DNA from: Thereva unica
Lineage: Eukaryota > Arthropoda > Insecta > Diptera > Therevidae
NCBI GenBank assembly: GCA_949987705.1
Contig: OX465281.1
Span: forward strand, 141,222,876-141,286,875
Length of the DNA stretch: 64,000 nt
Direction: 5' to 3'
This document shows positions 1 through 64,000 of the stretch, in pieces. Positions within the stretch are counted from its first letter, which is position 1, and each line of letters opens with the position of its first letter. The translations under genes and the position numbers were made by a program. A model generated the notes under the pieces. That model worked only from the letters and a program-made list of their open reading frames with translations, did no database searches and was not told the DNA's origin.

Positions 1-179
1 TTACACATGGTCAAGAAGTATAACCGATTTTCATTAATTGCTATTTTCTTAATGTTATTATAATACCTGTAGTATAATACCTGTTATTATAATACCTGTA
101 TCTACAGGCTGTAGATGGATTTAGTAATTTGGATGCCAAATTGAATTTTCATTTCTTTTAGAAAACCTTGTTGAGTCAT
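1..179 (-). pseudogene. N-terminal piece of a Penelope-like ORF leaving the window
   Basis: This stretch repeats 3121-3257, which holds the start of the next Penelope-like ORF to the right. The candidate start codon is the complement of 177-179. Reading leftward it would continue into a copy beyond base 1, so the tandem array has at least three members. Compared with 3121-3257 it carries an extra 42 bp (71-112), a local reduplication of an 'aatacctgt' motif. The extra segment keeps the length a multiple of three but brings in-frame stop codons, so this copy is probably dead. Confidence 0.6.
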
Positions 180-350
180 TGTAATATTTCATTTGGTAAG
201 CATATTATATCAACAGGAGATGTCAGCTCTACTCCATAAATCAATTTGAGGTTAAATTGGATCCAAAAATAATTTTAAGCAATTAAACACATATGTTGAG
301 CCTTAGGAATCCGTTTTTATTATTACATTTAGTTGTACATGATTGATTAC

Positions 351-404
351 ACAGGACGTTTCGACATTTTCTATATTCATGTCATCATCAGCTACTAAAA
401 TACT
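351..404 (-). ncRNA. Hammerhead-ribozyme-like motif in Penelope pseudo-LTR
   Basis: On the element's strand the order is GTAG, CTGATGA, one extra T, GACAT, an 11-nt loop, ATGTC, GAAAC, GTC, CTGT. This gives a 5-bp stem II, both conserved core boxes, a GTC cleavage triplet, almost no helix III, and a weak 4-bp stem I. Minimal hammerheads of this kind are known from Penelope-like pseudo-LTRs. The motif lies between the stop of one copy and the start of the next, the expected place. The extra T between the core and stem II is not canonical, so activity is uncertain. Confidence 0.5.
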
Positions 405-794
405 GTATAAATTTTATTAATTTTAACAAAAAAATATAACGCAAAGTATATGTAGGCTTACCAAAATTACAAGCATAGTAAATCAAATGGATTACAATAT
501 AATGGAAAATTTAAAAGCGGTACACATCACACAATCAACAAAAATAATTATTCTCACAAAGTCTTTTTTTTCACCTTTTTTTATTATTTTTATTTTTTAT
601 TTTTTTCTTCTTTTTAGTCATTGTTATAACCTACGGAGCTACACCTTATAATGAATCCGGGATAAAATGACGTGTCATGATAAGCAGCAAGTGCAGCACT
701 ACACTAGATACCACATTTTAGAAATGAAAAAACCGGTTATTTCTCGAAGTGGGAAGGTGGACAATCAGAGAATGAAAAAATCAAGTTAAAGTCA

Positions 795-2924
795 TTATAA
801 AAAATTTGAAATAAAATTGTTAATATGTTTTAGATTATTTTTGTAATCAGTATGACTATTTACTGTTAAGGCGGAATATTTATTAATATGGAATGTTTCT
901 TTAATCAGTCTATTGTTGTAGAAGTTATCTGAGTCTAAAATCTTGGTTTCTTTAAAATTAAATTTGTGGCCAGTGTCTAGAGTATGCTTTGTTAATGAAC
1001 TATGATGTGGGTTCAAATTTTTGCAATGATATTCATGTTGATATAATCTCTTTTTTAAAGGTTGTGATGTTTCACCTATGAATGTTTTGTCGCAAACCCC
1101 ACATTCAACCTGATAAACGACATTTTTGGTTTCCATGGTGGGAATTTTATCTTTAAGTTTGGTGTATAACATTGAAGTAGAAGCAATAGAGATATTAGTG
1201 ATCTTAATGTTGCTATTTTTAATCATTTTGCTTATAGCATAATTAGAATTACTATCAAAAGGGATTTTAGTAAAAATGAGATCTGAAATTGGATTATTAT
1301 CAATATTAGAATGTAGCATATTATCAAATTTAAGTTTATGTAATCTTTTGTAAACAAATTTTTTTATGAAAGAAATAGGATAACCGTTTTTTATTAATTT
1401 GCTGTAAATCAATTCAAAATTTTTTGGGTGGAATGATTGATCAGATAATAAATATGCTCGGTCGACTAAAGAATTAATTACGCTAATTTTGTAAATGGGG
1501 TTAGTGAAAGAAAAGTAATTTAAGCAACGGCCGCTAGCTATTGGTTTCTGATACCAATCTGTTATGATTATGTTGTTAGATTTAATAAGAGTGACATCTA
1601 AGAAGTTCAACTTATTATCATTTTCCAATTCTAGGGTAAATTTTATTCGTGGATGGAAACAATTGAATCTATCAAAAATCTGTGCAATAGTGTCACAAGG
1701 AGCTATTATTATGCAATCATCAACATATCTTTTGTAGTATAAAATACTATGGTTAGGATCTGAAATGACTAATTTTTCAAGTTTTTGTAGGATGATATCT
1801 GCGAGAGAACTGGAGATGCTGGATCCCATGGGAGAACCATCAATTTGTTTATAGAAAACATTATTATGGCTAAATACAGAGTTTTTGAAACAAAGGTTGA
1901 TTCCATCTATAAATTGATCGAGACTAAGATCAGTGAATTCATCAATCTCATTCCACCTGTCGAGTATACATTCAATGACAAGATCTTGGGGAATACTGGG
2001 GTATAGTGCAATTACGTCAAAACTTGCAAGACTATAATTGTCTGGAACGTAAAGGTAAGAAACATCATTAACTAAGTCAAACGAGTTCTTGATATTGAAT
2101 TCATGTTTAGAAGTGACTTGAATTAAAACATTGTTGAGATACTTGGAAAGTTTGTATATTGGGGTGTCAATTGTGGATGTAATCTGGCGTAAAGGAATAT
2201 TTAATTTATGTATTTTGGGGTTCATGTACATCCTCCCAATTTTCGGATTATGTACAATTAGTTCAGGTTTATTTATGTGTTTAAGAAATTTTTTGCATTC
2301 TGAGTCTAATGAATTAATTGGGTTACGATGTAATTTAACATATGTATTATCATTATCAAGAATCTCGCTGGCTTTAAGTTCATAATCATACTTGTACATC
2401 AAAACGGTTTTTGAGCCTTTGTCAGCTTTTGTGATGATTAAAATATCTTTATGTTCAATGACAAATTTGTTTGTGATTTTTATCCATTCTAATAGTTCTA
2501 TCTCTGGGTAAGATAATTTTTCTTTTTTTAATGATTTAAATCTAATGTCTAAGTATTTGGAAATTTTTTGTTTAGTATTAAATTTGTTAATAATGTCACT
2601 TTTGTCAATTGCAATGGATAGGTTAGTGTAAGTATCTAAAATCAAACGCTTTATGTAGTTGATATTGTTTGATTTAAAGTTAAAATTAGGTCCTAATGAT
2701 AGGATCACTAAGATTTTTTCATCGATCTGCAGGTCAGTTAAATTGATAATCCAATTGTGGTAATATTTTTTGAGAATTGAACAAATACTGTTATTGAGAG
2801 CGTGATGTTTTAAGCTAGTTAATTTTTTATCAATAATACTTCTATTTTTCTTCAAAGTATTATGGTATAGTTTATTGCTATTGTAGATAATGAAGTAATA
2901 TAAGTCAATTGGTAAATAATCCAT
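795..2924 (-). CDS. Penelope-like reverse transcriptase with GIY-YIG endonuclease (copy 1)
   Basis: The 709 open codons encode a reverse transcriptase followed by a C-terminal GIY-YIG nuclease, the order that defines canonical Penelope-like elements, which copy RNA onto nicked DNA. RT landmarks are PKIH near residue 236, Asp303 in a FDV..LYPSIP block, GSPMGSSIS at 363-371, YVDD at 400-403 and NFLDVTL near 440. The nuclease spans about 603-680, with paired Cys608/Cys611, an FIG triplet at 615-617, Arg626, His630 and Glu676. The second copy has Tyr where this one has Phe615. The frame stays collinear with Penelope-type protein upstream to an ATG at 3257, but TAA codons at 3081-3083 and 2928-2930 interrupt it. 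Met at 2924 is therefore probably not the ancestral start. The copy is nearly intact but likely defective. Confidence 0.92.
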   Translation of the reverse strand: MDYLPIDLYYFIIYNSNKLYHNTLKKNRSIIDKKLTSLKHHALNNSICSILKKYYHNWIINLTDLQIDEKILVILSLGPNFNFKSNNINYIKRLILDTYTNLSIAIDKSDIINKFNTKQKISKYLDIRFKSLKKEKLSYPEIELLEWIKITNKFVIEHKDILIITKADKGSKTVLMYKYDYELKASEILDNDNTYVKLHRNPINSLDSECKKFLKHINKPELIVHNPKIGRMYMNPKIHKLNIPLRQITSTIDTPIYKLSKYLNNVLIQVTSKHEFNIKNSFDLVNDVSYLYVPDNYSLASFDVIALYPSIPQDLVIECILDRWNEIDEFTDLSLDQFIDGINLCFKNSVFSHNNVFYKQIDGSPMGSSISSSLADIILQKLEKLVISDPNHSILYYKRYVDDCIIIAPCDTIAQIFDRFNCFHPRIKFTLELENDNKLNFLDVTLIKSNNIIITDWYQKPIASGRCLNYFSFTNPIYKISVINSLVDRAYLLSDQSFHPKNFELIYSKLIKNGYPISFIKKFVYKRLHKLKFDNMLHSNIDNNPISDLIFTKIPFDSNSNYAISKMIKNSNIKITNISIASTSMLYTKLKDKIPTMETKNVVYQVECGVCDKTFIGETSQPLKKRLYQHEYHCKNLNPHHSSLTKHTLDTGHKFNFKETKILDSDNFYNNRLIKETFHINKYSALTVNSHTDYKNNLKHINNFISNFL

Positions 2925-3257
2925 GAATTAATTAATTAATTGCAATTTAATGTTATTTATATGTTTCAATTTAGCAAAAGTATCGTTAATTTTTAAATTT
3001 AATAATTTATATTGAAAGATTCGTATGTTATGTTCAAACTTATTATTATTACGGTTAGACTGATATTGAAGATTAACTCTTTATGATTTATTGATGAAGT
3101 TAGGAATGAGGTTATATTTTTTACACATGGTCAAGAAGTATAACCGATTTTCATTAATTGCTATTTTCTTAATGTTATTATAATACCTGTAGATGGATTT
3201 AGTAATTTGGATGCCAAATTGAATTTTCATTTCTTTTAGAAAACCTTGTTGAGTCAT
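2925..3257 (-). pseudogene. 5' part of Penelope copy 1 ORF, broken by two stops
   Basis: In the same frame as the 709-codon ORF, about 110 further codons run back to an ATG (complement of 3255-3257). They have the basic, leucine-rich character of a Penelope N-terminus. Two TAA codons interrupt them. The ORF crosses the boundary of the 3.1-kb tandem period, which shows that the repeat period and the gene are offset, as expected for overlapping pseudo-LTRs. Confidence 0.65.
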
Positions 3258-3428
3258 TGTAATATTTCATTTGGTAAGCATATTATATCAACAGGAGATG
3301 TCAGCTCTACTCCATAAATCAATTTGAGGTTAAATTGGATCCAAAAATAATTTTAAGCAATTAAACACATATGTTGAGCCTTAGGAATCCGTTTTTATTA
3401 TTACATTTAGTTGTACATTATTGATTAC

Positions 3429-3473
3429 ACAGGACGTTTCGACATTTTCTATATTCATGTCATCATCAGCTAC
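3429..3473 (-). ncRNA. Hammerhead-like motif, second copy
   Basis: The same core, stem II and GTC triplet as at 351-404 are preserved, including the extra T. Conservation of the whole motif between copies is expected from recent tandem duplication and is not by itself evidence of selection. Confidence 0.48.
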
Positions 3474-3879
3474 TAAAATACTGTATAAATTTTATTAATT
3501 TTAACAAAAAAATATAACGCAAAGTATATGTAGGCTTACCAAAATTACAAGCATAGTAAATCAAATGGATTACAATATAATGGAAAATTTAAAAGCGGTA
3601 CACATCATGCAATCAACAAAAATAATTATTCTCACAAAGTCTTTTTTTTCACCTTTTTTTATTATTTTTATTTTTTATTTTTTATTTTTTTCTTCTTTTT
3701 AGTCATTGTTATAACCTACGGAGCTACACCTTATAATGAATCCGGGATAAAATGACGTGTCATGATAAGCAGCAAGTGCAGCACTACACTAGATACCACA
3801 TTTTAGAAATGAAAAAACCGGTTATTTCTCGAAGTGGGAAGGTGGACAATCAGAGAATGAAAAAATCAAGTTAAAGTCA

Positions 3880-5649
3880 TTATAAAAAATTTGAAATAAA
3901 ATTGTTAATATGTTTTAGATTATTTTTGTAATCAGTATGACTATTTACTGTTAAGGCGGAATATTTATTAATATGGAATGTTTCTTTAATCAGTCTATTG
4001 TTGTAGAAGTTATCTGAGTCTAAAATCTTGGTTTCTTTAAATTTAAATTTGTGGCCAGTGTCTAGAGTATGCTTTGTTAATGAACTATGATGTGGGTTCA
4101 AATTTTTGCAATGATATTCATGTTGATATAATCTCTTTTTTAAAGGTTGTGATGTTTCACCTATATATGTTTTGTCGCAAACCCCACATTCAACCTGATA
4201 AACGACATTTTTGGTTTCCATGGTGGGAATTTTATCTTTAAGTTTGGTGTATAACATTGAAGTAGAAGCAATAGAGATATTAGTGATCTTAATGTTGCTA
4301 TTTTTAATCATTTTGCTTATAGCATAATTAGAATTACTATCAAAAGGGATTTTAGTAAAAATGAGATCTGAAATTGGATTATTATCAATATTAGAATGTA
4401 GCATATTATCAAATTTAAGTTTATGTAATCTTTTGTAAACAAATTTTTTTATGAAAGAAATAGGATAACCGTTTTTTATTAATTTGCTGTAAATCAATTC
4501 AAAATTTTTTGGGTGGAATGATTGATCAGGTAATACATATGCTCGGTCGACTAAAGAATTAATTACGCTAATTTTGTAAATGGGGTTAGTGAAAGAAAAG
4601 TAATTTAAGCAACGGCCGCTAGCTATTGGTTTCTGATACCAATCTGTTATGATTATGTTGTTAGATTTAATAAGAGTGACATCTAAGAAGTTCAACTTAT
4701 TATCATTTTCCAATTCTAGGGTAAATTTTATTCGTGGATGGAAACAATTGAATCTATCAAAAATCTGTGCAATAGTGTCACAAGGAGCTACATATTATTA
4801 TGCAATCATCAACATATCTTTTGTAGTATAAAATACTATGGTTAGGATCTGAAATGACTAATTTTTCAAGTTTTTGTAGGATGATATCTGCGAGAGAACT
4901 GGAGATGCTGGATCCCATGGGAGAACCATCAATTTGTTTATAGAAAACATTATTATGGCTAAATACAGAGTTTTTGAAACAAAGGTTGATTCCATCTATA
5001 AATTGATGGAGACTAAGATCAGTGAATTCATCAATCTCATTCCACCTGTCGAGTATACATTCAATGACAAGATCTTGGGGAATACTGGGGTATAGTGCAA
5101 TTACGTCAAAACTTGCAAGACTATAATTGTCTGGAACGTAAAGGTAAGAAACATCATTAACTAAGTCAAACGAGTTCTTGATATTGAATTCATGTTTAGA
5201 AGTGACTTGAATTAAAACATTGTTGAGATACTTGGAAAGTTTGTATATTGGGGTGTCAATTGTGGATGTAATCTGGCGTAAAGGAATATTTAATTTATGT
5301 ATTTTGGGGTTCATGTACATCCTCCCAATTTTCGGATTATGTACAATTAGTTCAGGTTTATTTATGTGTTTAAGAAATTTTTTGCATTCTGAGTCTAATG
5401 AATTAATTGGGTTACGATGTAATTTAACATATGTATTATCATTATCAAGAATCTCGCTGGCTTTAAGTTCATAATCATACTTGTACATCAAAACGGTTTT
5501 TGAGCCTTTGTCAGCTTTTATGATGATTAAAATATCTTTATGTTCAATGACAAATTTGTTTGTGATTTTTATCCATGCTAATAGTTCTATCTCTGGGTAA
5601 GATAATTTTTCTTTTTTTAATGATTTAAATCTAATGTCTAAGTATTTGG
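3880..5649 (-). pseudogene. Penelope-like RT/GIY-YIG protein, copy 2
   Basis: It is collinear with copy 1 but split in two frames by a 4-bp insertion near 4790, just C-terminal to the YVDD motif. The N-terminal part is lost at the 5649 breakpoint. The downstream piece (3880-4713) retains the whole GIY-YIG nuclease with the normal Tyr of the YIG triplet. The upstream piece (4778-5491 and beyond) holds the RT palm up to YVDD. It cannot encode a working protein. Confidence 0.88.
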
Positions 5650-5650
5650 A

Positions 5651-6163
5651 TTTCTTCTTGGACCATCATGCTATTTCATTAGCACTTATTGTAAAAAAGA
5701 TACAATCGGGTTATGGTAACTAAAGTAAGAAATGAAAATGTTTGAGAGTCAGCAGATTACGTACAAGGTTGCATTGAAAGTAACTTGGCTTTTCTACGCA
5801 CGATCCCGAATTCAGCATATTATTGGTCAGAAAGAAAAAAAGACCTATTTGCAATGATTAGACAATATGGTAAGCCAACAGTTTTTTTTTACAATAAGTG
5901 CTAATGAAATAGGATGGCCAAAATTGCTACAATTGTTACATAATTTAAAAAATAATTCTGAGATATCGGTTGAAGATGCAGCAGCATTAAATTTTATAGA
6001 AAAAAGTACACTTATTAATGAAGACGCAGTTACTTGTGCTACATATTTTAATAAGTTGGTTAATGTCCTAATGAAAATACTGCAATCAAAAAGATTTAGT
6101 CCTTTCAAGAAATATAGAATTTTGGATTACTTCAAAAGAATCGAATCAACATCTAAGTTCTAA
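5651..6163 (+). pseudogene. Helitron Rep-region fragment
   Basis: Conceptual translation gives the Helitron-like N-terminal (Rep/HUH-associated) block: a SADYVQG segment, FLRTIPNSAYYW, DLFAMIRQ, FFTISANEIGWP, then a DAVTCA.YFN segment and a final DYFKRIE. These are hallmarks of the conserved 'Helitron helicase-like domain at N-terminus' family. A TGA at 5743-5745 and a one-base expansion of a T-run at 5882-5890 break the frame. Only about 165 residues remain, with no helicase part. It interrupts Penelope unit 2 and is followed by an inverted Penelope end. Confidence 0.82.
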
Positions 6164-6496
6164 GTTTTCACTTCTATCGGCAGTCCCTATAACTGCCAAT
6201 TTTTATTTTCTTTTGTTATCGTCTGAAGACATCTTCAGGATCAAGGATCCAAACAAATTTAGAAAACAGATATTTAACTCATCAGTCAAAATGACTGGTT
6301 TTATATTTTCATTTTCGATACTTAATTGAATAATAGTAGGCGGTCAGATTTATTTTTTTATTCAAAATCAAAAAGTTTTTGATTATAATCGATTTAGCGC
6401 GTGCGCCAGTCATGAGCATGTCGGTGACGCGAACCCATAACATTTTCCCCTATCAAAAAGTGCCCAACGCGGCTAAAGAAGTTTTCACTTCAAGAA
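6164..6496. other. Non-coding gap between Helitron fragment and inverted Penelope end
   Basis: I see no gene here. There is a short perfect inverted repeat around CTGAAGACATCTTCAG (about 6223-6238). The stretch 6475-6496 leads directly into the inverted Penelope sequence. Confidence 0.4.
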
Positions 6497-6786
6497 GACT
6501 TTGTGAGAATAATTATTTTTGTTGATTGCGTGATGTGTACCGCTTTTAAATTTTCCATTATATTGTAATCCATTTGATTTACTATGCTTGTAATTTTGGT
6601 AAGCCTACATATACTTTGCGTTATATTTTTTTGTTAAAATTAATAAAATTTATACAGTATTTTAGTAGCTGATGATGACATGAATATAGAAAATGTCGAA
6701 ACGTCCTGTGTAATCAATCATGTACAACTAAATGTAATAATAAAAACGGATTCCTAAGGCTCAACATATGTGTTTAATTGCTTAAA
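6497..6786 (+). repeat. Inverted Penelope pseudo-LTR fragment
   Basis: It is the reverse complement of about 272-563 (and of the matching part of unit 2). It starts at the 'ctttgtgagaat' block and ends at the 'gcttaaaat' block. Partial copies in inverse orientation at an element's end are common for Penelope-like insertions. It carries a third hammerhead-like motif. Confidence 0.85.
6665..6709 (+). ncRNA. Hammerhead-like motif, third copy (opposite strand)
   Basis: Same motif as at 351-404, on the plus strand: GTAG, CTGATGA, T, GACAT/ATGTC stem, GAAAC, GTC, CTGT. Confidence 0.48.
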
Positions 6787-7074
6787 ATGTATATTAATAG
6801 GAAAAAATGTGGCGGTTGCTGTGGATGCCGCAAGGCCGGTCTCAAATGTACCATAATTTGCTCTAACTGCAGTGGAGGAAATTGCGAAAATGTGACGAAG
6901 GATGCAAACCTCCTTGAAAACAATGAAATAAATAAGAACATTTGCGAGTTTTCAAGTCTCACAGATATATCATTCGACGAAGACAACGTCAAGTCATTAG
7001 ATGGCAGCTTCAATGGTCTATCCGATTGTCAACCGACATCTTCGAAACATATAAGGCTAAATAACATGTTATAG
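6787..7074 (+). CDS. Small Cys-rich protein, unrecognised
   Basis: The 95-codon frame begins with ATG at 6787, one base after the inverted Penelope end. Its N-terminal third is a compact cysteine cluster (CGGCCGC, then GLKC, C.NC and GNCEN), and the rest is acidic and low in complexity. The spacing of paired cysteines with basic residues recalls CXC/CRC-type zinc-binding tails found at the C-terminus of some TE-associated proteins. I cannot assign it to a family. The start may be accidental, with only the C-terminal tail of a larger lost protein surviving. No neighbour suggests a host function. Confidence 0.4.
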   Translation: MYINRKKCGGCCGCRKAGLKCTIICSNCSGGNCENVTKDANLLENNEINKNICEFSSLTDISFDEDNVKSLDGSFNGLSDCQPTSSKHIRLNNML

Positions 7075-8365
7075 CATCATTGTTTTGTTTTCTTGCGGAT
7101 TAGGCCTACTGGGGACACCACAATAAAAAAACGCGCCAAAAACTCGACCTCCAAGGTGGTGTGGAAAAGGGTTTGTACGCCAACGAAATTTCTTAATTAT
7201 ATGTATGAACATTAGCTAAAGTATAAATGCTAGAAAAAAATGTTTAAAGTAAAATTTCAACGGAATTTTATAACAAACAAATTTGTTGGTATAACTTGTC
7301 GTAAATAAATAGTTGACTAGGTATTTGCAAAAAACCATTTTTAATAAACTTTTGAGGTGTAATAAATACATAAATATCAACATTATAGAAAAAAGTAAAG
7401 GCAGCAAATGTGGGCAATGATGAGCTCAACTCAGTTTTAAAATGAAACATGGAAAGAAAAAGATATTAGGAAATTTTTTTTGTTTAATTTACATTTTCCG
7501 ACATTTAAAGCGCTATAACTCGTGAAATATTAGCCCTATCTAAAAATGATTAAAGCAAAAATTATAGATAATCGTGTGTTCTATAAGTCTTAGGAAGGAC
7601 ATTTTTATGGCGGGCTAACCGTTAACGAAATATAGTGCAAAGAAAGTAATGTATAAAGTTTGAAGCACTATAACTCCGAACATATTGACTTTACAAAAAA
7701 AAAATTCTGAACAAAAAAGTTAAATCACTTATTTATCTACAAAAAAGATTATATACATTTTTGTCGTAAAACACATAGTTTCTGAGATATAGAATTAAAC
7801 GCGTTTTCCTTCATTGTAAGTGAAGCATAAGGGTGGGGATGACGCCATTTTGAATTTAAGCTCATAAAAATATGTAAAAACATTTGGTAAAAAAATATCG
7901 CGTGCGGTATTTTTTGCATTACGAAGGCCTTTTTTTCGACCTATTTACTGGACTATCAGTCTGTTTTTGATTTTCGGTGCAGCTCGCTTTTTTTGTAATT
8001 TGTGCGAATAAGTAAAGTTCAATTTTTTTTACTGTTTCTCTTTTTTACTTACTTTTTAGATAAATCTGGGGTTCATTATGTTTTTAACTCGTTATTATTA
8101 TCGTATTTCAAAGACAACGGTTAATACGAAATGCGGATAACGCGAAATCTTCATCCCGGCCCCACCATTTCGTGTTAACCGATTTCCACTGTAATTGTAA
8201 TTGTGAAAATTCGCAATTAACAATAATTAATTAATTGTTAGTCGTGAGTTTCCACAATTAAAGACGATTAATCAATTGTCAATCATTTTTATGGATTTGA
8301 TTAAAAACTAAAAATTAAAATTTATTATTATATGGAAAGAGTTGTAGTATGTTATTAAATTCTTT
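7075..8365. other. Gene-free AT-rich stretch
   Basis: No convincing coding region is present. The last part (about 8180-8300) is built from alternating 'aattaattgt' and 'cacaattaa'-like words and resembles the low-complexity block at 38570-38810. Confidence 0.5.
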
Positions 8366-9780
8366 TATTTAACTTGCACTGTTTGTCGTCAAATCTTGGA
8401 AGTTAAATTTGACCCACTTCCCGGTTTCGGATAGAGCTGAAATTTTGCATACACGTTTAGTTTGGATGACAATGCAATCTGGCCATTTTGTAAAAATATC
8501 AAGATAGCGGTTCCAAAATGGCGCCCGCTTTTATTTTACTTACACTGTTTGTCGTCAAATCTTGGAAGTTAAATTTGACCCACTTCCCGGTTTCGGATAG
8601 AGCTGAAATTTTGCATACACGTTTAGTTTGGATAACAATGCAATCTGGCCATTTTGTAAAAATATCAAGATGGCGGTTCCAAAATGGCGCCCGATTTTTG
8701 AAATTGTGCTCCGCGGCCCTTTGAAATGGGTATCAAATGAAAGGATATGACAGGTAGAACACAATAAGCTATGTGGCGTCATTCCAAATTCAAAATGGCG
8801 GACAACACTTACACTGTTTGTCGTCAAATCTTGGAAGTTAAATTTGACCCACTTCCCGGTTTCGGATAGAGCTGAAATTTTGCATACACGTTTAGTTTGG
8901 ATGACAATGCAATCTGGCCATTTTGTAAAAATATCAAGATAGCGGTTCCAAAATGGCGCCCGCTTTTATTTTACTTACACTGTTTGTCGTCAAATCTTGG
9001 AAGTTAAATTTGACCCACTTCCCGGTTTCGGATAGAGCTGAAATTTTGCATACACGTTTAGTTTGGATAACAATGCAATCTGGCCATTTTGTAAAAATAT
9101 CATGATGGCGGTTCCAAAATGGCGCCCGATTTTTGAAATTGTGCTCCGCGGCCCTCTGACATGGGTATCAAATGAAAGGATATGACAGGTAGAACACAAT
9201 AAGCTATGTGGCGTCATTCTAAATTCAAAATGGCGGCCAACACTTGCTCTGTTTGTCGTCAAATCTTGGAAGTTAAATTTGACCCACTTCCCGGTTTCGG
9301 ATAGAGCTGAAATTTTGCATACACGTTTAGTTTGGGTGAAATGCAATCTGGCCATTTTGTAAAAATATCAAGATGGCGGTTCCAAAATGGCGCCCGATTT
9401 TTGAAATTGTGCTCCGCGGCCCTCTGACATGGGTATCAAATGAAAGGATATGACAGGTAGAACACAATAAGCTATGTGGCGTCATTCCAAATTCAAAATG
9501 GCGGCCAACACTTACACTGTTTGTCGTCAAATCTTGGAAGTTAAATTTGACCCACTTCCCGGTTGCGGATAGAGCTGAAATTTTGCATACACGTTTAGTT
9601 TGGATGACAATGCAATCTGGCCATTTTGTAAAAATATCAAGATGGCGGTTCCAAAATGGCGCCCGATTTTTGAAATTGTGCTCCGCGGCCCTCTGACATG
9701 GGTATTAAATGAAAGGATATGACAGGTAGAACACAATAAGCTATGTGGCGTCATTCCAAATTCAAAATGGCGGCCAACAC
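8366..9780 (+). repeat. Satellite with alternating 166-bp and 269-bp monomers
   Basis: The anchor 'gtttgtcgtc' occurs at 8381, 8547, 8816, 8982, 9251 and 9519, giving spacings of 166, 269, 166, 269 and 268 bp. The short monomer lacks the distal ~103 bp of the long one and is joined by 'cgcttttattttactta'. The first four monomers thus form two 435-bp dimers. Every monomer contains 'aagatggcggttccaaaatg' (some have 'aagatagcgg'). Apparent minus-strand ORFs simply follow the repeat period. Confidence 0.92.
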
Positions 9781-10335
9781 TAAATTGCGGAAAGCTTATA
9801 ATAGACTAAAAAGTAGAAAATATAACCGATCAACTTCCAATTTTGCACACACTCGTAGTTCGGGTGGTTAATGTGTATGAATGATGAGATGAATAGTTGA
9901 GTTAAGGGTGAGTTGATAATAAAGAAGCAATACACGTTACAAAAAATCACAAACAAACACAGAGATGCTGCTGTCAACTAAATTCAACTACTCAAATACT
10001 GAACTCATGTCCGTATGCATAATTTCAACTAAACCCAGGTAGCAGAGCTGAGTCGAGTTCAGTCAACCTTAACCCAACTCGACTCCCGTTTACATGTAGT
10101 TAGACTTGGGTTCAACTCATCATGTATAAGTACTAAATGCAATTTGACCTTTTTGTAAAAAAATCAAGAAGACGGTTCCGAGATGGCGGCCGTTTTTGCA
10201 ATTATGTTCCACCGAGCCCACGACATGGGTATCAAATGAATACAGTAAACTGTGTGACGTAATTTTAAATCTAATAGAATTGCCATCATAAAATGGCGGA
10301 ATACATATAATAAACTAAAAAGTAGAAAATAAAAT

Positions 10336-10718
10336 AAATGGTTAAAAAAATTTTTTAAAAAAAATTCTTTTCATTAACTAAAAAATGTACTGAAAAGTAA
10401 AAAATAAAAAATATTTTAAAGAAAGCGTGAAATTTCAATTTTAATGAAAAAGTTAATTAAAAGAATGGCGCATTTTTCATCAAAAAATTTTGTTAGAATT
10501 TGAAATTAACAAAGCAAAAAATTGAGGGTTATTGTAAATCTCACGCGATTTACAGTTATATTTTCAATTTTTGATGAAAAATGCGCCATTCTTTTAATTA
10601 ACTTTTTCATTAAAATTGAAATTTCACGCTTTCTTTAAAATATTTTTTATTTTTTACTTTTCAGTACATTTTTTAGTTAATGAAAAGAATTTTTTTTAAA
10701 AAAATTTTTTAACCATTT
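10336..10718. repeat. Large palindrome in 1,238-bp unit 1
   Basis: The two ~152-bp arms (10336-10488 and 10566-10718) are near-perfect inverted copies around a ~77-bp loop. They run from 'aaatggttaaaa' to its complement. An RNA or single-stranded DNA from here would form a long hairpin. The structure looks like a foldback-type MITE trapped in a satellite monomer and then amplified with it. Confidence 0.85.
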
Positions 10719-11573
10719 TTTTTTAAATTCTTTTATTTAACTTACACTGTTTGTCGTCAAATCGTCAAATCTTGGAAGTTAAATTTGACCCACTGCCCGG
10801 TTTCGGATAGAGCTGAAATTTTGCATACACGTTTAGTTTGGATGACAATGCAATCTGGCCATTTTGTAAAAATATCAAGATGGCGGTTCCAAAATGGCGC
10901 CCGATTTTTGAAATTGTGCTCCGCGGCCCTCTGACATGGGTATTAAATGAAAGGATATGACAGGTAGAACACAATAAGCTATGTGGCGTCATTCCAAATT
11001 CAAAATGGCGGCCAACACTAAATTGCGGAAAGCTTATAATAGACTAAAAAGTAGAAAATATAACCGATCAACTTCCAATTTTGCACACACTCGTAGTTCG
11101 GGTGGTTAATGTGTATGAATGATGAGATGAATAGTTGAGTTAAGGGTGAGTTGATAATAAAGAAGCAATACACGTTACAAAAAATCACAAACAAACACAG
11201 AGATGCTGCTGTCAACTAAATTCAACTACTCAAATACTGAACTCATGTCCGTATGCATAATTTCAACTAAACCCAGGTAGCAGAGCTGAGTCGAGTTCAG
11301 TCAACCTTAACCCAACTCGACTCCCGTTTACATGTAGTTAGACTTGGGTTCAACTCATCATGTATAAGTACTAAATGCAATTTGACCTTTTTGTAAAAAA
11401 ATCAAGAAGACGGTTCCGAGATGGCGGCCGTTTTTGCAATTATGTTCCACCGAGCCCACGACATGGGTATCAAATGAATACAGTAAACTGTGTGACGTAA
11501 TTTTAAATCTAATAGAATTGCCATCATAAAATGGCGGAATACATATAATAAACTAAAAAGTAGAAAATAAAAT

Positions 11574-11956
11574 AAATGGTTAAAAAAATTTTTTAAAAAA
11601 AATTCTTTTCATTAACTAAAAAATGTACTGAAAAGTAAAAAATAAAAAATATTTTAAAGAAAGCGTGAAATTTCAATTTTAATGAAAAAGTTAATTAAAA
11701 GAATGGCGCATTTTTCATCAAAAAATTTTGTTAGAATTTGAAATTAACAAAGCAAAAAATTGAGGGTTATTGTAAATCTCACGCGATTTACAGTTATATT
11801 TTCAATTTTTGATGAAAAATGCGCCATTCTTTTAATTAACTTTTTCATTAAAATTGAAATTTCACGCTTTCTTTAAAATATTTTTTATTTTTTACTTTTC
11901 AGTACATTTTTTAGTTAATGAAAAGAATTTTTTTTAAAAAAATTTTTTAACCATTT
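11574..11956. repeat. Large palindrome in 1,238-bp unit 2
   Basis: Copy of the 10336-10718 palindrome one period later, with no visible divergence in the arms. Confidence 0.85.
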
Positions 11957-12811
11957 TTTTTTAAATTCTTTTATTTAACTTACACTGTTTGTCGTCAAAT
12001 CGTCAAATCTTGGAAGTTAAATTTGACCCACTGCCCGGTTTCGGATAGAGCTGAAATTTTGCATACACGTTTAGTTTGGATGACAATGCAATCTGGCCAT
12101 TTTGTAAAAATATCAAGATGGCGGTTCCAAAATGGCGCCCGATTTTTGAAATTGTGCTCCGCGGCCCTCTGACATGGGTATTAAATGAAAGGATATGACA
12201 GGTAGAACACAATAAGCTATGTGGCGTCATTCCAAATTCAAAATGGCGGCCAACACTAAATTGCGGAAAGCTTATAATAGACTAAAAAGTAGAAAATATA
12301 ACCGATCAACTTCCAATTTTGCACACACTCGTAGTTCGGGTGGTTAATGTGTATGAATGATGAGATGAATAGTTGAGTTAAGGGTGAGTTGATAATAAAG
12401 AAGCAATACACGTTACAAAAAATCACAAACAGACACAGAGATGCTGCTGTCAACTAAATTCAACTACTCAAATACTGAACTCATGTCCGTATGCATAATT
12501 TCAACTAAACCCAGGTAGCAGAGCTGAGTCGAGTTCAGTCAACCTTAACCCAACTCGACTCCCGTTTACATGTAGTTAGACTTGGGTTCAACTCATCATG
12601 TATAAGTACTAAATGCAATTTGACCTTTTTGTAAAAAAATCAAGAAGACGGTTCCGAGATGGCGGCCGTTTTTGCAATTATGTTCCACCGAGCCCACGAC
12701 ATGGGTATCAAATGAATACAGTAAACTGTGTGACGTAATTTTAAATCTAATAGAATTGCCATCATAAAATGGCGGAATACATATAATAAACTAAAAAGTA
12801 GAAAATAAAAT

Positions 12812-13194
12812 AAATGGTTAAAAAAATTTTTTAAAAAAAATTCTTTTCATTAACTAAAAAATGTACTGAAAAGTAAAAAATAAAAAATATTTTAAAGAAA
12901 GCGTGAAATTTCAATTTTAATGAAAAAGTTAATTAAAAGAATGGCGCATTTTTCATCAAAAAATTTTGTTAGAATTTGAAATTAACAAAGCAAAAAATTG
13001 AGGGTTATTGTAAATCTCACGCGATTTACAGTTATATTTTCAATTTTTGATGAAAAATGCGCCATTCTTTTAATTAACTTTTTCATTAAAATTGAAATTT
13101 CACGCTTTCTTTAAAATATTTTTTATTTTTTACTTTTCAGTACATTTTTTAGTTAATGAAAAGAATTTTTTTTAAAAAAATTTTTTAACCATTT
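12812..13194. repeat. Large palindrome in 1,238-bp unit 3
   Basis: Third copy of the same hairpin-forming segment, again one exact period on. Confidence 0.85.
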
Positions 13195-14326
13195 TTTTTT
13201 AAATTCTTTTATTTAACTTACACTGTTTGTCGTCAAATCGTCAAATCTTGGAAGTTAAATTTGACCCACTGCCCGGTTTCGGATAGAGCTGAAATTTTGC
13301 ATACACGTTTAGTTTGGATGACAATGCAATCTGGCCATTTTGTAAAAATATCAAGATGGCGGTTCCAAAATGGCGCCCGATTTTTGAAATTGTGCTCCGC
13401 GGCCCTCTGACATGGGTATCAAATGAAAGGATATGACAGGTAGAACACAATAAGCTATGTGGCGTCATTCCAAATTCAAAATGGCGGCCAACACTTACAC
13501 TGTTTGTCGTCAAATCGTCAAATCTTGGAAGTTAAATTTGACCCACTTCCCGGTTTCGGATAGAGCTGAAATTTTGATTACACGTTTAGTTTGGATGACA
13601 ATGCAATCTGGCCATTTTGTAAAAATATCAAGATGGCGGTTCCAAAATGGCGCCCGATTTTTGAAATTGTGCTCCGCGGCCCTCTCAAATGAAAGGATAT
13701 GACAGGTAGAACACAATAAGCTATGTGGCGTCATTCCAAATTCAAAATGGCGGCCAACACTAAATTGCGGAAAGCTTATAATAGACTAAAAAGTAGAAAA
13801 TATAACCGATCAACTTCCAATTTTGCACACACTCGTAGTTCGGGTAGTTAATGTGTATGAATGATGAGATGAATAGTTGAGTTAAGGGTGAGTTGATAAT
13901 AAAGAAGCAATACACGTTACAAAAAATCACAAACAAACACAGAGATGCTGCTGTCAACTAAATTCAACTACTCAAATACTGAACTCATGTCCGTATGCAT
14001 AATTTCAACTAAACCCAGGTAGCAGAGCTGAGTCGAGTTCAGTCAACCTTAACCCAACTCGACTCCCGTTTACATGTAGTTAGACTTGGGTTCAACTTGA
14101 GTTCAACTCATCATGTATAAGTACTAAATGCAATCTGACCTTTTTGGAAAAAAATCAAGAAGACGGTTCCGAGATGGCGGCCGTTTTTGGAATTATGTTC
14201 CACCGAGCCCACGACATGGGTATGAAATGAATACAGTAAACTGTGTGACGTAATTTTAAATCTAATAGAATTGCCATCATAAAATGGCGGAATACATATA
14301 ATAAACTAAAAAGTAGAAAATAAAAT

Positions 14327-14707
14327 AAATGGTTAAAAAATTTTTTAAAAAAAATTCTTTTCATTAACTAAAAAATGTACTGAAAAGTAAAAAATAAAAA
14401 ATATTTTAAAGAAAGCGTGAAATTTCAATTTTAATGAAAAGTTAATTAGAAGAATGGCGCATTTTTCATCAAAAAATTTTGTTAGAATTTGAAATTAACA
14501 AAGCAAAAAATTGAGGGTTATTGTAAATCTCACGCGATTTACGGTTATATTTTCAATTTTTGATGAAAAATGCGCCATTCTTTTAATTAACTTTTTCATT
14601 AAAATTGAAATTTCACGCTTTCTTTAAAATATTTTTTATTTTTTACTTTACAGTACATTTTTTAGTTAATGAAAAGAATTTTTTTTAAAAAATTTTTTTA
14701 ACCATTT
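14327..14707. repeat. Large palindrome in unit 4 (array edge)
   Basis: Fourth copy, with point differences in both arms (for example 'cagttttt' to 'tacag' changes and a lost A). It ends two bases before the T-T target of the adjacent HINE, which lies directly against it. Confidence 0.82.
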
Positions 14708-14710
14708 ATT

Positions 14711-15746
14711 AACTTCCCACTATAGGAAGTTATTGTAATCGGTCCGAAAATCGAAATCGAAAATTTCAACGTATTTTCATCTTTCAAGGTCCCAGGAGCA
14801 TTTTAAGCAAAAAATTGGGAGGAAGTATGTGTGTGTGTATGTGCGTACGGATGTGGTCATTTTTTCCTGCACGATATTGCGCGAACCAAAACTGATATCG
14901 GCTTCGTTGAGGTGTTGTTCGAAGCGTATTAACCGAAATATGATCTGAAAAGATTTTCATGAAAATCGGTCCAGCCGTTTTTTTGTTTGAGCGACGTAAG
15001 TGATTTTTGTATCTGCACGATATCGCCCGAACCACGAAAGATATTGACTTACTTGAGGTGCCGTTCGAAGCGTATTAGCGACAATATTATCTAAAAAGAT
15101 TTTTATAATATTCGGTCCAGCGGTTTTTTGGTTTAAATGACTTAAGTGATTTTTGTACCTGCACGATATCGCGCGAACTATAAAAGATATCGGCTTAGTT
15201 GACGTGCCGTTCGAAGAGTATTAACCAAAATATGATCTGAAAAGATTTTCATAAAATTCGGTCGAGCCGTTTTTTTGTTTAAGCGGCGTAAGTGATTTTT
15301 GTACCTGCACGATATGGCCCGAACCACAAAAGATGTTGACTTACTTGAGGTGCCGTTCGAAGCGTATTAGCGACAATATAATCTGAAAATATTTTTATAA
15401 TATTCGGTCCAGCGGGTTTTTGGTTTAACTGACTTAAGTGATTTTTGTACCTGCACGATACCGCGCGAACTAAAAACTATATCGACTTCATTGAGGTGCC
15501 GAAAAACATTCATACATCAATTTTGTATACATTTTCGTCATCCTAATCTTGTAAGTGCGCACATTAAGTTTGACATTTTTGCGAAAATATTGATAAACAA
15601 TTGTGACAAATTCTCAGTATTATGCATATATTCTATATTGCCTATTGTTCATTTATTATTAAAATATCCAATCATAATATTCAACATCCATCATACTGGG
15701 AAGTTGATCGTGTGGACCGAAAGGGTCGAACCACATCCCAACTAGT
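14711..15746 (+). mobile_element. HINE (Helentron-type non-autonomous element) copy A
   Basis: It begins aacttcccactat and ends ...catcccaactagt. The matching inverted sequence (atactgggaagtt) lies about 46 bp inside the right end instead of at the terminus. Between it and the end is a small gacc/ggtc stem-loop. A GT microsatellite follows the left end. Asymmetric terminal repeats, an internal tandem repeat, a right-end hairpin and T-T insertion together define HINE/DINE-1-type elements mobilised by Helentrons. The inside is five ~146-bp repeats anchored on 'cctgcacgata' (14866, 15011, 15158, 15304, 15450). It has no coding capacity. Confidence 0.8.
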
Positions 15747-16205
15747 TTTTTATTAGTTCATTTTAAAAAGCGTGTTTTTAGTTTTTAAAGTAAAAACTTT
15801 TTTAGCCACGTTGCGCACCTTTGCGTCACGGTCAATTTTTTGCGTGCCGTGGGGGAACAATTTGGCTTTGGGGATTTTAGTTTGTATTGTATGAATTATC
15901 TATAATAACATTCTAGTTGTTCCATTTTCAACATTTTTCGAAATCGAAGTCAATGGAGCAATTTTTTAGAAGAGATTTTTTTTATTTTATGTTTTTTTGT
16001 TTGACCGGAAGAGAATTTTTTACAGAAGAGAATTTCGTTTCGATTTTTTTTGACGTGACAACGTCTATTAAAACGATGAACGCCGGCTGCATGCACGAAA
16101 AATGATGACTCATTGTCCCGTTATGTCCCGTTAGTCCCGTTAGTCCCGTAAGTCCCGTAGTAATTTTAATAAAAATTTGATTGTAGTAATCTTAAAAATT
16201 TGATT
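15747..16205. other. Non-coding stretch with a short GTCCCGTTA array
   Basis: No gene is visible. At 16118-16160 the word 'gtcccgtta' or close variants occur five times in a row. The segment may be leader sequence of the decayed Helitron helicase to the right, but nothing proves it. Confidence 0.4.
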
Positions 16206-16836
16206 AAAATTGTCAAAAATTGTCAACAATAATATTTGTTGTGGATTCTCGATTGTGAAAAAGCGCAGCAATGTGATGTCAAAGCAGCAGTATTGCGAGT
16301 TTCTTCGAACCACCAATCCGGAACAACGGGAGATCATCCTTGAAGTCATTCACCGATTACATGGTTGTGGAGATGGCATTTTGGAAGCGCTACAAATTTT
16401 CTTCACCGGTCCGGCGGGCTGTGGAAAAACTTACACATTAAAGTGCTTTATGGAAACGTACAACCGATACACTCAGGAGCACAACTCGATGAACAACGCC
16501 TACATTGCCTGTGCAAGCACAGGTAAAGCCGCTGTACCTCTTGGTGGCACTACAGTGCATTCAGCGTTTCATCTCACAACTTCTCGCGTGACAAAACTCT
16601 TATCCACAGAAAATTTGCAAGCCTACAGAAACATGTTCGTTGGCGTCAAAGCTGTTTTCGTCGACGAGATCAGCATGTTAAGTTCAGCCATTCTTCAAAA
16701 AAATCAACTACCGACTGCAGCAGATTACCGGCTTTTATGACAAACCATTCGGAGGCATCCACGTGATATTATGCGGAGATTTCAGACAGCTACCACGGTC
16801 TCATGACGTTGTCACGTTAAACTATCGTCCGTAAAC
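16206..16836 (+). pseudogene. Helitron/PIF1-type helicase fragment
   Basis: The frame (stop at 16740) carries superfamily-1B helicase motifs in order: Walker A GPAGCGKT near 16412, a GKAAVPLGGTTVHSAFH block (motif Ia) near 16530, and Walker B VDEISMLS near 16663. A frameshift in an A-run near 16700 then moves the reading to another frame, which still shows FGGIHVILCGDFRQLP (motif III region) to about 16836. The remaining helicase motifs are absent. These motifs occur in PIF1 and in Helitron helicases. The HINEs and Helitron repeats around it favour a Helitron origin. Confidence 0.8.
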
Positions 16837-16979
16837 CCTCTTTACAGACAACAAATTTTTTTGCTATTTTTCGTTTTGTGTTTAAAGAGGGACTAGTGTA
16901 TTATATATTACTAGCTGGGACCCGGTGCGCCTACGCTGCACCCATAAGTCAATAGTAAACAATAAAAACCATCCATTGA

Positions 16980-17690
16980 CTTAATATTTTTCGAGATATG
17001 AATTTTACACAGATGAAATGCCTCAAAGAACATGGGTCTTGCGTCGGCCGCCATGAATCGGTATATTGAGTCTACTACATTGCTTATTGTATTCTACTTA
17101 TCATACCCTTTCATTTGATACCCATGTTGAGGGGATTGTGAAGAAAGTGGTAATCCGGCCTCTTTAGACGGCCGCCATGGATCTAAAGATATATTTTGTA
17201 TACTACATTGCTTATTGTATTCTACTTATCATACCCTTTCATTTGATACCCATGTCGAGGTGGTTGTGAAGAAAGTGGTAATTCGGCCTCTTGAGACGGC
17301 CGCCATGGATCTAAAGATATATTTTGTATACTACATTGCTTATTGTATTCTACTTATCATACCCTTTCATTTGATACCCATGTCGAGGTGGTTGTGAAGA
17401 AAGTGGTACCCCGCCCTCTTGAGACGGCCGCCATGGATCTAAAGATATATTTTGTATACTACATTGCTTATTATATTCTACTTAACATACCCTTTTATTT
17501 GATACCCATGTCGAGGTGGTTGTGAAGAAAGTGGTACCCCGCCCTCTTGAGACGGCCGCCATGGATCTAAAGATATATTTTGTATACTACATTGCTTATT
17601 GTATTCTACTTATCATACCCTTTCATTTGATACCCATGTCGAGGTGGTTGTGAAGAAAGTGGTACACCGCCCTCTTGAGACGGCCGCTAT
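16980..17690 (-). repeat. 128-bp tandem array inside the second Helitron-like repeat
   Basis: The anchor 'actacattgctt' lies at 17073, 17202, 17330, 17458 and 17586 (128-129 bp apart). Read on the minus strand, each unit contains 'catggcggccg' and 'gacatgggtatcaaatgaaa'. These same words mark the plus-strand satellite at 8.4-14.3 kb, so the two arrays descend from one source. Confidence 0.88.
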
Positions 17691-17694
17691 GGAT

Positions 17695-17842
17695 CATTTT
17701 AGTTTCAATAGCGTCATGGCCTACCTATTGTTTGACAGCTGCGTAAATTTGAAATTTTCATTAAATGTAATGATTCAATTTAATGACAATTTTACATTTG
17801 TCAAACAATAGGTAGGCCATGAAGCTATTGAAACTAAAATGA
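17695..17842. repeat. Inverted repeat with 43-bp arms
   Basis: The left arm (17695-17737) starts 'cattttagtttcaatagc'. The right arm (17798-17842) is its complement with one or two mismatches and a small length difference. The 60-bp loop is AT-rich. It sits at the end of the 128-bp array and could be the subterminal hairpin of the surrounding element or a separate small foldback insertion. Confidence 0.75.
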
Positions 17843-18039
17843 AGTGAAAATTCCTAAAATTACCATTTTTTTTTGATTTTGCAGCTGTTTTTTTGGTTAA
17901 AGGTATAAAAAATAGCCTACGACCTATTCTCAGACCTACCAAATATACACAAAAAATTTCATGCAAATTGGTCAACCCGTTTCGGAGGAGTACGGTAACA
18001 AACACTGTGACACGAGATTTTTATAGATATAGATTATGT

Positions 18040-18127
18040 AACATATAGCAATATGTAGTACGTGCTATATACTAAGTGTTATGCACTATGTATTAGGTAC
18101 TATGTACACGGACTATGTACTATGCGA
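18040..18127 (+). repeat. TATGTAC-type minisatellite, left fragment
   Basis: Short words of the type 'ctatgtactatg' repeat imperfectly. The same motif fills 22652-23323 and 37723-38090. The LINE's 3' tail abuts this fragment, so the LINE probably inserted at or near the array edge. Confidence 0.7.
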
Positions 18128-18396
18128 TATAATAATAATAATAATAATTTATTGTAGGATAGTACACAAGATTTACATCTTTTAGAGTACATATAGAATT
18201 ACATTAATAGAAAGGATTTATATAAAGAAAAAAAAAAAAAAACTTAAAATTTGATTTAAAACAAAAAATAAAAGAGATTTGATTTAAAAAATTACACTTA
18301 AAATTAAAAGTAGAATAAAATTAAAGAAAGAATAAGAGTAGAAGAAAATTAAGATTTAGATAGAGTAGGTAAGTGAAGGAAGAGAGATAAAGAAAT

Positions 18397-21228
18397 CTAG
18401 TGAGAAGAAGAAGAAGATAGAAAAATAGATGCATGTCTTTTGAATACAGTGGCTGTGCTCATTCTCTGAATGTGATTTGGAAGGTTATTCCAGATTCTAA
18501 GGGTATGCACAAAGAAGGAACGACTACCAATTAGGGAAGTGTGAGCTGGAATCAGGAATTTTAAGGATCTCAAGGATTGCAGAGGAACGAGGAAGTCAGC
18601 AAGGTAGCCGGGGTTTTTGGAATAAAAGACCTTATGCAAGAGGAGTAGAGCCATGAGATCAAGGAATTGAAAGAGGTCACAACCCAGTAGGGAATTTAGA
18701 ACACCCGACACATGATTGGACCTTCTCATATGATAAATGAACCTAATGCAATCATTAAATGCCACTTTAAGACGCTGACGGCAGGAAGAATCAAGGGAAA
18801 TATACACCAACGATCCATAGAGAAAATGAGGAAAAACAAGAGATTTGATGAGTTTAGCACGAATGGATGAAGATAACAGACTGCCATGTAGCTGCAATTT
18901 ACGAAGGGTGCCATAGATTTTAGAGAGCATCAATGAGACATGATTGCAGCAGGAGAGTTTAGAATTGACAACAATACCCAGGTTTTTAGCACATTCAACA
19001 ATTGGGAGAGGAACATTATCAAGTAAAAGAGGCGGGAAACCATCCAGGGACAGCGAGGAACGACTAAGGAAAAGTACTTGCGATTTAATTGGATTTAGTT
19101 TAAGGAAATTACTAGAACTCCACTCATTGATTCGAGACAGGGTGTTATTGAGTTCAGAGACCCAGAGTTCAATCTGATGAGAAGGACACGAGATATATAG
19201 CTGAAGGTCATCAGCATAGAGATGAAAAGAGCAGTGACGAATAACGGAAGGAAGATCATTAATATATAGGGAGAAAAGCAAAGGACCAAGAACCGAACCC
19301 TGAGGCACACCTGCAGGTACTCTAAGGAAAGAGGATGTTACATTATTATGCCGAAGACACTGAAACCTATCGGAAAGAAGAGAAGAGAAAAGACGAACAG
19401 AAGAAGAAGAGAAGTGATACCGTTGATTAAGTTTATGTAGCAGATGCGAGTGAACCACAGAGTCAAATGCTTTGGATAAATCTAGTAGAACTAGTACTGC
19501 CATATCACCTCGATCAAGGGCAGAACGAAGATCAGTCGTCACCTTCAGTATAGCAGTTTCGCAACTATGGGATTTACGGAAACCAGATTGGAGATTTGAA
19601 AGGAAATTATGAGAATCAAGATATCGCACGACTTGAGTAAACACAATTTTCTCAAAGACTTTAGCTAGAAAAGGAAGAATACTTATTGGGCGAAAATCAG
19701 ACAAATCAGCAGGAGAGGGCTTTTTAGGTATGGGAGTCACTATGGCTTTTTTCCAGAGTGAAGGGACTTGGGAGGTTGTCAGGCAAAAATTAAGAATATG
19801 CGTGATAATTTCAACAATTAAAGGGGAGAGAATCTTAAGAAAGCGAGGGGAAATTCCATCATTGCCAACGCTGTTGGACGAAATGGAAAGCAATATTCCA
19901 AGTACTTCAATTGAATCAACACAACGAAAATCAAAACCATCAAAACGTGGAGCATTGGAGAAAGAGGAACAAGGAGAGGAAGACAGGGTGGAATTGGGAG
20001 GGGATTGAAAGAAAGATGCATTGAGTGAGTTTACATCAACATCATAAGAGTTAAGCTCAGAAGAATGGATGCCTAGAGAACGGAGATTAGACCAAAGTTG
20101 CTTAGTGGACAGAGCAGGATCAAGTTTACGTGAGTAAAATTCACGCTTGGCCGATCTGACTTTGCTATTGATTAAGTTGCGAAGATTTTTGTACTCACAA
20201 AGGTAGCTCAGGATCCTGCGGTAGCGTCTATACAGAAACTCACGTTCAACAATAAAGTTGCGGATTTCGTAAGAAAACCAAGGACAAGTTGGAGACTTAC
20301 AACGTCTTCTAGTAACTAAAGGGACACATTGATTAAATAGGGACTGAGTGAAAGAGTTAAACAGATCAACCTTAGTGTCTACGCAGGTTGTATTATAGAT
20401 ATCAGCCCAAGGTATAGACGAAGCAGCTTCAGAAAGCCGAGTAAAATTGATATTATTGAAGTCACGATACGAATAGAAGGTAGGCAGGGAGGAGGAAGAG
20501 TAAAAAGTAAAACGAAGTGAGAGGAAGAGAATATCGTGGTCAAAGAAGCTAGGAGGAGAAATTTGGCTATGTTTTAGCACTGAATTGGTGGAGGTAGCAG
20601 TGAGTACATCAAGGAGCGATGGATTATGGCAGTTTAAAAATGTGGGCAGATAATTTAGAATTCGTAGATCCAATGACCCCAAAAAGTATTTGAGTGTATT
20701 TGAACGTTCATTAGTCTTCAGCAGATCAACATTAAAGTCACCAGTAACAATTATATTATCATAATGACAGGAGAGGCTAGAGATAAAATCAAAGAAGTTA
20801 GCAGCTATATCGGGAGTAAACACATTGGGTGGACAGTAGACACTTACAATAACACATTTGTCATGCGATGATTTTATTTCTACTCCGATAAATTCAAATT
20901 GTGAGCCAATGGTCTGGCCAACTACTTTTGAGGAAAGAGAGGAGGTGACATATATTGCAACACCACCCCCAGTACGACCCAAGCGATCATTCCGATGCAA
21001 GCAAAAAGTAGGCAAGGAAACATAAGAATTTGGGATTTCTGGTTTAAGCCACGTCTCATTGACTACAATAACATGCAATTTAGTGTTATCAAAAAGGTGT
21101 CTTAATTCGTCCATTTTATTCCTCAGGCTTCTTGCATTAAAGGTACATATATTCAGCCCTGAGGAAGAGGAGCAAAGAATATTTAGTAGAATTCCTTCAT
21201 TGTGCACTCTATCAGAGAGATTGGTCAT
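18397..21228 (-). CDS. LINE A ORF2: endonuclease-reverse transcriptase, intact
   Basis: The 943 codons run from ATG (complement of 21226-21228) without interruption. An in-frame GTG lies five codons earlier. An AP-type endonuclease occupies about residues 25-240: an N-terminal NARSL block, NETW with the catalytic Glu near 58, GDFNVD near 163, and a C-terminal SxxxDH near 231. The reverse transcriptase follows, with FRPISILP, LLDLSKAFD (Asp near 583), AGVPQGSVLGP and YADD at about 671-674. A thumb and C-terminal region ends near the stop. The enzyme nicks target DNA and primes cDNA synthesis from the nick. All catalytic landmarks I can place are present, so this ORF could be active, but its partner ORF1 is damaged. 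Confidence 0.93.
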   Translation of the reverse strand: MTNLSDRVHNEGILLNILCSSSSGLNICTFNARSLRNKMDELRHLFDNTKLHVIVVNETWLKPEIPNSYVSLPTFCLHRNDRLGRTGGGVAIYVTSSLSSKVVGQTIGSQFEFIGVEIKSSHDKCVIVSVYCPPNVFTPDIAANFFDFISSLSCHYDNIIVTGDFNVDLLKTNERSNTLKYFLGSLDLRILNYLPTFLNCHNPSLLDVLTATSTNSVLKHSQISPPSFFDHDILFLSLRFTFYSSSSLPTFYSYRDFNNINFTRLSEAASSIPWADIYNTTCVDTKVDLFNSFTQSLFNQCVPLVTRRRCKSPTCPWFSYEIRNFIVEREFLYRRYRRILSYLCEYKNLRNLINSKVRSAKREFYSRKLDPALSTKQLWSNLRSLGIHSSELNSYDVDVNSLNASFFQSPPNSTLSSSPCSSFSNAPRFDGFDFRCVDSIEVLGILLSISSNSVGNDGISPRFLKILSPLIVEIITHILNFCLTTSQVPSLWKKAIVTPIPKKPSPADLSDFRPISILPFLAKVFEKIVFTQVVRYLDSHNFLSNLQSGFRKSHSCETAILKVTTDLRSALDRGDMAVLVLLDLSKAFDSVVHSHLLHKLNQRYHFSSSSVRLFSSLLSDRFQCLRHNNVTSSFLRVPAGVPQGSVLGPLLFSLYINDLPSVIRHCSFHLYADDLQLYISCPSHQIELWVSELNNTLSRINEWSSSNFLKLNPIKSQVLFLSRSSLSLDGFPPLLLDNVPLPIVECAKNLGIVVNSKLSCCNHVSLMLSKIYGTLRKLQLHGSLLSSSIRAKLIKSLVFPHFLYGSLVYISLDSSCRQRLKVAFNDCIRFIYHMRRSNHVSGVLNSLLGCDLFQFLDLMALLLLHKVFYSKNPGYLADFLVPLQSLRSLKFLIPAHTSLIGSRSFFVHTLRIWNNLPNHIQRMSTATVFKRHASIFLSSSSSH

Positions 21229-21559
21229 TGAAAGATGAGCCACAGAGCCACAGAAGCCAAAATACCCATGCAGAAAGAAAATAAAGGAAAGGTAAAAAAT
21301 TAGAGAGAAGGAAGAAAAATAGAAGAAGAAGACAAGGCGAAATTCTTAAAGCTAACATAAAAAAAAGGAAACATAAGATAAAATATATATGAAATTAACA
21401 TAAAACAAAACTATAATAAACAAAGGTGGAGCAAAAACTATTAAATATAAATAAAATAATAACAATAAAAAGAAAAAGAAATAACAAATAATAAACAAAA
21501 GAAAAGAAATATTTCATCGCATTGATGCTCCCTGGTATCAGTAGGCTGCTCCGAAGTTT
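21229..21559 (-). other. Spacer between LINE A ORF2 and ORF1
   Basis: A-rich on the plus strand, with no ORF of note. It separates the two LINE ORFs by about 330 bp, longer than the short overlap or gap common in LINEs, and may reflect internal rearrangement. Confidence 0.45.
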
Positions 21560-22005
21560 TCATTCAACTCTGGTAGCTGTCCCGATTGCGTCATTAAGGT
21601 CAAGAGCAGAAATAAATTTTTGCGGCTGTTTATTTCTGTCCAGCTGCACGTAGACAAAACCTCGACGCGTGAAGACTGCAGTCACCATTTTCCTCTTTAG
21701 CAGCTTTCTAGCCATATGGAAGATGTCATTATTTTTTGACGTTAAACTCTCATTGAAATAGATCTGGCTGTCAGAGACAAACCCTAAATTCAGCTCCTTC
21801 AGAGTAAGAGCTCCATGCTGACGCCTCTTTTGCAAAAATTCCTGCTGCCTCTGCTGTCATTCCGCTTCCCGTTGGGTGTCCCGCTGCCTCTGCTGTCATT
21901 CCGCTTCGAGTTTGTGAGCACTGGCGTACTCTTCGTAGCGGATACACTCTCTTCACTCTCGACAAAACCTCTAGTTTTGGGCCTCGATTGACTAGTTTTC
22001 GACAT
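21560..22005 (-). pseudogene. LINE A ORF1, internally shortened
   Basis: The 5' part (ATG at 22005) encodes a basic Ser/Arg-rich N-terminus containing two copies of KRNDSRGS, produced by a tandem duplication of about 39 bp. It then goes out of frame near 21830 with the 3' part, which encodes IYFNESLTSKNNDIF and FTRRGFVYVQLDR. That is the C-terminal 'FP-like' nucleic-acid-binding segment of many insect LINE ORF1 proteins. The central zinc-finger and coiled-coil region expected between them is missing. The product would be about 150 residues even if the frame were continuous. Confidence 0.7.
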
Positions 22006-22169
22006 TTTATATATATATTATTATAAAAACTTTTCAATTGGTAGAATTAAAGAAGATCAAACCGAGCAAAGAAAGAAAAAGACTCGCGGGTTAGTTAATT
22101 ATAAAATCAGCTAGAGTTTGTTAGATTGGAAGACACTAGAAAACTTTGAAAATTACAGGGAGCGGCTAA

Positions 22170-22651
22170 TACCGGAGACAGACTTGTGGTATAGCAATTG
22201 AGATCGGGATATTGCAATATTGCCATATTGCAATATAAAAATGTGAAGACACACTTGCATTAGTATACTAGTTATTTGGTTGTCATTTATCTGTCAGATT
22301 TGCAAATCGAAAAAAATTATTGTGCTGCAGTTAAATTGAAGTTAAATATGAATAGAAATATTGTGAAATTATTATTAATTTATATTAAAAATAAAAGTGA
22401 AATAGAAAATTGAAGAATTAAAATTCTGTTCGAAATTATCATTTTGGGTTATGCCCAGACTATTTTTCGGTTTAAATCTAGGGTATACTGAGCTATACCA
22501 CGAAGTTTTTCTCAATTGGGAAATTGAGTTTCAATGTTGAGTATACTGAGTGTATACCGAGATTTTTTCTCAGTATATAGAGACACACCTGAAGTATATT
22601 GCAATATTGCTCATATTGTAATTACTATACCACAAGTGTGTCTCCGGTATA
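22170..22651. mobile_element. MITE-like element with ~25-bp terminal inverted repeats
   Basis: The left end reads taccggagacagacttgtgg and the right end is the complement of taccggagacacacttgtgg. The inverted similarity continues, weaker, for about 50 bp. The element is about 480 bp and non-coding, with further internal words ('gagtatactgag', 'gtataccgag'). Flanking bases do not give a clear target-site duplication, so the superfamily is open. Confidence 0.68.
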
Positions 22652-23323
22652 AAAGCACGTCTACTCGGAATGCATAAGTACAAGTTTTTATATGTACAAT
22701 GTTTGATATGTACTATGTACTATTTATTATGGACTATATACTGTCAACTATGTTTTATGTGCTATGTACTATGCACAAGGTATTATGTACTATGTATAAT
22801 CTGCTATGTACTAGGTATTATGTACTTTGCATTACGGACTATGTGCTACTTACTATGAATTATGTACTATGAACTATGTACTATGTACTTTGTACTATGT
22901 ATTATGTATTATGTACTATTTATTTTGGACTATATACTACCTACTACATATATACTATCAACTATGTTTTATGTGCTATTTACTATGCACAAGGTATAAT
23001 GTACTATGTATAATCTGCTATGTACTAGGTATTATGTACTTTGCATTACGGACTATGTGCTATTTACTATGAATTATGTACTATGAACTATGTACTATAT
23101 ACTTTGTACTAGGTATTATGTATTATATACTATTTATTTTGGACTGTATACTACCTACTATATACTGTCAACTATGTTTTATGTGCTATGTACTATGTAC
23201 AAGGTATTATGTACTATGTATAATCTGCTATGTACTAGGTATTATGTACTTTGCATTACGGACTATGTGCTATTTACTTTGAATTATGCACTATGAACTA
23301 TGTACTATGCACTTTGTACTATG
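22652..23323 (+). repeat. TATGTAC-type minisatellite with ~212-bp higher-order period
   Basis: Short 7-8-bp words (tatgtac, tatgaac, tattatg) are arranged in a larger unit: 'gcattacggactatgtgct' occurs at 22829, 23043 and 23253, spaced 214 and 210 bp. The array continues on the far side of the BEL/Pao insertion. Tyr/Cys-rich ORFs in it are by-products of the repeat. Confidence 0.9.
23319..23323 (+). other. Target-site duplication CTATG (left) of BEL/Pao 1
   Basis: CTATG flanks the element here and again at 37723-37727, a 5-bp duplication as expected for BEL/Pao integration. Confidence 0.75.
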
Positions 23324-24309
23324 TGAAAAGATTTCTCACAAAAAAAGAAAAGAATTTAGCCGTTCCTTTCGATTTCAATCCGTTTATTATCACTCAATTC
23401 AATCAATTTCACAAATATTCGATTTCAAAAATTCATAATCCGCTAATCTGTTCAATCTTTAAATCCTAGCATTTAACAAATGTTCTACCGGCTAATTCAA
23501 ATTTAATTCACTTTAAGTTTTAACAGCAAATTACTCAAATTAGACAATAAATTCAAATCTATTTCACTTCAAGTTCTAACAATAAATAACTCTCTGTTCA
23601 AATTCACCACCTTCACCTTGACGCTAGTTTGATTCCAATTTTAAATTTTGCCACTTGATTTCTACCATTTAGATTTCCACCGTCACGACCGAAATTTTCT
23701 CTCGAATTCGAATCTTACAACCGGTGTCCCTTTTTAAGTACTGGGACTTAGAAATTTCTAGTCGCTTTTTCAGTTATTTTCCCAGTTTTAGTTTTCCGTT
23801 TTACCTTTTGTTTTTCCCTCTTAATATACAGAGGTATATCTGTCTCGGTCTCCACAAGTCGTTCGTGTCTCCGGTAACGACGTTTTAGTGCGTTAATGCG
23901 CGATCAAACTCAAGTGTCAAAGTGACTGTGGGAAAGTTTGTTTTCATTGTGAAGTGTTGTTATTTTTAAGTTGTAATTACAATATGTGTTTAAATGTTAT
24001 TCTAAATGTACTAGGTAAGTAAATAATGTTTCGTGTTGTCTATCCAAATATTATATATAATAACTATCCTTTCCTACAATTAAGTAAATTAATATAAGAT
24101 CTAATCTTACTTTCTTAACCTATACTGTCTCTAAATTCATTATTAAAAATTCTAATTATGTTTTTCTTTTTAGCTATATCTATATTAGATGTCTCTTCCT
24201 GGGTGGAACGTCTTCCGGTTGCCATCAGATAAGTAGTTTCTTGTTGATATGTATTTTCTTGGTGCTTTGTTTTGATTTCTTTTTAGGCGCTGTGACCAAG
24301 TATCCAACA
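23324..24309 (-). repeat. BEL/Pao 1, 3' LTR
   Basis: It is 986 bp with TG...CA ends (tgaaaagatt ... tatccaaca) and is collinear with 36699-37722. It lacks a 38-bp pyrimidine-rich segment present in the other LTR near 37212-37250. Otherwise only scattered substitutions separate them. Confidence 0.9.
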
Positions 24310-24508
24310 TGCTCCCCGCCTTGAAACCACAGGTTTCAATGTTTATAATATTTGATGTCATCTCGAGGTCTTAGGTCTTCTATGTGATTGTAGGCTGTGG
24401 TTAATCTGTAACAAGGGTCCAGTTAGTTCAAAAGGTTAAGATTTATGCATTTTGTTTATTTTAGGGATGTCATGAATTATCATGGAGGTCATGCATGGGA
24501 ACGCTTGT

Positions 24509-26266
24509 CTAGTTTATGGACTTTGGACTGGTTTGTTTGAATAGGAAATAGGTAAGGGACAAATTTTTGATATGGGTGATGATTGATGATGATTGTGTCT
24601 TGAGAGTGACAACCCTTATTAAATCGTCTTTCCCTGGATGAGTGTCAATAATTCTTCCCATTAACCATTGTGATGGGGGTAGTCTATCGTCTTTGATTAG
24701 GACTAATTCACCTATTCCTACGTTAGGACGTTCCTTTAGCCACTTTGGACGCTGCTGCAGACGGCGTAGATAGTCACTATTCCAACGATCCCAGAATGTA
24801 TGAAATAATTTCTGCACATAGCGATATCTATCCAAATGGCTTATGTTGCTCTCCAATGCTGTAGGTTCTGGTGGCATAAGTATGGGTCCTCCGATCAAAA
24901 AGTGACCTGGTGTTAAGGCTGTTATATCTTGTGGATCTTGTGACATTTCTGTTAGCGGTCTAGAATTCAAACTGGCTTCAATTTGGCTTAGAAGGGTCGT
25001 AAATTCTTCGAAAGTGAGCAGGGCATTACTAATCACTCTTTTCAGATGCGTCTTCACCGACTGGACTCCACTTTCCCACAGGCCTCCAAAATGGGGTGAC
25101 GAGGGTGGGATGAAGTGCCATTTGATGCCTTGATTTTCTATCGCTTGCGCAATTTCACTTTCTTGTTGCTGAATCATTTCAAATTTGTACCGAGTCAAGA
25201 TCGAATTTGCCCCGATAAAGTTGGAGCCGCAATCGCTGTAGATATCGGTACATAATCCTCTTCTTGATACGAATCTTCGAAAGGCGGCTAAGAATCCAGG
25301 TGTGGACAAATCGCTTACGACCTCCAGATGAATCGCCTTAATAGCCATGCATACGAACACGGCGATGTAACACTTGTAGCTTCTCACACCTTTGCCTTTG
25401 GAACTTTTTAGGTCAAATGGACCGCAATAGTCTACTCCACAATGGGCGAACGGCCGTGCCTGCTGCACTCGACATCCTGGTAGATCCGCCATTAGCTGTG
25501 TCCTTGTTTGGGCAGTCTGTTGGAAACAATTAATGCATCGATGGATGTATTTTCGAACTGCGTTTCTAGCATTAATGATCCAATACTTCCGATGGAGTAG
25601 CGACAACATGAGTTGGGAACCGCCATGCATGGTTTTGTGATGTACATCCTTGATGATCAGTTTGGTCAAATGACTCCCTTCCGGAAGAACAATAGGATGC
25701 CGCTCATCGTATGAAATTAACGCGTTCTTTAGTCTACCTCCCACTCTGATCAGTCCACGATCGTCCAAGAATGGGTTCAATTTGAGTAAGCTACTTTTGT
25801 TCGAGATTTGGGTTTGGGATTGCAAGGCAGTGATTTCAGAACTGAAATGCTCTCTTTGAGCCATTTGTATCCACAGAGTTTGAGCCCTTTGGAGTTCTTC
25901 GGTGGTTAAATAAGTTTCTTTGTGGGTATGCGGAAAACTCTTCACATTAGAAATCCAGCGCTGACAGTGGGCCGTGACTCGTATGAGCCTGGAGAGGGAC
26001 GAGAACCTCTCCAGTATGTCGTTGGTTTCACCTGTTTGCACATGGAGTGTTGCTATCTTCTTGCGAAGTCCGATTGCGGTTTCCGTATCGCGTGATTTAG
26101 GCCAGGACTCTTTTGGTTCTTTCAACCATTGAGGTCCTTGCCACCAAAGAGCATGTTCCTTTAATTGTTCGGGTGTCAGGCCTCTGCTCGCACAATCCGC
26201 AGGATTTGACTCTGATGGCACGTGCTTCCATAGATTCTCTCCCAATAATTGTTGGATGTTGGACAC
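24509..26266 (-). pseudogene. BEL/Pao 1 RNase H end and integrase
   Basis: About 585 open codons continue the broken polyprotein. After the end of the RNase H region (ESNPADCASRG) comes an HHCC zinc finger (His210, His214, Cys244, Cys247 in this frame). The integrase core follows, with Asp279 in GVDYCGPF, Asp345 in YSDCGSNF and Glu398 in GGLWESG. It ends with a C-terminal region that finishes about 200 bp before the 3' LTR. Integrase inserts the cDNA into host DNA. The catalytic residues are intact, but the frame is cut off upstream. Confidence 0.92.
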
Positions 26267-26700
26267 TCTGTTGCCAATGAAGGTTTCCCAATTTGATGGA
26301 TGCTTCTTGAGCCAGGCTAATACGATTTTGGAATCTGTCTATGCATACATATCGTTTATATTTAGCTGAACGTCTTTCTTCACTTGAACCATTAATTTTG
26401 CTAACAATGTTGCTCCGCACAATTCTAATTTCGGCAACGAGATTGTCTTTATAGGTGCTACCTTGGTCTTAGCTGATATCAGATGAATGTTGACCTCGCC
26501 ATTAGTTTGTTGAACTCTCACGTAGACCGCTGCTGCGTAGGCCTTCATAGATGCATCGCAAAATCCATGGAGATCTATCCTGACTGCTGTAGGTCCTGTT
26601 TGAATCCGGCGTGGAATTTGGATACGTTCCAGGGCTAAAAGACTTGCTCGATAACCTGTCCAGTGGGCTCCAGATTTGTTGGAATCTCCTCATCCCATTG
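26267..26700 (-). pseudogene. BEL/Pao 1 RNase H region, frameshifted with stops
   Basis: The RNase H-like sequence (DASMKAYAAAVYVR, then LPKLELCGA) is readable only by switching frames near 26640 and 26545. A TAG at 26339-26341 stands where a Trp is expected in the family. These lesions separate the RT part from the integrase part. Confidence 0.82.
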
Positions 26701-29019
26701 TATTCCTGCTAGCCATAGTGCCTGTATGAGGATCTTGGCTTGTATTTTCACCGGTGACAGCCATCCAATTGGATCAAAAAGCTTGGCGACGTCTGACAAA
26801 ACCGTGCGCTTGGTCCATGTTGAAGGTTTGGTTTCCACTTGAAATTTGTACCATAAGCAGTCGGTAGAAGGGTTCCAGAATATTCCTAGCGTCTTGATGG
26901 CCTCGGACTTGATGGGTACTGTTGGGTTTATCTCTCGATGCTCTATCGGAATATGTTGCAAAACACTTTCACTGGTGGATGCACATTTTCTCAGCTGTAA
27001 GCCGCCGCTTTCTAGTAGACAGTGAATTTGGTGTTGTTTGATTCTCGCTTCTTCAGGACTGTCAGCTCCGGAAATTAAGTCGTCGACATAGAATTCAGTG
27101 AGCACAGCTTCCGCTCCAATAGGGTAGTTGGCGTACTCGTCCTTTGCTAATTGATGCATAGTCCGAATCGCCAGATACGGGGCGCTTTTGGTTCCAAATG
27201 TCACCGTGCTCAGCCTGTAATCTCGAAAAGGTTGTTCTGGTGCCTCTCGCCAAATTATCCGTTGGTAGTTGGTGTCCTCTGGATGCATCCGGATTTGACG
27301 ATACATTTTGTGGATATCAGCCGTAAGGGCTACTTTGTACCTTCTCCATCGCATCAAAATAGCATATAACGTTTCTTGGATAGTGGGTCCTTTAAGAAGT
27401 ATGTCATTCAGGGATCTTCCATTACTGGTCCGTCGCGACGCGTCAAAAACTACGCGGACCTTTGTACTCGTGCTGCTTAACTTCAGTACTGCATGGTGAG
27501 GTAAATACGCGCAATTGAAGTACACATCATCGTTTTCGTCGCGCTGTATGAAGGTGGTCTCGGTGTTATTGACGGGTTCCATATGATTAAGCTCTAAGTA
27601 TTCTTTCAAACACTTCTGGTATTCTTCTTTCAGGAAAGGATCTTGAGTAAACCGTTTCTCCAATTGAATCATTCTAACGATGGCCATATTCCTGGATGCT
27701 CCTAGTTTCACTGGATGGTTTTCGAAGGGTAGGCGTACTTGATATCTCCCATCATCACCTCGTTTATAAGTCTCGGTGAAATGTTGTTCACAACGTTCTT
27801 CCTCCTTTGTCAACTGATTGGTAGCAGGCACTTCCTCCAATTCCCAAAATTGTTTTAAGTCGTAGGCCAGGTTTAAATTGACGTGAAAGGTTTTCATATT
27901 CGAAGTCTCACAAACGCGAGCAGATGTTTGACCTGAAAGAATCCATCCAAATATAGTTCGCTGACCAGCTGGCGTCCCAAGCTTTCCTTTCCGTAGTCCA
28001 TCCGCGATGATTAGGGGATAAACGTCAGCACCTAATAAGATATCCACTGTTCCTGGTCGATCGAAGGTGGGATCGGCTAGCGCTAGACCCTCTAAGTGTT
28101 TCCAATTCTCTTTCCTTATTCGTTGATTGGGCAAGACATTAGTGACCTTTGTCACAACCAAGGCCTCCACTTGAATACTATTACCTTCCAGGTCTCTTGG
28201 AGTTAGCATCAGTCTTGTCCGTGAGTTAATTTTGTTGCTAGGAATGCTATCCAATCCAGAGACATTTACATCTACCTTCTCTCGAGTTAAGCCCAGAGAT
28301 TGCACCATACGCTCAGTTGCAAATGAGGCTTGTGACCCCGGATCGATGAGAGCTCGACACACTTCCCTGCGTCCGTTTGGTGATGAAATAGTAACTAAGG
28401 CTGTCGCTAAGAGAACCTGCTCTGATTCGAACGGCTGATTGATCAAGAAGGATTGAGTTGTAGAAGGCTCGGTACCACTATAGGTGGACATGTTGGCTTG
28501 TGTCACGAAGGCATGTTTAGACGATTGTTCTGATTCAATATTTCTATCCTTAGTTTCGGCTGTACTCTGCTCCTTATGCAACGTGGTATGATGAGACTTT
28601 TTGCAGATGAAGCACTTTGATTTTCTTGGGCACTTAGCGGCGAGGTGACCTGTTCCTAAACAATTCAGGCAAAGTCCTTTGGATCTAATCAGCTCTAATT
28701 TTGTTTGATGATCATAGCCTAAGTATTTTGGACACTGTCGCAGGACATGACTTTCATGACAAATCAGGCATGAAGGTCCAGTCATGACGTGGAAGATTTG
28801 AGGCTTCTGCCACGATCGTTCCGGCTGGCTTGCAGGTTTACATTCTGTGAGGGGAGGTCTCCTTTCGGGTGTGATGGCCTCCAAGGTCCGGAAACGGGCC
28901 TCCAAAAATGTCCTGAGTTCATCCCATGGCGGAAGTTCTACCTTTGATCCCAGCGATTGTTCCCATAACGCTGATGTTTCGTATGGCAAGCGTTGCCCAA
29001 TAGAATGTCTCAACATCAA
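26635..29019 (-). pseudogene. BEL/Pao 1 gag C-terminus, protease and reverse transcriptase
   Basis: 794 codons are open. Order: gag C-terminus, then three Cys/His clusters at about 79-150 (CLIC, CLNCLGTGHLAAKC, CFICKKSHH). An aspartic protease with an IDPGSQASF active-site segment follows near 226. The Pao-type reverse transcriptase has VVFDASRR, TADIHKMYRQI and YVDD near 643. A region leading into RNase H ends at a frameshift. Gag packages RNA, the protease matures the polyprotein and RT copies it. The N-terminal gag part is in another frame (break near 29020). Confidence 0.92.
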
Positions 29020-29182
29020 GATTTTGAAGGGCAGCGAGGCTTTCGGAAGTTTTGTCTAGCAGGCCTTTGATAGCATTGGAAGATTCAAGCTTCACCACGG
29101 GTTGTCCAAACAAAACGTCTGGTTGAGCCTTCACCAAAATTCTTTTGTTTTCGTAACGTGCTACTAAGGTGTTCCACGCGCG
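28919..29182 (-). pseudogene. BEL/Pao 1 gag, segment 3' of the errantivirus insertion
   Basis: This is the continuation of the gag reading frame that stops at 35351 on the other side of the nested provirus. It starts in an RAWNTLVARYENKR segment, typical of the BEL/Pao gag DUF1759 domain. It remains in frame until about 29020, where a frameshift separates it from the downstream polyprotein. Confidence 0.82.
29179..29182 (+). other. Target-site duplication CGCG (left) of errantivirus
   Basis: CGCG occurs at 29179-29182 and at 35347-35350. Joining the flanks with one copy gives an uninterrupted BEL/Pao gag reading frame, which confirms a 4-bp duplication of alternating pyrimidine-purine sequence as expected for gypsy-type errantiviruses. 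Confidence 0.88.
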
Positions 29183-29484
29183 AAATATACTTTTCGGACT
29201 CGGATAATTAATAAAAAAAAACAATTTAGACCGAATATTAATTTATTACAGTTGTTATCTATTCAAAAGCTTCTATAAAACTGAATTTATTTCTTAAATC
29301 TATTTTACATTAAACCTAGCTTAAAAATAATTTCCCATGCTCGGATTCTGGGTATTCCTAGTCAGCGTCTACAACGCCGGATGCGTGTTGCAATTTAACC
29401 CCTTTACCTGGATCGTGGAAACTTGGGGTTGACGACATCTTATGTGGTGGAACGTGGAGATGGGGCTAAATGGCATCGGTAATT
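29183..29484 (-). repeat. Errantivirus 3' LTR
   Basis: 302 bp, matching 35046-35346 with one A-run length difference and one C/T change visible. The near identity implies recent insertion or recent conversion. A purine-rich tract (complement of 29485-29497) directly precedes it, as expected for second-strand priming. Confidence 0.92.
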
Positions 29485-29880
29485 CCTCCCCCCTTGGTGT
29501 GAAGCGTGGGCCATAAGAATCTTGATGCTGGTGGTCCAGGCGAAATGTTGTCCGTGAGTTCAACTGTGATGGCAGGTTTTCGGCAAATGTAGATGATGAT
29601 TATAATCATTGCAGATCCTAGGATGACTATGAATCCGCTGGTGTAGGTGTATTTAATCTTCGTTTGGCTTTGCAGGTTTTCCAGGTCAGCTTTGTTTTGT
29701 ATGTTGTACTCCTTTAATTTTTGTAGATTGAGCATCTCGACCGTGGATTCTGGGTACAGGTTTCCGTGCAGCATTGGGAATATATGGATTTCATCCCAGA
29801 AGACGTTGCTGTCATCTCTGTAGATTATGTCATTTATGGTAACTTCGCAGTCTTCGTAGTGGAGCAGGATAGTGCCTTGA
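29466..29880 (-). pseudogene. Errantivirus env, C-terminal stalk and membrane anchor
   Basis: The C-terminal part of env is in a different frame from the main env ORF, so there is a frameshift near 29880. The piece has a coiled, polar stalk followed by a hydrophobic membrane span rich in isoleucine and a short basic-then-acidic cytoplasmic tail that runs into the LTR. In errantiviruses this segment anchors the envelope glycoprotein. With the break, this copy could not make an anchored envelope protein. Confidence 0.82.
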
Positions 29881-31027
29881 AGTGTTGAGTGGTTTTTCCA
29901 CAGGTTGATACGATTGATGTTTTCGGGATGTTCATGACAAGGACATAGTTCGGTTCTGGTTGCAGGATTGTTTCAATTTTTCCAACTTCTTTAACTGTAC
30001 AGTTCGCTGCTTCGCCATTAAGTAAGGGTGCTATGCATTTTGATTGTTCTATGATCTCTTGATTCCTGCTTTCTTGGCAATAAAAGATACCTTCTACCCT
30101 AGGACAAACTTCATCGAAATATTGGATTCTTCTCTTATCAAGGATAACATATGGTTTAGTGGATATTATTTTGGTTTCATTAATCGGAAGTGGAAGGATG
30201 TGGAAAAGGGAGTATTCTTCTCGGGATAGCATTGGAATGCGGACATTGAATATTATATTTGAGTTGTTGTGGTATGCTTGTAGGCTTAATAATTCATATA
30301 TATGATCATTGGATTTAATCTCTATTGACTGATTTATTAAAATTTTCTCAATTAATTCGAGTTCGTTAGGATTTAAAATAAATTTGGATATGATATTGAG
30401 TCTGGCTAGTATGATGGCTTCAACTACGTTAGTGATATGGTTAGTAAGCAAGTCAATGTTGTAATTTATTTGAGAGAGATATTGCATGTGTGAAAGGGAA
30501 ATTTCGTTATTACGGATCTTGTTTGCGATTTGATCTTGATAGCGCTTTAAGTAGTTTGTTATTGTATCCTGTTCTTTGTTAATGTGGTTAGTAATGTTTT
30601 CGAATCTGCTTATCATTACTTTGTTAATTTGGGTCTGTTGATTTACTTCGTTTTTAATTTTTGTTTGTTCTAAGTTAAGTTTTTCTATCTCCTCGTTTAA
30701 GGATTGTGCATCATTTGCGTCCATGTTTCTCGTAATAAATTTGATTGCAGTTCCTAATCCATTTATTAGGCCTCTTTTAACTCTTTGTTTGGGGTTCAGT
30801 GTTTCAAGTTTGTTTTCTAGCTCCCTAAGTTTTAGTTTGGTCACTGTCATTGAGTCCTTTAGTTCGTCTATAGTGTCTAGGTTTTTAATGGAATTTGCGA
30901 TTTGTGTTAAGCTGGCCTTATAGGGATCTAATCTTACTATATGTACTAGATTATAATAGTTAGTAATTGTGCGTGCTGTTCCTAATTTTAAAGGGAGTAA
31001 CCCTTTACTATTGCCTAAGACGTGCAT
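29834..31027 (-). pseudogene. Errantivirus envelope glycoprotein, main part
   Basis: 397 codons from an ATG at 31027. A basic RVKR cleavage-type site lies at residues 82-85 and is followed by a Gly-rich hydrophobic segment typical of the fusion peptide of errantivirus and baculovirus F-type envelope proteins. The remainder is a heptad-like ectodomain rich in Asn/Ile with several cysteines near the C-terminus. Known errantivirus env is made from a spliced mRNA; a strong acceptor lies just upstream (31059). A frameshift near 29880 removes the membrane anchor from this frame, so the gene is broken. Confidence 0.88.
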
Positions 31028-31050
31028 TTCTAATCTTTGCCCGAATGTTA

Positions 31051-31085
31051 GTGATAATCTGAAAAGAAAAATAAAGTAAGGTTTA
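31051..31085 (-). promoter_or_regulatory. Predicted env splice acceptor
   Basis: On the minus strand a pyrimidine-rich run (ttatttttcttttcag) ends in CAG at 31061-31059, 32 nt upstream of the env ATG. Env expression from a spliced subgenomic RNA is established for errantiviruses. This site has survived the replacement of pol. Confidence 0.6.
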
Positions 31086-31163
31086 TTTTATCCTACGTAC
31101 TTAGTCTATGGGATTCTTTATTATGCCTTTTGTAGAGTAGGCTAAAAAATAATAACTTAATTG

Positions 31164-32741
31164 TTAAGATAGTAATCTTCCCTGGTATATCTCTAAAATC
31201 ATTTTGAGACGAAAATAGTTCATATGTTGCTGTGAGAAAGTTATCTCACGATCTCTAGTAATGTACTCGGCAAACATGCAGCTAAAAACGCCACAATCAT
31301 TGCCATTCATCTGTTTTGGAACGTTTTTAACGCTTTCTTTAACGAAATCGGACGTGTCGAAACTCTCATTTCGCTTATCTAATGATTCTTCCTTAATATA
31401 ATTATCGAGGGCTTCCAATACTTTTGGGTTCGGTATGCCTCTTGAATCGTAATATTTAATATATTTATCTCTTAAGTGAATGATTGCCATGCACCAATGT
31501 ACATCGCCAATATGGACAGGTACAGGGAGAATGTCATATGAGAATATATCAACTTTACGAGTCCATCGACTCACAGAACTATAACCAAAATTCATAAGCT
31601 TTGTAGCAAAGAACGTGTTCATTGCGTAAACACGTGGAAGACCTGAGTTACGTTGTTCTGAACGTTCGGTTAAGAGATCCATGTAGAAGTTGATAACCTT
31701 ATCGTTCAACCAGTTCCCGTCATTGAGACTTAAAATGTCTTTTCGCGTTATTTGCATATTAAATTTTCTAATTAGTACTTCGTCTCCGGATCCTCCATGC
31801 GTAGCTTTCTTAATCAAAGCACGATGGTCTGAGGTCAACTCCGGGAATTCGTCTGATTTCCTAGCGTTTTCTTCCTTTTTATCGTTTTCCTTATTCTCAT
31901 CACCGTCTAAATTGGTGATTTGCGGAATTTTCTGTTTAAATTTTTGTTTCCCAAAACGCGGCGTTAGTTTATTTCTTTTACCTTCTTTCCTAAATATAAC
32001 TTCATGTATTTCCCTTTGCTCAGGATCCTTCCTTGATTCATATAACTTATCTATTTTATTGTTACTTACATTTTCTAATTGGTTTTGAACAGAAGGATAT
32101 GGCTCTGACTGATATTCGTTCAGTTTTATTGAGTATTCATGTTCTCGTTCCCTTTCCATTTCACGTTCTCTCTGTTGTGTAGCTTCTAAATTAACATCTA
32201 TTAATATTTTAGGCTTGTACATATTTTCACGTTCCTTTTTGAGCCGCTCAAATTCTTGAGTAGGGTTGTCATATTCTCTACTAAATATTCTATTCCCTAA
32301 TTCTTCTAATTCTTCCTGCACTTCGTCCCTATCTTTTGCATCTTGATCTGCTTCCCGGCCCCTATCTGTCAACCTTCGTTGTAATTCTCGTCCCTTATAA
32401 TATTTTGGATCATCACGCTCATCATCATAGTCTTCGAGAAATTCTTTTAAACGTTTGGCTTCCTTTTCCCTTTCCTCTTCTCTCATAAGCTCTTTTTCCC
32501 GTTCCTTTTCATATTCTTTTGCTTTCCTTCTTTCCCTGATATCCCAATTTCGTAGTCTCTCCTGATAAGCCGTTTCTTTATCTCTAGCCTTTTTGTCGGC
32601 CTTTTTTGTTTCTGGCTGTTCGTTATACTCGAAACTGACGTGGTTTAATTCAATATGCTCGGAAGGCAAACAACGTTCTACTTTCAGAGGTTGTTCAACA
32701 TAGAGTATTTGCTCTTGGTCGGATTCGTTGCTGATTTCCAT
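31164..32741 (-). CDS. Viral pol linker / RBM25-like / SENP-Ulp1 SUMO protease fusion
   Basis: 525 uninterrupted codons. Residues 1 to about 44 continue the errantivirus protease-RT linker in frame. About 47-178 match the ER-rich central region of the splicing factor RBM25 (AAYQERL-type start, KEAKRLKEFLEDYDD and RDDPKYYKG at 96-117). Residues 179-297 are charged and unassigned. Residues 298-525 form a full SENP1/Ulp1-type cysteine protease with RKDILSL, NWLND, RWTRKVDIF, His415, Asp432, Gln477 and Cys483 (NGNDCG), plus the family C-terminus ITFSQQHM...EIYQGRLL. SENPs cleave SUMO precursors and remove SUMO from targets, usually in the nucleus. No intron is present, so capture through spliced mRNA is likely. 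It occupies the place of RT-RNase H-integrase. The N-terminal RRM and C-terminal PWI domains of RBM25 are missing. Confidence 0.93.
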   Translation of the reverse strand: MEISNESDQEQILYVEQPLKVERCLPSEHIELNHVSFEYNEQPETKKADKKARDKETAYQERLRNWDIRERRKAKEYEKEREKELMREEEREKEAKRLKEFLEDYDDERDDPKYYKGRELQRRLTDRGREADQDAKDRDEVQEELEELGNRIFSREYDNPTQEFERLKKERENMYKPKILIDVNLEATQQREREMEREREHEYSIKLNEYQSEPYPSVQNQLENVSNNKIDKLYESRKDPEQREIHEVIFRKEGKRNKLTPRFGKQKFKQKIPQITNLDGDENKENDKKEENARKSDEFPELTSDHRALIKKATHGGSGDEVLIRKFNMQITRKDILSLNDGNWLNDKVINFYMDLLTERSEQRNSGLPRVYAMNTFFATKLMNFGYSSVSRWTRKVDIFSYDILPVPVHIGDVHWCMAIIHLRDKYIKYYDSRGIPNPKVLEALDNYIKEESLDKRNESFDTSDFVKESVKNVPKQMNGNDCGVFSCMFAEYITRDREITFSQQHMNYFRLKMILEIYQGRLLS

Positions 32742-33124
32742 TGTACTATGCCACTCAATAGCCTTATATAGTCCTTCAGAGATAATCAGTTGGGGTTTTA
32801 GGATTGTGTTCCTAAGGAAAATTTCTCCGTTTCTTACGTCAACAGGAAGTTTAACTATTGCTTTAGAGTGGGGTGGTATAATGTGTTTGCCGGAACTGAA
32901 ATTAGGTTTCTACTTTAAGGGGATTTTTGCATTTCTGGTTATGAGGGCCTTTTCTACTAGGTCAATTTTACCGCCTAGCTTGGTAAGATCGCCAAGTCCT
33001 AACAGACCGTCGAAGTACCCATGAAATTTGAAAATATAAAATTGTATTTCGCCGGAGTCATTAAATTCTGTAAATATTGGAAGGGTGACTGTTTTATCAA
33101 TTTGGTATTTGCCTAATACAGTGT
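32742..33124 (-). pseudogene. Errantivirus protease C-terminus and linker, broken
   Basis: The sequence between the protease fragment and the fusion ORF is readable as errantivirus polyprotein in the same frame as the fusion. An in-frame TAG lies near 32910, in place of a usual Tyr. Because the fusion's Met at 32741 is simply the next ATG in this pol frame, the captured gene was probably expressed as part of Gag-Pol originally. Confidence 0.75.
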
Positions 33125-33607
33125 TTATTGTTTTGGGTTCGCATCAGTAGGGAAAACAAATTCTGGGTTGATGAACGACGATGAAGCTCCTGTATCTATC
33201 AAGAACTTCAGCGGCCGTCCGAAAGGGCTTGCTATGTTGATGTAAGCAAGTGTTGTACCATGCGTATTGACGTCTAGGTAACCTATTGGTCCCTCAAGGC
33301 ATCTATAGGATTGTGTCTCGGGACTCAATGGGTGCTCTTCGTAATATTGATCTAAGTTCTGCTGGTAAGATCCCTTTTCAAGTGGAAGGTAATTCGTGTC
33401 TTTTATGTCTTCGTTTATATTGTGAATTTCCTCAGCAAAGTATTTTGGGAATCCGCTGGAACGAGAAGGTTTATACGAGAAGGAATTATTCTGTGGGTCC
33501 CTGGATTGGTTGAAAGCGGTTCGTTGTCTTAAGTGAGAATTCCCAGAACTAGTATCCATCGGTTCTGGTGGAGGTAACCTAGGTGGGTTTGTTCTTCGAT
33601 CAAACAC
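33125..33607 (-). pseudogene. Errantivirus protease fragment
   Basis: 161 codons directly follow the gag amber codon in the same frame. A Pro/Asn/Gln-rich N-terminal half precedes an aspartic protease core with the DTGASSSF active-site segment near residue 138. A single-base loss near 33130 makes the frame stop at 33125. The frame opens with GTG, not ATG, consistent with expression as an extension of gag. In an intact virus the protease would process Gag and Gag-Pol. Confidence 0.85.
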
Positions 33608-33610
33608 GTT

Positions 33611-34660
33611 CTAATTAAAATTAGGGTTTCTGAAATTGTTATGGTTCTGATTGTTTCTATAGTTATTAAAATTCTGATTCGGATTCTTGAAAAAGGGCCT
33701 CGAAATTTGATTGTTAAATCCTTGTGAGGTATTAAATTGTTTATGAGGAATACGAGGTGAAAATTTAAAGTTGGTTAGTTGTAAATTTGCAGAATTGTTA
33801 TGCTTTTGATTCTTATTAAATTTAGGATAGTCTGAAAGTGGGTTTGATTTCATATAGGAAATATTTTGCTCTTTAATGCAATAGGATAGAGCTAAGGGTA
33901 GAGAATCCGGTCTCATCGCTCGGATCATCGACCCCAAGGGTTCTCTAATCCCCGTTAGAAAAGCATTCAAACACATTTCGGCGTATAGTTCTTTTTTCGC
34001 TTTAATTACGGAATTTTCTGTCTCGTGAATTAATATATTGTTATTAAGGGTAGCCTGTATTTCAACTACCTCGCTGTAGAATGTTTCTATATTTTTATTA
34101 TTTTGCCTAATCGAATGTAGGTCTCTAATTAGTGATGTTTCTGTTCGTTTGTCGGAGTAGTGTAACGTTAGATTGTTCTTTATGTCCTCCCAAACAAGAG
34201 CAGTGCCGTATAAATTCAAAACTTCGTTTGCTTCCCCTTCGATTTTATTTCGTATTGCACGCATTAAAATTAGGGAATAGGGTGTACCGTCAATTGCTTT
34301 TAAATATTTTAAAATTTCTTCTACATTGTTGAAGAATTCGTGAAGTAGTCTAGGATTTCCATCGAATCGTGGAAGATCCTTGATCACATCAGGAATCCTT
34401 AACGAATTAAAAACATCTGTGGGCGAAATTGATGCACTCGCGGAAGGGGCAAATTGTGCAGGGTTAATATTATTAGTAGCCATTTCACTAATAGACTCGA
34501 TTTCACTTTCCAAATTTATATTGGGAACACTAATATTTAAATTAATACTTAAATCTTCTTCACTATTTATATTTTCCGGAATAGAGCTTAAACTTTTAAA
34601 TAGCCTATTAATTTTTTTTGGATAGGGCCAAAGGGAAGGGTTCTTTGCAAATTTTTTCAT
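33611..34660 (-). CDS. Errantivirus gag
   Basis: 349 codons from ATG at 34660. The central part (LPRFDGNPRLLHEFFNNVEEI near residue 95, then SLIRDLHSIRQ and the FLTGIREPLGSMIRAMRP block near 230-250) is the capsid-like region of gypsy-type errantivirus Gag. The C-terminal third is a basic, Asn/Gln/Phe-rich tail lacking CCHC knuckles, which is normal in this group. The protein would package genomic RNA. It ends in TAG (33611-33613), and the following protease codons remain in the same frame. Most errantiviruses use a frameshift here, so this amber codon is either a readthrough site or a mutation. Confidence 0.9.
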   Translation of the reverse strand: MKKFAKNPSLWPYPKKINRLFKSLSSIPENINSEEDLSINLNISVPNINLESEIESISEMATNNINPAQFAPSASASISPTDVFNSLRIPDVIKDLPRFDGNPRLLHEFFNNVEEILKYLKAIDGTPYSLILMRAIRNKIEGEANEVLNLYGTALVWEDIKNNLTLHYSDKRTETSLIRDLHSIRQNNKNIETFYSEVVEIQATLNNNILIHETENSVIKAKKELYAEMCLNAFLTGIREPLGSMIRAMRPDSLPLALSYCIKEQNISYMKSNPLSDYPKFNKNQKHNNSANLQLTNFKFSPRIPHKQFNTSQGFNNQISRPFFKNPNQNFNNYRNNQNHNNFRNPNFN

Positions 34661-35045
34661 ATAGGGAAATAATGATCAAAGAGAAAATAATTCAATATTC
34701 GACTTACATATGTCCAATAATTATTATGTATTTCATCGTCCTGAGTCCTTTTTCGATAGGTGTCTAGAGTTGAAACTCTCCGGTCCAACGGTGTGTTGCT
34801 GCAACTGGTTTTCCGCCAGAATATGAGATGCTGATGAGGAAACCACTCAAAGCACTTCAAAAACACTCCCGAATATCTCTAATCTTTACTATTATCTCGA
34901 AAAAAGTTTCGGTAATCCGCCGTATTATTTTCAAAACAATATAATTGTATTTTCACTTTCGGTAAACCGCCGTTAGTTAAAAAATTATTACAGATTATGT
35001 AGATATTGATGGATAGGACCGCACACCTATCCTACCGACTGCGCC
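34661..35045 (-). other. Errantivirus leader with primer binding site
   Basis: 385 bp between the 5' LTR and gag. The minus-strand sequence TGGCGCAGTCGGTAGGAT directly follows (and overlaps by one base) the LTR at about 35027-35046. This resembles the tRNA-Ser-type primer sites of insect errantiviruses. A direct repeat of 'tttcggtaa.ccgccg' occurs around 34908 and 34957. No gene is seen. Confidence 0.7.
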
Positions 35046-35346
35046 AAATATACTTTTCGGACTCGGATAATTAATAAAAAAAACAATTTAGACCGAATAT
35101 TAATTTATTACAGTTGTTATCTATTCAAAAGCTTCTATAAAACTGAATTTATTTCTTAAATCTATTTTATATTAAACCTAGCTTAAAAATAATTTCCCAT
35201 GCTCGGATTCTGGGTATTCCTAGTCAGCGTCTACAACGCCGGATGCGTGTTGCAATTTAACCCCTTTACCTGGATCGTGGAAACTTGGGGTTGACGACAT
35301 CTTATGTGGTGGAACGTGGAGATGGGGCTAAATGGCATCGGTAATT
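35046..35346 (-). repeat. Errantivirus 5' LTR
   Basis: 301 bp, near-identical partner of 29183-29484. On the minus strand it starts AATTACCGATGCC and ends GTATATTT. It would carry the promoter of the provirus. Confidence 0.92.
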
Positions 35347-35350
35347 CGCG

Positions 35351-35923
35351 TTCGTAATTCGCGGCCGTAATGGGGGTATTATTTAGAAGATTTTTAGCTT
35401 CTCCAGACAGGTGTGCTTTCAAATACTGCATTTTATGCACAGGCGATACATGGTCGTTGTTGTGGACTAACGATAAAAACATGTCATAGAATGGGGTCCA
35501 CGATAGATCTCCAGAAAAAGTTGGGAGCGATATCTTTGGGAGCCTAATATCATCATTTCTCGAATGGACATGGACAACCGTCGCTGTGTTATCTTCATCT
35601 ATTTTAACCGTACTTTCTTTGCTAGGGTGATCACGTTCGGATTCCGTTATAATTTTCGTATGCGCGTCGATGTAAAATTCTTCAAAGTTGGAATATACTT
35701 CGTTTACGAAATAACCTTTGGTTTCCTGATCCTCGTCGGTAGCTGCCAAAACAATCTCTCGATGGCGTTTTTTGAACTCTCTCCAATAATCTTCTAGTTT
35801 GTCCAAACGAGTTTTATAATATAAACTTCGCGCGCGTCGTTCTGCGCCATCTTTACCGTAATTACGCATAAAAGTTTCCGTGTCAGTTATAACTAAATTT
35901 TGCAATTTAATTAAGTCCTCCAT
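35351..35923 (-). pseudogene. BEL/Pao 1 gag N-terminal part
   Basis: Starts with ATG at 35923. About 190 codons show the DUF1759-type BEL/Pao gag: a charged helical N-terminus, then LPKISLPTFSGDLSWTPFYD near residue 127 and AHLSGEAKNLL near 170. The frame is interrupted by the errantivirus at its CGCG target and resumes at 29182. Confidence 0.88.
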
Positions 35924-36698
35924 GCTTACGGACTTGGTTATAATAAATATATAAATTATGGAACGAACTCACCCAGAAAATGCCTTTGACCCTGTTGACC
36001 TTCGTTATATGTATTCCGACCTTATGGCTGTCTTCAACTTCCTTGCACAAATTTGTTACTCCAAAATGATATCACTCCTTGAGTTCTTATTCACACTTTA
36101 TTTAATCGGGTATAAATGTATGTACATACGCACTAAATTTATTGTTGACCCGTGATAACGCACACCGTTAATTAAACAAAGGTTCACTAGACGGCTTTCG
36201 AATTTAATCACGACCAGCTTCTTTAGGTTTAGATCATCACGCAAATTTAAAATTTCATTTAAATTTTGATTAGCACATGCTATTCTAGAATTCACTATAA
36301 CTGATCTTTTAAACATTTATACGCATGAATTCAATTGATTAATCGCCCGTGATTGCATATAGCGGGAAAGGTTCACTATACAACTTCAAATTTGACTACG
36401 ACCACGGTCTTTTAAACCACAAAGGGACCTTTAAAATTAATTTTAATCGCGATTAACACATCGCACCTTAGTTAATTTCGATTTGGATTCTCACACGTTT
36501 GATTTTTATATTCCGGTTACCGTTCACACGCATGAAAATGGTTCACTTCAATAAGAATTCTCTAGAACTTATTTCCGTTAGATTTCACTGTAATTCCAAC
36601 TGATTTCAAGGTGATCTTAAGCACACATGTTCATTTTTCTAATTTTTCAAACTAAATTTCCACAATTTCCACTAATTATTATCCGGCTCGAAGGACCA
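35924..36698 (-). other. BEL/Pao 1 5' untranslated region
   Basis: About 775 bp between the 5' LTR and gag. A primer-binding-site candidate begins one base inside the LTR junction. Two degenerate ~60-bp direct repeats ('ggttcactaga' at 36180 and 'ggttcactata' at 36370) are visible. No ORF is supported. Confidence 0.65.
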
Positions 36699-37722
36699 TG
36701 AAAAGATTTCTCACAAAAAAAGAAAAGAATTTAGCCGTTCCTTTCGATTTCAATCCGTTTATTATCACTCAATTCAATCAATTTCACAAATATTCGATTT
36801 CAAAAATTCATAATCCGCTAATCTGTTCAATCTTTAAATCCTAGCATTTAACAAATGTTCTACCGACTAATTCAAATTTAATTCACTTTAAGTTTTAACA
36901 CCAAATTACTCAAATTAGACAATAAATTCAAATCTATTTCACTTCAAGTTCTAACAATTAATAACTCTCTGTTCAAATTCACCACCTTCACCTTGACGCT
37001 GGTTTGATTCCAATTTTAAATTTTGCCACTTGATTTCTACCATTTAGATTTCCACCGTCACGACCGAAATTTTCTCTCGAATCCGAATCTTACAACCGGT
37101 GTCCCTTTTTAAGTACTGGGACTTAGAAATTTCTAGTCGCTTTTTCAGTTATTTTCCCAGTTTTAGTTTTCCGTTTTACCTTTTGTTTTTCCCTCTTAAT
37201 ATACAGAGGTATATATATTTTTCTCATGTTTTTCTCTCTCTATCGTTCCGTTCTGTCTCGGTCTCCACAAGTGGTTCGTGTCTCCGGTAACGACGTTTTA
37301 GTGCGTTAATACGCGATCAAACTCAAGTGTCAAAGTCACTGTGGGAAAGTTTGTTTTCATTGTGAAGTGTTGTTATTTTTAAGTTGTAATTACAATATGT
37401 GTTTAAATGTTATTCTAAATGTACTAGGTAAGTAAATAATGTTTCGTGTTGTCTATCCAAATATTATATAAAATAACTATCCTTTCCTACAATTAAGTAA
37501 ATTAATATAAGATCTAATCTTACTTTCTTAACCTATACTGTCTCTAAATTCATTATTGAAAATTCTAATTATGTTTTTCTTTTTAGCTATATCTATATTA
37601 GATGTCTCTTCCTGGGTGGAACGTCTTCCGGTTGCCATTAGATAAGTAGTTTCTTGTTGATATGTATTTTCTTGGTGCTTTGTTTTGATTTCTTTTTAGG
37701 CGCTGTGACCAAGTATCCAACA
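36699..37722 (-). repeat. BEL/Pao 1, 5' LTR
   Basis: 1,024 bp with TG...CA ends. It contains the extra 38-bp 'ttttctcatgtttttctc'-type segment missing from the other LTR. A CTATG duplication follows at 37723-37727. Confidence 0.9.
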
Positions 37723-38090
37723 CTATGTATTATGTATTATGTACTATTTATTTTGGACTATATACTACCTACTATATACTATCAACTATGTTTGTACTAT
37801 GCACAAGGTATAATGTACTATGTATAATCTGCTATGTACTAGGTATTATGTACTTTGCATTACGGACTATGTGCTATTTACTATGAATTATGTACTATGA
37901 ACTATGTACTATGTACTTTATACTATGTATTATGTACTATTTATTTTGGACTATATACTACCTACTATATACTGTCAACTATGTTTTATGTGCTATGTAC
38001 TATGCACAAGGTATTATGTACTATGTATAATCTTCTAGGTACTAGGTATTATGTACTTTATTGCGGATTATGTGCTATTTACTATGAGCA
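37723..38090 (+). repeat. TATGTAC-type minisatellite, right fragment
   Basis: Continuation of the 22652-23323 array across the BEL/Pao insertion, with the 'gcattacggactatgtgct' anchor at 37857 and a diverged one near 38060. Confidence 0.88.
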
Positions 38091-38450
38091 CAATTTCCAA
38101 AATTAGTCCGCCTTTTTGAATTTTAAAAATTTAACCACAAATTTGTCATTTGGATCCCTCAAAACCCGCCGACACTAATTTTCAGCACAATCGGTGCACA
38201 ATTGCCAAAACTAGTCCGCCATTTAGAATTTTAAAATTTTAACCACAAATTTGTCATTGGGTTCCTCAAAATCCCCTGACTCTAATTTTCAGTACAATCG
38301 GAACACAATTGCCAAAACTAGTCCGCCATTTTGAATTTTAAAATTTTAACCTCAAATTTGTCATTTAGATCCCTCAAAACCCCCCGACACTAATTTTCAG
38401 CACAATCGGAACACAATTGCCAAAACTAGTCCCCCATTTTGAATTTTTCT
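38089..38450 (+). repeat. ~105-bp tandem repeat, about 3.4 copies
   Basis: The words 'actagtccgcc' (or attagtccgcc) and 'ttaaccacaaatttgtcatt' recur near 38100, 38210, 38317 and 38425. Copies are 80-90% alike by eye. The wording ('ccattttgaatttt', 'ccctcaaaaccc') recalls the internal repeats of the Helitron-like elements in this window. Confidence 0.8.
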
Positions 38451-38814
38451 TCTTTCTGCCATTTTGGCCGCCATACCCCCCATATTTTTTTCATATTATG
38501 CTCTTTATATGAATGATTCTCCAAAAAAATGGCAGGATCATATAAAATTGGAGTGTCTATATCTATATTGAAGCGGAATAATTGTTAGCTTTAATTGTTT
38601 TTTAGAACAATTGACAAAATTAATTGCAATTGATAAATTAATTGCAATTGATTTAGTTCTAATATACAATTAACACTGATTAATCCAAATAAATTAATTG
38701 TGGGGTGCAAATAATAGTTCAATCGCAATTAATTTTAATTGCAATTAAATTAATCGCAATTAATTTTTTAATCAATTAATTAATTGATTGAAAATTTAAT
38801 TGATTAATGCCCAA
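38451..38814. other. AT-rich low-complexity block
   Basis: No gene. From 38570 onward it consists largely of 'aattgcaatt' and 'taattgatt' words. Confidence 0.6.
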
Positions 38815-39300
38815 CACTGCCTGAGCCCATAATTGCTCAATTACATTTAAATCCGGAGACTGCGGTGGGGTGTCAAGCACATGTGAACACTTGAGCAATA
38901 ACCATATTCGAACATTTAAAGCCTTATGCTTTGGATCGTTATCCTGGTAGAATGCAAAACAGTCATCTATACCCAGATATTGTGCACTTTTTATAACATG
39001 ATGCGTCAAAATCTCTAAATACACCCATTGGTCCGTAATACCATTAATAATGTGAAGATTTCCTAGCCCTGCGGCTGACATACATCCCCACATCATGACC
39101 GATCCACCGCCATGCTTCATTGTTGGTTTTACATTTTTGATTTTGTATTCTTCATTAGGCTTCCGCCAAAAGTTGAAGAGGTTGAATTTACTTTGATCAC
39201 TGAAGAGCACTGTTTTCCAAAATGAATTTTTTTTAGTTTTATGACGTTTCACGAGGTCTAATCTTTTAATTTCAAGAGTTAACCCTTCTAGCACAGAAGG
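38815..39300 (-). pseudogene. Tc1-type transposase, C-terminal fragment
   Basis: About 165 codons cover the DDE catalytic domain: LFSDQSKFNLF (first Asp), HGGGSVMMWGCMSAAG, YQDNDPKHKA (second Asp) and PPQSPDLNVIEQLW (Glu), with Tc1-like spacing. The DNA-binding N-terminus is missing at about 39300. The C-terminus runs into the AT-rich block right after the Glu motif. No terminal inverted repeats can be recognised. The intact triad in a truncated frame shows a relatively young fragment. Confidence 0.88.
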
Positions 39301-39430
39301 CGCACTTTTCAGCTAAGCATGAAAATCTATATATACATACACACACATACATATATAAATATATATATGTATATATATACATATATAGAGTTTCCCTTCT
39401 AACGCAGAAGGCGCACTTCCCAGCAGGGCT
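39282..39430. repeat. Direct repeat pair flanking a TA/CA microsatellite
   Basis: A ~31-bp segment ('cccttctagcacagaaggcg' type) at 39282-39312 recurs with a few changes at 39393-39425. Between them is a (TA)/(CA)-rich microsatellite. It could be replication slippage around the microsatellite or a relic of target duplication. Confidence 0.55.
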
Positions 39431-40758
39431 GAGAAATATTTACCACTGCCGTGGCTCAGCTGAGACATGCAAACATAAAAGATTAAGTACCAGTAAAAAT
39501 TGCATGCAAAACACATAAACAGTCATGAGACAACAAATAGCCTCCTTTTAAGCAGGTCTTTGTTAGTGCTCACGCTAAAAACATTAATATTTTTATTTAC
39601 ATTAATGAACATGCGATTAACAGGCTCAAATCGGCCATAATTTGGTGTTAGAGTATCGCGTATTTTACCTAAAATATCAAAATCTTATTTAATTTTTTTT
39701 CCGGGCGGGAACTTTTCGTTGGCCATGGAAGGCGACGAAATTAATGTATGCAAGTTCCCTTTATTAGATTCCATTTTCCTTTTTTTTTTAACTAGAAACC
39801 ATATCCTTCATCTTAAACATTCTTTGTTCATGTAATAGGGTTTATTTCTTACTAAGTTTTTTTTTATGTAACAAGCCTGCTTATTAACTAGGTACTTACT
39901 CTGGGCCCATCTAACAATAGCGTATAGATATTTTTTTTTATTTTTTTTTATGCATGCATTATGGCTAAATTAATTGAAGGAATTTAATCTACAAAAATAT
40001 GTATAAATTTGGATAATAATAGATTTGAATAATAAATAAATAAATATCAATAGTTAACAAATAATTATTAAATACATGTATGTATATATATTATTTTAAA
40101 AGCTTAGCTGTAAGTCCCGCGTTGGTCGAAGTGTTGCTGGGAGTCCCCCGTTGGTTAGTTGAATTGTTGCTGGGAGTCCCACGTTGGTTATGTTAAAATG
40201 TTGATTATTTTCCTGTTGTTTTGCAGGATATTATCTTTCGCAGGTTATTTTAGATAGCAAGTTTAAAGCAACTATCTTTTCTTCACATGTATTGGACGGT
40301 GGGTTAACATCATATATGTCCTTGCTTCGCTAGTGCAAACTCGTATTTGGTGCACAAATTTAGGTTTAATTTATTACTATTTTACTATAATTGGTGTGGA
40401 ACACTATTCGTATACTATAAACAATTTATCTTTTCTTTAAACTTTTACTAATTTTAATTTCTTTTTTAGGTTGGAAACTTCGACCTCTCAAAATTCGGTC
40501 TTCACACCCTGACCCCTAGTACTAGAAGAAGGATCGGTTTCCTGTCTCTTCGCCACGCGGCAGTTTTCGAAGAAAAATGGAATTTCGGATTTCCGCTGTG
40601 TTCTAGCCTTACAGGTTTATAATTGATTAGGTATTTAATTGTTAGGTCTGATTAAAATAAATTTTTGTGATATTTATGTCCGATTTGTTATTATTTAATT
40701 TTGAAATATTTGTACTGAGTTTACTTTGAAATAATTTTGGATTTCATTATGATGTCAT
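39431..40758. other. Gene-free stretch with a small GTCCCxCGTTGGT repeat
   Basis: No coding region can be supported. At about 40107-40195 the phrase 'gctgggagtccc.cgttggtt' is repeated about three times at ~40-bp spacing. A pyrimidine-rich tract ending in TTTTTAG precedes 40470, but the sequence after it matches no exon I recognise. Confidence 0.45.
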
Positions 40759-41345
40759 TTATGACTTAGGACATTTTTTAATATTTATGTTTATTTGCGT
40801 TCGTAGCAATTTTGATATGCTACAAGAGGAGTTGATGTGTAAGAGCGGTGGTCCTCTCAGATTGTATCGGCTCTCTCTAAACGACGCACGGCGCCTTAGA
40901 AAACCTGAGTCGACACGTCCATTAAGAAGCTGGTGGACGAAAACAACATCGGCCACCTCCTCACGACGCTTGTGGAGAGTGTTTAAGTTGAGTAACTTAA
41001 GTCGGTATTCATATGGTGGAAGAATTAAAGGGTCTTCCCAAGGAAGGTGATTCAATGCGAATCGAACGAACCTACGTTGAACCGACTCAATTTTTTCAAC
41101 ATGCGAAGAATAGTAAGGAGACCAAACCTGGGACGCATATTCAAGTAAAGGTCTGACAAGGGAGATGTAGAGGTGTTTAGTGATCAGGGTGCTATTAAAT
41201 TCTTTGGACCACCTTTTAATAAAACCCAAGACTAAGCTGCTCTTGGTAGAAATATAGTTGATATGAGAAGCAAAGTCCAGCTTGGTGTCAATTCTAATCC
41301 CGAGATCTTTGACAAAATTAACACGGGGGACACCCTCACTAGAAA
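40759..41345 (-). pseudogene. LINE B ORF2, C-terminal part after the deletion
   Basis: It begins near FVKDLGIRIDTKL, the segment just after the RT thumb in jockey-like ORF2, and runs through LVRPLLEYASQVWSPY and RRRASFRESRYNLR to a stop. It is in a different frame from the upstream endonuclease, and the junction near 41345 is where the RT core was lost. Confidence 0.82.
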
Positions 41346-42815
41346 ATGAGTAGTAAAGAATTATATAAGAATGAAGCAAACATGTTGCAAATCGAGGAAG
41401 ACTCACTACTTGACCAGTTAGTGTGCTGCATAGTTTTTGGGTAGTTATCAGCTTTTCTCTTGGAGTTGACAAATTTGAAGAAGTTTCTAGGATCAGTATA
41501 AACCTGGTCCCTCATGCTGCTGAGATATTCGCCATACAGAGCAGAAGAGAGTAAACGAAATCTGTTATAGCAATCAGTAAATGTAATAAGACTCGGAGAA
41601 TCCTTTCTCTTTAAATAGGTCTTCCAGAGTCTATTTTTCTGATTCCTTAAATGCTTCAGCTCATTATTATACCAAGGTGGAGTAGAACTGCGCAACTTTT
41701 GGGGCTCAAAAGGTACACATGAAGCAATAGCTTCATATACTACGGCATAAAACCGTGCCACATCGACATCCAACTCATTTGCGGAAAGTAAGCTGTTGAA
41801 ATCAATCAAGGCAAGCTTAGATGAGAGTTCATTAAAGTTAGCCTTCTTGAAGTTGAAGGAATGGGTTACCGCTTCCGGACAAGGATTGTTCTTTGAGTTC
41901 AAGCAGTAATTGAGCGAGAGAGGAGGGTGGTAATTGTCAACGGACGTCATGACTATTGGACTGGGTTCAACAATCATGTTTCCTGAGTCAGTAAAGAATT
42001 CAAGATCCAACTGTCTCCCTAACATATTAGTCACACCACTCATTTGATTAAGGCCAAGTGAGAATAAGGAATTGATCTCCCTTGCCTTCGGGGAGGTAGT
42101 TATCGTCAGCTTCGTCAAATACCCACTAAATATTGGGTAAATTGAAGTCGCCAAGAAGAAGTAATTCATCACCCGTGTTCATCATATTCAGGCAATAATC
42201 AACACAGGAGATGAGAATATCATAGAGGCTTTTACCTCCATCGTCAAGTGTGCTTATCATATCTGGTGGGATATAGCAGCACAACAGGAAGAGTTTTGAT
42301 TTTGAATAAGAAATCGTGAGAGCGACAAGCTCAATGTCCAAATGCTTAGAGAAACTAGGAAGCGAAATTGGGTTACAATTAAGGTGGCTGCGGCATGCAA
42401 GAAGTACGCCACCCCCGCGAGCTTCCGAGTCAGTGTGACGGTCCCTCCGAAAGACTTGGTAGGAGGAATCGAAGAATTCAGCATTAAGAATGCCTTCGTG
42501 GAGCCAGGTTTCCGTAAACGCTATGACATCGAACCCCCTAGCCATCGAGGCCTGAAGGATGTCGTTAGTTTTTGACCTTGTCCCCCTTACGTTTTGGTAG
42601 TAGAGGGAGAGGGTCTCAAGTTTTTTGACATCCTTAGTGTTCTCGGAATGGAAACGTTTGAGTGATGTGCTCGAGTACGGGTACGCGGAACAAAGAGCTT
42701 GGTAAGAGCACCAGCAGGCCAGAAACCAGGATCTAAAAGAGTCTCGGCAATAACGGGCGGTGCAGACAAAACGAAAGAAGCAACAGGCTTGGAAGCCTTG
42801 TTGACTTTTCTGCAT
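41346..42815 (-). pseudogene. LINE B ORF2, endonuclease part
   Basis: Two frames cover the AP-endonuclease and the following linker. The first (down to 42126) has YYQNVRG, TETWL, RGGGVLL and GDFNLP. The second (from about 42130 down) continues with a linker containing PPWYNNELKHLRNQKNRLWK and FFKFVNSKR. A frameshift near 42130 separates them. The RT domain that should follow is absent. Confidence 0.83.
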
Positions 42816-43031
42816 GAAACAGTTTCAGGGTCTATAGATTTTTTCCTTAAATATTCACAGACAGACTCCGTCGTAGTTTGAGGAGAGAATCGTGATATAA
42901 AGATATCTAAAGGTCTCGGTATCGTAATCAGAGGGGTGCACGGTTCTAGGGGAACTGTAGATTCAGTGACCGGGGGTTGGCCACTATTAAGGTCGAAGAG
43001 GTTGATACCGGGACCGGCCTAGAGAACGATT

Positions 43032-43901
43032 CTATCCCTGGAACGCGGGGCAAGGAACTCGGGTGACACTGTCACCAATGATGGCTTGGCGATTTCGATT
43101 TTTCCTGCGACTTTTACGACGCATCTTAATAATAGGTGCAATTGAATTGACGGCCTCCTGTGGCAAGAAGACGTTCTCCGAAAGAGAAGAGGGCGCGGGA
43201 CAGGGTGGAGACAGAGGCTGGTCCTCAACCTGCAGAGCGTCATCAGATGCCTCCGTCGCTGGGGAGGTCTTATTTGTTACAACGACGCTCTCCAATTTTA
43301 AGGACAGGGAGCTCAGGGCATTTTGATTTTGAATCACTGCTGATGACAGCGATTCAATATCAACCCTGACACGCTTGGTATTCCTTTTTATGTCGTCCAG
43401 TATAGGATGGACGGAAGCCGAGGAGCTAAAAGTGCAGGAGGAAGAAGTGGCGACCGGATTAAGTATCGCCGAGTGTATGTCGTCTAACGATTCTAGTGCT
43501 GTTACAACTCGGGTAGAAATTTTCTCAGATATCTCAATCAAGGAACCCGTATTGGTCACAACAGAGTTCAGGGTGTCAGACAACGTGTCAAGCCGGGCAT
43601 TGATGGACTGGACGTCATCGGCTAGCATTTGAAAATGCAAGATGTTGCTGGAGAAGGAGTTAAGACGATCCATGACTTTTTCGTGATCAACGAGAAAAGC
43701 GTCAGAGATGTCTTTCATCATTCTCAGCACATGACAGGGTTTGATGTCAGAGCAATCGCCACAAGTGGGCCCTCTAGGAGCCGAAGATTTGCTACTGACC
43801 TTGAGGCAAGAAGGATGGAAAACGCCTCCACAAACCCCATCACAGGAAATCCCGTCACGGGCGATTTCCGAAGAACACCTCTTGCATAGTTGATCCGCCA
43901 T
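43032..43901 (-). CDS. LINE B ORF1 with PHD-type zinc finger
   Basis: 290 codons from ATG at 43901. The N-terminus has a C4HC3 PHD-like pattern: Cys6, Cys9, Cys20, Cys24, His29, Cys32, Cys47, Cys50. Then come a helical, coiled-coil-like segment (about 70-160) and a Ser/Pro-rich basic tail. Some insect LINE ORF1 proteins carry such a PHD finger. The ORF ends shortly after an IIGDSVTR segment, which looks like the start of a further domain, so it may be truncated. The N-terminal 64 codons are duplicated at 47746-47940. Confidence 0.8.
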   Translation of the reverse strand: MADQLCKRCSSEIARDGISCDGVCGGVFHPSCLKVSSKSSAPRGPTCGDCSDIKPCHVLRMMKDISDAFLVDHEKVMDRLNSFSSNILHFQMLADDVQSINARLDTLSDTLNSVVTNTGSLIEISEKISTRVVTALESLDDIHSAILNPVATSSSCTFSSSASVHPILDDIKRNTKRVRVDIESLSSAVIQNQNALSSLSLKLESVVVTNKTSPATEASDDALQVEDQPLSPPCPAPSSLSENVFLPQEAVNSIAPIIKMRRKSRRKNRNRQAIIGDSVTRVPCPAFQG

Positions 43902-44463
43902 GACGAAATCAATGATATTTATTAATATATTTATATAAATATATAAATAAATAAATAAATAAAAATGAAAAGGAGACAGCCGAGAAACAGAAATTAAAAA
44001 ATTAAAAGAAAAAAAAAGTTGCAGTTTGAGAAGCGCATTAAAAATGGGAAAGTGAAACAGTTGCATACATTTAGGTGCCAAAAACCTAGAAGTTATACAA
44101 AGCAGTTTTAAAATATAATAAAATAATATTATTAAAATAAATAATAATAATAAAAATTGCCCCAAGCCAAACATAAAAAAGGTTTCCTACCTCATTTCTA
44201 ATACATACAAGAAACCAAATTTGACATGAAGCACCGCAATACAAAAAAAAAAAAAAAAAAAACATATAACAATGAATAACAATGAATCCACTATCACAAA
44301 ACCGCAAATCACAAATTTTTTCCAGTAAAATCCTCACGTTATTGAGATTAATTAAACAGCACTACAAATAATTGAAAATAATTTCAATATTAAATGATTA
44401 GTATTATTAAAAAAAAAAAAACAATTAAAAATAAGAATTAAAACACAACAAAAAAAGACACTG

Positions 44464-46142
44464 GTGCTACACGGAGACGATGCACATCAGAGAACATCTG
44501 AAGGAGTGAGTTTTCAAACGTTTTCGTTCGTTTATAAACGGAAGTTATGTTTCCTTAGTATATTTCGCACAGTTTCTGGGTTTGCTTCTTTTAAAAACTG
44601 TATTTTTGCAGCTATGGCTAACTTCGGAGCACTGATTTTAGGGTTCTTTTTAACCTCCCGCACAATCCAACGCTCTTCAGACTCGGTCAAAAATTTCCTT
44701 TTGCTGGGTTTTGCTTTATTAACTTCCCAGTATAGGAAGTTATTGTAATCGGTCCGAAAATCGAAATCGAAAATTTCGACGTATTTTCATCTTTCAAGGT
44801 CCCAGGAGCATTTTAAGCAAAAAATTGGGAGGAAGTATGTGTGTGTGTGTGTGTGTGTATGTGCGTACGGATGAGGTCATTTTTTCCTGCACGATATCGC
44901 GCGAACCAAAACTGATATCAACTTCGTTGAGGTGTCGTTCGAAGCGTATTAACCGAAATATGATCTGAAAAGATTTTCATGAAATTCGGTCCAGCCGTTT
45001 TTTTGTTTGAGCGACGTAAGTGATTTTTGTACCTGCACGATATCGCCCGAACCACGAAAGATATTGACTTACTTGAGGTGCCGTTCGAAGCGTATTAGCG
45101 ACAATATAATCTGTAAAGATTTTTATAATATTCGGTCCAGCGGTTTTTTGGTTGAAATGACTTAAGTGATTTTTGTACCTGCACGATATCGCGCAAACTA
45201 TAAATGATATCGACTTAGTTGACGTGCCGTTCGAAGAGTATTAACCAAAATATGATCTGAAAAGATTTTCATAAAATTCGGTTAAGCCGTTTTTTTGTTT
45301 AAGCGGCGTAAGTGATTTTTGTACCTGCACGATATCCCCCGAACCACGAAAGATATTGACTTACTTGAGGTGCCGTTCGAAGCGTATTAGCGACAATATA
45401 ATCTGTAAAGATTTTTATAATATTCGGTCAAGCGGTTTTTGGTTTAAATGACTTAAGTGAATTTTGTACCTGCACTATACCGCGCGAACTAAAAACTATA
45501 TCGACTTCATTGAGGTGCCGAAAAACATTAAAACATCAATTTTATATACATTTTCGTCATCCTAATCTTGTAATTGCGCACATTTAGTTTGACATTTTAG
45601 CGAAAATATTGATAAACAATTGTGACAAATTCTCGGTATTATAGATATATTCTACATATATTGCCTATTGTTCATTTATTATTAAAATATCCAATCATAT
45701 ACATATTCAACATCCATCATACTGGGAAGTTGATCGTGTGGACCGAAAGGGTCGAACCCACATCCCAACTAGTTTTCCACTGTACGCCTTGCTTTAAACC
45801 GAATAATAACACTTTGGACCGTAGAGTGAGTTCGTTTCACTAGCTGTGCGATGGTCCGCATAGATAATCCATCCTAATAATTTTCAATTATAAGTTCTCT
45901 GATTTGCAAAGATGTTTGTCCAGATTGTCTTCCTATTTTGATAGAATTCTACAAACACTTTATTACAATATTAAGATTTAACTTTCCAACCAGCTCTTTA
46001 AATCAAGATTAGCACATTATTAATGTTCAATGAAACTGAAATTAATGTCAAAGTGATGGACTTAGTGATTACCCACATGATATGGAAAGGCATTGCCAGC
46101 TGCACGAGTTTTACTTTGACATGAATATTTGTCATATTTTAT
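44464..46142 (-). pseudogene. Tc1-like transposase N-terminal fragment, split by HINE B
   Basis: Homologous to the fragment at 48566-48962, with HINE B inserted between 44720 and 45774. The two halves encode the paired helix-turn-helix DNA-binding region of a Tc1-type transposase; the catalytic domain is missing. The flanking sequence to about 46142 is the remaining non-coding part of this insertion. Confidence 0.75.
44721..45773 (+). mobile_element. HINE copy B
   Basis: It begins aacttcccagtat and ends catcccaactagt, with subterminal atactgggaagtt, a (GT)n tract and ~146-bp internal repeats, as in copy A. The unoccupied paralogous site at 48775-48792 (gttttattttccactg) shows that insertion was inside a T-run with a net gain of two T residues. 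Confidence 0.85.
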
Positions 46143-46146
46143 TTTT

Positions 46147-46263
46147 AACTTCCCAGTATAGGAAGTTATTGTAATCGGTCCGAAAATCGAAATCGAAAAT
46201 TTCAACGTATTTTCATCTTTCAAGGTCCCAGGAGCATTTTAAGCAAAAAATTGGGAGGAAGTA

Positions 46264-46297
<34 letters not shown>

Positions 46298-47203
46298 TAC
46301 GGATGAGGTCATTTTTTCCTGCACGATATCGCGCGAACCAAAACTGATATCGACTTCGTTGAGGTGTTGTTCGAAGCGTATTAACCGAAATATGATCTGA
46401 AAAGAATTTCATGAAATTCGGTCCAGCCGTTTTTTTGTTTGAGCGACGTAAGTGATTTTTGTACCTGCACGATATCGCCCGAACCACGAAAGATATTGAC
46501 TTACTTGAGGTGCCGTTCGAAGCGTATTAGCGACTATATTATCTGAAAAGATTTTTATAATTTTCGGTCCAGCGGTTTTTTGGTTTAAATGACTTATGTG
46601 GTTTTTGTACCTGCACGATATCGCGCGAACTATAAAAGATATCGACTTAGTTGACATGCCGTTCGAAGAGTATTAACCAAAATATGATCTGAAAAGATTT
46701 TCATAAAATTCGGTCGAGCCGTTTTTTTGTTTAAGCGGCGTAAGTGATTTTCGTACCTTCACGATATGGCCCGAACCACAAAAGATATTAACTTACTTGA
46801 GGTGCCGTTCGAAGCGTATTAGCGACAATATAATCTGAAAATATTTTTATAATATTCGGTCCAGCGGGTTTTTGGTTTAAATGACTTAAGTGATTTTTGT
46901 GCCTGCACGATACCGCGCGTACTAAAAACTATATCGACTTCATTGAGGTGCCGAAAAACATTAATACATCAATTTTATATACATTTTCGTCATCCTAATC
47001 TTGTAAGTGCGCAAATTTTGTTTGACATTTTAGCGAAAATATTGATAAACAATTGTGACAAATTCTCGGTATTATGCATATATTCTATATTGGCTATTGT
47101 TCATTTATTATTAAAATATCCAATCATAATATTCAACATCCATCATATGTACTGGGAAGTTGATCGTGTGGACCGAAAGGGTCGAACCCACATCCCAACT
47201 AGT
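46147..47203 (+). mobile_element. HINE copy C
   Basis: Full-length copy very similar to B. It is inserted directly at the 5' end of HINE D, leaving D two bases away. Comparison with unit 2 (T-run before HINE E at 49154-49159) again shows two extra T residues. Confidence 0.85.
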
Positions 47204-47205
47204 TT

Positions 47206-47745
47206 AACTTCCCAGTATAGGAAGTTATTGTAATCGAAGTTTTCGACGTATTTTCATCTTTCAAGGTCCTAGGAGCATTTTAAGCAAAAAATTGGGAGGA
47301 AGTATACGTGTGTGTGTGTGTGCGTACGTATATAGTCGTTTTTTCTTGCACGGAATCGCGCGAACCAAAAAAGATATCGACTTCGTTGAGGTGTCGTTCG
47401 AAGTGTATTAACCGAAATATGATCTGAAAAGATTTCCATAAAATTCGGCCGAGCCGTTTTTAGCTTTTTCAAAAAAAAAAAAAAAAGCTTATACAGAGGC
47501 TCTGTCCGTCTGAAGCCTACTTTCATCTCTGAAAGTATTGTCGCTACAGACTTGGGCCATATCTCAAAATGTAGCTCTTGGTCAAAAGACCAAAAACTGA
47601 GAAAATGGTCTGGGAATTTCAACCAGAAGTATATTTAAACAACAAAAAAGAGCCTTTAAAGAAAATTTTGTGACTAATTTTTGTGTTCTAAGGCTTATAA
47701 CTTCTTAATTATTCATTTTACCACAAAATTTCCAAGTAATAAATT
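47206..47745 (+). mobile_element. HINE copy D (different subfamily, truncated)
   Basis: It shares the first ~30 bp and the first internal repeat with A-C but has 'gtaatcgaagttttcgacg' and an 'agctttttcaaaaa' 3' region instead of the 146-bp array. It is cut at 47745 by the tandem-duplication junction. It is the paralogue of E. Confidence 0.8.
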
Positions 47746-48565
47746 GATGTCTTTCATCATTCTCAGCACATGACAGGGTTTGATGTCAGAGCAATCGCCA
47801 CAAGTGGGCCCTCTAGGAGCCGAAGATTTGCTACTGACCTTGAGGCAAGAAGGATGGAAAACGCCTCCACAAACCCCATCACAGGAAATCCCGTCACGGG
47901 CGATTTCCGAAGAACACATCTTGCATAGTTGATCCGCCATGACGAAATCAATGATATTTAATAATATATTTATATAAATATATAAATAAATAAATAAATA
48001 AAAATGAAAAGGAGACAGCCGAGAAACAGAAATTAAAAAATTAAAAGAAAAAAAAAGTTCTCAACAGAAGTCAGAAATTTTGCAGTTTGAGAAGCGCATT
48101 AAAAATGGGAAAGTGAAACAGTTGCATACATTTAGGTGCCAAAAACCTAGAAGTTATACAAAGCAGTTTTAAAATATAATAAAATAATATTATTAAAATA
48201 AATAATAATAATAAAAATTGCACCCCCAGCCAAACATAAAAAAGGCTTCCTACCTCATTTCTAATACATACAAGAAACCAAATTTGACATGAAGCACCGC
48301 AATACAAAAAAAAAAAAAAAAAAAAAAAATAACAATGAATAACAATGAATCCACTATCACAAAACCGCAAATCACAAATTTTTTCCAGGAAAATCCTCAC
48401 GTTATTGAAATTAATTAAACAGCACTACAAATAATTGAAAATAATTTCAATATTAAATGATTAGTATTATTAAAAAAGAAAAAAAACAATTAAAAATAAG
48501 AATTAAAACACAACAAAAAAAGACACTGGTGCTACACGGAGACGATGCACATCACAGAACATCTG

Positions 48566-48962
48566 AAGGAGTGAGTTTTCAAACGTTTTCGTTCGTTTAT
48601 AAACGGAAGTTATGTTTCCTTAGTATATTTCGCACAGTTTCTGGGTTTGCTTCTTTTAAAAACTGTATTTTTGCAGCTATGGCTAACTTCGGAGCACTGA
48701 TTTTAGGGTTCTTTTTAACCTCCCGCACAATCCAACGCAATTCAGACTCGGTCAAAAATTTCCTTTTGCTGGGTTTTGTTTTATTTTCCACTGTATGCCT
48801 TGCTTTAAACCGAATAATAACACTTTGGACCGTAGAGTGAGTTCGTTTCACTAGCTGTGCGATGGTCCGCATAGATAATCCATCCTAATAATTTTCAATT
48901 ATAAGTTCTCTGATTTGCAAAGATGTTTGTCCAGATTGTCTTCCTATTTTGATAGAATTCTA
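48566..48962 (-). pseudogene. Tc1-like transposase N-terminal fragment (unit 2)
   Basis: The reading frame gives KIGRQSGQTSLQIRELI, a TAG near 48885, then LSMRTIAQLVKRTHSTVQSV and KRKFLTESELRWIVREV. Together these are the two helix-turn-helix motifs of a Tc1/mariner transposase. A stop at 48597 ends it before the catalytic domain. It is an uninterrupted version of the unit 1 copy. Confidence 0.8.
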
Positions 48963-49159
48963 CAACCACTTTATTACAATATTAAGATTTAACTTTCCAA
49001 CCAGCTCTTTAAATCAAGATTAGCACATTATTAATGTTCAATGAAACTGAAATTAATGTCAAAGTGATGGACTTAGTGATTACCCACATGATATGGAAAG
49101 GCATTGCCAGCTGCACGAGTTTTACTTTGACATAAATATTTGTCATATTTTATTTTTTA

Positions 49160-50115
49160 ACTTCCCAGTATAGGAAGTTATTGTAATCGAAGTTTTCGAC
49201 GTATTTTCATCTTTCAACCCAGCGGGAAATATATCAAGCGCTGCCAAAAGAAGCAGGAATGCAGCGCTTCCAGCTAATATGTTAGGGAAGCTCTTTGGAA
49301 GCAGGCCCTCTATACTCCCATTTTTTGTTTTGTTTTCCTCAAGTTCTCTTTTTTTCTCCTTAGAGAGGAAGTTTGTGGTTTTTATAATAATCGCGTCAGC
49401 TGTGAAATACTGTTTTTGGTGAAAATGAAACCTCTATGAGCTTCCCCAAGTGCTTCAATTTGCCAGCTTCGATTGCGCTTCTTCAAGAACAAAATATAAG
49501 CGCTTCGCTCTGATGACATGCTTGTGTTAAAAGGAAGGGAATTGGGATATGAATAAGAAGCGCGTTGGGATTCCTTTTCAGCGCTTCAGAATCTGTTCTA
49601 AAGCGCTTCAACTCCCCGCTGGGAAGGTCCTAGGAGCATTTTAAGCAAAAAATTGGGAGGAAGTATACGTGTGTGTGTGTGTGTGTGCGTACGTATATAG
49701 TCATTTTTTCTTGCACGATATCGCGCGAACCAAAAAAGATATCGACTTCGTTGAGGTGTCGTTCGAAGTGTATTAACCGAAATATGATCTGAAAAGATTT
49801 CCATAAAATTCGGTCGAGTCGTTTTTAGCTTTTTCAAAAAAAAAAAAGCTTATACAGAGGCTCTGTCCGTCTGTCCGTCTGAAGCCTACTTTCATCTCTG
49901 AAAGTACTGCCGCTACAGACTTGGGCCATATCTCAAAATGTAGCTCTTGGTCAAAAGACCAAAAACTGAGAAAATGGTCTGGGAATTTTAACCAGAAGTA
50001 TATTTCAACAACAAAAAAGAGCCTTTAAAGAAAATTTTGTGACTAATTTTTGTGTTCTAAGGCTTATAACTTCTTAATTATTCATTTTACCACAAAATTT
50101 CCGAGTAATAAATTG
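49160..50115 (+). mobile_element. HINE copy E with nested MITE
   Basis: Same subfamily as D. It contains a (GT)n tract near 49670, one 'ttgcacgatatcgcgcgaac' repeat and an A-rich 'agcttttt...aagctt' hairpin at about 49827-49851. The MITE at 49218-49623 interrupts it 58 bp from the left end. Its right end is not recognisable before 50434. Confidence 0.78.
49218..49623. mobile_element. 406-bp MITE with CCCAGCGGG termini
   Basis: The ends are CCCAGCGGG and CCCGCTGGG. The equivalent position in HINE D (tttcaaggtcc) is empty, and the filled site has tttcaa | aaggtcc, i.e. an AA duplication. The interior carries at least seven AGCGC(T)TC-like words in both orientations. It has no coding capacity. 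Confidence 0.82.
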
Positions 50116-50433
50116 TAGATTATTTAATTCTAAACAAATTTCAAATTTCCGGTAAGATGTTCCGTTTCGGAGATATAGTGAAAAAACGATTTGCATACGT
50201 TTTCCAAGATGGCGGCCAAATGGGGGGGGGTTAGAATCATCCCAAAAATAAAACCTTGTCCTGCATTTTTGCAATGTTAAAGTACCATTTCCATGGACTA
50301 TAAAGTCCCTCGTCTGCGGGGCTGCGAGTTCGATCCTTCGGCTCGCGGTGCTTGTTTTTTCGTCATATTTTTTTTTAATTTCCTTTTCGGGGATTTTGTT
50401 TCATATGAACCAAGTTTTTGACATGAATACGTC
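50116..50433. other. Non-coding stretch left of BEL/Pao 2
   Basis: No gene. It contains a G-run at 50223-50231 after 'aagatggcggccaaatg' and a 'gcgagttcgatcc' phrase near 50325 that resembles a tRNA B box without a matching A box. The TSD ACGTC (50429-50433) marks the BEL/Pao insertion point. Confidence 0.5.
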
Positions 50434-50703
50434 TGTCGAAAATTAAAACAATATAAACGAATTTCTACATAAATATTAAAAATTGTATTCATATATATAT
50501 ATATATTAAGTTTGTCTGTGTAAATAAAATTGAAATGTATAAAAAAAATCATCATTGAAATCTGTATGAATAGAAATTGAACTTGAACTTGTTACTGTTT
50601 CAGAACGAAATTTAAATCGACTGGACGTGTTTTTCATTTTTCTATCGTGAGTTTGTTCCCAAAATTGATCGCCGGGATTTTTATTAAAAGTTTATTTTCT
50701 TCA
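50434..50703 (+). repeat. BEL/Pao 2, 5' LTR
   Basis: 270 bp, TG...CA (tgtcgaaaatt ... tttcttca). It is identical by eye to the 3' LTR except for the absence of a 31-bp segment after 'cttgttactgtt'. The primer binding site TGGTGCCGAAACCCGGGA starts at 50704. Confidence 0.93.
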
Positions 50704-50767
50704 TGGTGCCGAAACCCGGGATCCTTATATCGTAACGTTTAATTAATTGGGACAAATCGAATTAATA

Positions 50768-53700
50768 ATGGAAATATCGACACGTGCAGTTTACCGTGGT
50801 CAAATTACGAAACTCGTGAACTCTATAGAATCCGCTTTGCAAAGGTGTTCTGTTAACGCTGCAAGTGATATGGACTATTTAATGAATTGTGATGAAGAAC
50901 TTAATGTGCTTCTAGATCGTTTAAGTGCAGCCTACGAAAGTTTAGGAAAAGCGAACGCCGCCGCGAAAGCTGTTATCAAGGCTGAGGATTTTGATAAAGA
51001 AGCGGAAACTGTAGCGGATTATGATGACAAGGCAATTACTGCTATGTCTCTTTTAAAACAACGTTTAAAGAATATAAAATATTTTCAAGAAAGAATAAGT
51101 CCCACCGCCATATCAACTGCCACACCATTATCCCCTGTAGCGCCGAAATCCAGTGTCTTACATTTACAGAAATTGCAACTAAGGAAATTTTCAGGTAATT
51201 TCAAAGACTGGATTCCATTCTGGGAACAATTTCGCTCACTCGTGCACGAAAATTGTGCCCTATCTGCCATTGATAAGTTTAATTACTTGGAGACCGCATT
51301 GATCGGAAAAGCTGCGGAAACCATTGCCGGCTTCACCCCTTCAGACGCCAGTTATAACAGTGCCATAGAATTGTTAAAGGAGGAGTATGGAAATACGGAG
51401 AAGATTATTGATTATACCATGCAGCAATTATTAGGTGTGCAATGCATTTCGAGTAGGTCCGACACGAATTCTTTAAGACAACTCTACAACACCGTAAGAT
51501 CTGCCACCAGATCATTAGAGCATCTTGGGGTGCCGACTTCCACGTATTTCGTTATGTTAAAAGGAGTTTTGTTGCGTACTCTTCCGAAGGAACTCAGGGT
51601 TGACTTTCACAGGTATTGTGAAGATCATTTGAAATCGGAAGAAAATATGGCAGGTGACATGGATGATGGCGGTGATTCTGTGAAAAATGACGGTGATTCT
51701 GTGAAAACCGTTTCCTCTTCTTCTGCCCAAATTAACGACAAACAAGTGAATTTCCTACTTAAGTTTTTGAAGAGAGAAGTGGAATCGTTGGAAAAGGCGC
51801 TTGATGTCAAAACCCGTACCAGTAACGGCAGCGAGATGCGTCATAAATCACAGAGAACGGCTATTGGATTATATGTAGGAACAGATGAGAGCTGTTGTTT
51901 TATTTGCAAATCTTGCAACCATGGAACGAAAGAGTGTGATAGTGCCAAGACTATTATGGAAAAAAAATCAATATTGCAGAAAGATGGTCGCTGCTTCAAA
52001 TGTTGTAAACGTGGGCACAGTGCAAAATTTTGTAAAGTTCGCATAGTGTGTAGGAAATGTAACGGTCGTCATGCTAGTTGTGTTTGTGATCCTTCATTTA
52101 AAGGATCCGCTATGAAGTTTAAGAATCCAGTTATAGATAATGTTATTAAAAATAAATTTGAGGAAAATTCAACTGGACAAAGTGCAAGTGGGCAAAATGC
52201 TGTCAATTTATATTCTAGTGCTTCAACAACGAACGATGTTTTATTGCAGACAGCGTGTGTGTATGCTACTAAAGGAAGGCATGACAATAATCGTTCATGT
52301 TTTACTCGTGTCATTATCGATGGAGGTAGTCAAATCTCCTTTATAAAAGGGAGTGTAGCAAGAGCTCTTGACTTACCAGTTATACGAACGAAAAAATTGA
52401 GTGTATTGCCTTTCGGAAGTGAGACACAAAGTGCAGCTAAGGAATATAATTGTGTGCAATTTACTCTTCATAGCCAATGGAGTGATGATGCTATAACTAT
52501 TGATGCAGTTGAAGTTCCGGAAATCTGTGTCGACGTCCTTTCCTCACCGTGCGATATACAGTTGTGTGAACTAATTTGTGATTTAAATTTCGCGGACAAA
52601 AACGTAAACAGTGTGACAGCTCCTGGTATTAGTGTTTTGATCGGTGCTGATAGATATTGGTCAGTTGTCACGGGCAAATTTAGAAGAATATCCGCGGATT
52701 TAACAGCCGTTAAGACTATTTTTGGATGGACCCTTCATGGTCCGGTCGCAACTGGTGATGTGCATAAAAGGAATTGTGAAGAAATGGTGTTGAGTGTGTG
52801 CGCTTGCACAGATGTTGAACGATTCTGGCAACTGGAGTCCATTGGAATTTTACCAGAATCAGTGGCAGAAAATGGAAGAGATATCAGTGAATGTGTTTAT
52901 CTATCAAACGATCGTTTTATGGCACAGATTCCGTGGAAGATTTCGCAGTTAAAGTACCTAAAAGACAATTATAACGTGGCCCTTGTTCGATTTAAGACTT
53001 TGGTGCGAAATTTAATTAAAACCGGAAAGTTGTTCGATTATGATACCGCGATACACGAAATGATTTCTAATAACTTTGCTGAAAGGGCTATTGATGGCGG
53101 CAGCCCACAACGTACATTTTATTTACCGCATAGAGGTGTTTATCGTGAAGATAAGGAAACTACAAAATTACGTATAGTGTTTGATGCTTCGTCACATGCC
53201 TTTGACGCGTTATCATTAAATGACTGCATAGACGTTGGTGGTAATTTCTTACCTGAAATTTTGGCCGTGCTTTTGAATTTTCGTTGTGGAAAGATTGGCG
53301 TTACAGCCGACATTGAAAAGGCATTTCTGCAAATTTTTCTGCAGGATAACGATCGGGATAGCCATCGCTTCTTATGGTTTAAAGATAAATTGAATTCTGA
53401 AGATGTGTCTCTCTCGGATATTGTGCCTTATAGGATGACCAGAGTTACATTTGGAGTTGTGTGCAGTCCGGCTTTATTAGGAGTTGCGATTAAAAAGGTG
53501 TTAGAAATGGCGGGCAAGTTTTTTCCCGACACATACGAAAAATTAAAAGGTAATTTTTATATGGATGATTTAGTGGTTAGCTGTGATTGCATAAATGAAG
53601 CGAAAAGACTATGTAGCGAAACCAACACATTGATGAAGAGAGTGAGTATGAACCTTCGGAAATGGCGTTCTAATTCTTCTGAGATTCAGAAATTTATGGA

Positions 53701-56170
53701 TCCTGCGAGTCCTGTGAATCATATTCAAAAGGTTCTAGGATTACAGTGGTGTTTAGTGACTGATGAGCTGCTAGTCGACTTACATTCTGTTGTCAAAGAG
53801 TTTACATCACAAGATTGTCTCACAACAAAAAGGAAAGTTTTAGGAATAATTTCAAAGATTTATGATCCGCTTGGTATTCTAGGTCCATGGACAGTTAAAT
53901 TAAAAATTATTTTCCAGCAAACTTGGATTAAATCTTTATCTTGGGATGATGACCTGCCCAGCGATTTAATGAAGATGTGGAAACAAAGCGGGCTTGAGAT
54001 TGAAAGTCTTCAAAGTTTAGCGATCCCCAGATGTTTTATGCCTGATATTACCATTGCTACCAGGGAAGTTCATGTGTTCGCTGATGCTAGTAAACAAGCC
54101 TATGGCGCGGTGGCATATTTGCGGGTTTTATCGACAAACGGAAATGTTCATCTTAGTTTTATCTGCGCAAGGAATCGAATTGCTCCTTTGAAGAAGAAAA
54201 AAGTCGCTAATCAAATAGAACATCAGCTCACTTTGCCTAAACTAGAACTAACAGCAGCGTTGTTAGCGGCGCGTTTGCTAACATACATTAGAGAGAATGT
54301 GCGGATGAAAATAGATCGAGAATTTTTATGGTCGGACTCTCAAATTACACTGCACTGGATCATGGGCACACAAAGACGTTGGACGCCGTATGTCGAAAAC
54401 AGAGTACGAGAAATACGATTGAAGTCAGATATAAGAAGCTGGAATCATTGCGCTGGCAGCAGAAACCCTGCGGATTATTTAACGAGAGGTGTCAGTCCAA
54501 AGGAATTAGCAGAGTGTACAAGTTGGACTCACGGTCCAGACTGGTTGTGGCCAAAGGATATTATATTTAGTAGTTCCATCCAGAATGAGAGTGAGGCAAC
54601 TATTTCTCTCTCAATTTCAACAGAGAGATGCTCACAAATCGGAACAAGAGAGGTATTGGAATCGATTTTACAAGCAGAAGACTTTAGTTCTTGGATACGC
54701 TTACTTCGAGTTACAGCATATGTTCTGCGAGCTGTGGATATTTTCAAAAGAAGAAATGTTTCATCAGGATTTTCATTACAAGCATGTGATATCGAACTAG
54801 CTGAAAATTATTGGTTGCAGCAAACGCAAAATCGTTACTTTTCAACTGAAATTGCGGCCTTAAAGCGAACAGAAGGTATATCGTTACAATCAAGCATTTT
54901 AACATTAAATCCATTTTTAGATAACCAAACAAAGATTTTAAAGGTTGGTAGTCGTATACCACAAATATCCGAAAATGAAAATAGTATCCATCCGATTATT
55001 TTACCTAAGTCTAGTCACATCTCAAAACTAATAGTACTGGATACTCATGACAAAATGTTTCATGCGGGAACTTCTGCAGTATTAACTCAACTAAGATCAA
55101 AGTTTTGGATAATACGAGGCCGGCAGTTGGTGAAATCAATAATTTCTAAGTGTGTGGTCTGTAAAGTTTTGAAGGCAAAGGCTGCCACACAACCATTCGC
55201 TCCTATTCCAAGATGTCGAGTTTCTCTTTCGCGCCCATTTGACGTAACTGGTTTGGATTTCGCTGGACCCTTATTTGTTGCGGAGAACGATTCAGCGAGA
55301 ACTAAAGTTTACATTCTACTTTTTACGTGTGCGGCTGTACGAGCAGTCCATCTGGAACTTACAAGAAATTTGTCCACCGAGAGTTGCCTAATGGCCATTA
55401 GAAGATTTATTGCGAGAAGAGGCATTCCTTCCGAATTTTATTCCGATAATGCCACCACCTTCAAGAAGTCTGCTGTGGAACTTCGAAAATTTAATTCAAC
55501 GATATCTAGTGAAAACTTTTCAAATTTTCTTTGTGGCAACAAGATACGCTGGAGATTTATTGTCGAGCGAGCACCCTGGTGGGGTGGTTTTTGGGAGCGG
55601 TTGATCAAAGTAGTAAAGGATGCTCTTAAAGCTGCAATCGGCCGATCTACTTTAAATTTTGATCAACTTCATACCCTGTTAGCTGAGGTGGAAAATGTTG
55701 TCAATTCCCGGCCTCTAACGTATATAAGCGATGATCCTTTTGATTTAACTCCACTTACTCCAGCCCATTTCCTCGCACCTCCATCTTCTACTACAATGGT
55801 GGACACAGGACCAGTTACAGGTAAAGAATTACGGGGAGGATGGAAGGAGAGATGCAAAGCTGTATCCACCTTTAAAAGACGATGGTTTTCGGAGTACATT
55901 AAGCAGCTTCGATCTTTACATCACAGCCCTCAAAAGAAATCCTCGACGTTTACTAAAGGCGATGTTGTATTGATGCATGACTCTTCTCTTCCGAGGACGT
56001 TTTGGCATTTAGGCATTATTGAAACCGTGTATCCCGGTCGAGATAGTAAAATTAGAGCTTGCGAAGTTAGATTAGGTAATGGGAAGGTGTTACGGCGACC
56101 GATTCAATTACTATACCCGTTGGAAGTAGCAGCAGCTTCATCGCGCGCGCCGGAGGATGTCGAAAATTAA
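50768..56170 (+). CDS. BEL/Pao 2 Gag-Pol polyprotein, intact
   Basis: 1,800 codons from ATG at 50768. The frame is open a few codons upstream, but no earlier ATG fits. Order: helical N-terminus; DUF1759-type gag (LQLRKFSGNFKDWIPFWEQF near 137); Cys/His knuckles at about 375-438; aspartic protease with IDGGSQISF (Asp518). Pao-type reverse transcriptase follows, with VFDASSHA, TADIEKAFLQI and YMDD (931-934), then RNase H (FADASKQAYGAVAY, LPKLELTAA). The integrase has an HHCC finger (His1427, His1431, Cys1462, Cys1465) and catalytic Asp1497, Asp1560 and Glu1610. Together these would package, copy and integrate the element. No internal stop or frameshift occurs, and the stop codon lies inside the 3' LTR. 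Confidence 0.95.
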   Translation: MEISTRAVYRGQITKLVNSIESALQRCSVNAASDMDYLMNCDEELNVLLDRLSAAYESLGKANAAAKAVIKAEDFDKEAETVADYDDKAITAMSLLKQRLKNIKYFQERISPTAISTATPLSPVAPKSSVLHLQKLQLRKFSGNFKDWIPFWEQFRSLVHENCALSAIDKFNYLETALIGKAAETIAGFTPSDASYNSAIELLKEEYGNTEKIIDYTMQQLLGVQCISSRSDTNSLRQLYNTVRSATRSLEHLGVPTSTYFVMLKGVLLRTLPKELRVDFHRYCEDHLKSEENMAGDMDDGGDSVKNDGDSVKTVSSSSAQINDKQVNFLLKFLKREVESLEKALDVKTRTSNGSEMRHKSQRTAIGLYVGTDESCCFICKSCNHGTKECDSAKTIMEKKSILQKDGRCFKCCKRGHSAKFCKVRIVCRKCNGRHASCVCDPSFKGSAMKFKNPVIDNVIKNKFEENSTGQSASGQNAVNLYSSASTTNDVLLQTACVYATKGRHDNNRSCFTRVIIDGGSQISFIKGSVARALDLPVIRTKKLSVLPFGSETQSAAKEYNCVQFTLHSQWSDDAITIDAVEVPEICVDVLSSPCDIQLCELICDLNFADKNVNSVTAPGISVLIGADRYWSVVTGKFRRISADLTAVKTIFGWTLHGPVATGDVHKRNCEEMVLSVCACTDVERFWQLESIGILPESVAENGRDISECVYLSNDRFMAQIPWKISQLKYLKDNYNVALVRFKTLVRNLIKTGKLFDYDTAIHEMISNNFAERAIDGGSPQRTFYLPHRGVYREDKETTKLRIVFDASSHAFDALSLNDCIDVGGNFLPEILAVLLNFRCGKIGVTADIEKAFLQIFLQDNDRDSHRFLWFKDKLNSEDVSLSDIVPYRMTRVTFGVVCSPALLGVAIKKVLEMAGKFFPDTYEKLKGNFYMDDLVVSCDCINEAKRLCSETNTLMKRVSMNLRKWRSNSSEIQKFMDPASPVNHIQKVLGLQWCLVTDELLVDLHSVVKEFTSQDCLTTKRKVLGIISKIYDPLGILGPWTVKLKIIFQQTWIKSLSWDDDLPSDLMKMWKQSGLEIESLQSLAIPRCFMPDITIATREVHVFADASKQAYGAVAYLRVLSTNGNVHLSFICARNRIAPLKKKKVANQIEHQLTLPKLELTAALLAARLLTYIRENVRMKIDREFLWSDSQITLHWIMGTQRRWTPYVENRVREIRLKSDIRSWNHCAGSRNPADYLTRGVSPKELAECTSWTHGPDWLWPKDIIFSSSIQNESEATISLSISTERCSQIGTREVLESILQAEDFSSWIRLLRVTAYVLRAVDIFKRRNVSSGFSLQACDIELAENYWLQQTQNRYFSTEIAALKRTEGISLQSSILTLNPFLDNQTKILKVGSRIPQISENENSIHPIILPKSSHISKLIVLDTHDKMFHAGTSAVLTQLRSKFWIIRGRQLVKSIISKCVVCKVLKAKAATQPFAPIPRCRVSLSRPFDVTGLDFAGPLFVAENDSARTKVYILLFTCAAVRAVHLELTRNLSTESCLMAIRRFIARRGIPSEFYSDNATTFKKSAVELRKFNSTISSENFSNFLCGNKIRWRFIVERAPWWGGFWERLIKVVKDALKAAIGRSTLNFDQLHTLLAEVENVVNSRPLTYISDDPFDLTPLTPAHFLAPPSSTTMVDTGPVTGKELRGGWKERCKAVSTFKRRWFSEYIKQLRSLHHSPQKKSSTFTKGDVVLMHDSSLPRTFWHLGIIETVYPGRDSKIRACEVRLGNGKVLRRPIQLLYPLEVAAASSRAPEDVEN

Positions 56171-56458
56171 AACAATATAAACGAATTTCTACATAAATAT
56201 TAAAAATTGTATTCATATATATATATATATTAAGTTTGTCTGTGTAAATAAAATTGAAATGTATAAAAAAAATCATCATTGAAATCTGTATGAATAGAAA
56301 TTGAACTTGAACTTGTTACTGTTAAATTCCTTTATTGTCTAAAATAAATCAGTTTCAGAACGAAATTTAAATCGACTGGACGTGTTTTTCATTTTTCTAT
56401 CGTGAGTTTGTTCCCAAAATTGATCGCCGGGATTTTTATTAAAAGTTTATTTTCTTCA
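56158..56458 (+). repeat. BEL/Pao 2, 3' LTR
   Basis: 301 bp. It includes a 31-bp 'aaattcctttattgtctaaa'-type segment missing from the 5' LTR. That segment is bounded by short GTT repeats, so a slippage deletion in the 5' LTR (or in the RNA) would explain the difference. Its first 13 bp contain the polyprotein stop. Confidence 0.93.
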
Positions 56459-56463
56459 ACGTC

Positions 56464-57000
56464 TCTAAATTTGCTTCCAGAACAAAAACCGATGATAACG
56501 AAATTATGGCATATAGTTTTTATTTGCTGCTCAAAAACTATTGTTTATATTGAATAAAGAAATATACCATGACGTGGGTGAAGAATCAAAGAATTTATTG
56601 TTTACATTTGATTTCCTTTTTTTTAAGCTATGATGATTATATTGTAGCGTTTGTTAAATACTTTGTTAAGTTTTAGTAGATTACGCAGTCTCACAACATA
56701 TAACCTACATAAGCCTTTAACAAAAACTTTTCAAGATTAATTATATACATATAGCGTTGGTCAGTGTGATACTTATGAATCTCCATGGCCAAACTAGGAT
56801 ACAGCATTATGACAATAATTAAATCAATGCAACGTGAAATAAAAGTTTTAGTTAAGAACGGATTTGGCTTATTTAGCTTATTATAGATTGAGTTATAGCT
56901 CACAATTGAATATGTACCAAAGGTTTTAATTAGTCGCCGCTTTGAGATTTTACCATCAACGCAGGCTTAGTTTATTATACTACAATAAATCATCATAGCT
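56464..57000. other. Gene-free AT-rich stretch right of BEL/Pao 2
   Basis: No coding region or repeat family is recognised. Confidence 0.5.
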
Positions 57001-57009
57001 AAAAAAAAA

Positions 57010-57090
57010 AGTTTGCGGCCATCACCAAGAATCGAACCTTGGTCCTTTCGCACCCCGATCTAGCGCTTTCCCATTACGCCAAACGCTAAC
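57010..57090 (-). tRNA. tRNA-like sequence (pseudogene or SINE head)
   Basis: On the minus strand a good A box (TGGCGTAATGGG) is followed 43 nt later by a good B box (GGTTCGATTCT), and the D-arm pairs. The anticodon stem does not pair and the T-stem has a mismatch. The anticodon-loop region is proline-like (CGGGGTG). It is most likely a tRNA pseudogene or the head of a short retroposon, not a functional tRNA. Confidence 0.4.
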
Positions 57091-57427
57091 TTGTAGGAAT
57101 GTGGCAATAAACATATTTATTCATGCTTACGTAAAAAGGTACACTCCAATGCTAGATATGTATAAAGTTTCGAAGAAAGTAAACAACTGAATTATGACAA
57201 CAGATTTTCTATTATTTATGAAATGTATTTTGTATATTTTATGGAAATTGATAATCATAGGTAAAACGAAGAGTAACGTAATATTGCCATAGATGGTGTT
57301 CACTAATCTTTGTCATAGATGGGGTGCAATTAAAATATATCAATTCTTTCAAATTTGTGTTATTCAACAGAAAGAATACCATGAAAAATCGTAATTAGTG
57401 GACAAGTCTCTAGGCACAACATCCCAC

Positions 57428-58300
57428 TAGTTTTGTTTAAGCGGCGGAAGTGATTTTTGTACCTGCACGATATCGCACGAGCCACGAAAGATATTGACTT
57501 ACTTGAGGTGCCGTTCGAAGCGTATTAGCGACAATATAATATGAAAAGATTTTTATAATCGGTCGAGCGGTTTTTTGATTTAAATGACATAAGTGATTTT
57601 TGTACCTGCACGATACCGCGCGAACTAACAACCATATCGACTTCATTGAGGTGCCGAAAAAAGGATATTAACGAAGAAATGCTCTGAAAAAAATTTCATA
57701 ATATTCGGTTGGGCCGTTTTTGTTTAAAAAGAAAAACTTCGGCTAATTGTCAGAAAGACCTTAAATTGACAAGTTTTGCTAATATCTCATAAACTCGATG
57801 GAATGAGACCCGTTCTAAACGAAGTTATCTTTTTTGGTTCTGCACAGCGATAGCCTTCGAATAAAACATCACTTGTCAAAATCCGACAACCTTTCAAAAT
57901 CGTGCAAAAACAGACAGAAAGAAACAGCGCGAATTTTTCACTTCATGCACTTTTTGACGGGGAATTGTTTTCTACGCGTGATACAGTTTCAGGAAATTGC
58001 GGTTTATCCCGGGATTTCCAGTAATAACTGCAAAATTGGTTCGTTTTGTCAAGTCTGACAAGCACTTAACAGTTACAGTTTTGCTAATATCTCCGGAAAG
58101 CTTTTGAATTTCCAAATGAAGTCATTCGCTTCTCAGTTTGTCAACGGCGCTTCAGCACGCTCAATACGAATTTGAACACCCGCTTTAGTGCACCGAACGA
58201 AATACGCAGGAAATGTTTGTTTGCTAACGTTCAGGAAATCCAAATTCCCTAGAAAAACCTTGGGGATTTACTACTATTATAGTTATTTGAACTAGTTTCT
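57428..58300 (+). mobile_element. HINE-family fragment G
   Basis: It begins within the ~146-bp repeat ('gtttaagcggcggaagtg') and continues into a distal region ('ttttgctaatatctcataaa', 'cttgtcaaaatccgacaacc') that matches 62645-63160. The 5' end is missing: it is preceded by '...aacatcccactagt', the end signature of the family. The segment supplies the uninterrupted version of the site where the 59077 Helitron inserted. Confidence 0.75.
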
Positions 58301-58635
58301 CTTCTTGCTTGTTTTTCACTGTTCAAACATAACCAACCAGGTGTACGAGTTTTACTTTGAGCCACTGTATATATTTGACAGACCTTGCACTATATCTGTT
58401 GCATATTACTAGCTGGTTATTATTTTATTAACTGTGGCAGTTGTTGGGCAAAAAAGTTTTACTCCTAAAATATTTTTTATCTTACTTAATATGTATAAAA
58501 TTTACATAGCTCAAACTGATTATAAATTTCCTTCTTCCAAAAACCAAAACAATGTACATATATCTATGAGATTTTATATTTGGTTGCTTAATCGAACAAG
58601 TTACATACATACATATATGGAACCGTGAAATTATT
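58301..58635. other. Non-coding gap
   Basis: No gene. A 'tattactagctggt' phrase at 58404 resembles the start of the Helitron-like repeat at 16905. Confidence 0.4.
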
Positions 58636-59384
58636 AACTTCCCAGTATATGGAAGTTATTGTAATCGGTCCGAAAATCGAAATCGAAATTTTCAACGTAT
58701 TTTCATTTTTCAAGGTCCCAAGAGCATTTTAAGCAAAAATTTGAGAGGAAGTATGTGTAAGTGTGTGCGTACGTATGTGGTCTGCACGATATCGCCCGAG
58801 CCAAAAAAGATAACAACTTCGTTGAGGTGTCGTTCAAAGCGTATTAACGGAAATATGATCTGAAAAGATTTTTATCAAATTTGGTCGAGCCGTGTTTTGG
58901 TTTAAACGACGTTCGTAATTTTTGTACCTGCACGATAGGTACTGCTCGAACCAAAAACTATATCGGCTTTTTTGAGGTACTGAAAGAAAAATATTTACGA
59001 AAAAATACCCTGAAAAAAATTTCATAACCTCATGTCGTCCCTCAAACTTATTTTATAAAATTATAAATTTTGCTAATCTATATAAATATAATTGGAGTGT
59101 CTGTCTGTGATTTCAAAATAATTGGGGTTTTTCAAGTTCATATGGTTTATTTACATCATATTAAAACAAAATCACCCATTTTTTAAATTTTTGTCTGTTT
59201 GTATGTCTGTCTGTCTGTTTGTTCGGGCTAATCTCGGATACGGCTATTCCGATTGGGATGCGACTTTCACTGGAAGATTCAGTATTTTTGCGAGCATGTT
59301 TTAGGCTATTTGTATATCCTTTATATTAGCTTCATCTGTATGCATGCATGTATGTATGTATTTAGACGAATCTTACAATTCGAG

Positions 59385-59725
59385 TTTGACCCACTTCCAT
59401 ATAACCGATCAACTTGAAATTTTGCATATATGTATAGTTCGCGAGACAATGCTATTTGATTTGATTGTAAAAATCAAGATGGCGGTTCCAAGATGGCGGC
59501 CGAATTTCCCAATTGCGCCCTCCGACCCCCCGACATGGGTATCAACTGAAAGGGGATGATAAGTACAGTACAATTACATATTTGGTGTCATTCCAAATTC
59601 AAAATGGCGACCGACACAAAATGGCTTTAAAATGGATTAAATTTTTCTAGGCAACCCACTCGATATGGGTATCAAACGAAAGGATAATGCAAGTAGAATA
59701 CTATTACCTGTGTGGCATCATTCCA
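59385..59725 (+). repeat. Diverged copy of the 8.4-kb satellite monomer
   Basis: It shares 'gtttgacccacttcc', 'gaaattttgcata', 'aagatggcggttccaagatg' and 'gacatgggtatcaa' in the same order as the 269-bp monomers, followed by a second partial unit. Here it sits inside a Helitron, suggesting the satellite arose from such an internal repeat. Confidence 0.75.
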
Positions 59726-60354
59726 ATCTATCTATAAAAATATAAATGGCGTGTCTGTCTGGGATTTTAAAATATAATTGTGTTTTTCTAAGTTCATATG
59801 GTTATCGATCTTTCTATATAAATATAATTGGAATGTCTGTCTATGCAAAAATTATTTTTAAAATTTTTGTCTGCCGGTATTGCGATGGGACTTTCACTGG
59901 AAGATTCTGTGCTTTTTTGGCCATATTTCAGGCAGATACGACTATCAGATCCGCCTATCGTGTCAGACTACCGGATTAGACCAAAAACTTCAACCGATAG
60001 TCGAAGGAGAGCAAGTGAACATTTTTTTATCATTTCAATTGTAGACCTCACAGAGCTTTATCTAAATATCTATATTTTCCTAATACTATCTTGATCGTAC
60101 TATAGGGAATCCTTCACTAAGGGAGCAATGGATATTTGAATAGAGCTCGTTCAGGTCTACAATTGCGATAATAAAACAAGTTTGTACTCTATCAGGGATA
60201 TATTTATCCGACCATCGTATCAGTTTTTCAGTGTGATCCAATAGTAGAATAAGGTTGCGAAAGGCAGACGTGGATATTTATTATTGGCCTTGCAAATACT
60301 ACTTCTCCTGAAAGATTGATTCTTCTAAAAATTCTTCTTCAAACTCCTTTAATC

Positions 60355-61020
60355 CCTCATGGGACATAGGGCGGAAACAGTTGCCCTCCAGCGGACTCTG
60401 TTTTGCGCGACAGCTCTTAGCTCCGACCAGGATCTCCCAGTTGTTGCTGCTTCTTCTAGTAGGGTTCTCCTCCAAGTTGTTCTAGGTCTTCCTACTCGAC
60501 GGGAACCTTGCGGATTCCAGTCAAGGGCCTGTTTGGCTAGATTTTCGTTTTCGTGGGTGTGGCCAACCCAATTCCATTTCCTTCGCCCGATTTGGTCGTT
60601 TATCCTTTCTTGGCCGGCACGGCGCCATAGTTCTTCGTTTGAAATTCTATCTTGCCAGCGGATTTTTAGGATACGACGAAGTCACCTGTTGATGAAGACT
60701 AGTAGGCGCCCTGTGATGAATTGGGTGACTTTCCATGTTTCGCAACCGTACAAAAGAACTGCCTTAACGGTGGAGTTGGACAGCCGCCATTTGGTGTTAG
60801 TTGAGATCTCCGTTGATCTCCATATGAAGAACAGGCATGCATATGCGCCTCGTGCTTTATTTATTCTGGAACTGACGTCTTCTTCTGTCCCACCATTTTC
60901 GGTAATAATGCTACCGAGGTAGTAGAATTTATTTACTAGTTCCACGTCACGGTTATTCAGCTTTGTCCGTTCAATGGTGTTTGCATTTATCCGTTTCTTT
61001 AGTTTTAGTCGGATTTAGCC
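60355..61020 (-). pseudogene. LINE fragment C: C-terminal end of a reverse transcriptase
   Basis: On the minus strand the wording runs ELVNKFYYLGSIITENGG, SRINKARGAYACL, KAVLLYGCETWKV, then in another frame WQDRISNEELWRRAGQ, GRRKWNWVGHTHE, QALDWNPQGS and RRVGRPRTTWRR, ending near VRWRATVSALC. This is the thumb-to-C-terminus region of a distinct non-LTR lineage, unlike LINE A and B. The catalytic palm is missing, and at least one frameshift lies near 60685. I do not assign the clade. Confidence 0.82.
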
Positions 61021-62580
61021 TTAACCCTGCTGGACTACTTTCTGTTGCCAAAAAAACAAAAAACAAAAAAATTACCTTCACTTTTTGACTTCCATCGCTC
61101 AGGCTATGAAGGATATTTATTGATTGTAATCATAAGGACGTAGTCTTTCTGATCGTTTGTAGGGGCTTCTTTTTCACTTGATAAAAAAAACATTTTACCA
61201 CAGTAAGCTGTGTGACGTTATTCTAAATATAATATGGCGGTCACTACAAAATCTCGGAAGGCATATAATAAACCAAAAAGCATTTTGTTTAAAATAATCT
61301 AAAAAGTAATAAACCATTTTAAATGTTAAGTTTTAATTACGCCAGCCAGTATATGGAAAGCTTTCGAAATGTAAAAAAACTTGGGGCCGTCCACCAAGAG
61401 GCACTGTCATGACTTTCTTAATTAATCTCATATTACCCAAAATACGTGCAGATAAAAGGGTTACCGTATCAGGGTCATCAGCAGAGATTGCGGCACTTTA
61501 CTCACATAGGAAAAAACAGCTCATTCTATGCTTAAGATACCGATCGAACAAAGATAAGGTTTTATTATACCTACTACATGAGGGTTGTCTGGGCCTGGGA
61601 TAAATGTACCATGGCACAAAATGTATCTATTGAAGCCGTTAACAGAGTAATGCAAGATTTCAGAAGTAAAACCCAATTATTTTGGAGAGTAACTGCACGT
61701 CTAAAATGATTACTAATTTATGGACATATTGAAAAAAGTCATTTAAAACAAAATATGCGAGCGCAATCAGAAAACTCAGAATTCAGTACTATTCTCCTCA
61801 ATATAGGATATAGTATATGTATAGTGTTCTGAGATTAATGATGATCATGACATTGAGCTGCTGGCTGCTCTTTGAAAGTTCGTAACAGACACGGAAATTG
61901 TGATGACCACATTTATGACGATTTAAAAAATATCAACTCAACCAAGTCGACTGTACTTGCTAATGACACAAACGTTGTAAACTCTGTTTAGAAGTGAAAC
62001 ATCGAGTGTCTTTTATAAAGAAGCGTTACGGTGAATTGTTAACCTTTCATTAATAAAATATGAACATTTTTGTATTGCCAGTGCGGGCAGTATGACCAGC
62101 TGCTCAGACATGAAACGACGAAACACGAAAACGGGAAGCAGCTACTGCCCTTTTCAGGATCAAATCAGTAGTGTCGTCTTATAATGTTCCCAAAATTTGT
62201 TTCAAGCCGAAATGTTTTTATTCGTTTTTTTCGGGGCTACAAATTGTGAATTTTCGGGCTGCAAAGTGGGCACCAATTTTGCAAAATTGTTGACCTTTTT
62301 TAGAACTATTTTTGGGGAAAAAATGTTGAAGTCGCCATGGGGAAGCTCTGCACAGGGCGCCAATTACCTGGGAACGTCAAAATGTATGCGCCCGAGTTGT
62401 AATATGATTGGCTATGTGTCTCTTGTGCACGTAGTACAACATTTTCCCGATAGATGGTACTGGTGAGAGTTTTAAAAAAAGTTATAGGTTTATATTTTTT
62501 ATAGGTAACTACATTTTTTATGCACCCTAAATCATGTTTTGCAAATTTGTTTTTGTTTCATTATATCTTTTTTTGATCCT
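61021..62580. other. Gene-free interior of the Helitron-type insertion
   Basis: No coding region can be supported. 61195-61300 repeats words of the 1,238-bp unit ('aagctgtgtgacgt', 'catataataaac'). The rest is unrecognised. Confidence 0.45.
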
Positions 62581-62644
62581 GGACTATGAACACCTATTTT
62601 TCTATTTATTAAAAGCCGTTGCATCGCACGCGGGTTTTTGCTAG

Positions 62645-63160
62645 TATCTAATAAACTCGATGCATGCATAAACGAAGTGATCTTTTTTGGATTTTGCACA
62701 GAGATAGCCTTCCCGTAAAACACCACTTGTCAAAATCCGACAACCTTTAAAAATCATGCAAAAATTGCGTTACCCATTACAAACATCACGAATTTTTCAA
62801 ATTATGGATAACCACTTTTTTGATGAGGAATTGTTTTCTACGTCCTAAAGTTACAGGAAATTGAGTTTATCTCGGGATTTCCAGTAGTTACCGAAAATGT
62901 GTTCTTTTTGGTCAAGTCTGATAAGAATTTTAAATTGATTAGTTTTGCTAATATCTCCGAAAGCTTAAGAATTTCCAAGTGAAGTCATTCGCTCCCCAGT
63001 TTATCAGCGGCACTTCACAACGCTCAATACGAATTCGAACACTGCTTTAATGTACGAAGGTAATGTTTGTTTGTTAACGTTAAGAAAAAAAAAAACACAA
63101 ATTCTATAGAAAAATCTTGTGGATTTACTGCTATTATAGTTATTTAAACTAGCTTCTCTC
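62645..63160 (+). repeat. Second copy of the 57.8-58.3 kb segment
   Basis: About 500 bp collinear with 57786-58300 (shared 'ataaactcgatg', 'cttgtcaaaatccgacaacc', 'tctcgggatttccagta'). It is part of the right half of HINE F/H and defines the distal region of this HINE subfamily. Confidence 0.75.
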
Positions 63161-63315
63161 AGGATTACTTTGTCACCAGTTCTGATACTAGTCAATTTCC
63201 CATTAGTGCTAAACGTATCACTAATTTGTAAGAAGTCAGTTTATTCCGTCTACGTTCATCATACTGAGAAATCGATCGTGTGTACCGAAGGGGTCAAACC
63301 CACATCCCAACTAGT

Positions 63316-63923
63316 TTTGTATGGGATTCGAACGATTGTATCAGTTTGAAATTTCATAGGTTATGAAATTTTGAATTTTTTCTTTTCCGACGGCTTTAGG
63401 GCCATGCCCCTCCTTCCTACCCCTTGCGTACGAATATGGATATAGCCTTTAGTGTAGGCTACATTTTGAAAATCAACCCTATCGGTGAAGCGGAAGCCAC
63501 CCCCACAGCAACTCCTAACCGGCGGAGAAAAGAGAATGTTATCCACATTAATGGCTATCATGGCAGTATGATACGCAGCAATTTTAGTTGATTTGGTACA
63601 AATTTGTGAACACGACTGTGAAAAATTGGAATCTGGAGAGTCGCTCTCGTCGTGCGGAGTTCATTACGTGAGTCTGAAGCTCCCTTTACATTTACATATT
63701 CCCGACCGAACTATACAAGGTGTTAGGGTAAAAACTGTACAAACTTAAGGGGTGGATGGGTTTTGGATAGGCGAACAAAAAATCGTATCAGGAAGGGGTG
63801 GGAAATCTTAGGTCGTTTTGAATTTTTTTTGGTAGAGGTTTACATATTACCCTGTATTTTTGTAACCCTATGACATATTTTCATGAGTAATATAGCAATC
63901 TACGCAAAATTCTCCCACCTATC
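63316..63923. other. Gene-free stretch right of HINE F/H
   Basis: No gene or known repeat recognised. Short antisense ORFs are not supported. Confidence 0.45.
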
Positions 63924-63998
63924 GGGGCCTCGATGGTCTAGAGGTAAGGCGCATGACTGCTATCCCAGAGGTCCCGGGTTCGAATCCCGGCCAGCCCC
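63924..63998 (+). tRNA. tRNA-like 75-mer at the window edge
   Basis: GGGGC pairs with GCCCC at the ends. An A box (TGGTCTAGAGG) and a perfect T-arm (CCGGG, GTTCGAA-type loop, CCCGG) are present, 75 nt in all. The anticodon stem pairs poorly (only CTG/CAG), so the anticodon cannot be read with confidence. It may be a real tRNA with an odd arm, a tRNA pseudogene, or the head of a SINE whose body lies past the window end. Confidence 0.45.
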
Positions 63999-64000
63999 AC

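What the first reader, a model, noticed from the sequence alone, without database searches (positions are those of the whole stretch)
31164..32741. Errantivirus in which RT-RNase H-integrase is replaced by a captured RBM25-SENP fusion
Seen: within a provirus bounded by near-identical LTRs and a CGCG duplication, the interval between protease and env holds one 525-codon ORF. It starts in the viral pol linker, passes into an RBM25-like ER-rich segment (about 47-178) and ends as a complete SENP/Ulp1 domain (298-525). Known: acutely transforming vertebrate retroviruses often replace pol or env with spliced host cDNA and depend on a helper. Inference: this is the insect errantivirus counterpart. 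I am not aware of a described errantivirus carrying a SUMO protease.
Basis: partly seen in the sequence, partly recalled or inferred. Interest (0 to 1): 0.96.

Follow-up and report, generated by a model that had tools for sequence, protein, structure and literature searches.

The report
Fly retrovirus with built-in SUMO protease
This fly genome carries a multicopy family of insect retroviruses whose Pol protein ends in a domain predicted to remove SUMO tags and likely acquired from a host gene, and the copy in this window has in addition swapped its reverse transcriptase and most of its integrase for a spliced piece of a second host gene, RBM25, so it would need intact relatives to move.

Summary
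In detail: a provirus with 99.3% identical LTRs and a CGCG duplication has, between protease and env, a 525-codon ORF: viral linker, RBM25 piece, SENP1-type domain.

RBM25 is a true capture: it differs from the host's own RBM25 gene at 16 of 462 nt and lacks both parental introns. It replaces RT, RNase H and most of integrase; one search found it in no other viral copy.

SENP is not part of that capture. It is the C-terminal domain of the virus's own Pol: 14 of 70 matches lie near-complete in stop-free frames of 1239-1617 codons; L009 and L010 read RT-RNase H-integrase-SENP, with open gag and env. SENP dN/dS is 0.10-0.13 between subfamilies. The domain lacks a host SENP1 intron and groups with that gene, so it is likely an older capture of spliced host mRNA. 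Two related lineages read lack it.

Most likely role (inferred): a Pol-borne deSUMOylase against SUMO-dependent silencing; activity untested. Text searches found no errantivirus with a SUMO protease.

The parts
29179..29182 (.). target-site duplication CGCG (left)
29183..29484 (-). 3' LTR of the provirus
   Evidence: 99.3% identical to the other LTR
29485..29495 (-). polypurine tract next to the 3' LTR
   Evidence: sequence read; role recalled
29466..29774 (-). env C-terminal piece with a hydrophobic stretch, in another frame
29834..31027 (-). env-F ORF (397 aa), cut off before the hydrophobic C-terminal piece by a frame break
   Evidence: (Baculo_F 1.5e-15, Gypsy 4.6e-14)
31059..31059 (-). 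last base of an env splice-acceptor-like site
31164..31853 (-). SENP1-type domain, residues 297-525 and stop; the C-terminal domain of Pol in relatives
   Evidence: relatives
31854..32144 (-). remnant of the integrase C-terminus plus the integrase-SENP connector (residues ~200-296); lacks about 81 nt that relatives L024 and L033 have
32135..32607 (-). captured spliced RBM25 mRNA (residues ~46-202), both parental introns absent
32608..32741 (-). viral Pol linker after the protease, start of the 525-codon ORF
   Evidence: same frame as the later part of the protease reading; homologous to L024
32742..33607 (-). gag C-terminal reading and protease (DTGASSSF), with a frame break near 33.13 kb and a stop at 32910-32912
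   Evidence: (Asp_protease_2 0.00094, below its curated cut-off)
33611..34660 (-). gag ORF (349 aa), ended early by a stop
34703..34709 (-). splice-donor-like site upstream of gag
35028..35045 (-). primer-binding site next to the 5' LTR
   Evidence: sequence read; assignment as PBS recalled
35046..35346 (-). 5' LTR of the provirus
35347..35350 (.). target-site duplication CGCG (right)

Best explanation
This is a defective member of a multicopy errantivirus family whose Pol ends in a SENP1-type domain, a predicted SUMO protease likely acquired from the host's own SENP1 mRNA, and in this copy RT, RNase H and most of integrase have been replaced by a spliced piece of host RBM25 mRNA, likely by template switching during reverse transcription. 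Shown: domain order, intron loss in both host-derived pieces, open Pol-SENP frames in other copies, conservation of SENP codons, defects of this copy. Inferred: that SENP1 mRNA of this fly lineage was joined in frame to the end of integrase once (perhaps twice) and then passed among viral lineages by recombination; that the enzyme travels in particles as part of Pol; that it strips SUMO from host factors needed for piRNA-guided silencing, giving the provirus a window of expression; that the window copy was made and inserted with proteins of an intact relative, and that its RBM25-SENP ORF is a by-product without a role of its own.
For: Pol-SENP: 70 C48 matches in the 910 Mb assembly (host genes and fragments included), 14 of them near-complete domains in stop-free frames of 1239-1617 codons; L009 has gag 478, pol 1440 and env 546 codons open between LTRs 98.8% identical; pieces of Pol give RVT_1, RNase H, integrase and C48 in L009, L010 and L012, the aspartic protease in L009 only. 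Among 26 loci (25 fetched plus window) IN is found in 24 and SENP in 26; the two without IN are the host gene L011 and the window copy. Selection: SENP dN/dS 0.10-0.13 in six comparisons between subfamilies; W, H, D, Q, C motifs in 24 of 24 open frames; model of the window domain pLDDT 90.8, TM 0.93 to SENP1. Origin: 21 viral SENPs form one clade (99/96), sister to host SENP1 L011 (99/95); host SENP1 has a 102-nt GT-AG intron in the domain that the viral frames lack. RBM25. Before/after: 46 of 150 integrase matches lie in frames of 1195-1240 codons; L038 ends Pol after integrase with no SENP. Silencing link: Panx SUMOylation needed for piRNA-guided repression (PMC13195609, passages).
Against: No enzyme assay, expression data or reads. 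Nothing here shows that SENP acts on silencing factors; that step rests on Drosophila literature. Only 8 of the 24 fetched viral loci keep a Pol-SENP frame of 1239 codons or more; the rest are broken or partial. Two of 23 viral SENPs (L012, L034) fall outside the host+virus clade, though one viral clade is not rejected (p-AU 0.199). By frame length SENP-less relatives are more numerous among the integrase matches (46 against 9 of 150), so the domain is not required. Two close pairs give high SENP dN/dS (L009-L023 0.85, L012-L034 0.49; few changes), and comparisons with L012 are saturated. Junction identity between host and virus is weak: 7 of 10 nt at the 3' side, little at the 5' side.
Confidence: 0.7

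Rival explanations
1. The SENP domain works as an integration-targeting module on integrase, as chromodomains do in chromoviruses (recalled): it holds SUMO-modified chromatin and steers insertion, with or without cutting.
For: It is joined directly to the integrase C-terminus in one frame.
Against: The catalytic motifs are kept in 24 of 24 open frames, which pure binding would not need. Insertion sites were not compared, and cleavage sites between integrase and SENP were not looked for.
Confidence: 0.2
2. The SENP domain is a second maturation protease of the virus, like the SENP-fold proteases of adenoviruses and African swine fever virus (recalled).
For: Location in the polyprotein; same fold clan as those viral proteases (recalled).
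Against: L009 still has its aspartic protease; the window domain is SENP1-like in sequence and predicted fold, and viral SENPs of the main clade stay close to host SENP1 (pN 0.09-0.11).
Confidence: 0.12
3. One reading: a fused RBM25-SENP host transcript was captured in one event and replaced RT-RNase H-integrase.
For: RBM25 is spliced host cDNA.
Against: SENP is in Pol of many copies and RBM25 was found in no other viral copy; integrase C-terminal sequence lies between RBM25 and SENP in the ORF.
Confidence: 0.02
4. The window structure is an assembly join of virus and host sequence.
For: No reads could be examined; the copy has several frame breaks.
Against: Both host introns are missing at their exact splice sites, both junctions keep the frame, LTRs and target duplication fit, and the RBM25 piece differs from the host gene at 16 of 462 nt.
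Confidence: 0.04
5. The RBM25-SENP ORF of the window copy is itself functional, RBM25 directing the protease to splicing bodies (localisation recalled).
For: The ORF is the only long frame of this copy without a break; RBM25 pN 0.026 against pS 0.072; favourable start context by recalled consensus.
Against: Frames upstream are broken; no second copy; P of no disablement by chance about 0.17; 21 upstream ATGs; the RBM25 piece departs at 2 of 25 columns invariant in 42 other RBM25 sequences.
Confidence: 0.1

Closest known systems
Errantiviruses / insect endogenous retroviruses (gypsy, ZAM, springer groups)
   Same: LTRs, gag, pol, env with Baculo_F domain; donor- and acceptor-like sites laid out as the spliced env of PMC12992720 section 7
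   Different: Pol carries an extra C-terminal SENP domain; the window copy lacks RT, RNase H and most of integrase
Acutely transforming vertebrate retroviruses (recalled) and crocodilian ERVs with captured KIT-ligand or nectin3 mRNA (PMC4299795, passages)
   Same: spliced host mRNA inside a provirus, usually at the cost of viral genes
   Different: insect virus; SENP was added to Pol without loss of RT, RNase H or integrase (as the KIT-ligand was added without loss of an ERV domain) and became part of Pol in many copies
SENP1/Ulp1 SUMO proteases (C48)
   Same: sequence, predicted fold, catalytic motifs
   Different: encoded by a retrovirus as part of Pol
TART-A carrying part of nxf2 (PMC7785250, abstract)
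   Same: fly retroelement that captured host sequence, proposed to act against the piRNA pathway
   Different: TART-A is proposed to act through piRNAs; here an enzyme domain is encoded
DNA transposons with Ulp1 genes (plant Mutator-like and others; recalled, papers seen only in the listing)
   Same: mobile element with an Ulp1-type gene
   Different: different class of element; a separate origin is assumed, not tested

Membership tests
Errantivirus | LTR pair with short target duplication | tested here: met
Errantivirus | env of the baculovirus F type | tested here: met
   window; L009
Errantivirus | pol with RT, RNase H and integrase | tested here: not met
   not in the window copy (only the integrase C-terminal end remains); met in relatives L009, L010, L012. 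The window copy is filed as a defective derivative.
Errantivirus | spliced env transcript | tested here: inconclusive
   donor-like and acceptor-like sites found; no RNA
Errantivirus | place in the gypsy/gypsy clade by Pol tree | not tested
   no Pol tree with named errantiviruses was built
SENP/Ulp1 C48 peptidase | C48 domain above curated cut-off | tested here: met
   157.6 bits against cut-off 20.7
SENP/Ulp1 C48 peptidase | His-Asp-Cys triad, Trp and Gln of the active site (residue roles recalled) | tested here: met
   W344 H415 D432 Q477 C483; motifs in 24 of 24 open frames
SENP/Ulp1 C48 peptidase | cleavage of SUMO | not testable with these tools
   needs protein
Transducing (oncogene-type) retrovirus | host sequence derived from spliced mRNA | tested here: met
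   RBM25: two introns missing
Transducing (oncogene-type) retrovirus | loss of replication genes, with relatives that keep them in the same genome | tested here: met
   that a relative acted as helper is not shown
Transducing (oncogene-type) retrovirus | effect of the captured gene on the host cell | not testable with these tools
   no functional data

The most novel reading that the evidence does not exclude
Insect retroviruses have acquired a host deSUMOylase as a permanent domain of Pol and deliver it with the particle to take apart SUMO-dependent piRNA silencing: the first virion-borne retroviral counter-defence enzyme against this pathway, passed among viral lineages by recombination.
Probability: 0.4. 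Interest if true: 0.95.

Novelty: new variant of a known kind. Interest (0 to 1): 0.88.

Why it matters
No retrovirus with a SUMO protease domain in Pol turned up in my text searches (listings only, openly licensed papers only), and no relative of the SENP part in the viral contig scans. SUMO is needed for piRNA-guided transcriptional silencing in fly ovarian cells, a main defence against these viruses, so a viral deSUMOylase would make a direct enzymatic arms race testable. SENP-bearing and SENP-less related lineages live in the same genome and form a natural before/after comparison. The window copy separately shows oncogene-style transduction of spliced host mRNA in an insect retrovirus, with the parental gene and its introns in the same assembly.

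Tried and rejected
Rejected: single capture of a RBM25-SENP fusion (integrase remnant lies between the two). Rejected: L014 and L015 as host SENP1 (they align to SENP1 at 24-31%, apart from one 11-residue piece, and look like other SENP-type genes). Rejected: C1:156756197 (frame of 1594 codons without SENP) as another capture; its frame runs on into env (L039). No use: relatives in viral contigs; a full-length relative of the fusion in the protein database (only the best 120 of 633 and of 416 hits were listed, and the length limit of that search excludes a 1440-codon Pol, so it says nothing on Pol-SENP elsewhere). The SENP tree, made before the genome search answered, put the window domain next to Cyclorrhapha, with host SENP1, replaces it. 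The neutral simulation assumes that all the simulated divergence came after capture; the dN/dS replaces it. Intron positions guessed from truncated database proteins were superseded. My first motif count (11 of 24) used patterns that were too narrow; one search repeats it (24 of 24). SENP rows left out of counts for stops or short coverage: L024 and L031.

Full report
What is in the window. On the minus strand at 29183-35346 lies a provirus with 302/301-base LTRs that differ by one mismatch and one 1-base indel, flanked by CGCG and nested in a BEL/Pao element. It has gag (349 aa, ended early by a stop; homologous gags run on past that point), a protease with a frame break, env of the baculovirus-F type with a frame break before its hydrophobic C-terminal piece, and between protease and env the 525-codon ORF of the finding. 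The pol frame has a stop at 32910-32912, upstream of the ORF's ATG. The ORF's start lies in the same frame as the later part of the protease.

The ORF in four parts. (1) Residues 1 to about 45: viral linker, homologous to relative L024. (2) About 46-202: RBM25; the best database protein (unnamed) is 85% identical, Anopheles sinensis 81%. (3) About 200-275: the C-terminal end of integrase, seen by comparison with L001, L024 and L033; about 81 nt present in L024 and L033 are missing here. (4) 297-525: SENP1 domain, PDB E 1e-75, model pLDDT 90.8 with TM-score 0.93 to human SENP1.

RBM25 is a captured spliced mRNA. A protein search of the host assembly found four places: the window and three exons of one gene at C1:99967395-99970915 (15 candidates scored). 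The exons align to the ORF at 96, 99 and 94% DNA identity, and the host introns (about 3 kb and about 60 nt, GT...AG) are missing exactly (L036, L037). Compared in frame there are 16 differences in 462 nt, pN 0.026 and pS 0.072. The piece departs from 2 of 25 columns that are invariant in 42 other RBM25 sequences. It takes the place of L024 positions ~3647-6199, where by the L009 layout RT, RNase H and most of integrase lie; none of the three is found in the window copy by translated search. At the 3' junction host and virus share 7 of 10 nt around the switch point (window against host 9, against L024 8); the 5' junction shows little. Both keep the frame. This fits template switching onto a co-packaged host mRNA, described for retroviral gene capture in PMC4997597 (passages).

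SENP belongs to the virus. The C48 family has 70 matches in the assembly, host genes and fragments included; 14 hold a near-complete domain in a stop-free frame of 1239-1617 codons. I examined 25 fetched loci around such matches; one, L011, is taken as the host SENP1 gene: it is the best match to a fly SENP1 (75%), has an intron and no viral part. Of the 26 loci with the window, 18 have recognisable gag, 21 RT, 21 RNase H, 24 integrase, 26 SENP and 23 env. Of the 24 fetched viral loci, 8 keep a Pol-SENP frame of 1239 codons or more (L009, L010, L012, L013, L016, L019, L029, L030). In 10 of the 25 loci an LTR pair or part of one was detected, 92.9-100% identical. L009 has open gag, pol (1440 codons) and env, and L010 likewise with pol of 1475 codons. 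Pfam on separate pieces of Pol gives RVT_1, RNase H, integrase and Peptidase_C48 in that order in L009, L010 and L012; the aspartic protease is recognised in L009 only.

Constraint. In six comparisons between subfamilies the SENP domain shows dN/dS 0.10-0.13 (e.g. L009-L030 pN 0.102, pS 0.575); comparisons with L012 are saturated. Close pairs range from 0.05 to 0.85 on few changes. Active-site motifs are present in 24 of 24 open frames, host and window included; L024 and L031 were dropped for stops or coverage. In an alignment with 104 other SENPs the window domain keeps all 38 invariant columns and departs at 4 of 43 nearly invariant ones.

Origin and spread. In a tree of 53 rows, 21 viral SENPs form a clade (99/96) that is sister to host L011 (99/95) among the insect sequences at hand. 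L012 and L034 fall outside, but one viral clade is not rejected (p-AU 0.199). The host gene has a 102-nt GT-AG intron within the domain and the viral frames that cover the place read straight through it, so spliced SENP1 mRNA of this fly lineage is the likely source. Host-virus synonymous divergence is pS 0.76-0.83 for eight copies and 0.89 for L012 and L034, so the capture is old. SENP pS between subfamilies is lower than that of gag, RT or integrase of the same copies (L009-L030: 0.575 against 0.812, 0.941 and 0.867), and L023 and L018 look recombinant; I infer that the domain was passed between lineages, though constraint on synonymous sites is not excluded.

Before and after. A search with integrase gave 150 scored matches out of 10,099 candidates; 46 of 150 lie in frames of 1195-1240 codons and 10 in frames of 1400 or more. 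By position, nine of those ten are SENP-bearing; the tenth runs on into env (L039). L038, from a frame of 1230 codons, ends Pol about 35 residues after the motif where relatives go on into SENP. Only L038 and L039 were read, so the share of SENP-less copies is an estimate from frame lengths.

How it likely works (inferred). As part of Pol the domain would be packaged and reach the next cell with integrase. Fly piRNA-guided transcriptional silencing needs SUMO on Panoramix, and endogenous deSUMOylases can remove a SUMO fused to it (PMC13195609, passages). A viral SENP1 could therefore loosen silencing of incoming or newly inserted proviruses. Rivals are an integration-targeting module and a second maturation protease. 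For the window copy I infer a one-off defective genome made with an intact relative's proteins; whether its RBM25-SENP ORF is ever translated is unknown.

What is known. Named features of insect ERVs are from PMC12992720 (passages and section 7), in whose main text the terms SUMO, host gene and helper have 0 occurrences. Gene capture by crocodilian ERVs: PMC4299795 (passages). A fly retroelement with captured host sequence: PMC7785250 (abstract). The text search 'errantivirus' with 'sumo protease' found 0 papers; the library holds only openly licensed papers.

Noticed in passing
26635-29178 and 35351-35923: BEL/Pao element split by the provirus insertion (DUF1759, RVT_1, Peptidase_A17).
   Followed up: partly
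50747-56170: A BEL/Pao-like ORF of 1807 codons without a stop (assignment from the sequence read, no family search).
   Followed up: no
795-2924, 3880-5491: Penelope-like reverse transcriptase ORF (709 aa) and pieces of a very similar second copy (assignment recalled).
   Followed up: no
18397-21243: Non-LTR retrotransposon ORF of 948 aa with endonuclease- and RT-like parts (assignment recalled).
   Followed up: no
37708-38447: Short-period repeats (14/21 nt) followed by about 107-nt tandem repeats.
   Followed up: no
L023, L018: Copies that look recombinant: L023 RNase H is far from L009 (pS 0.80) while its SENP is close (0.02); L018 has a window-type integrase-SENP connector before an L009-type SENP.
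   Followed up: partly
L028 (C280): Two SENP matches about 1.5 kb apart in one locus, suggesting a local duplication in a provirus or an assembly effect.
   Followed up: no
L014, L015: Host genes of other SENP-type families; L015 has a split domain like SENP6/7 and L014 is distant from SENP1 (family names recalled).
   Followed up: partly
P0074, P0090, P0096: SENP1-like proteins of 437-598 aa in several Drosophila species, perhaps retrocopies of Ulp1; context not examined.
   Followed up: no
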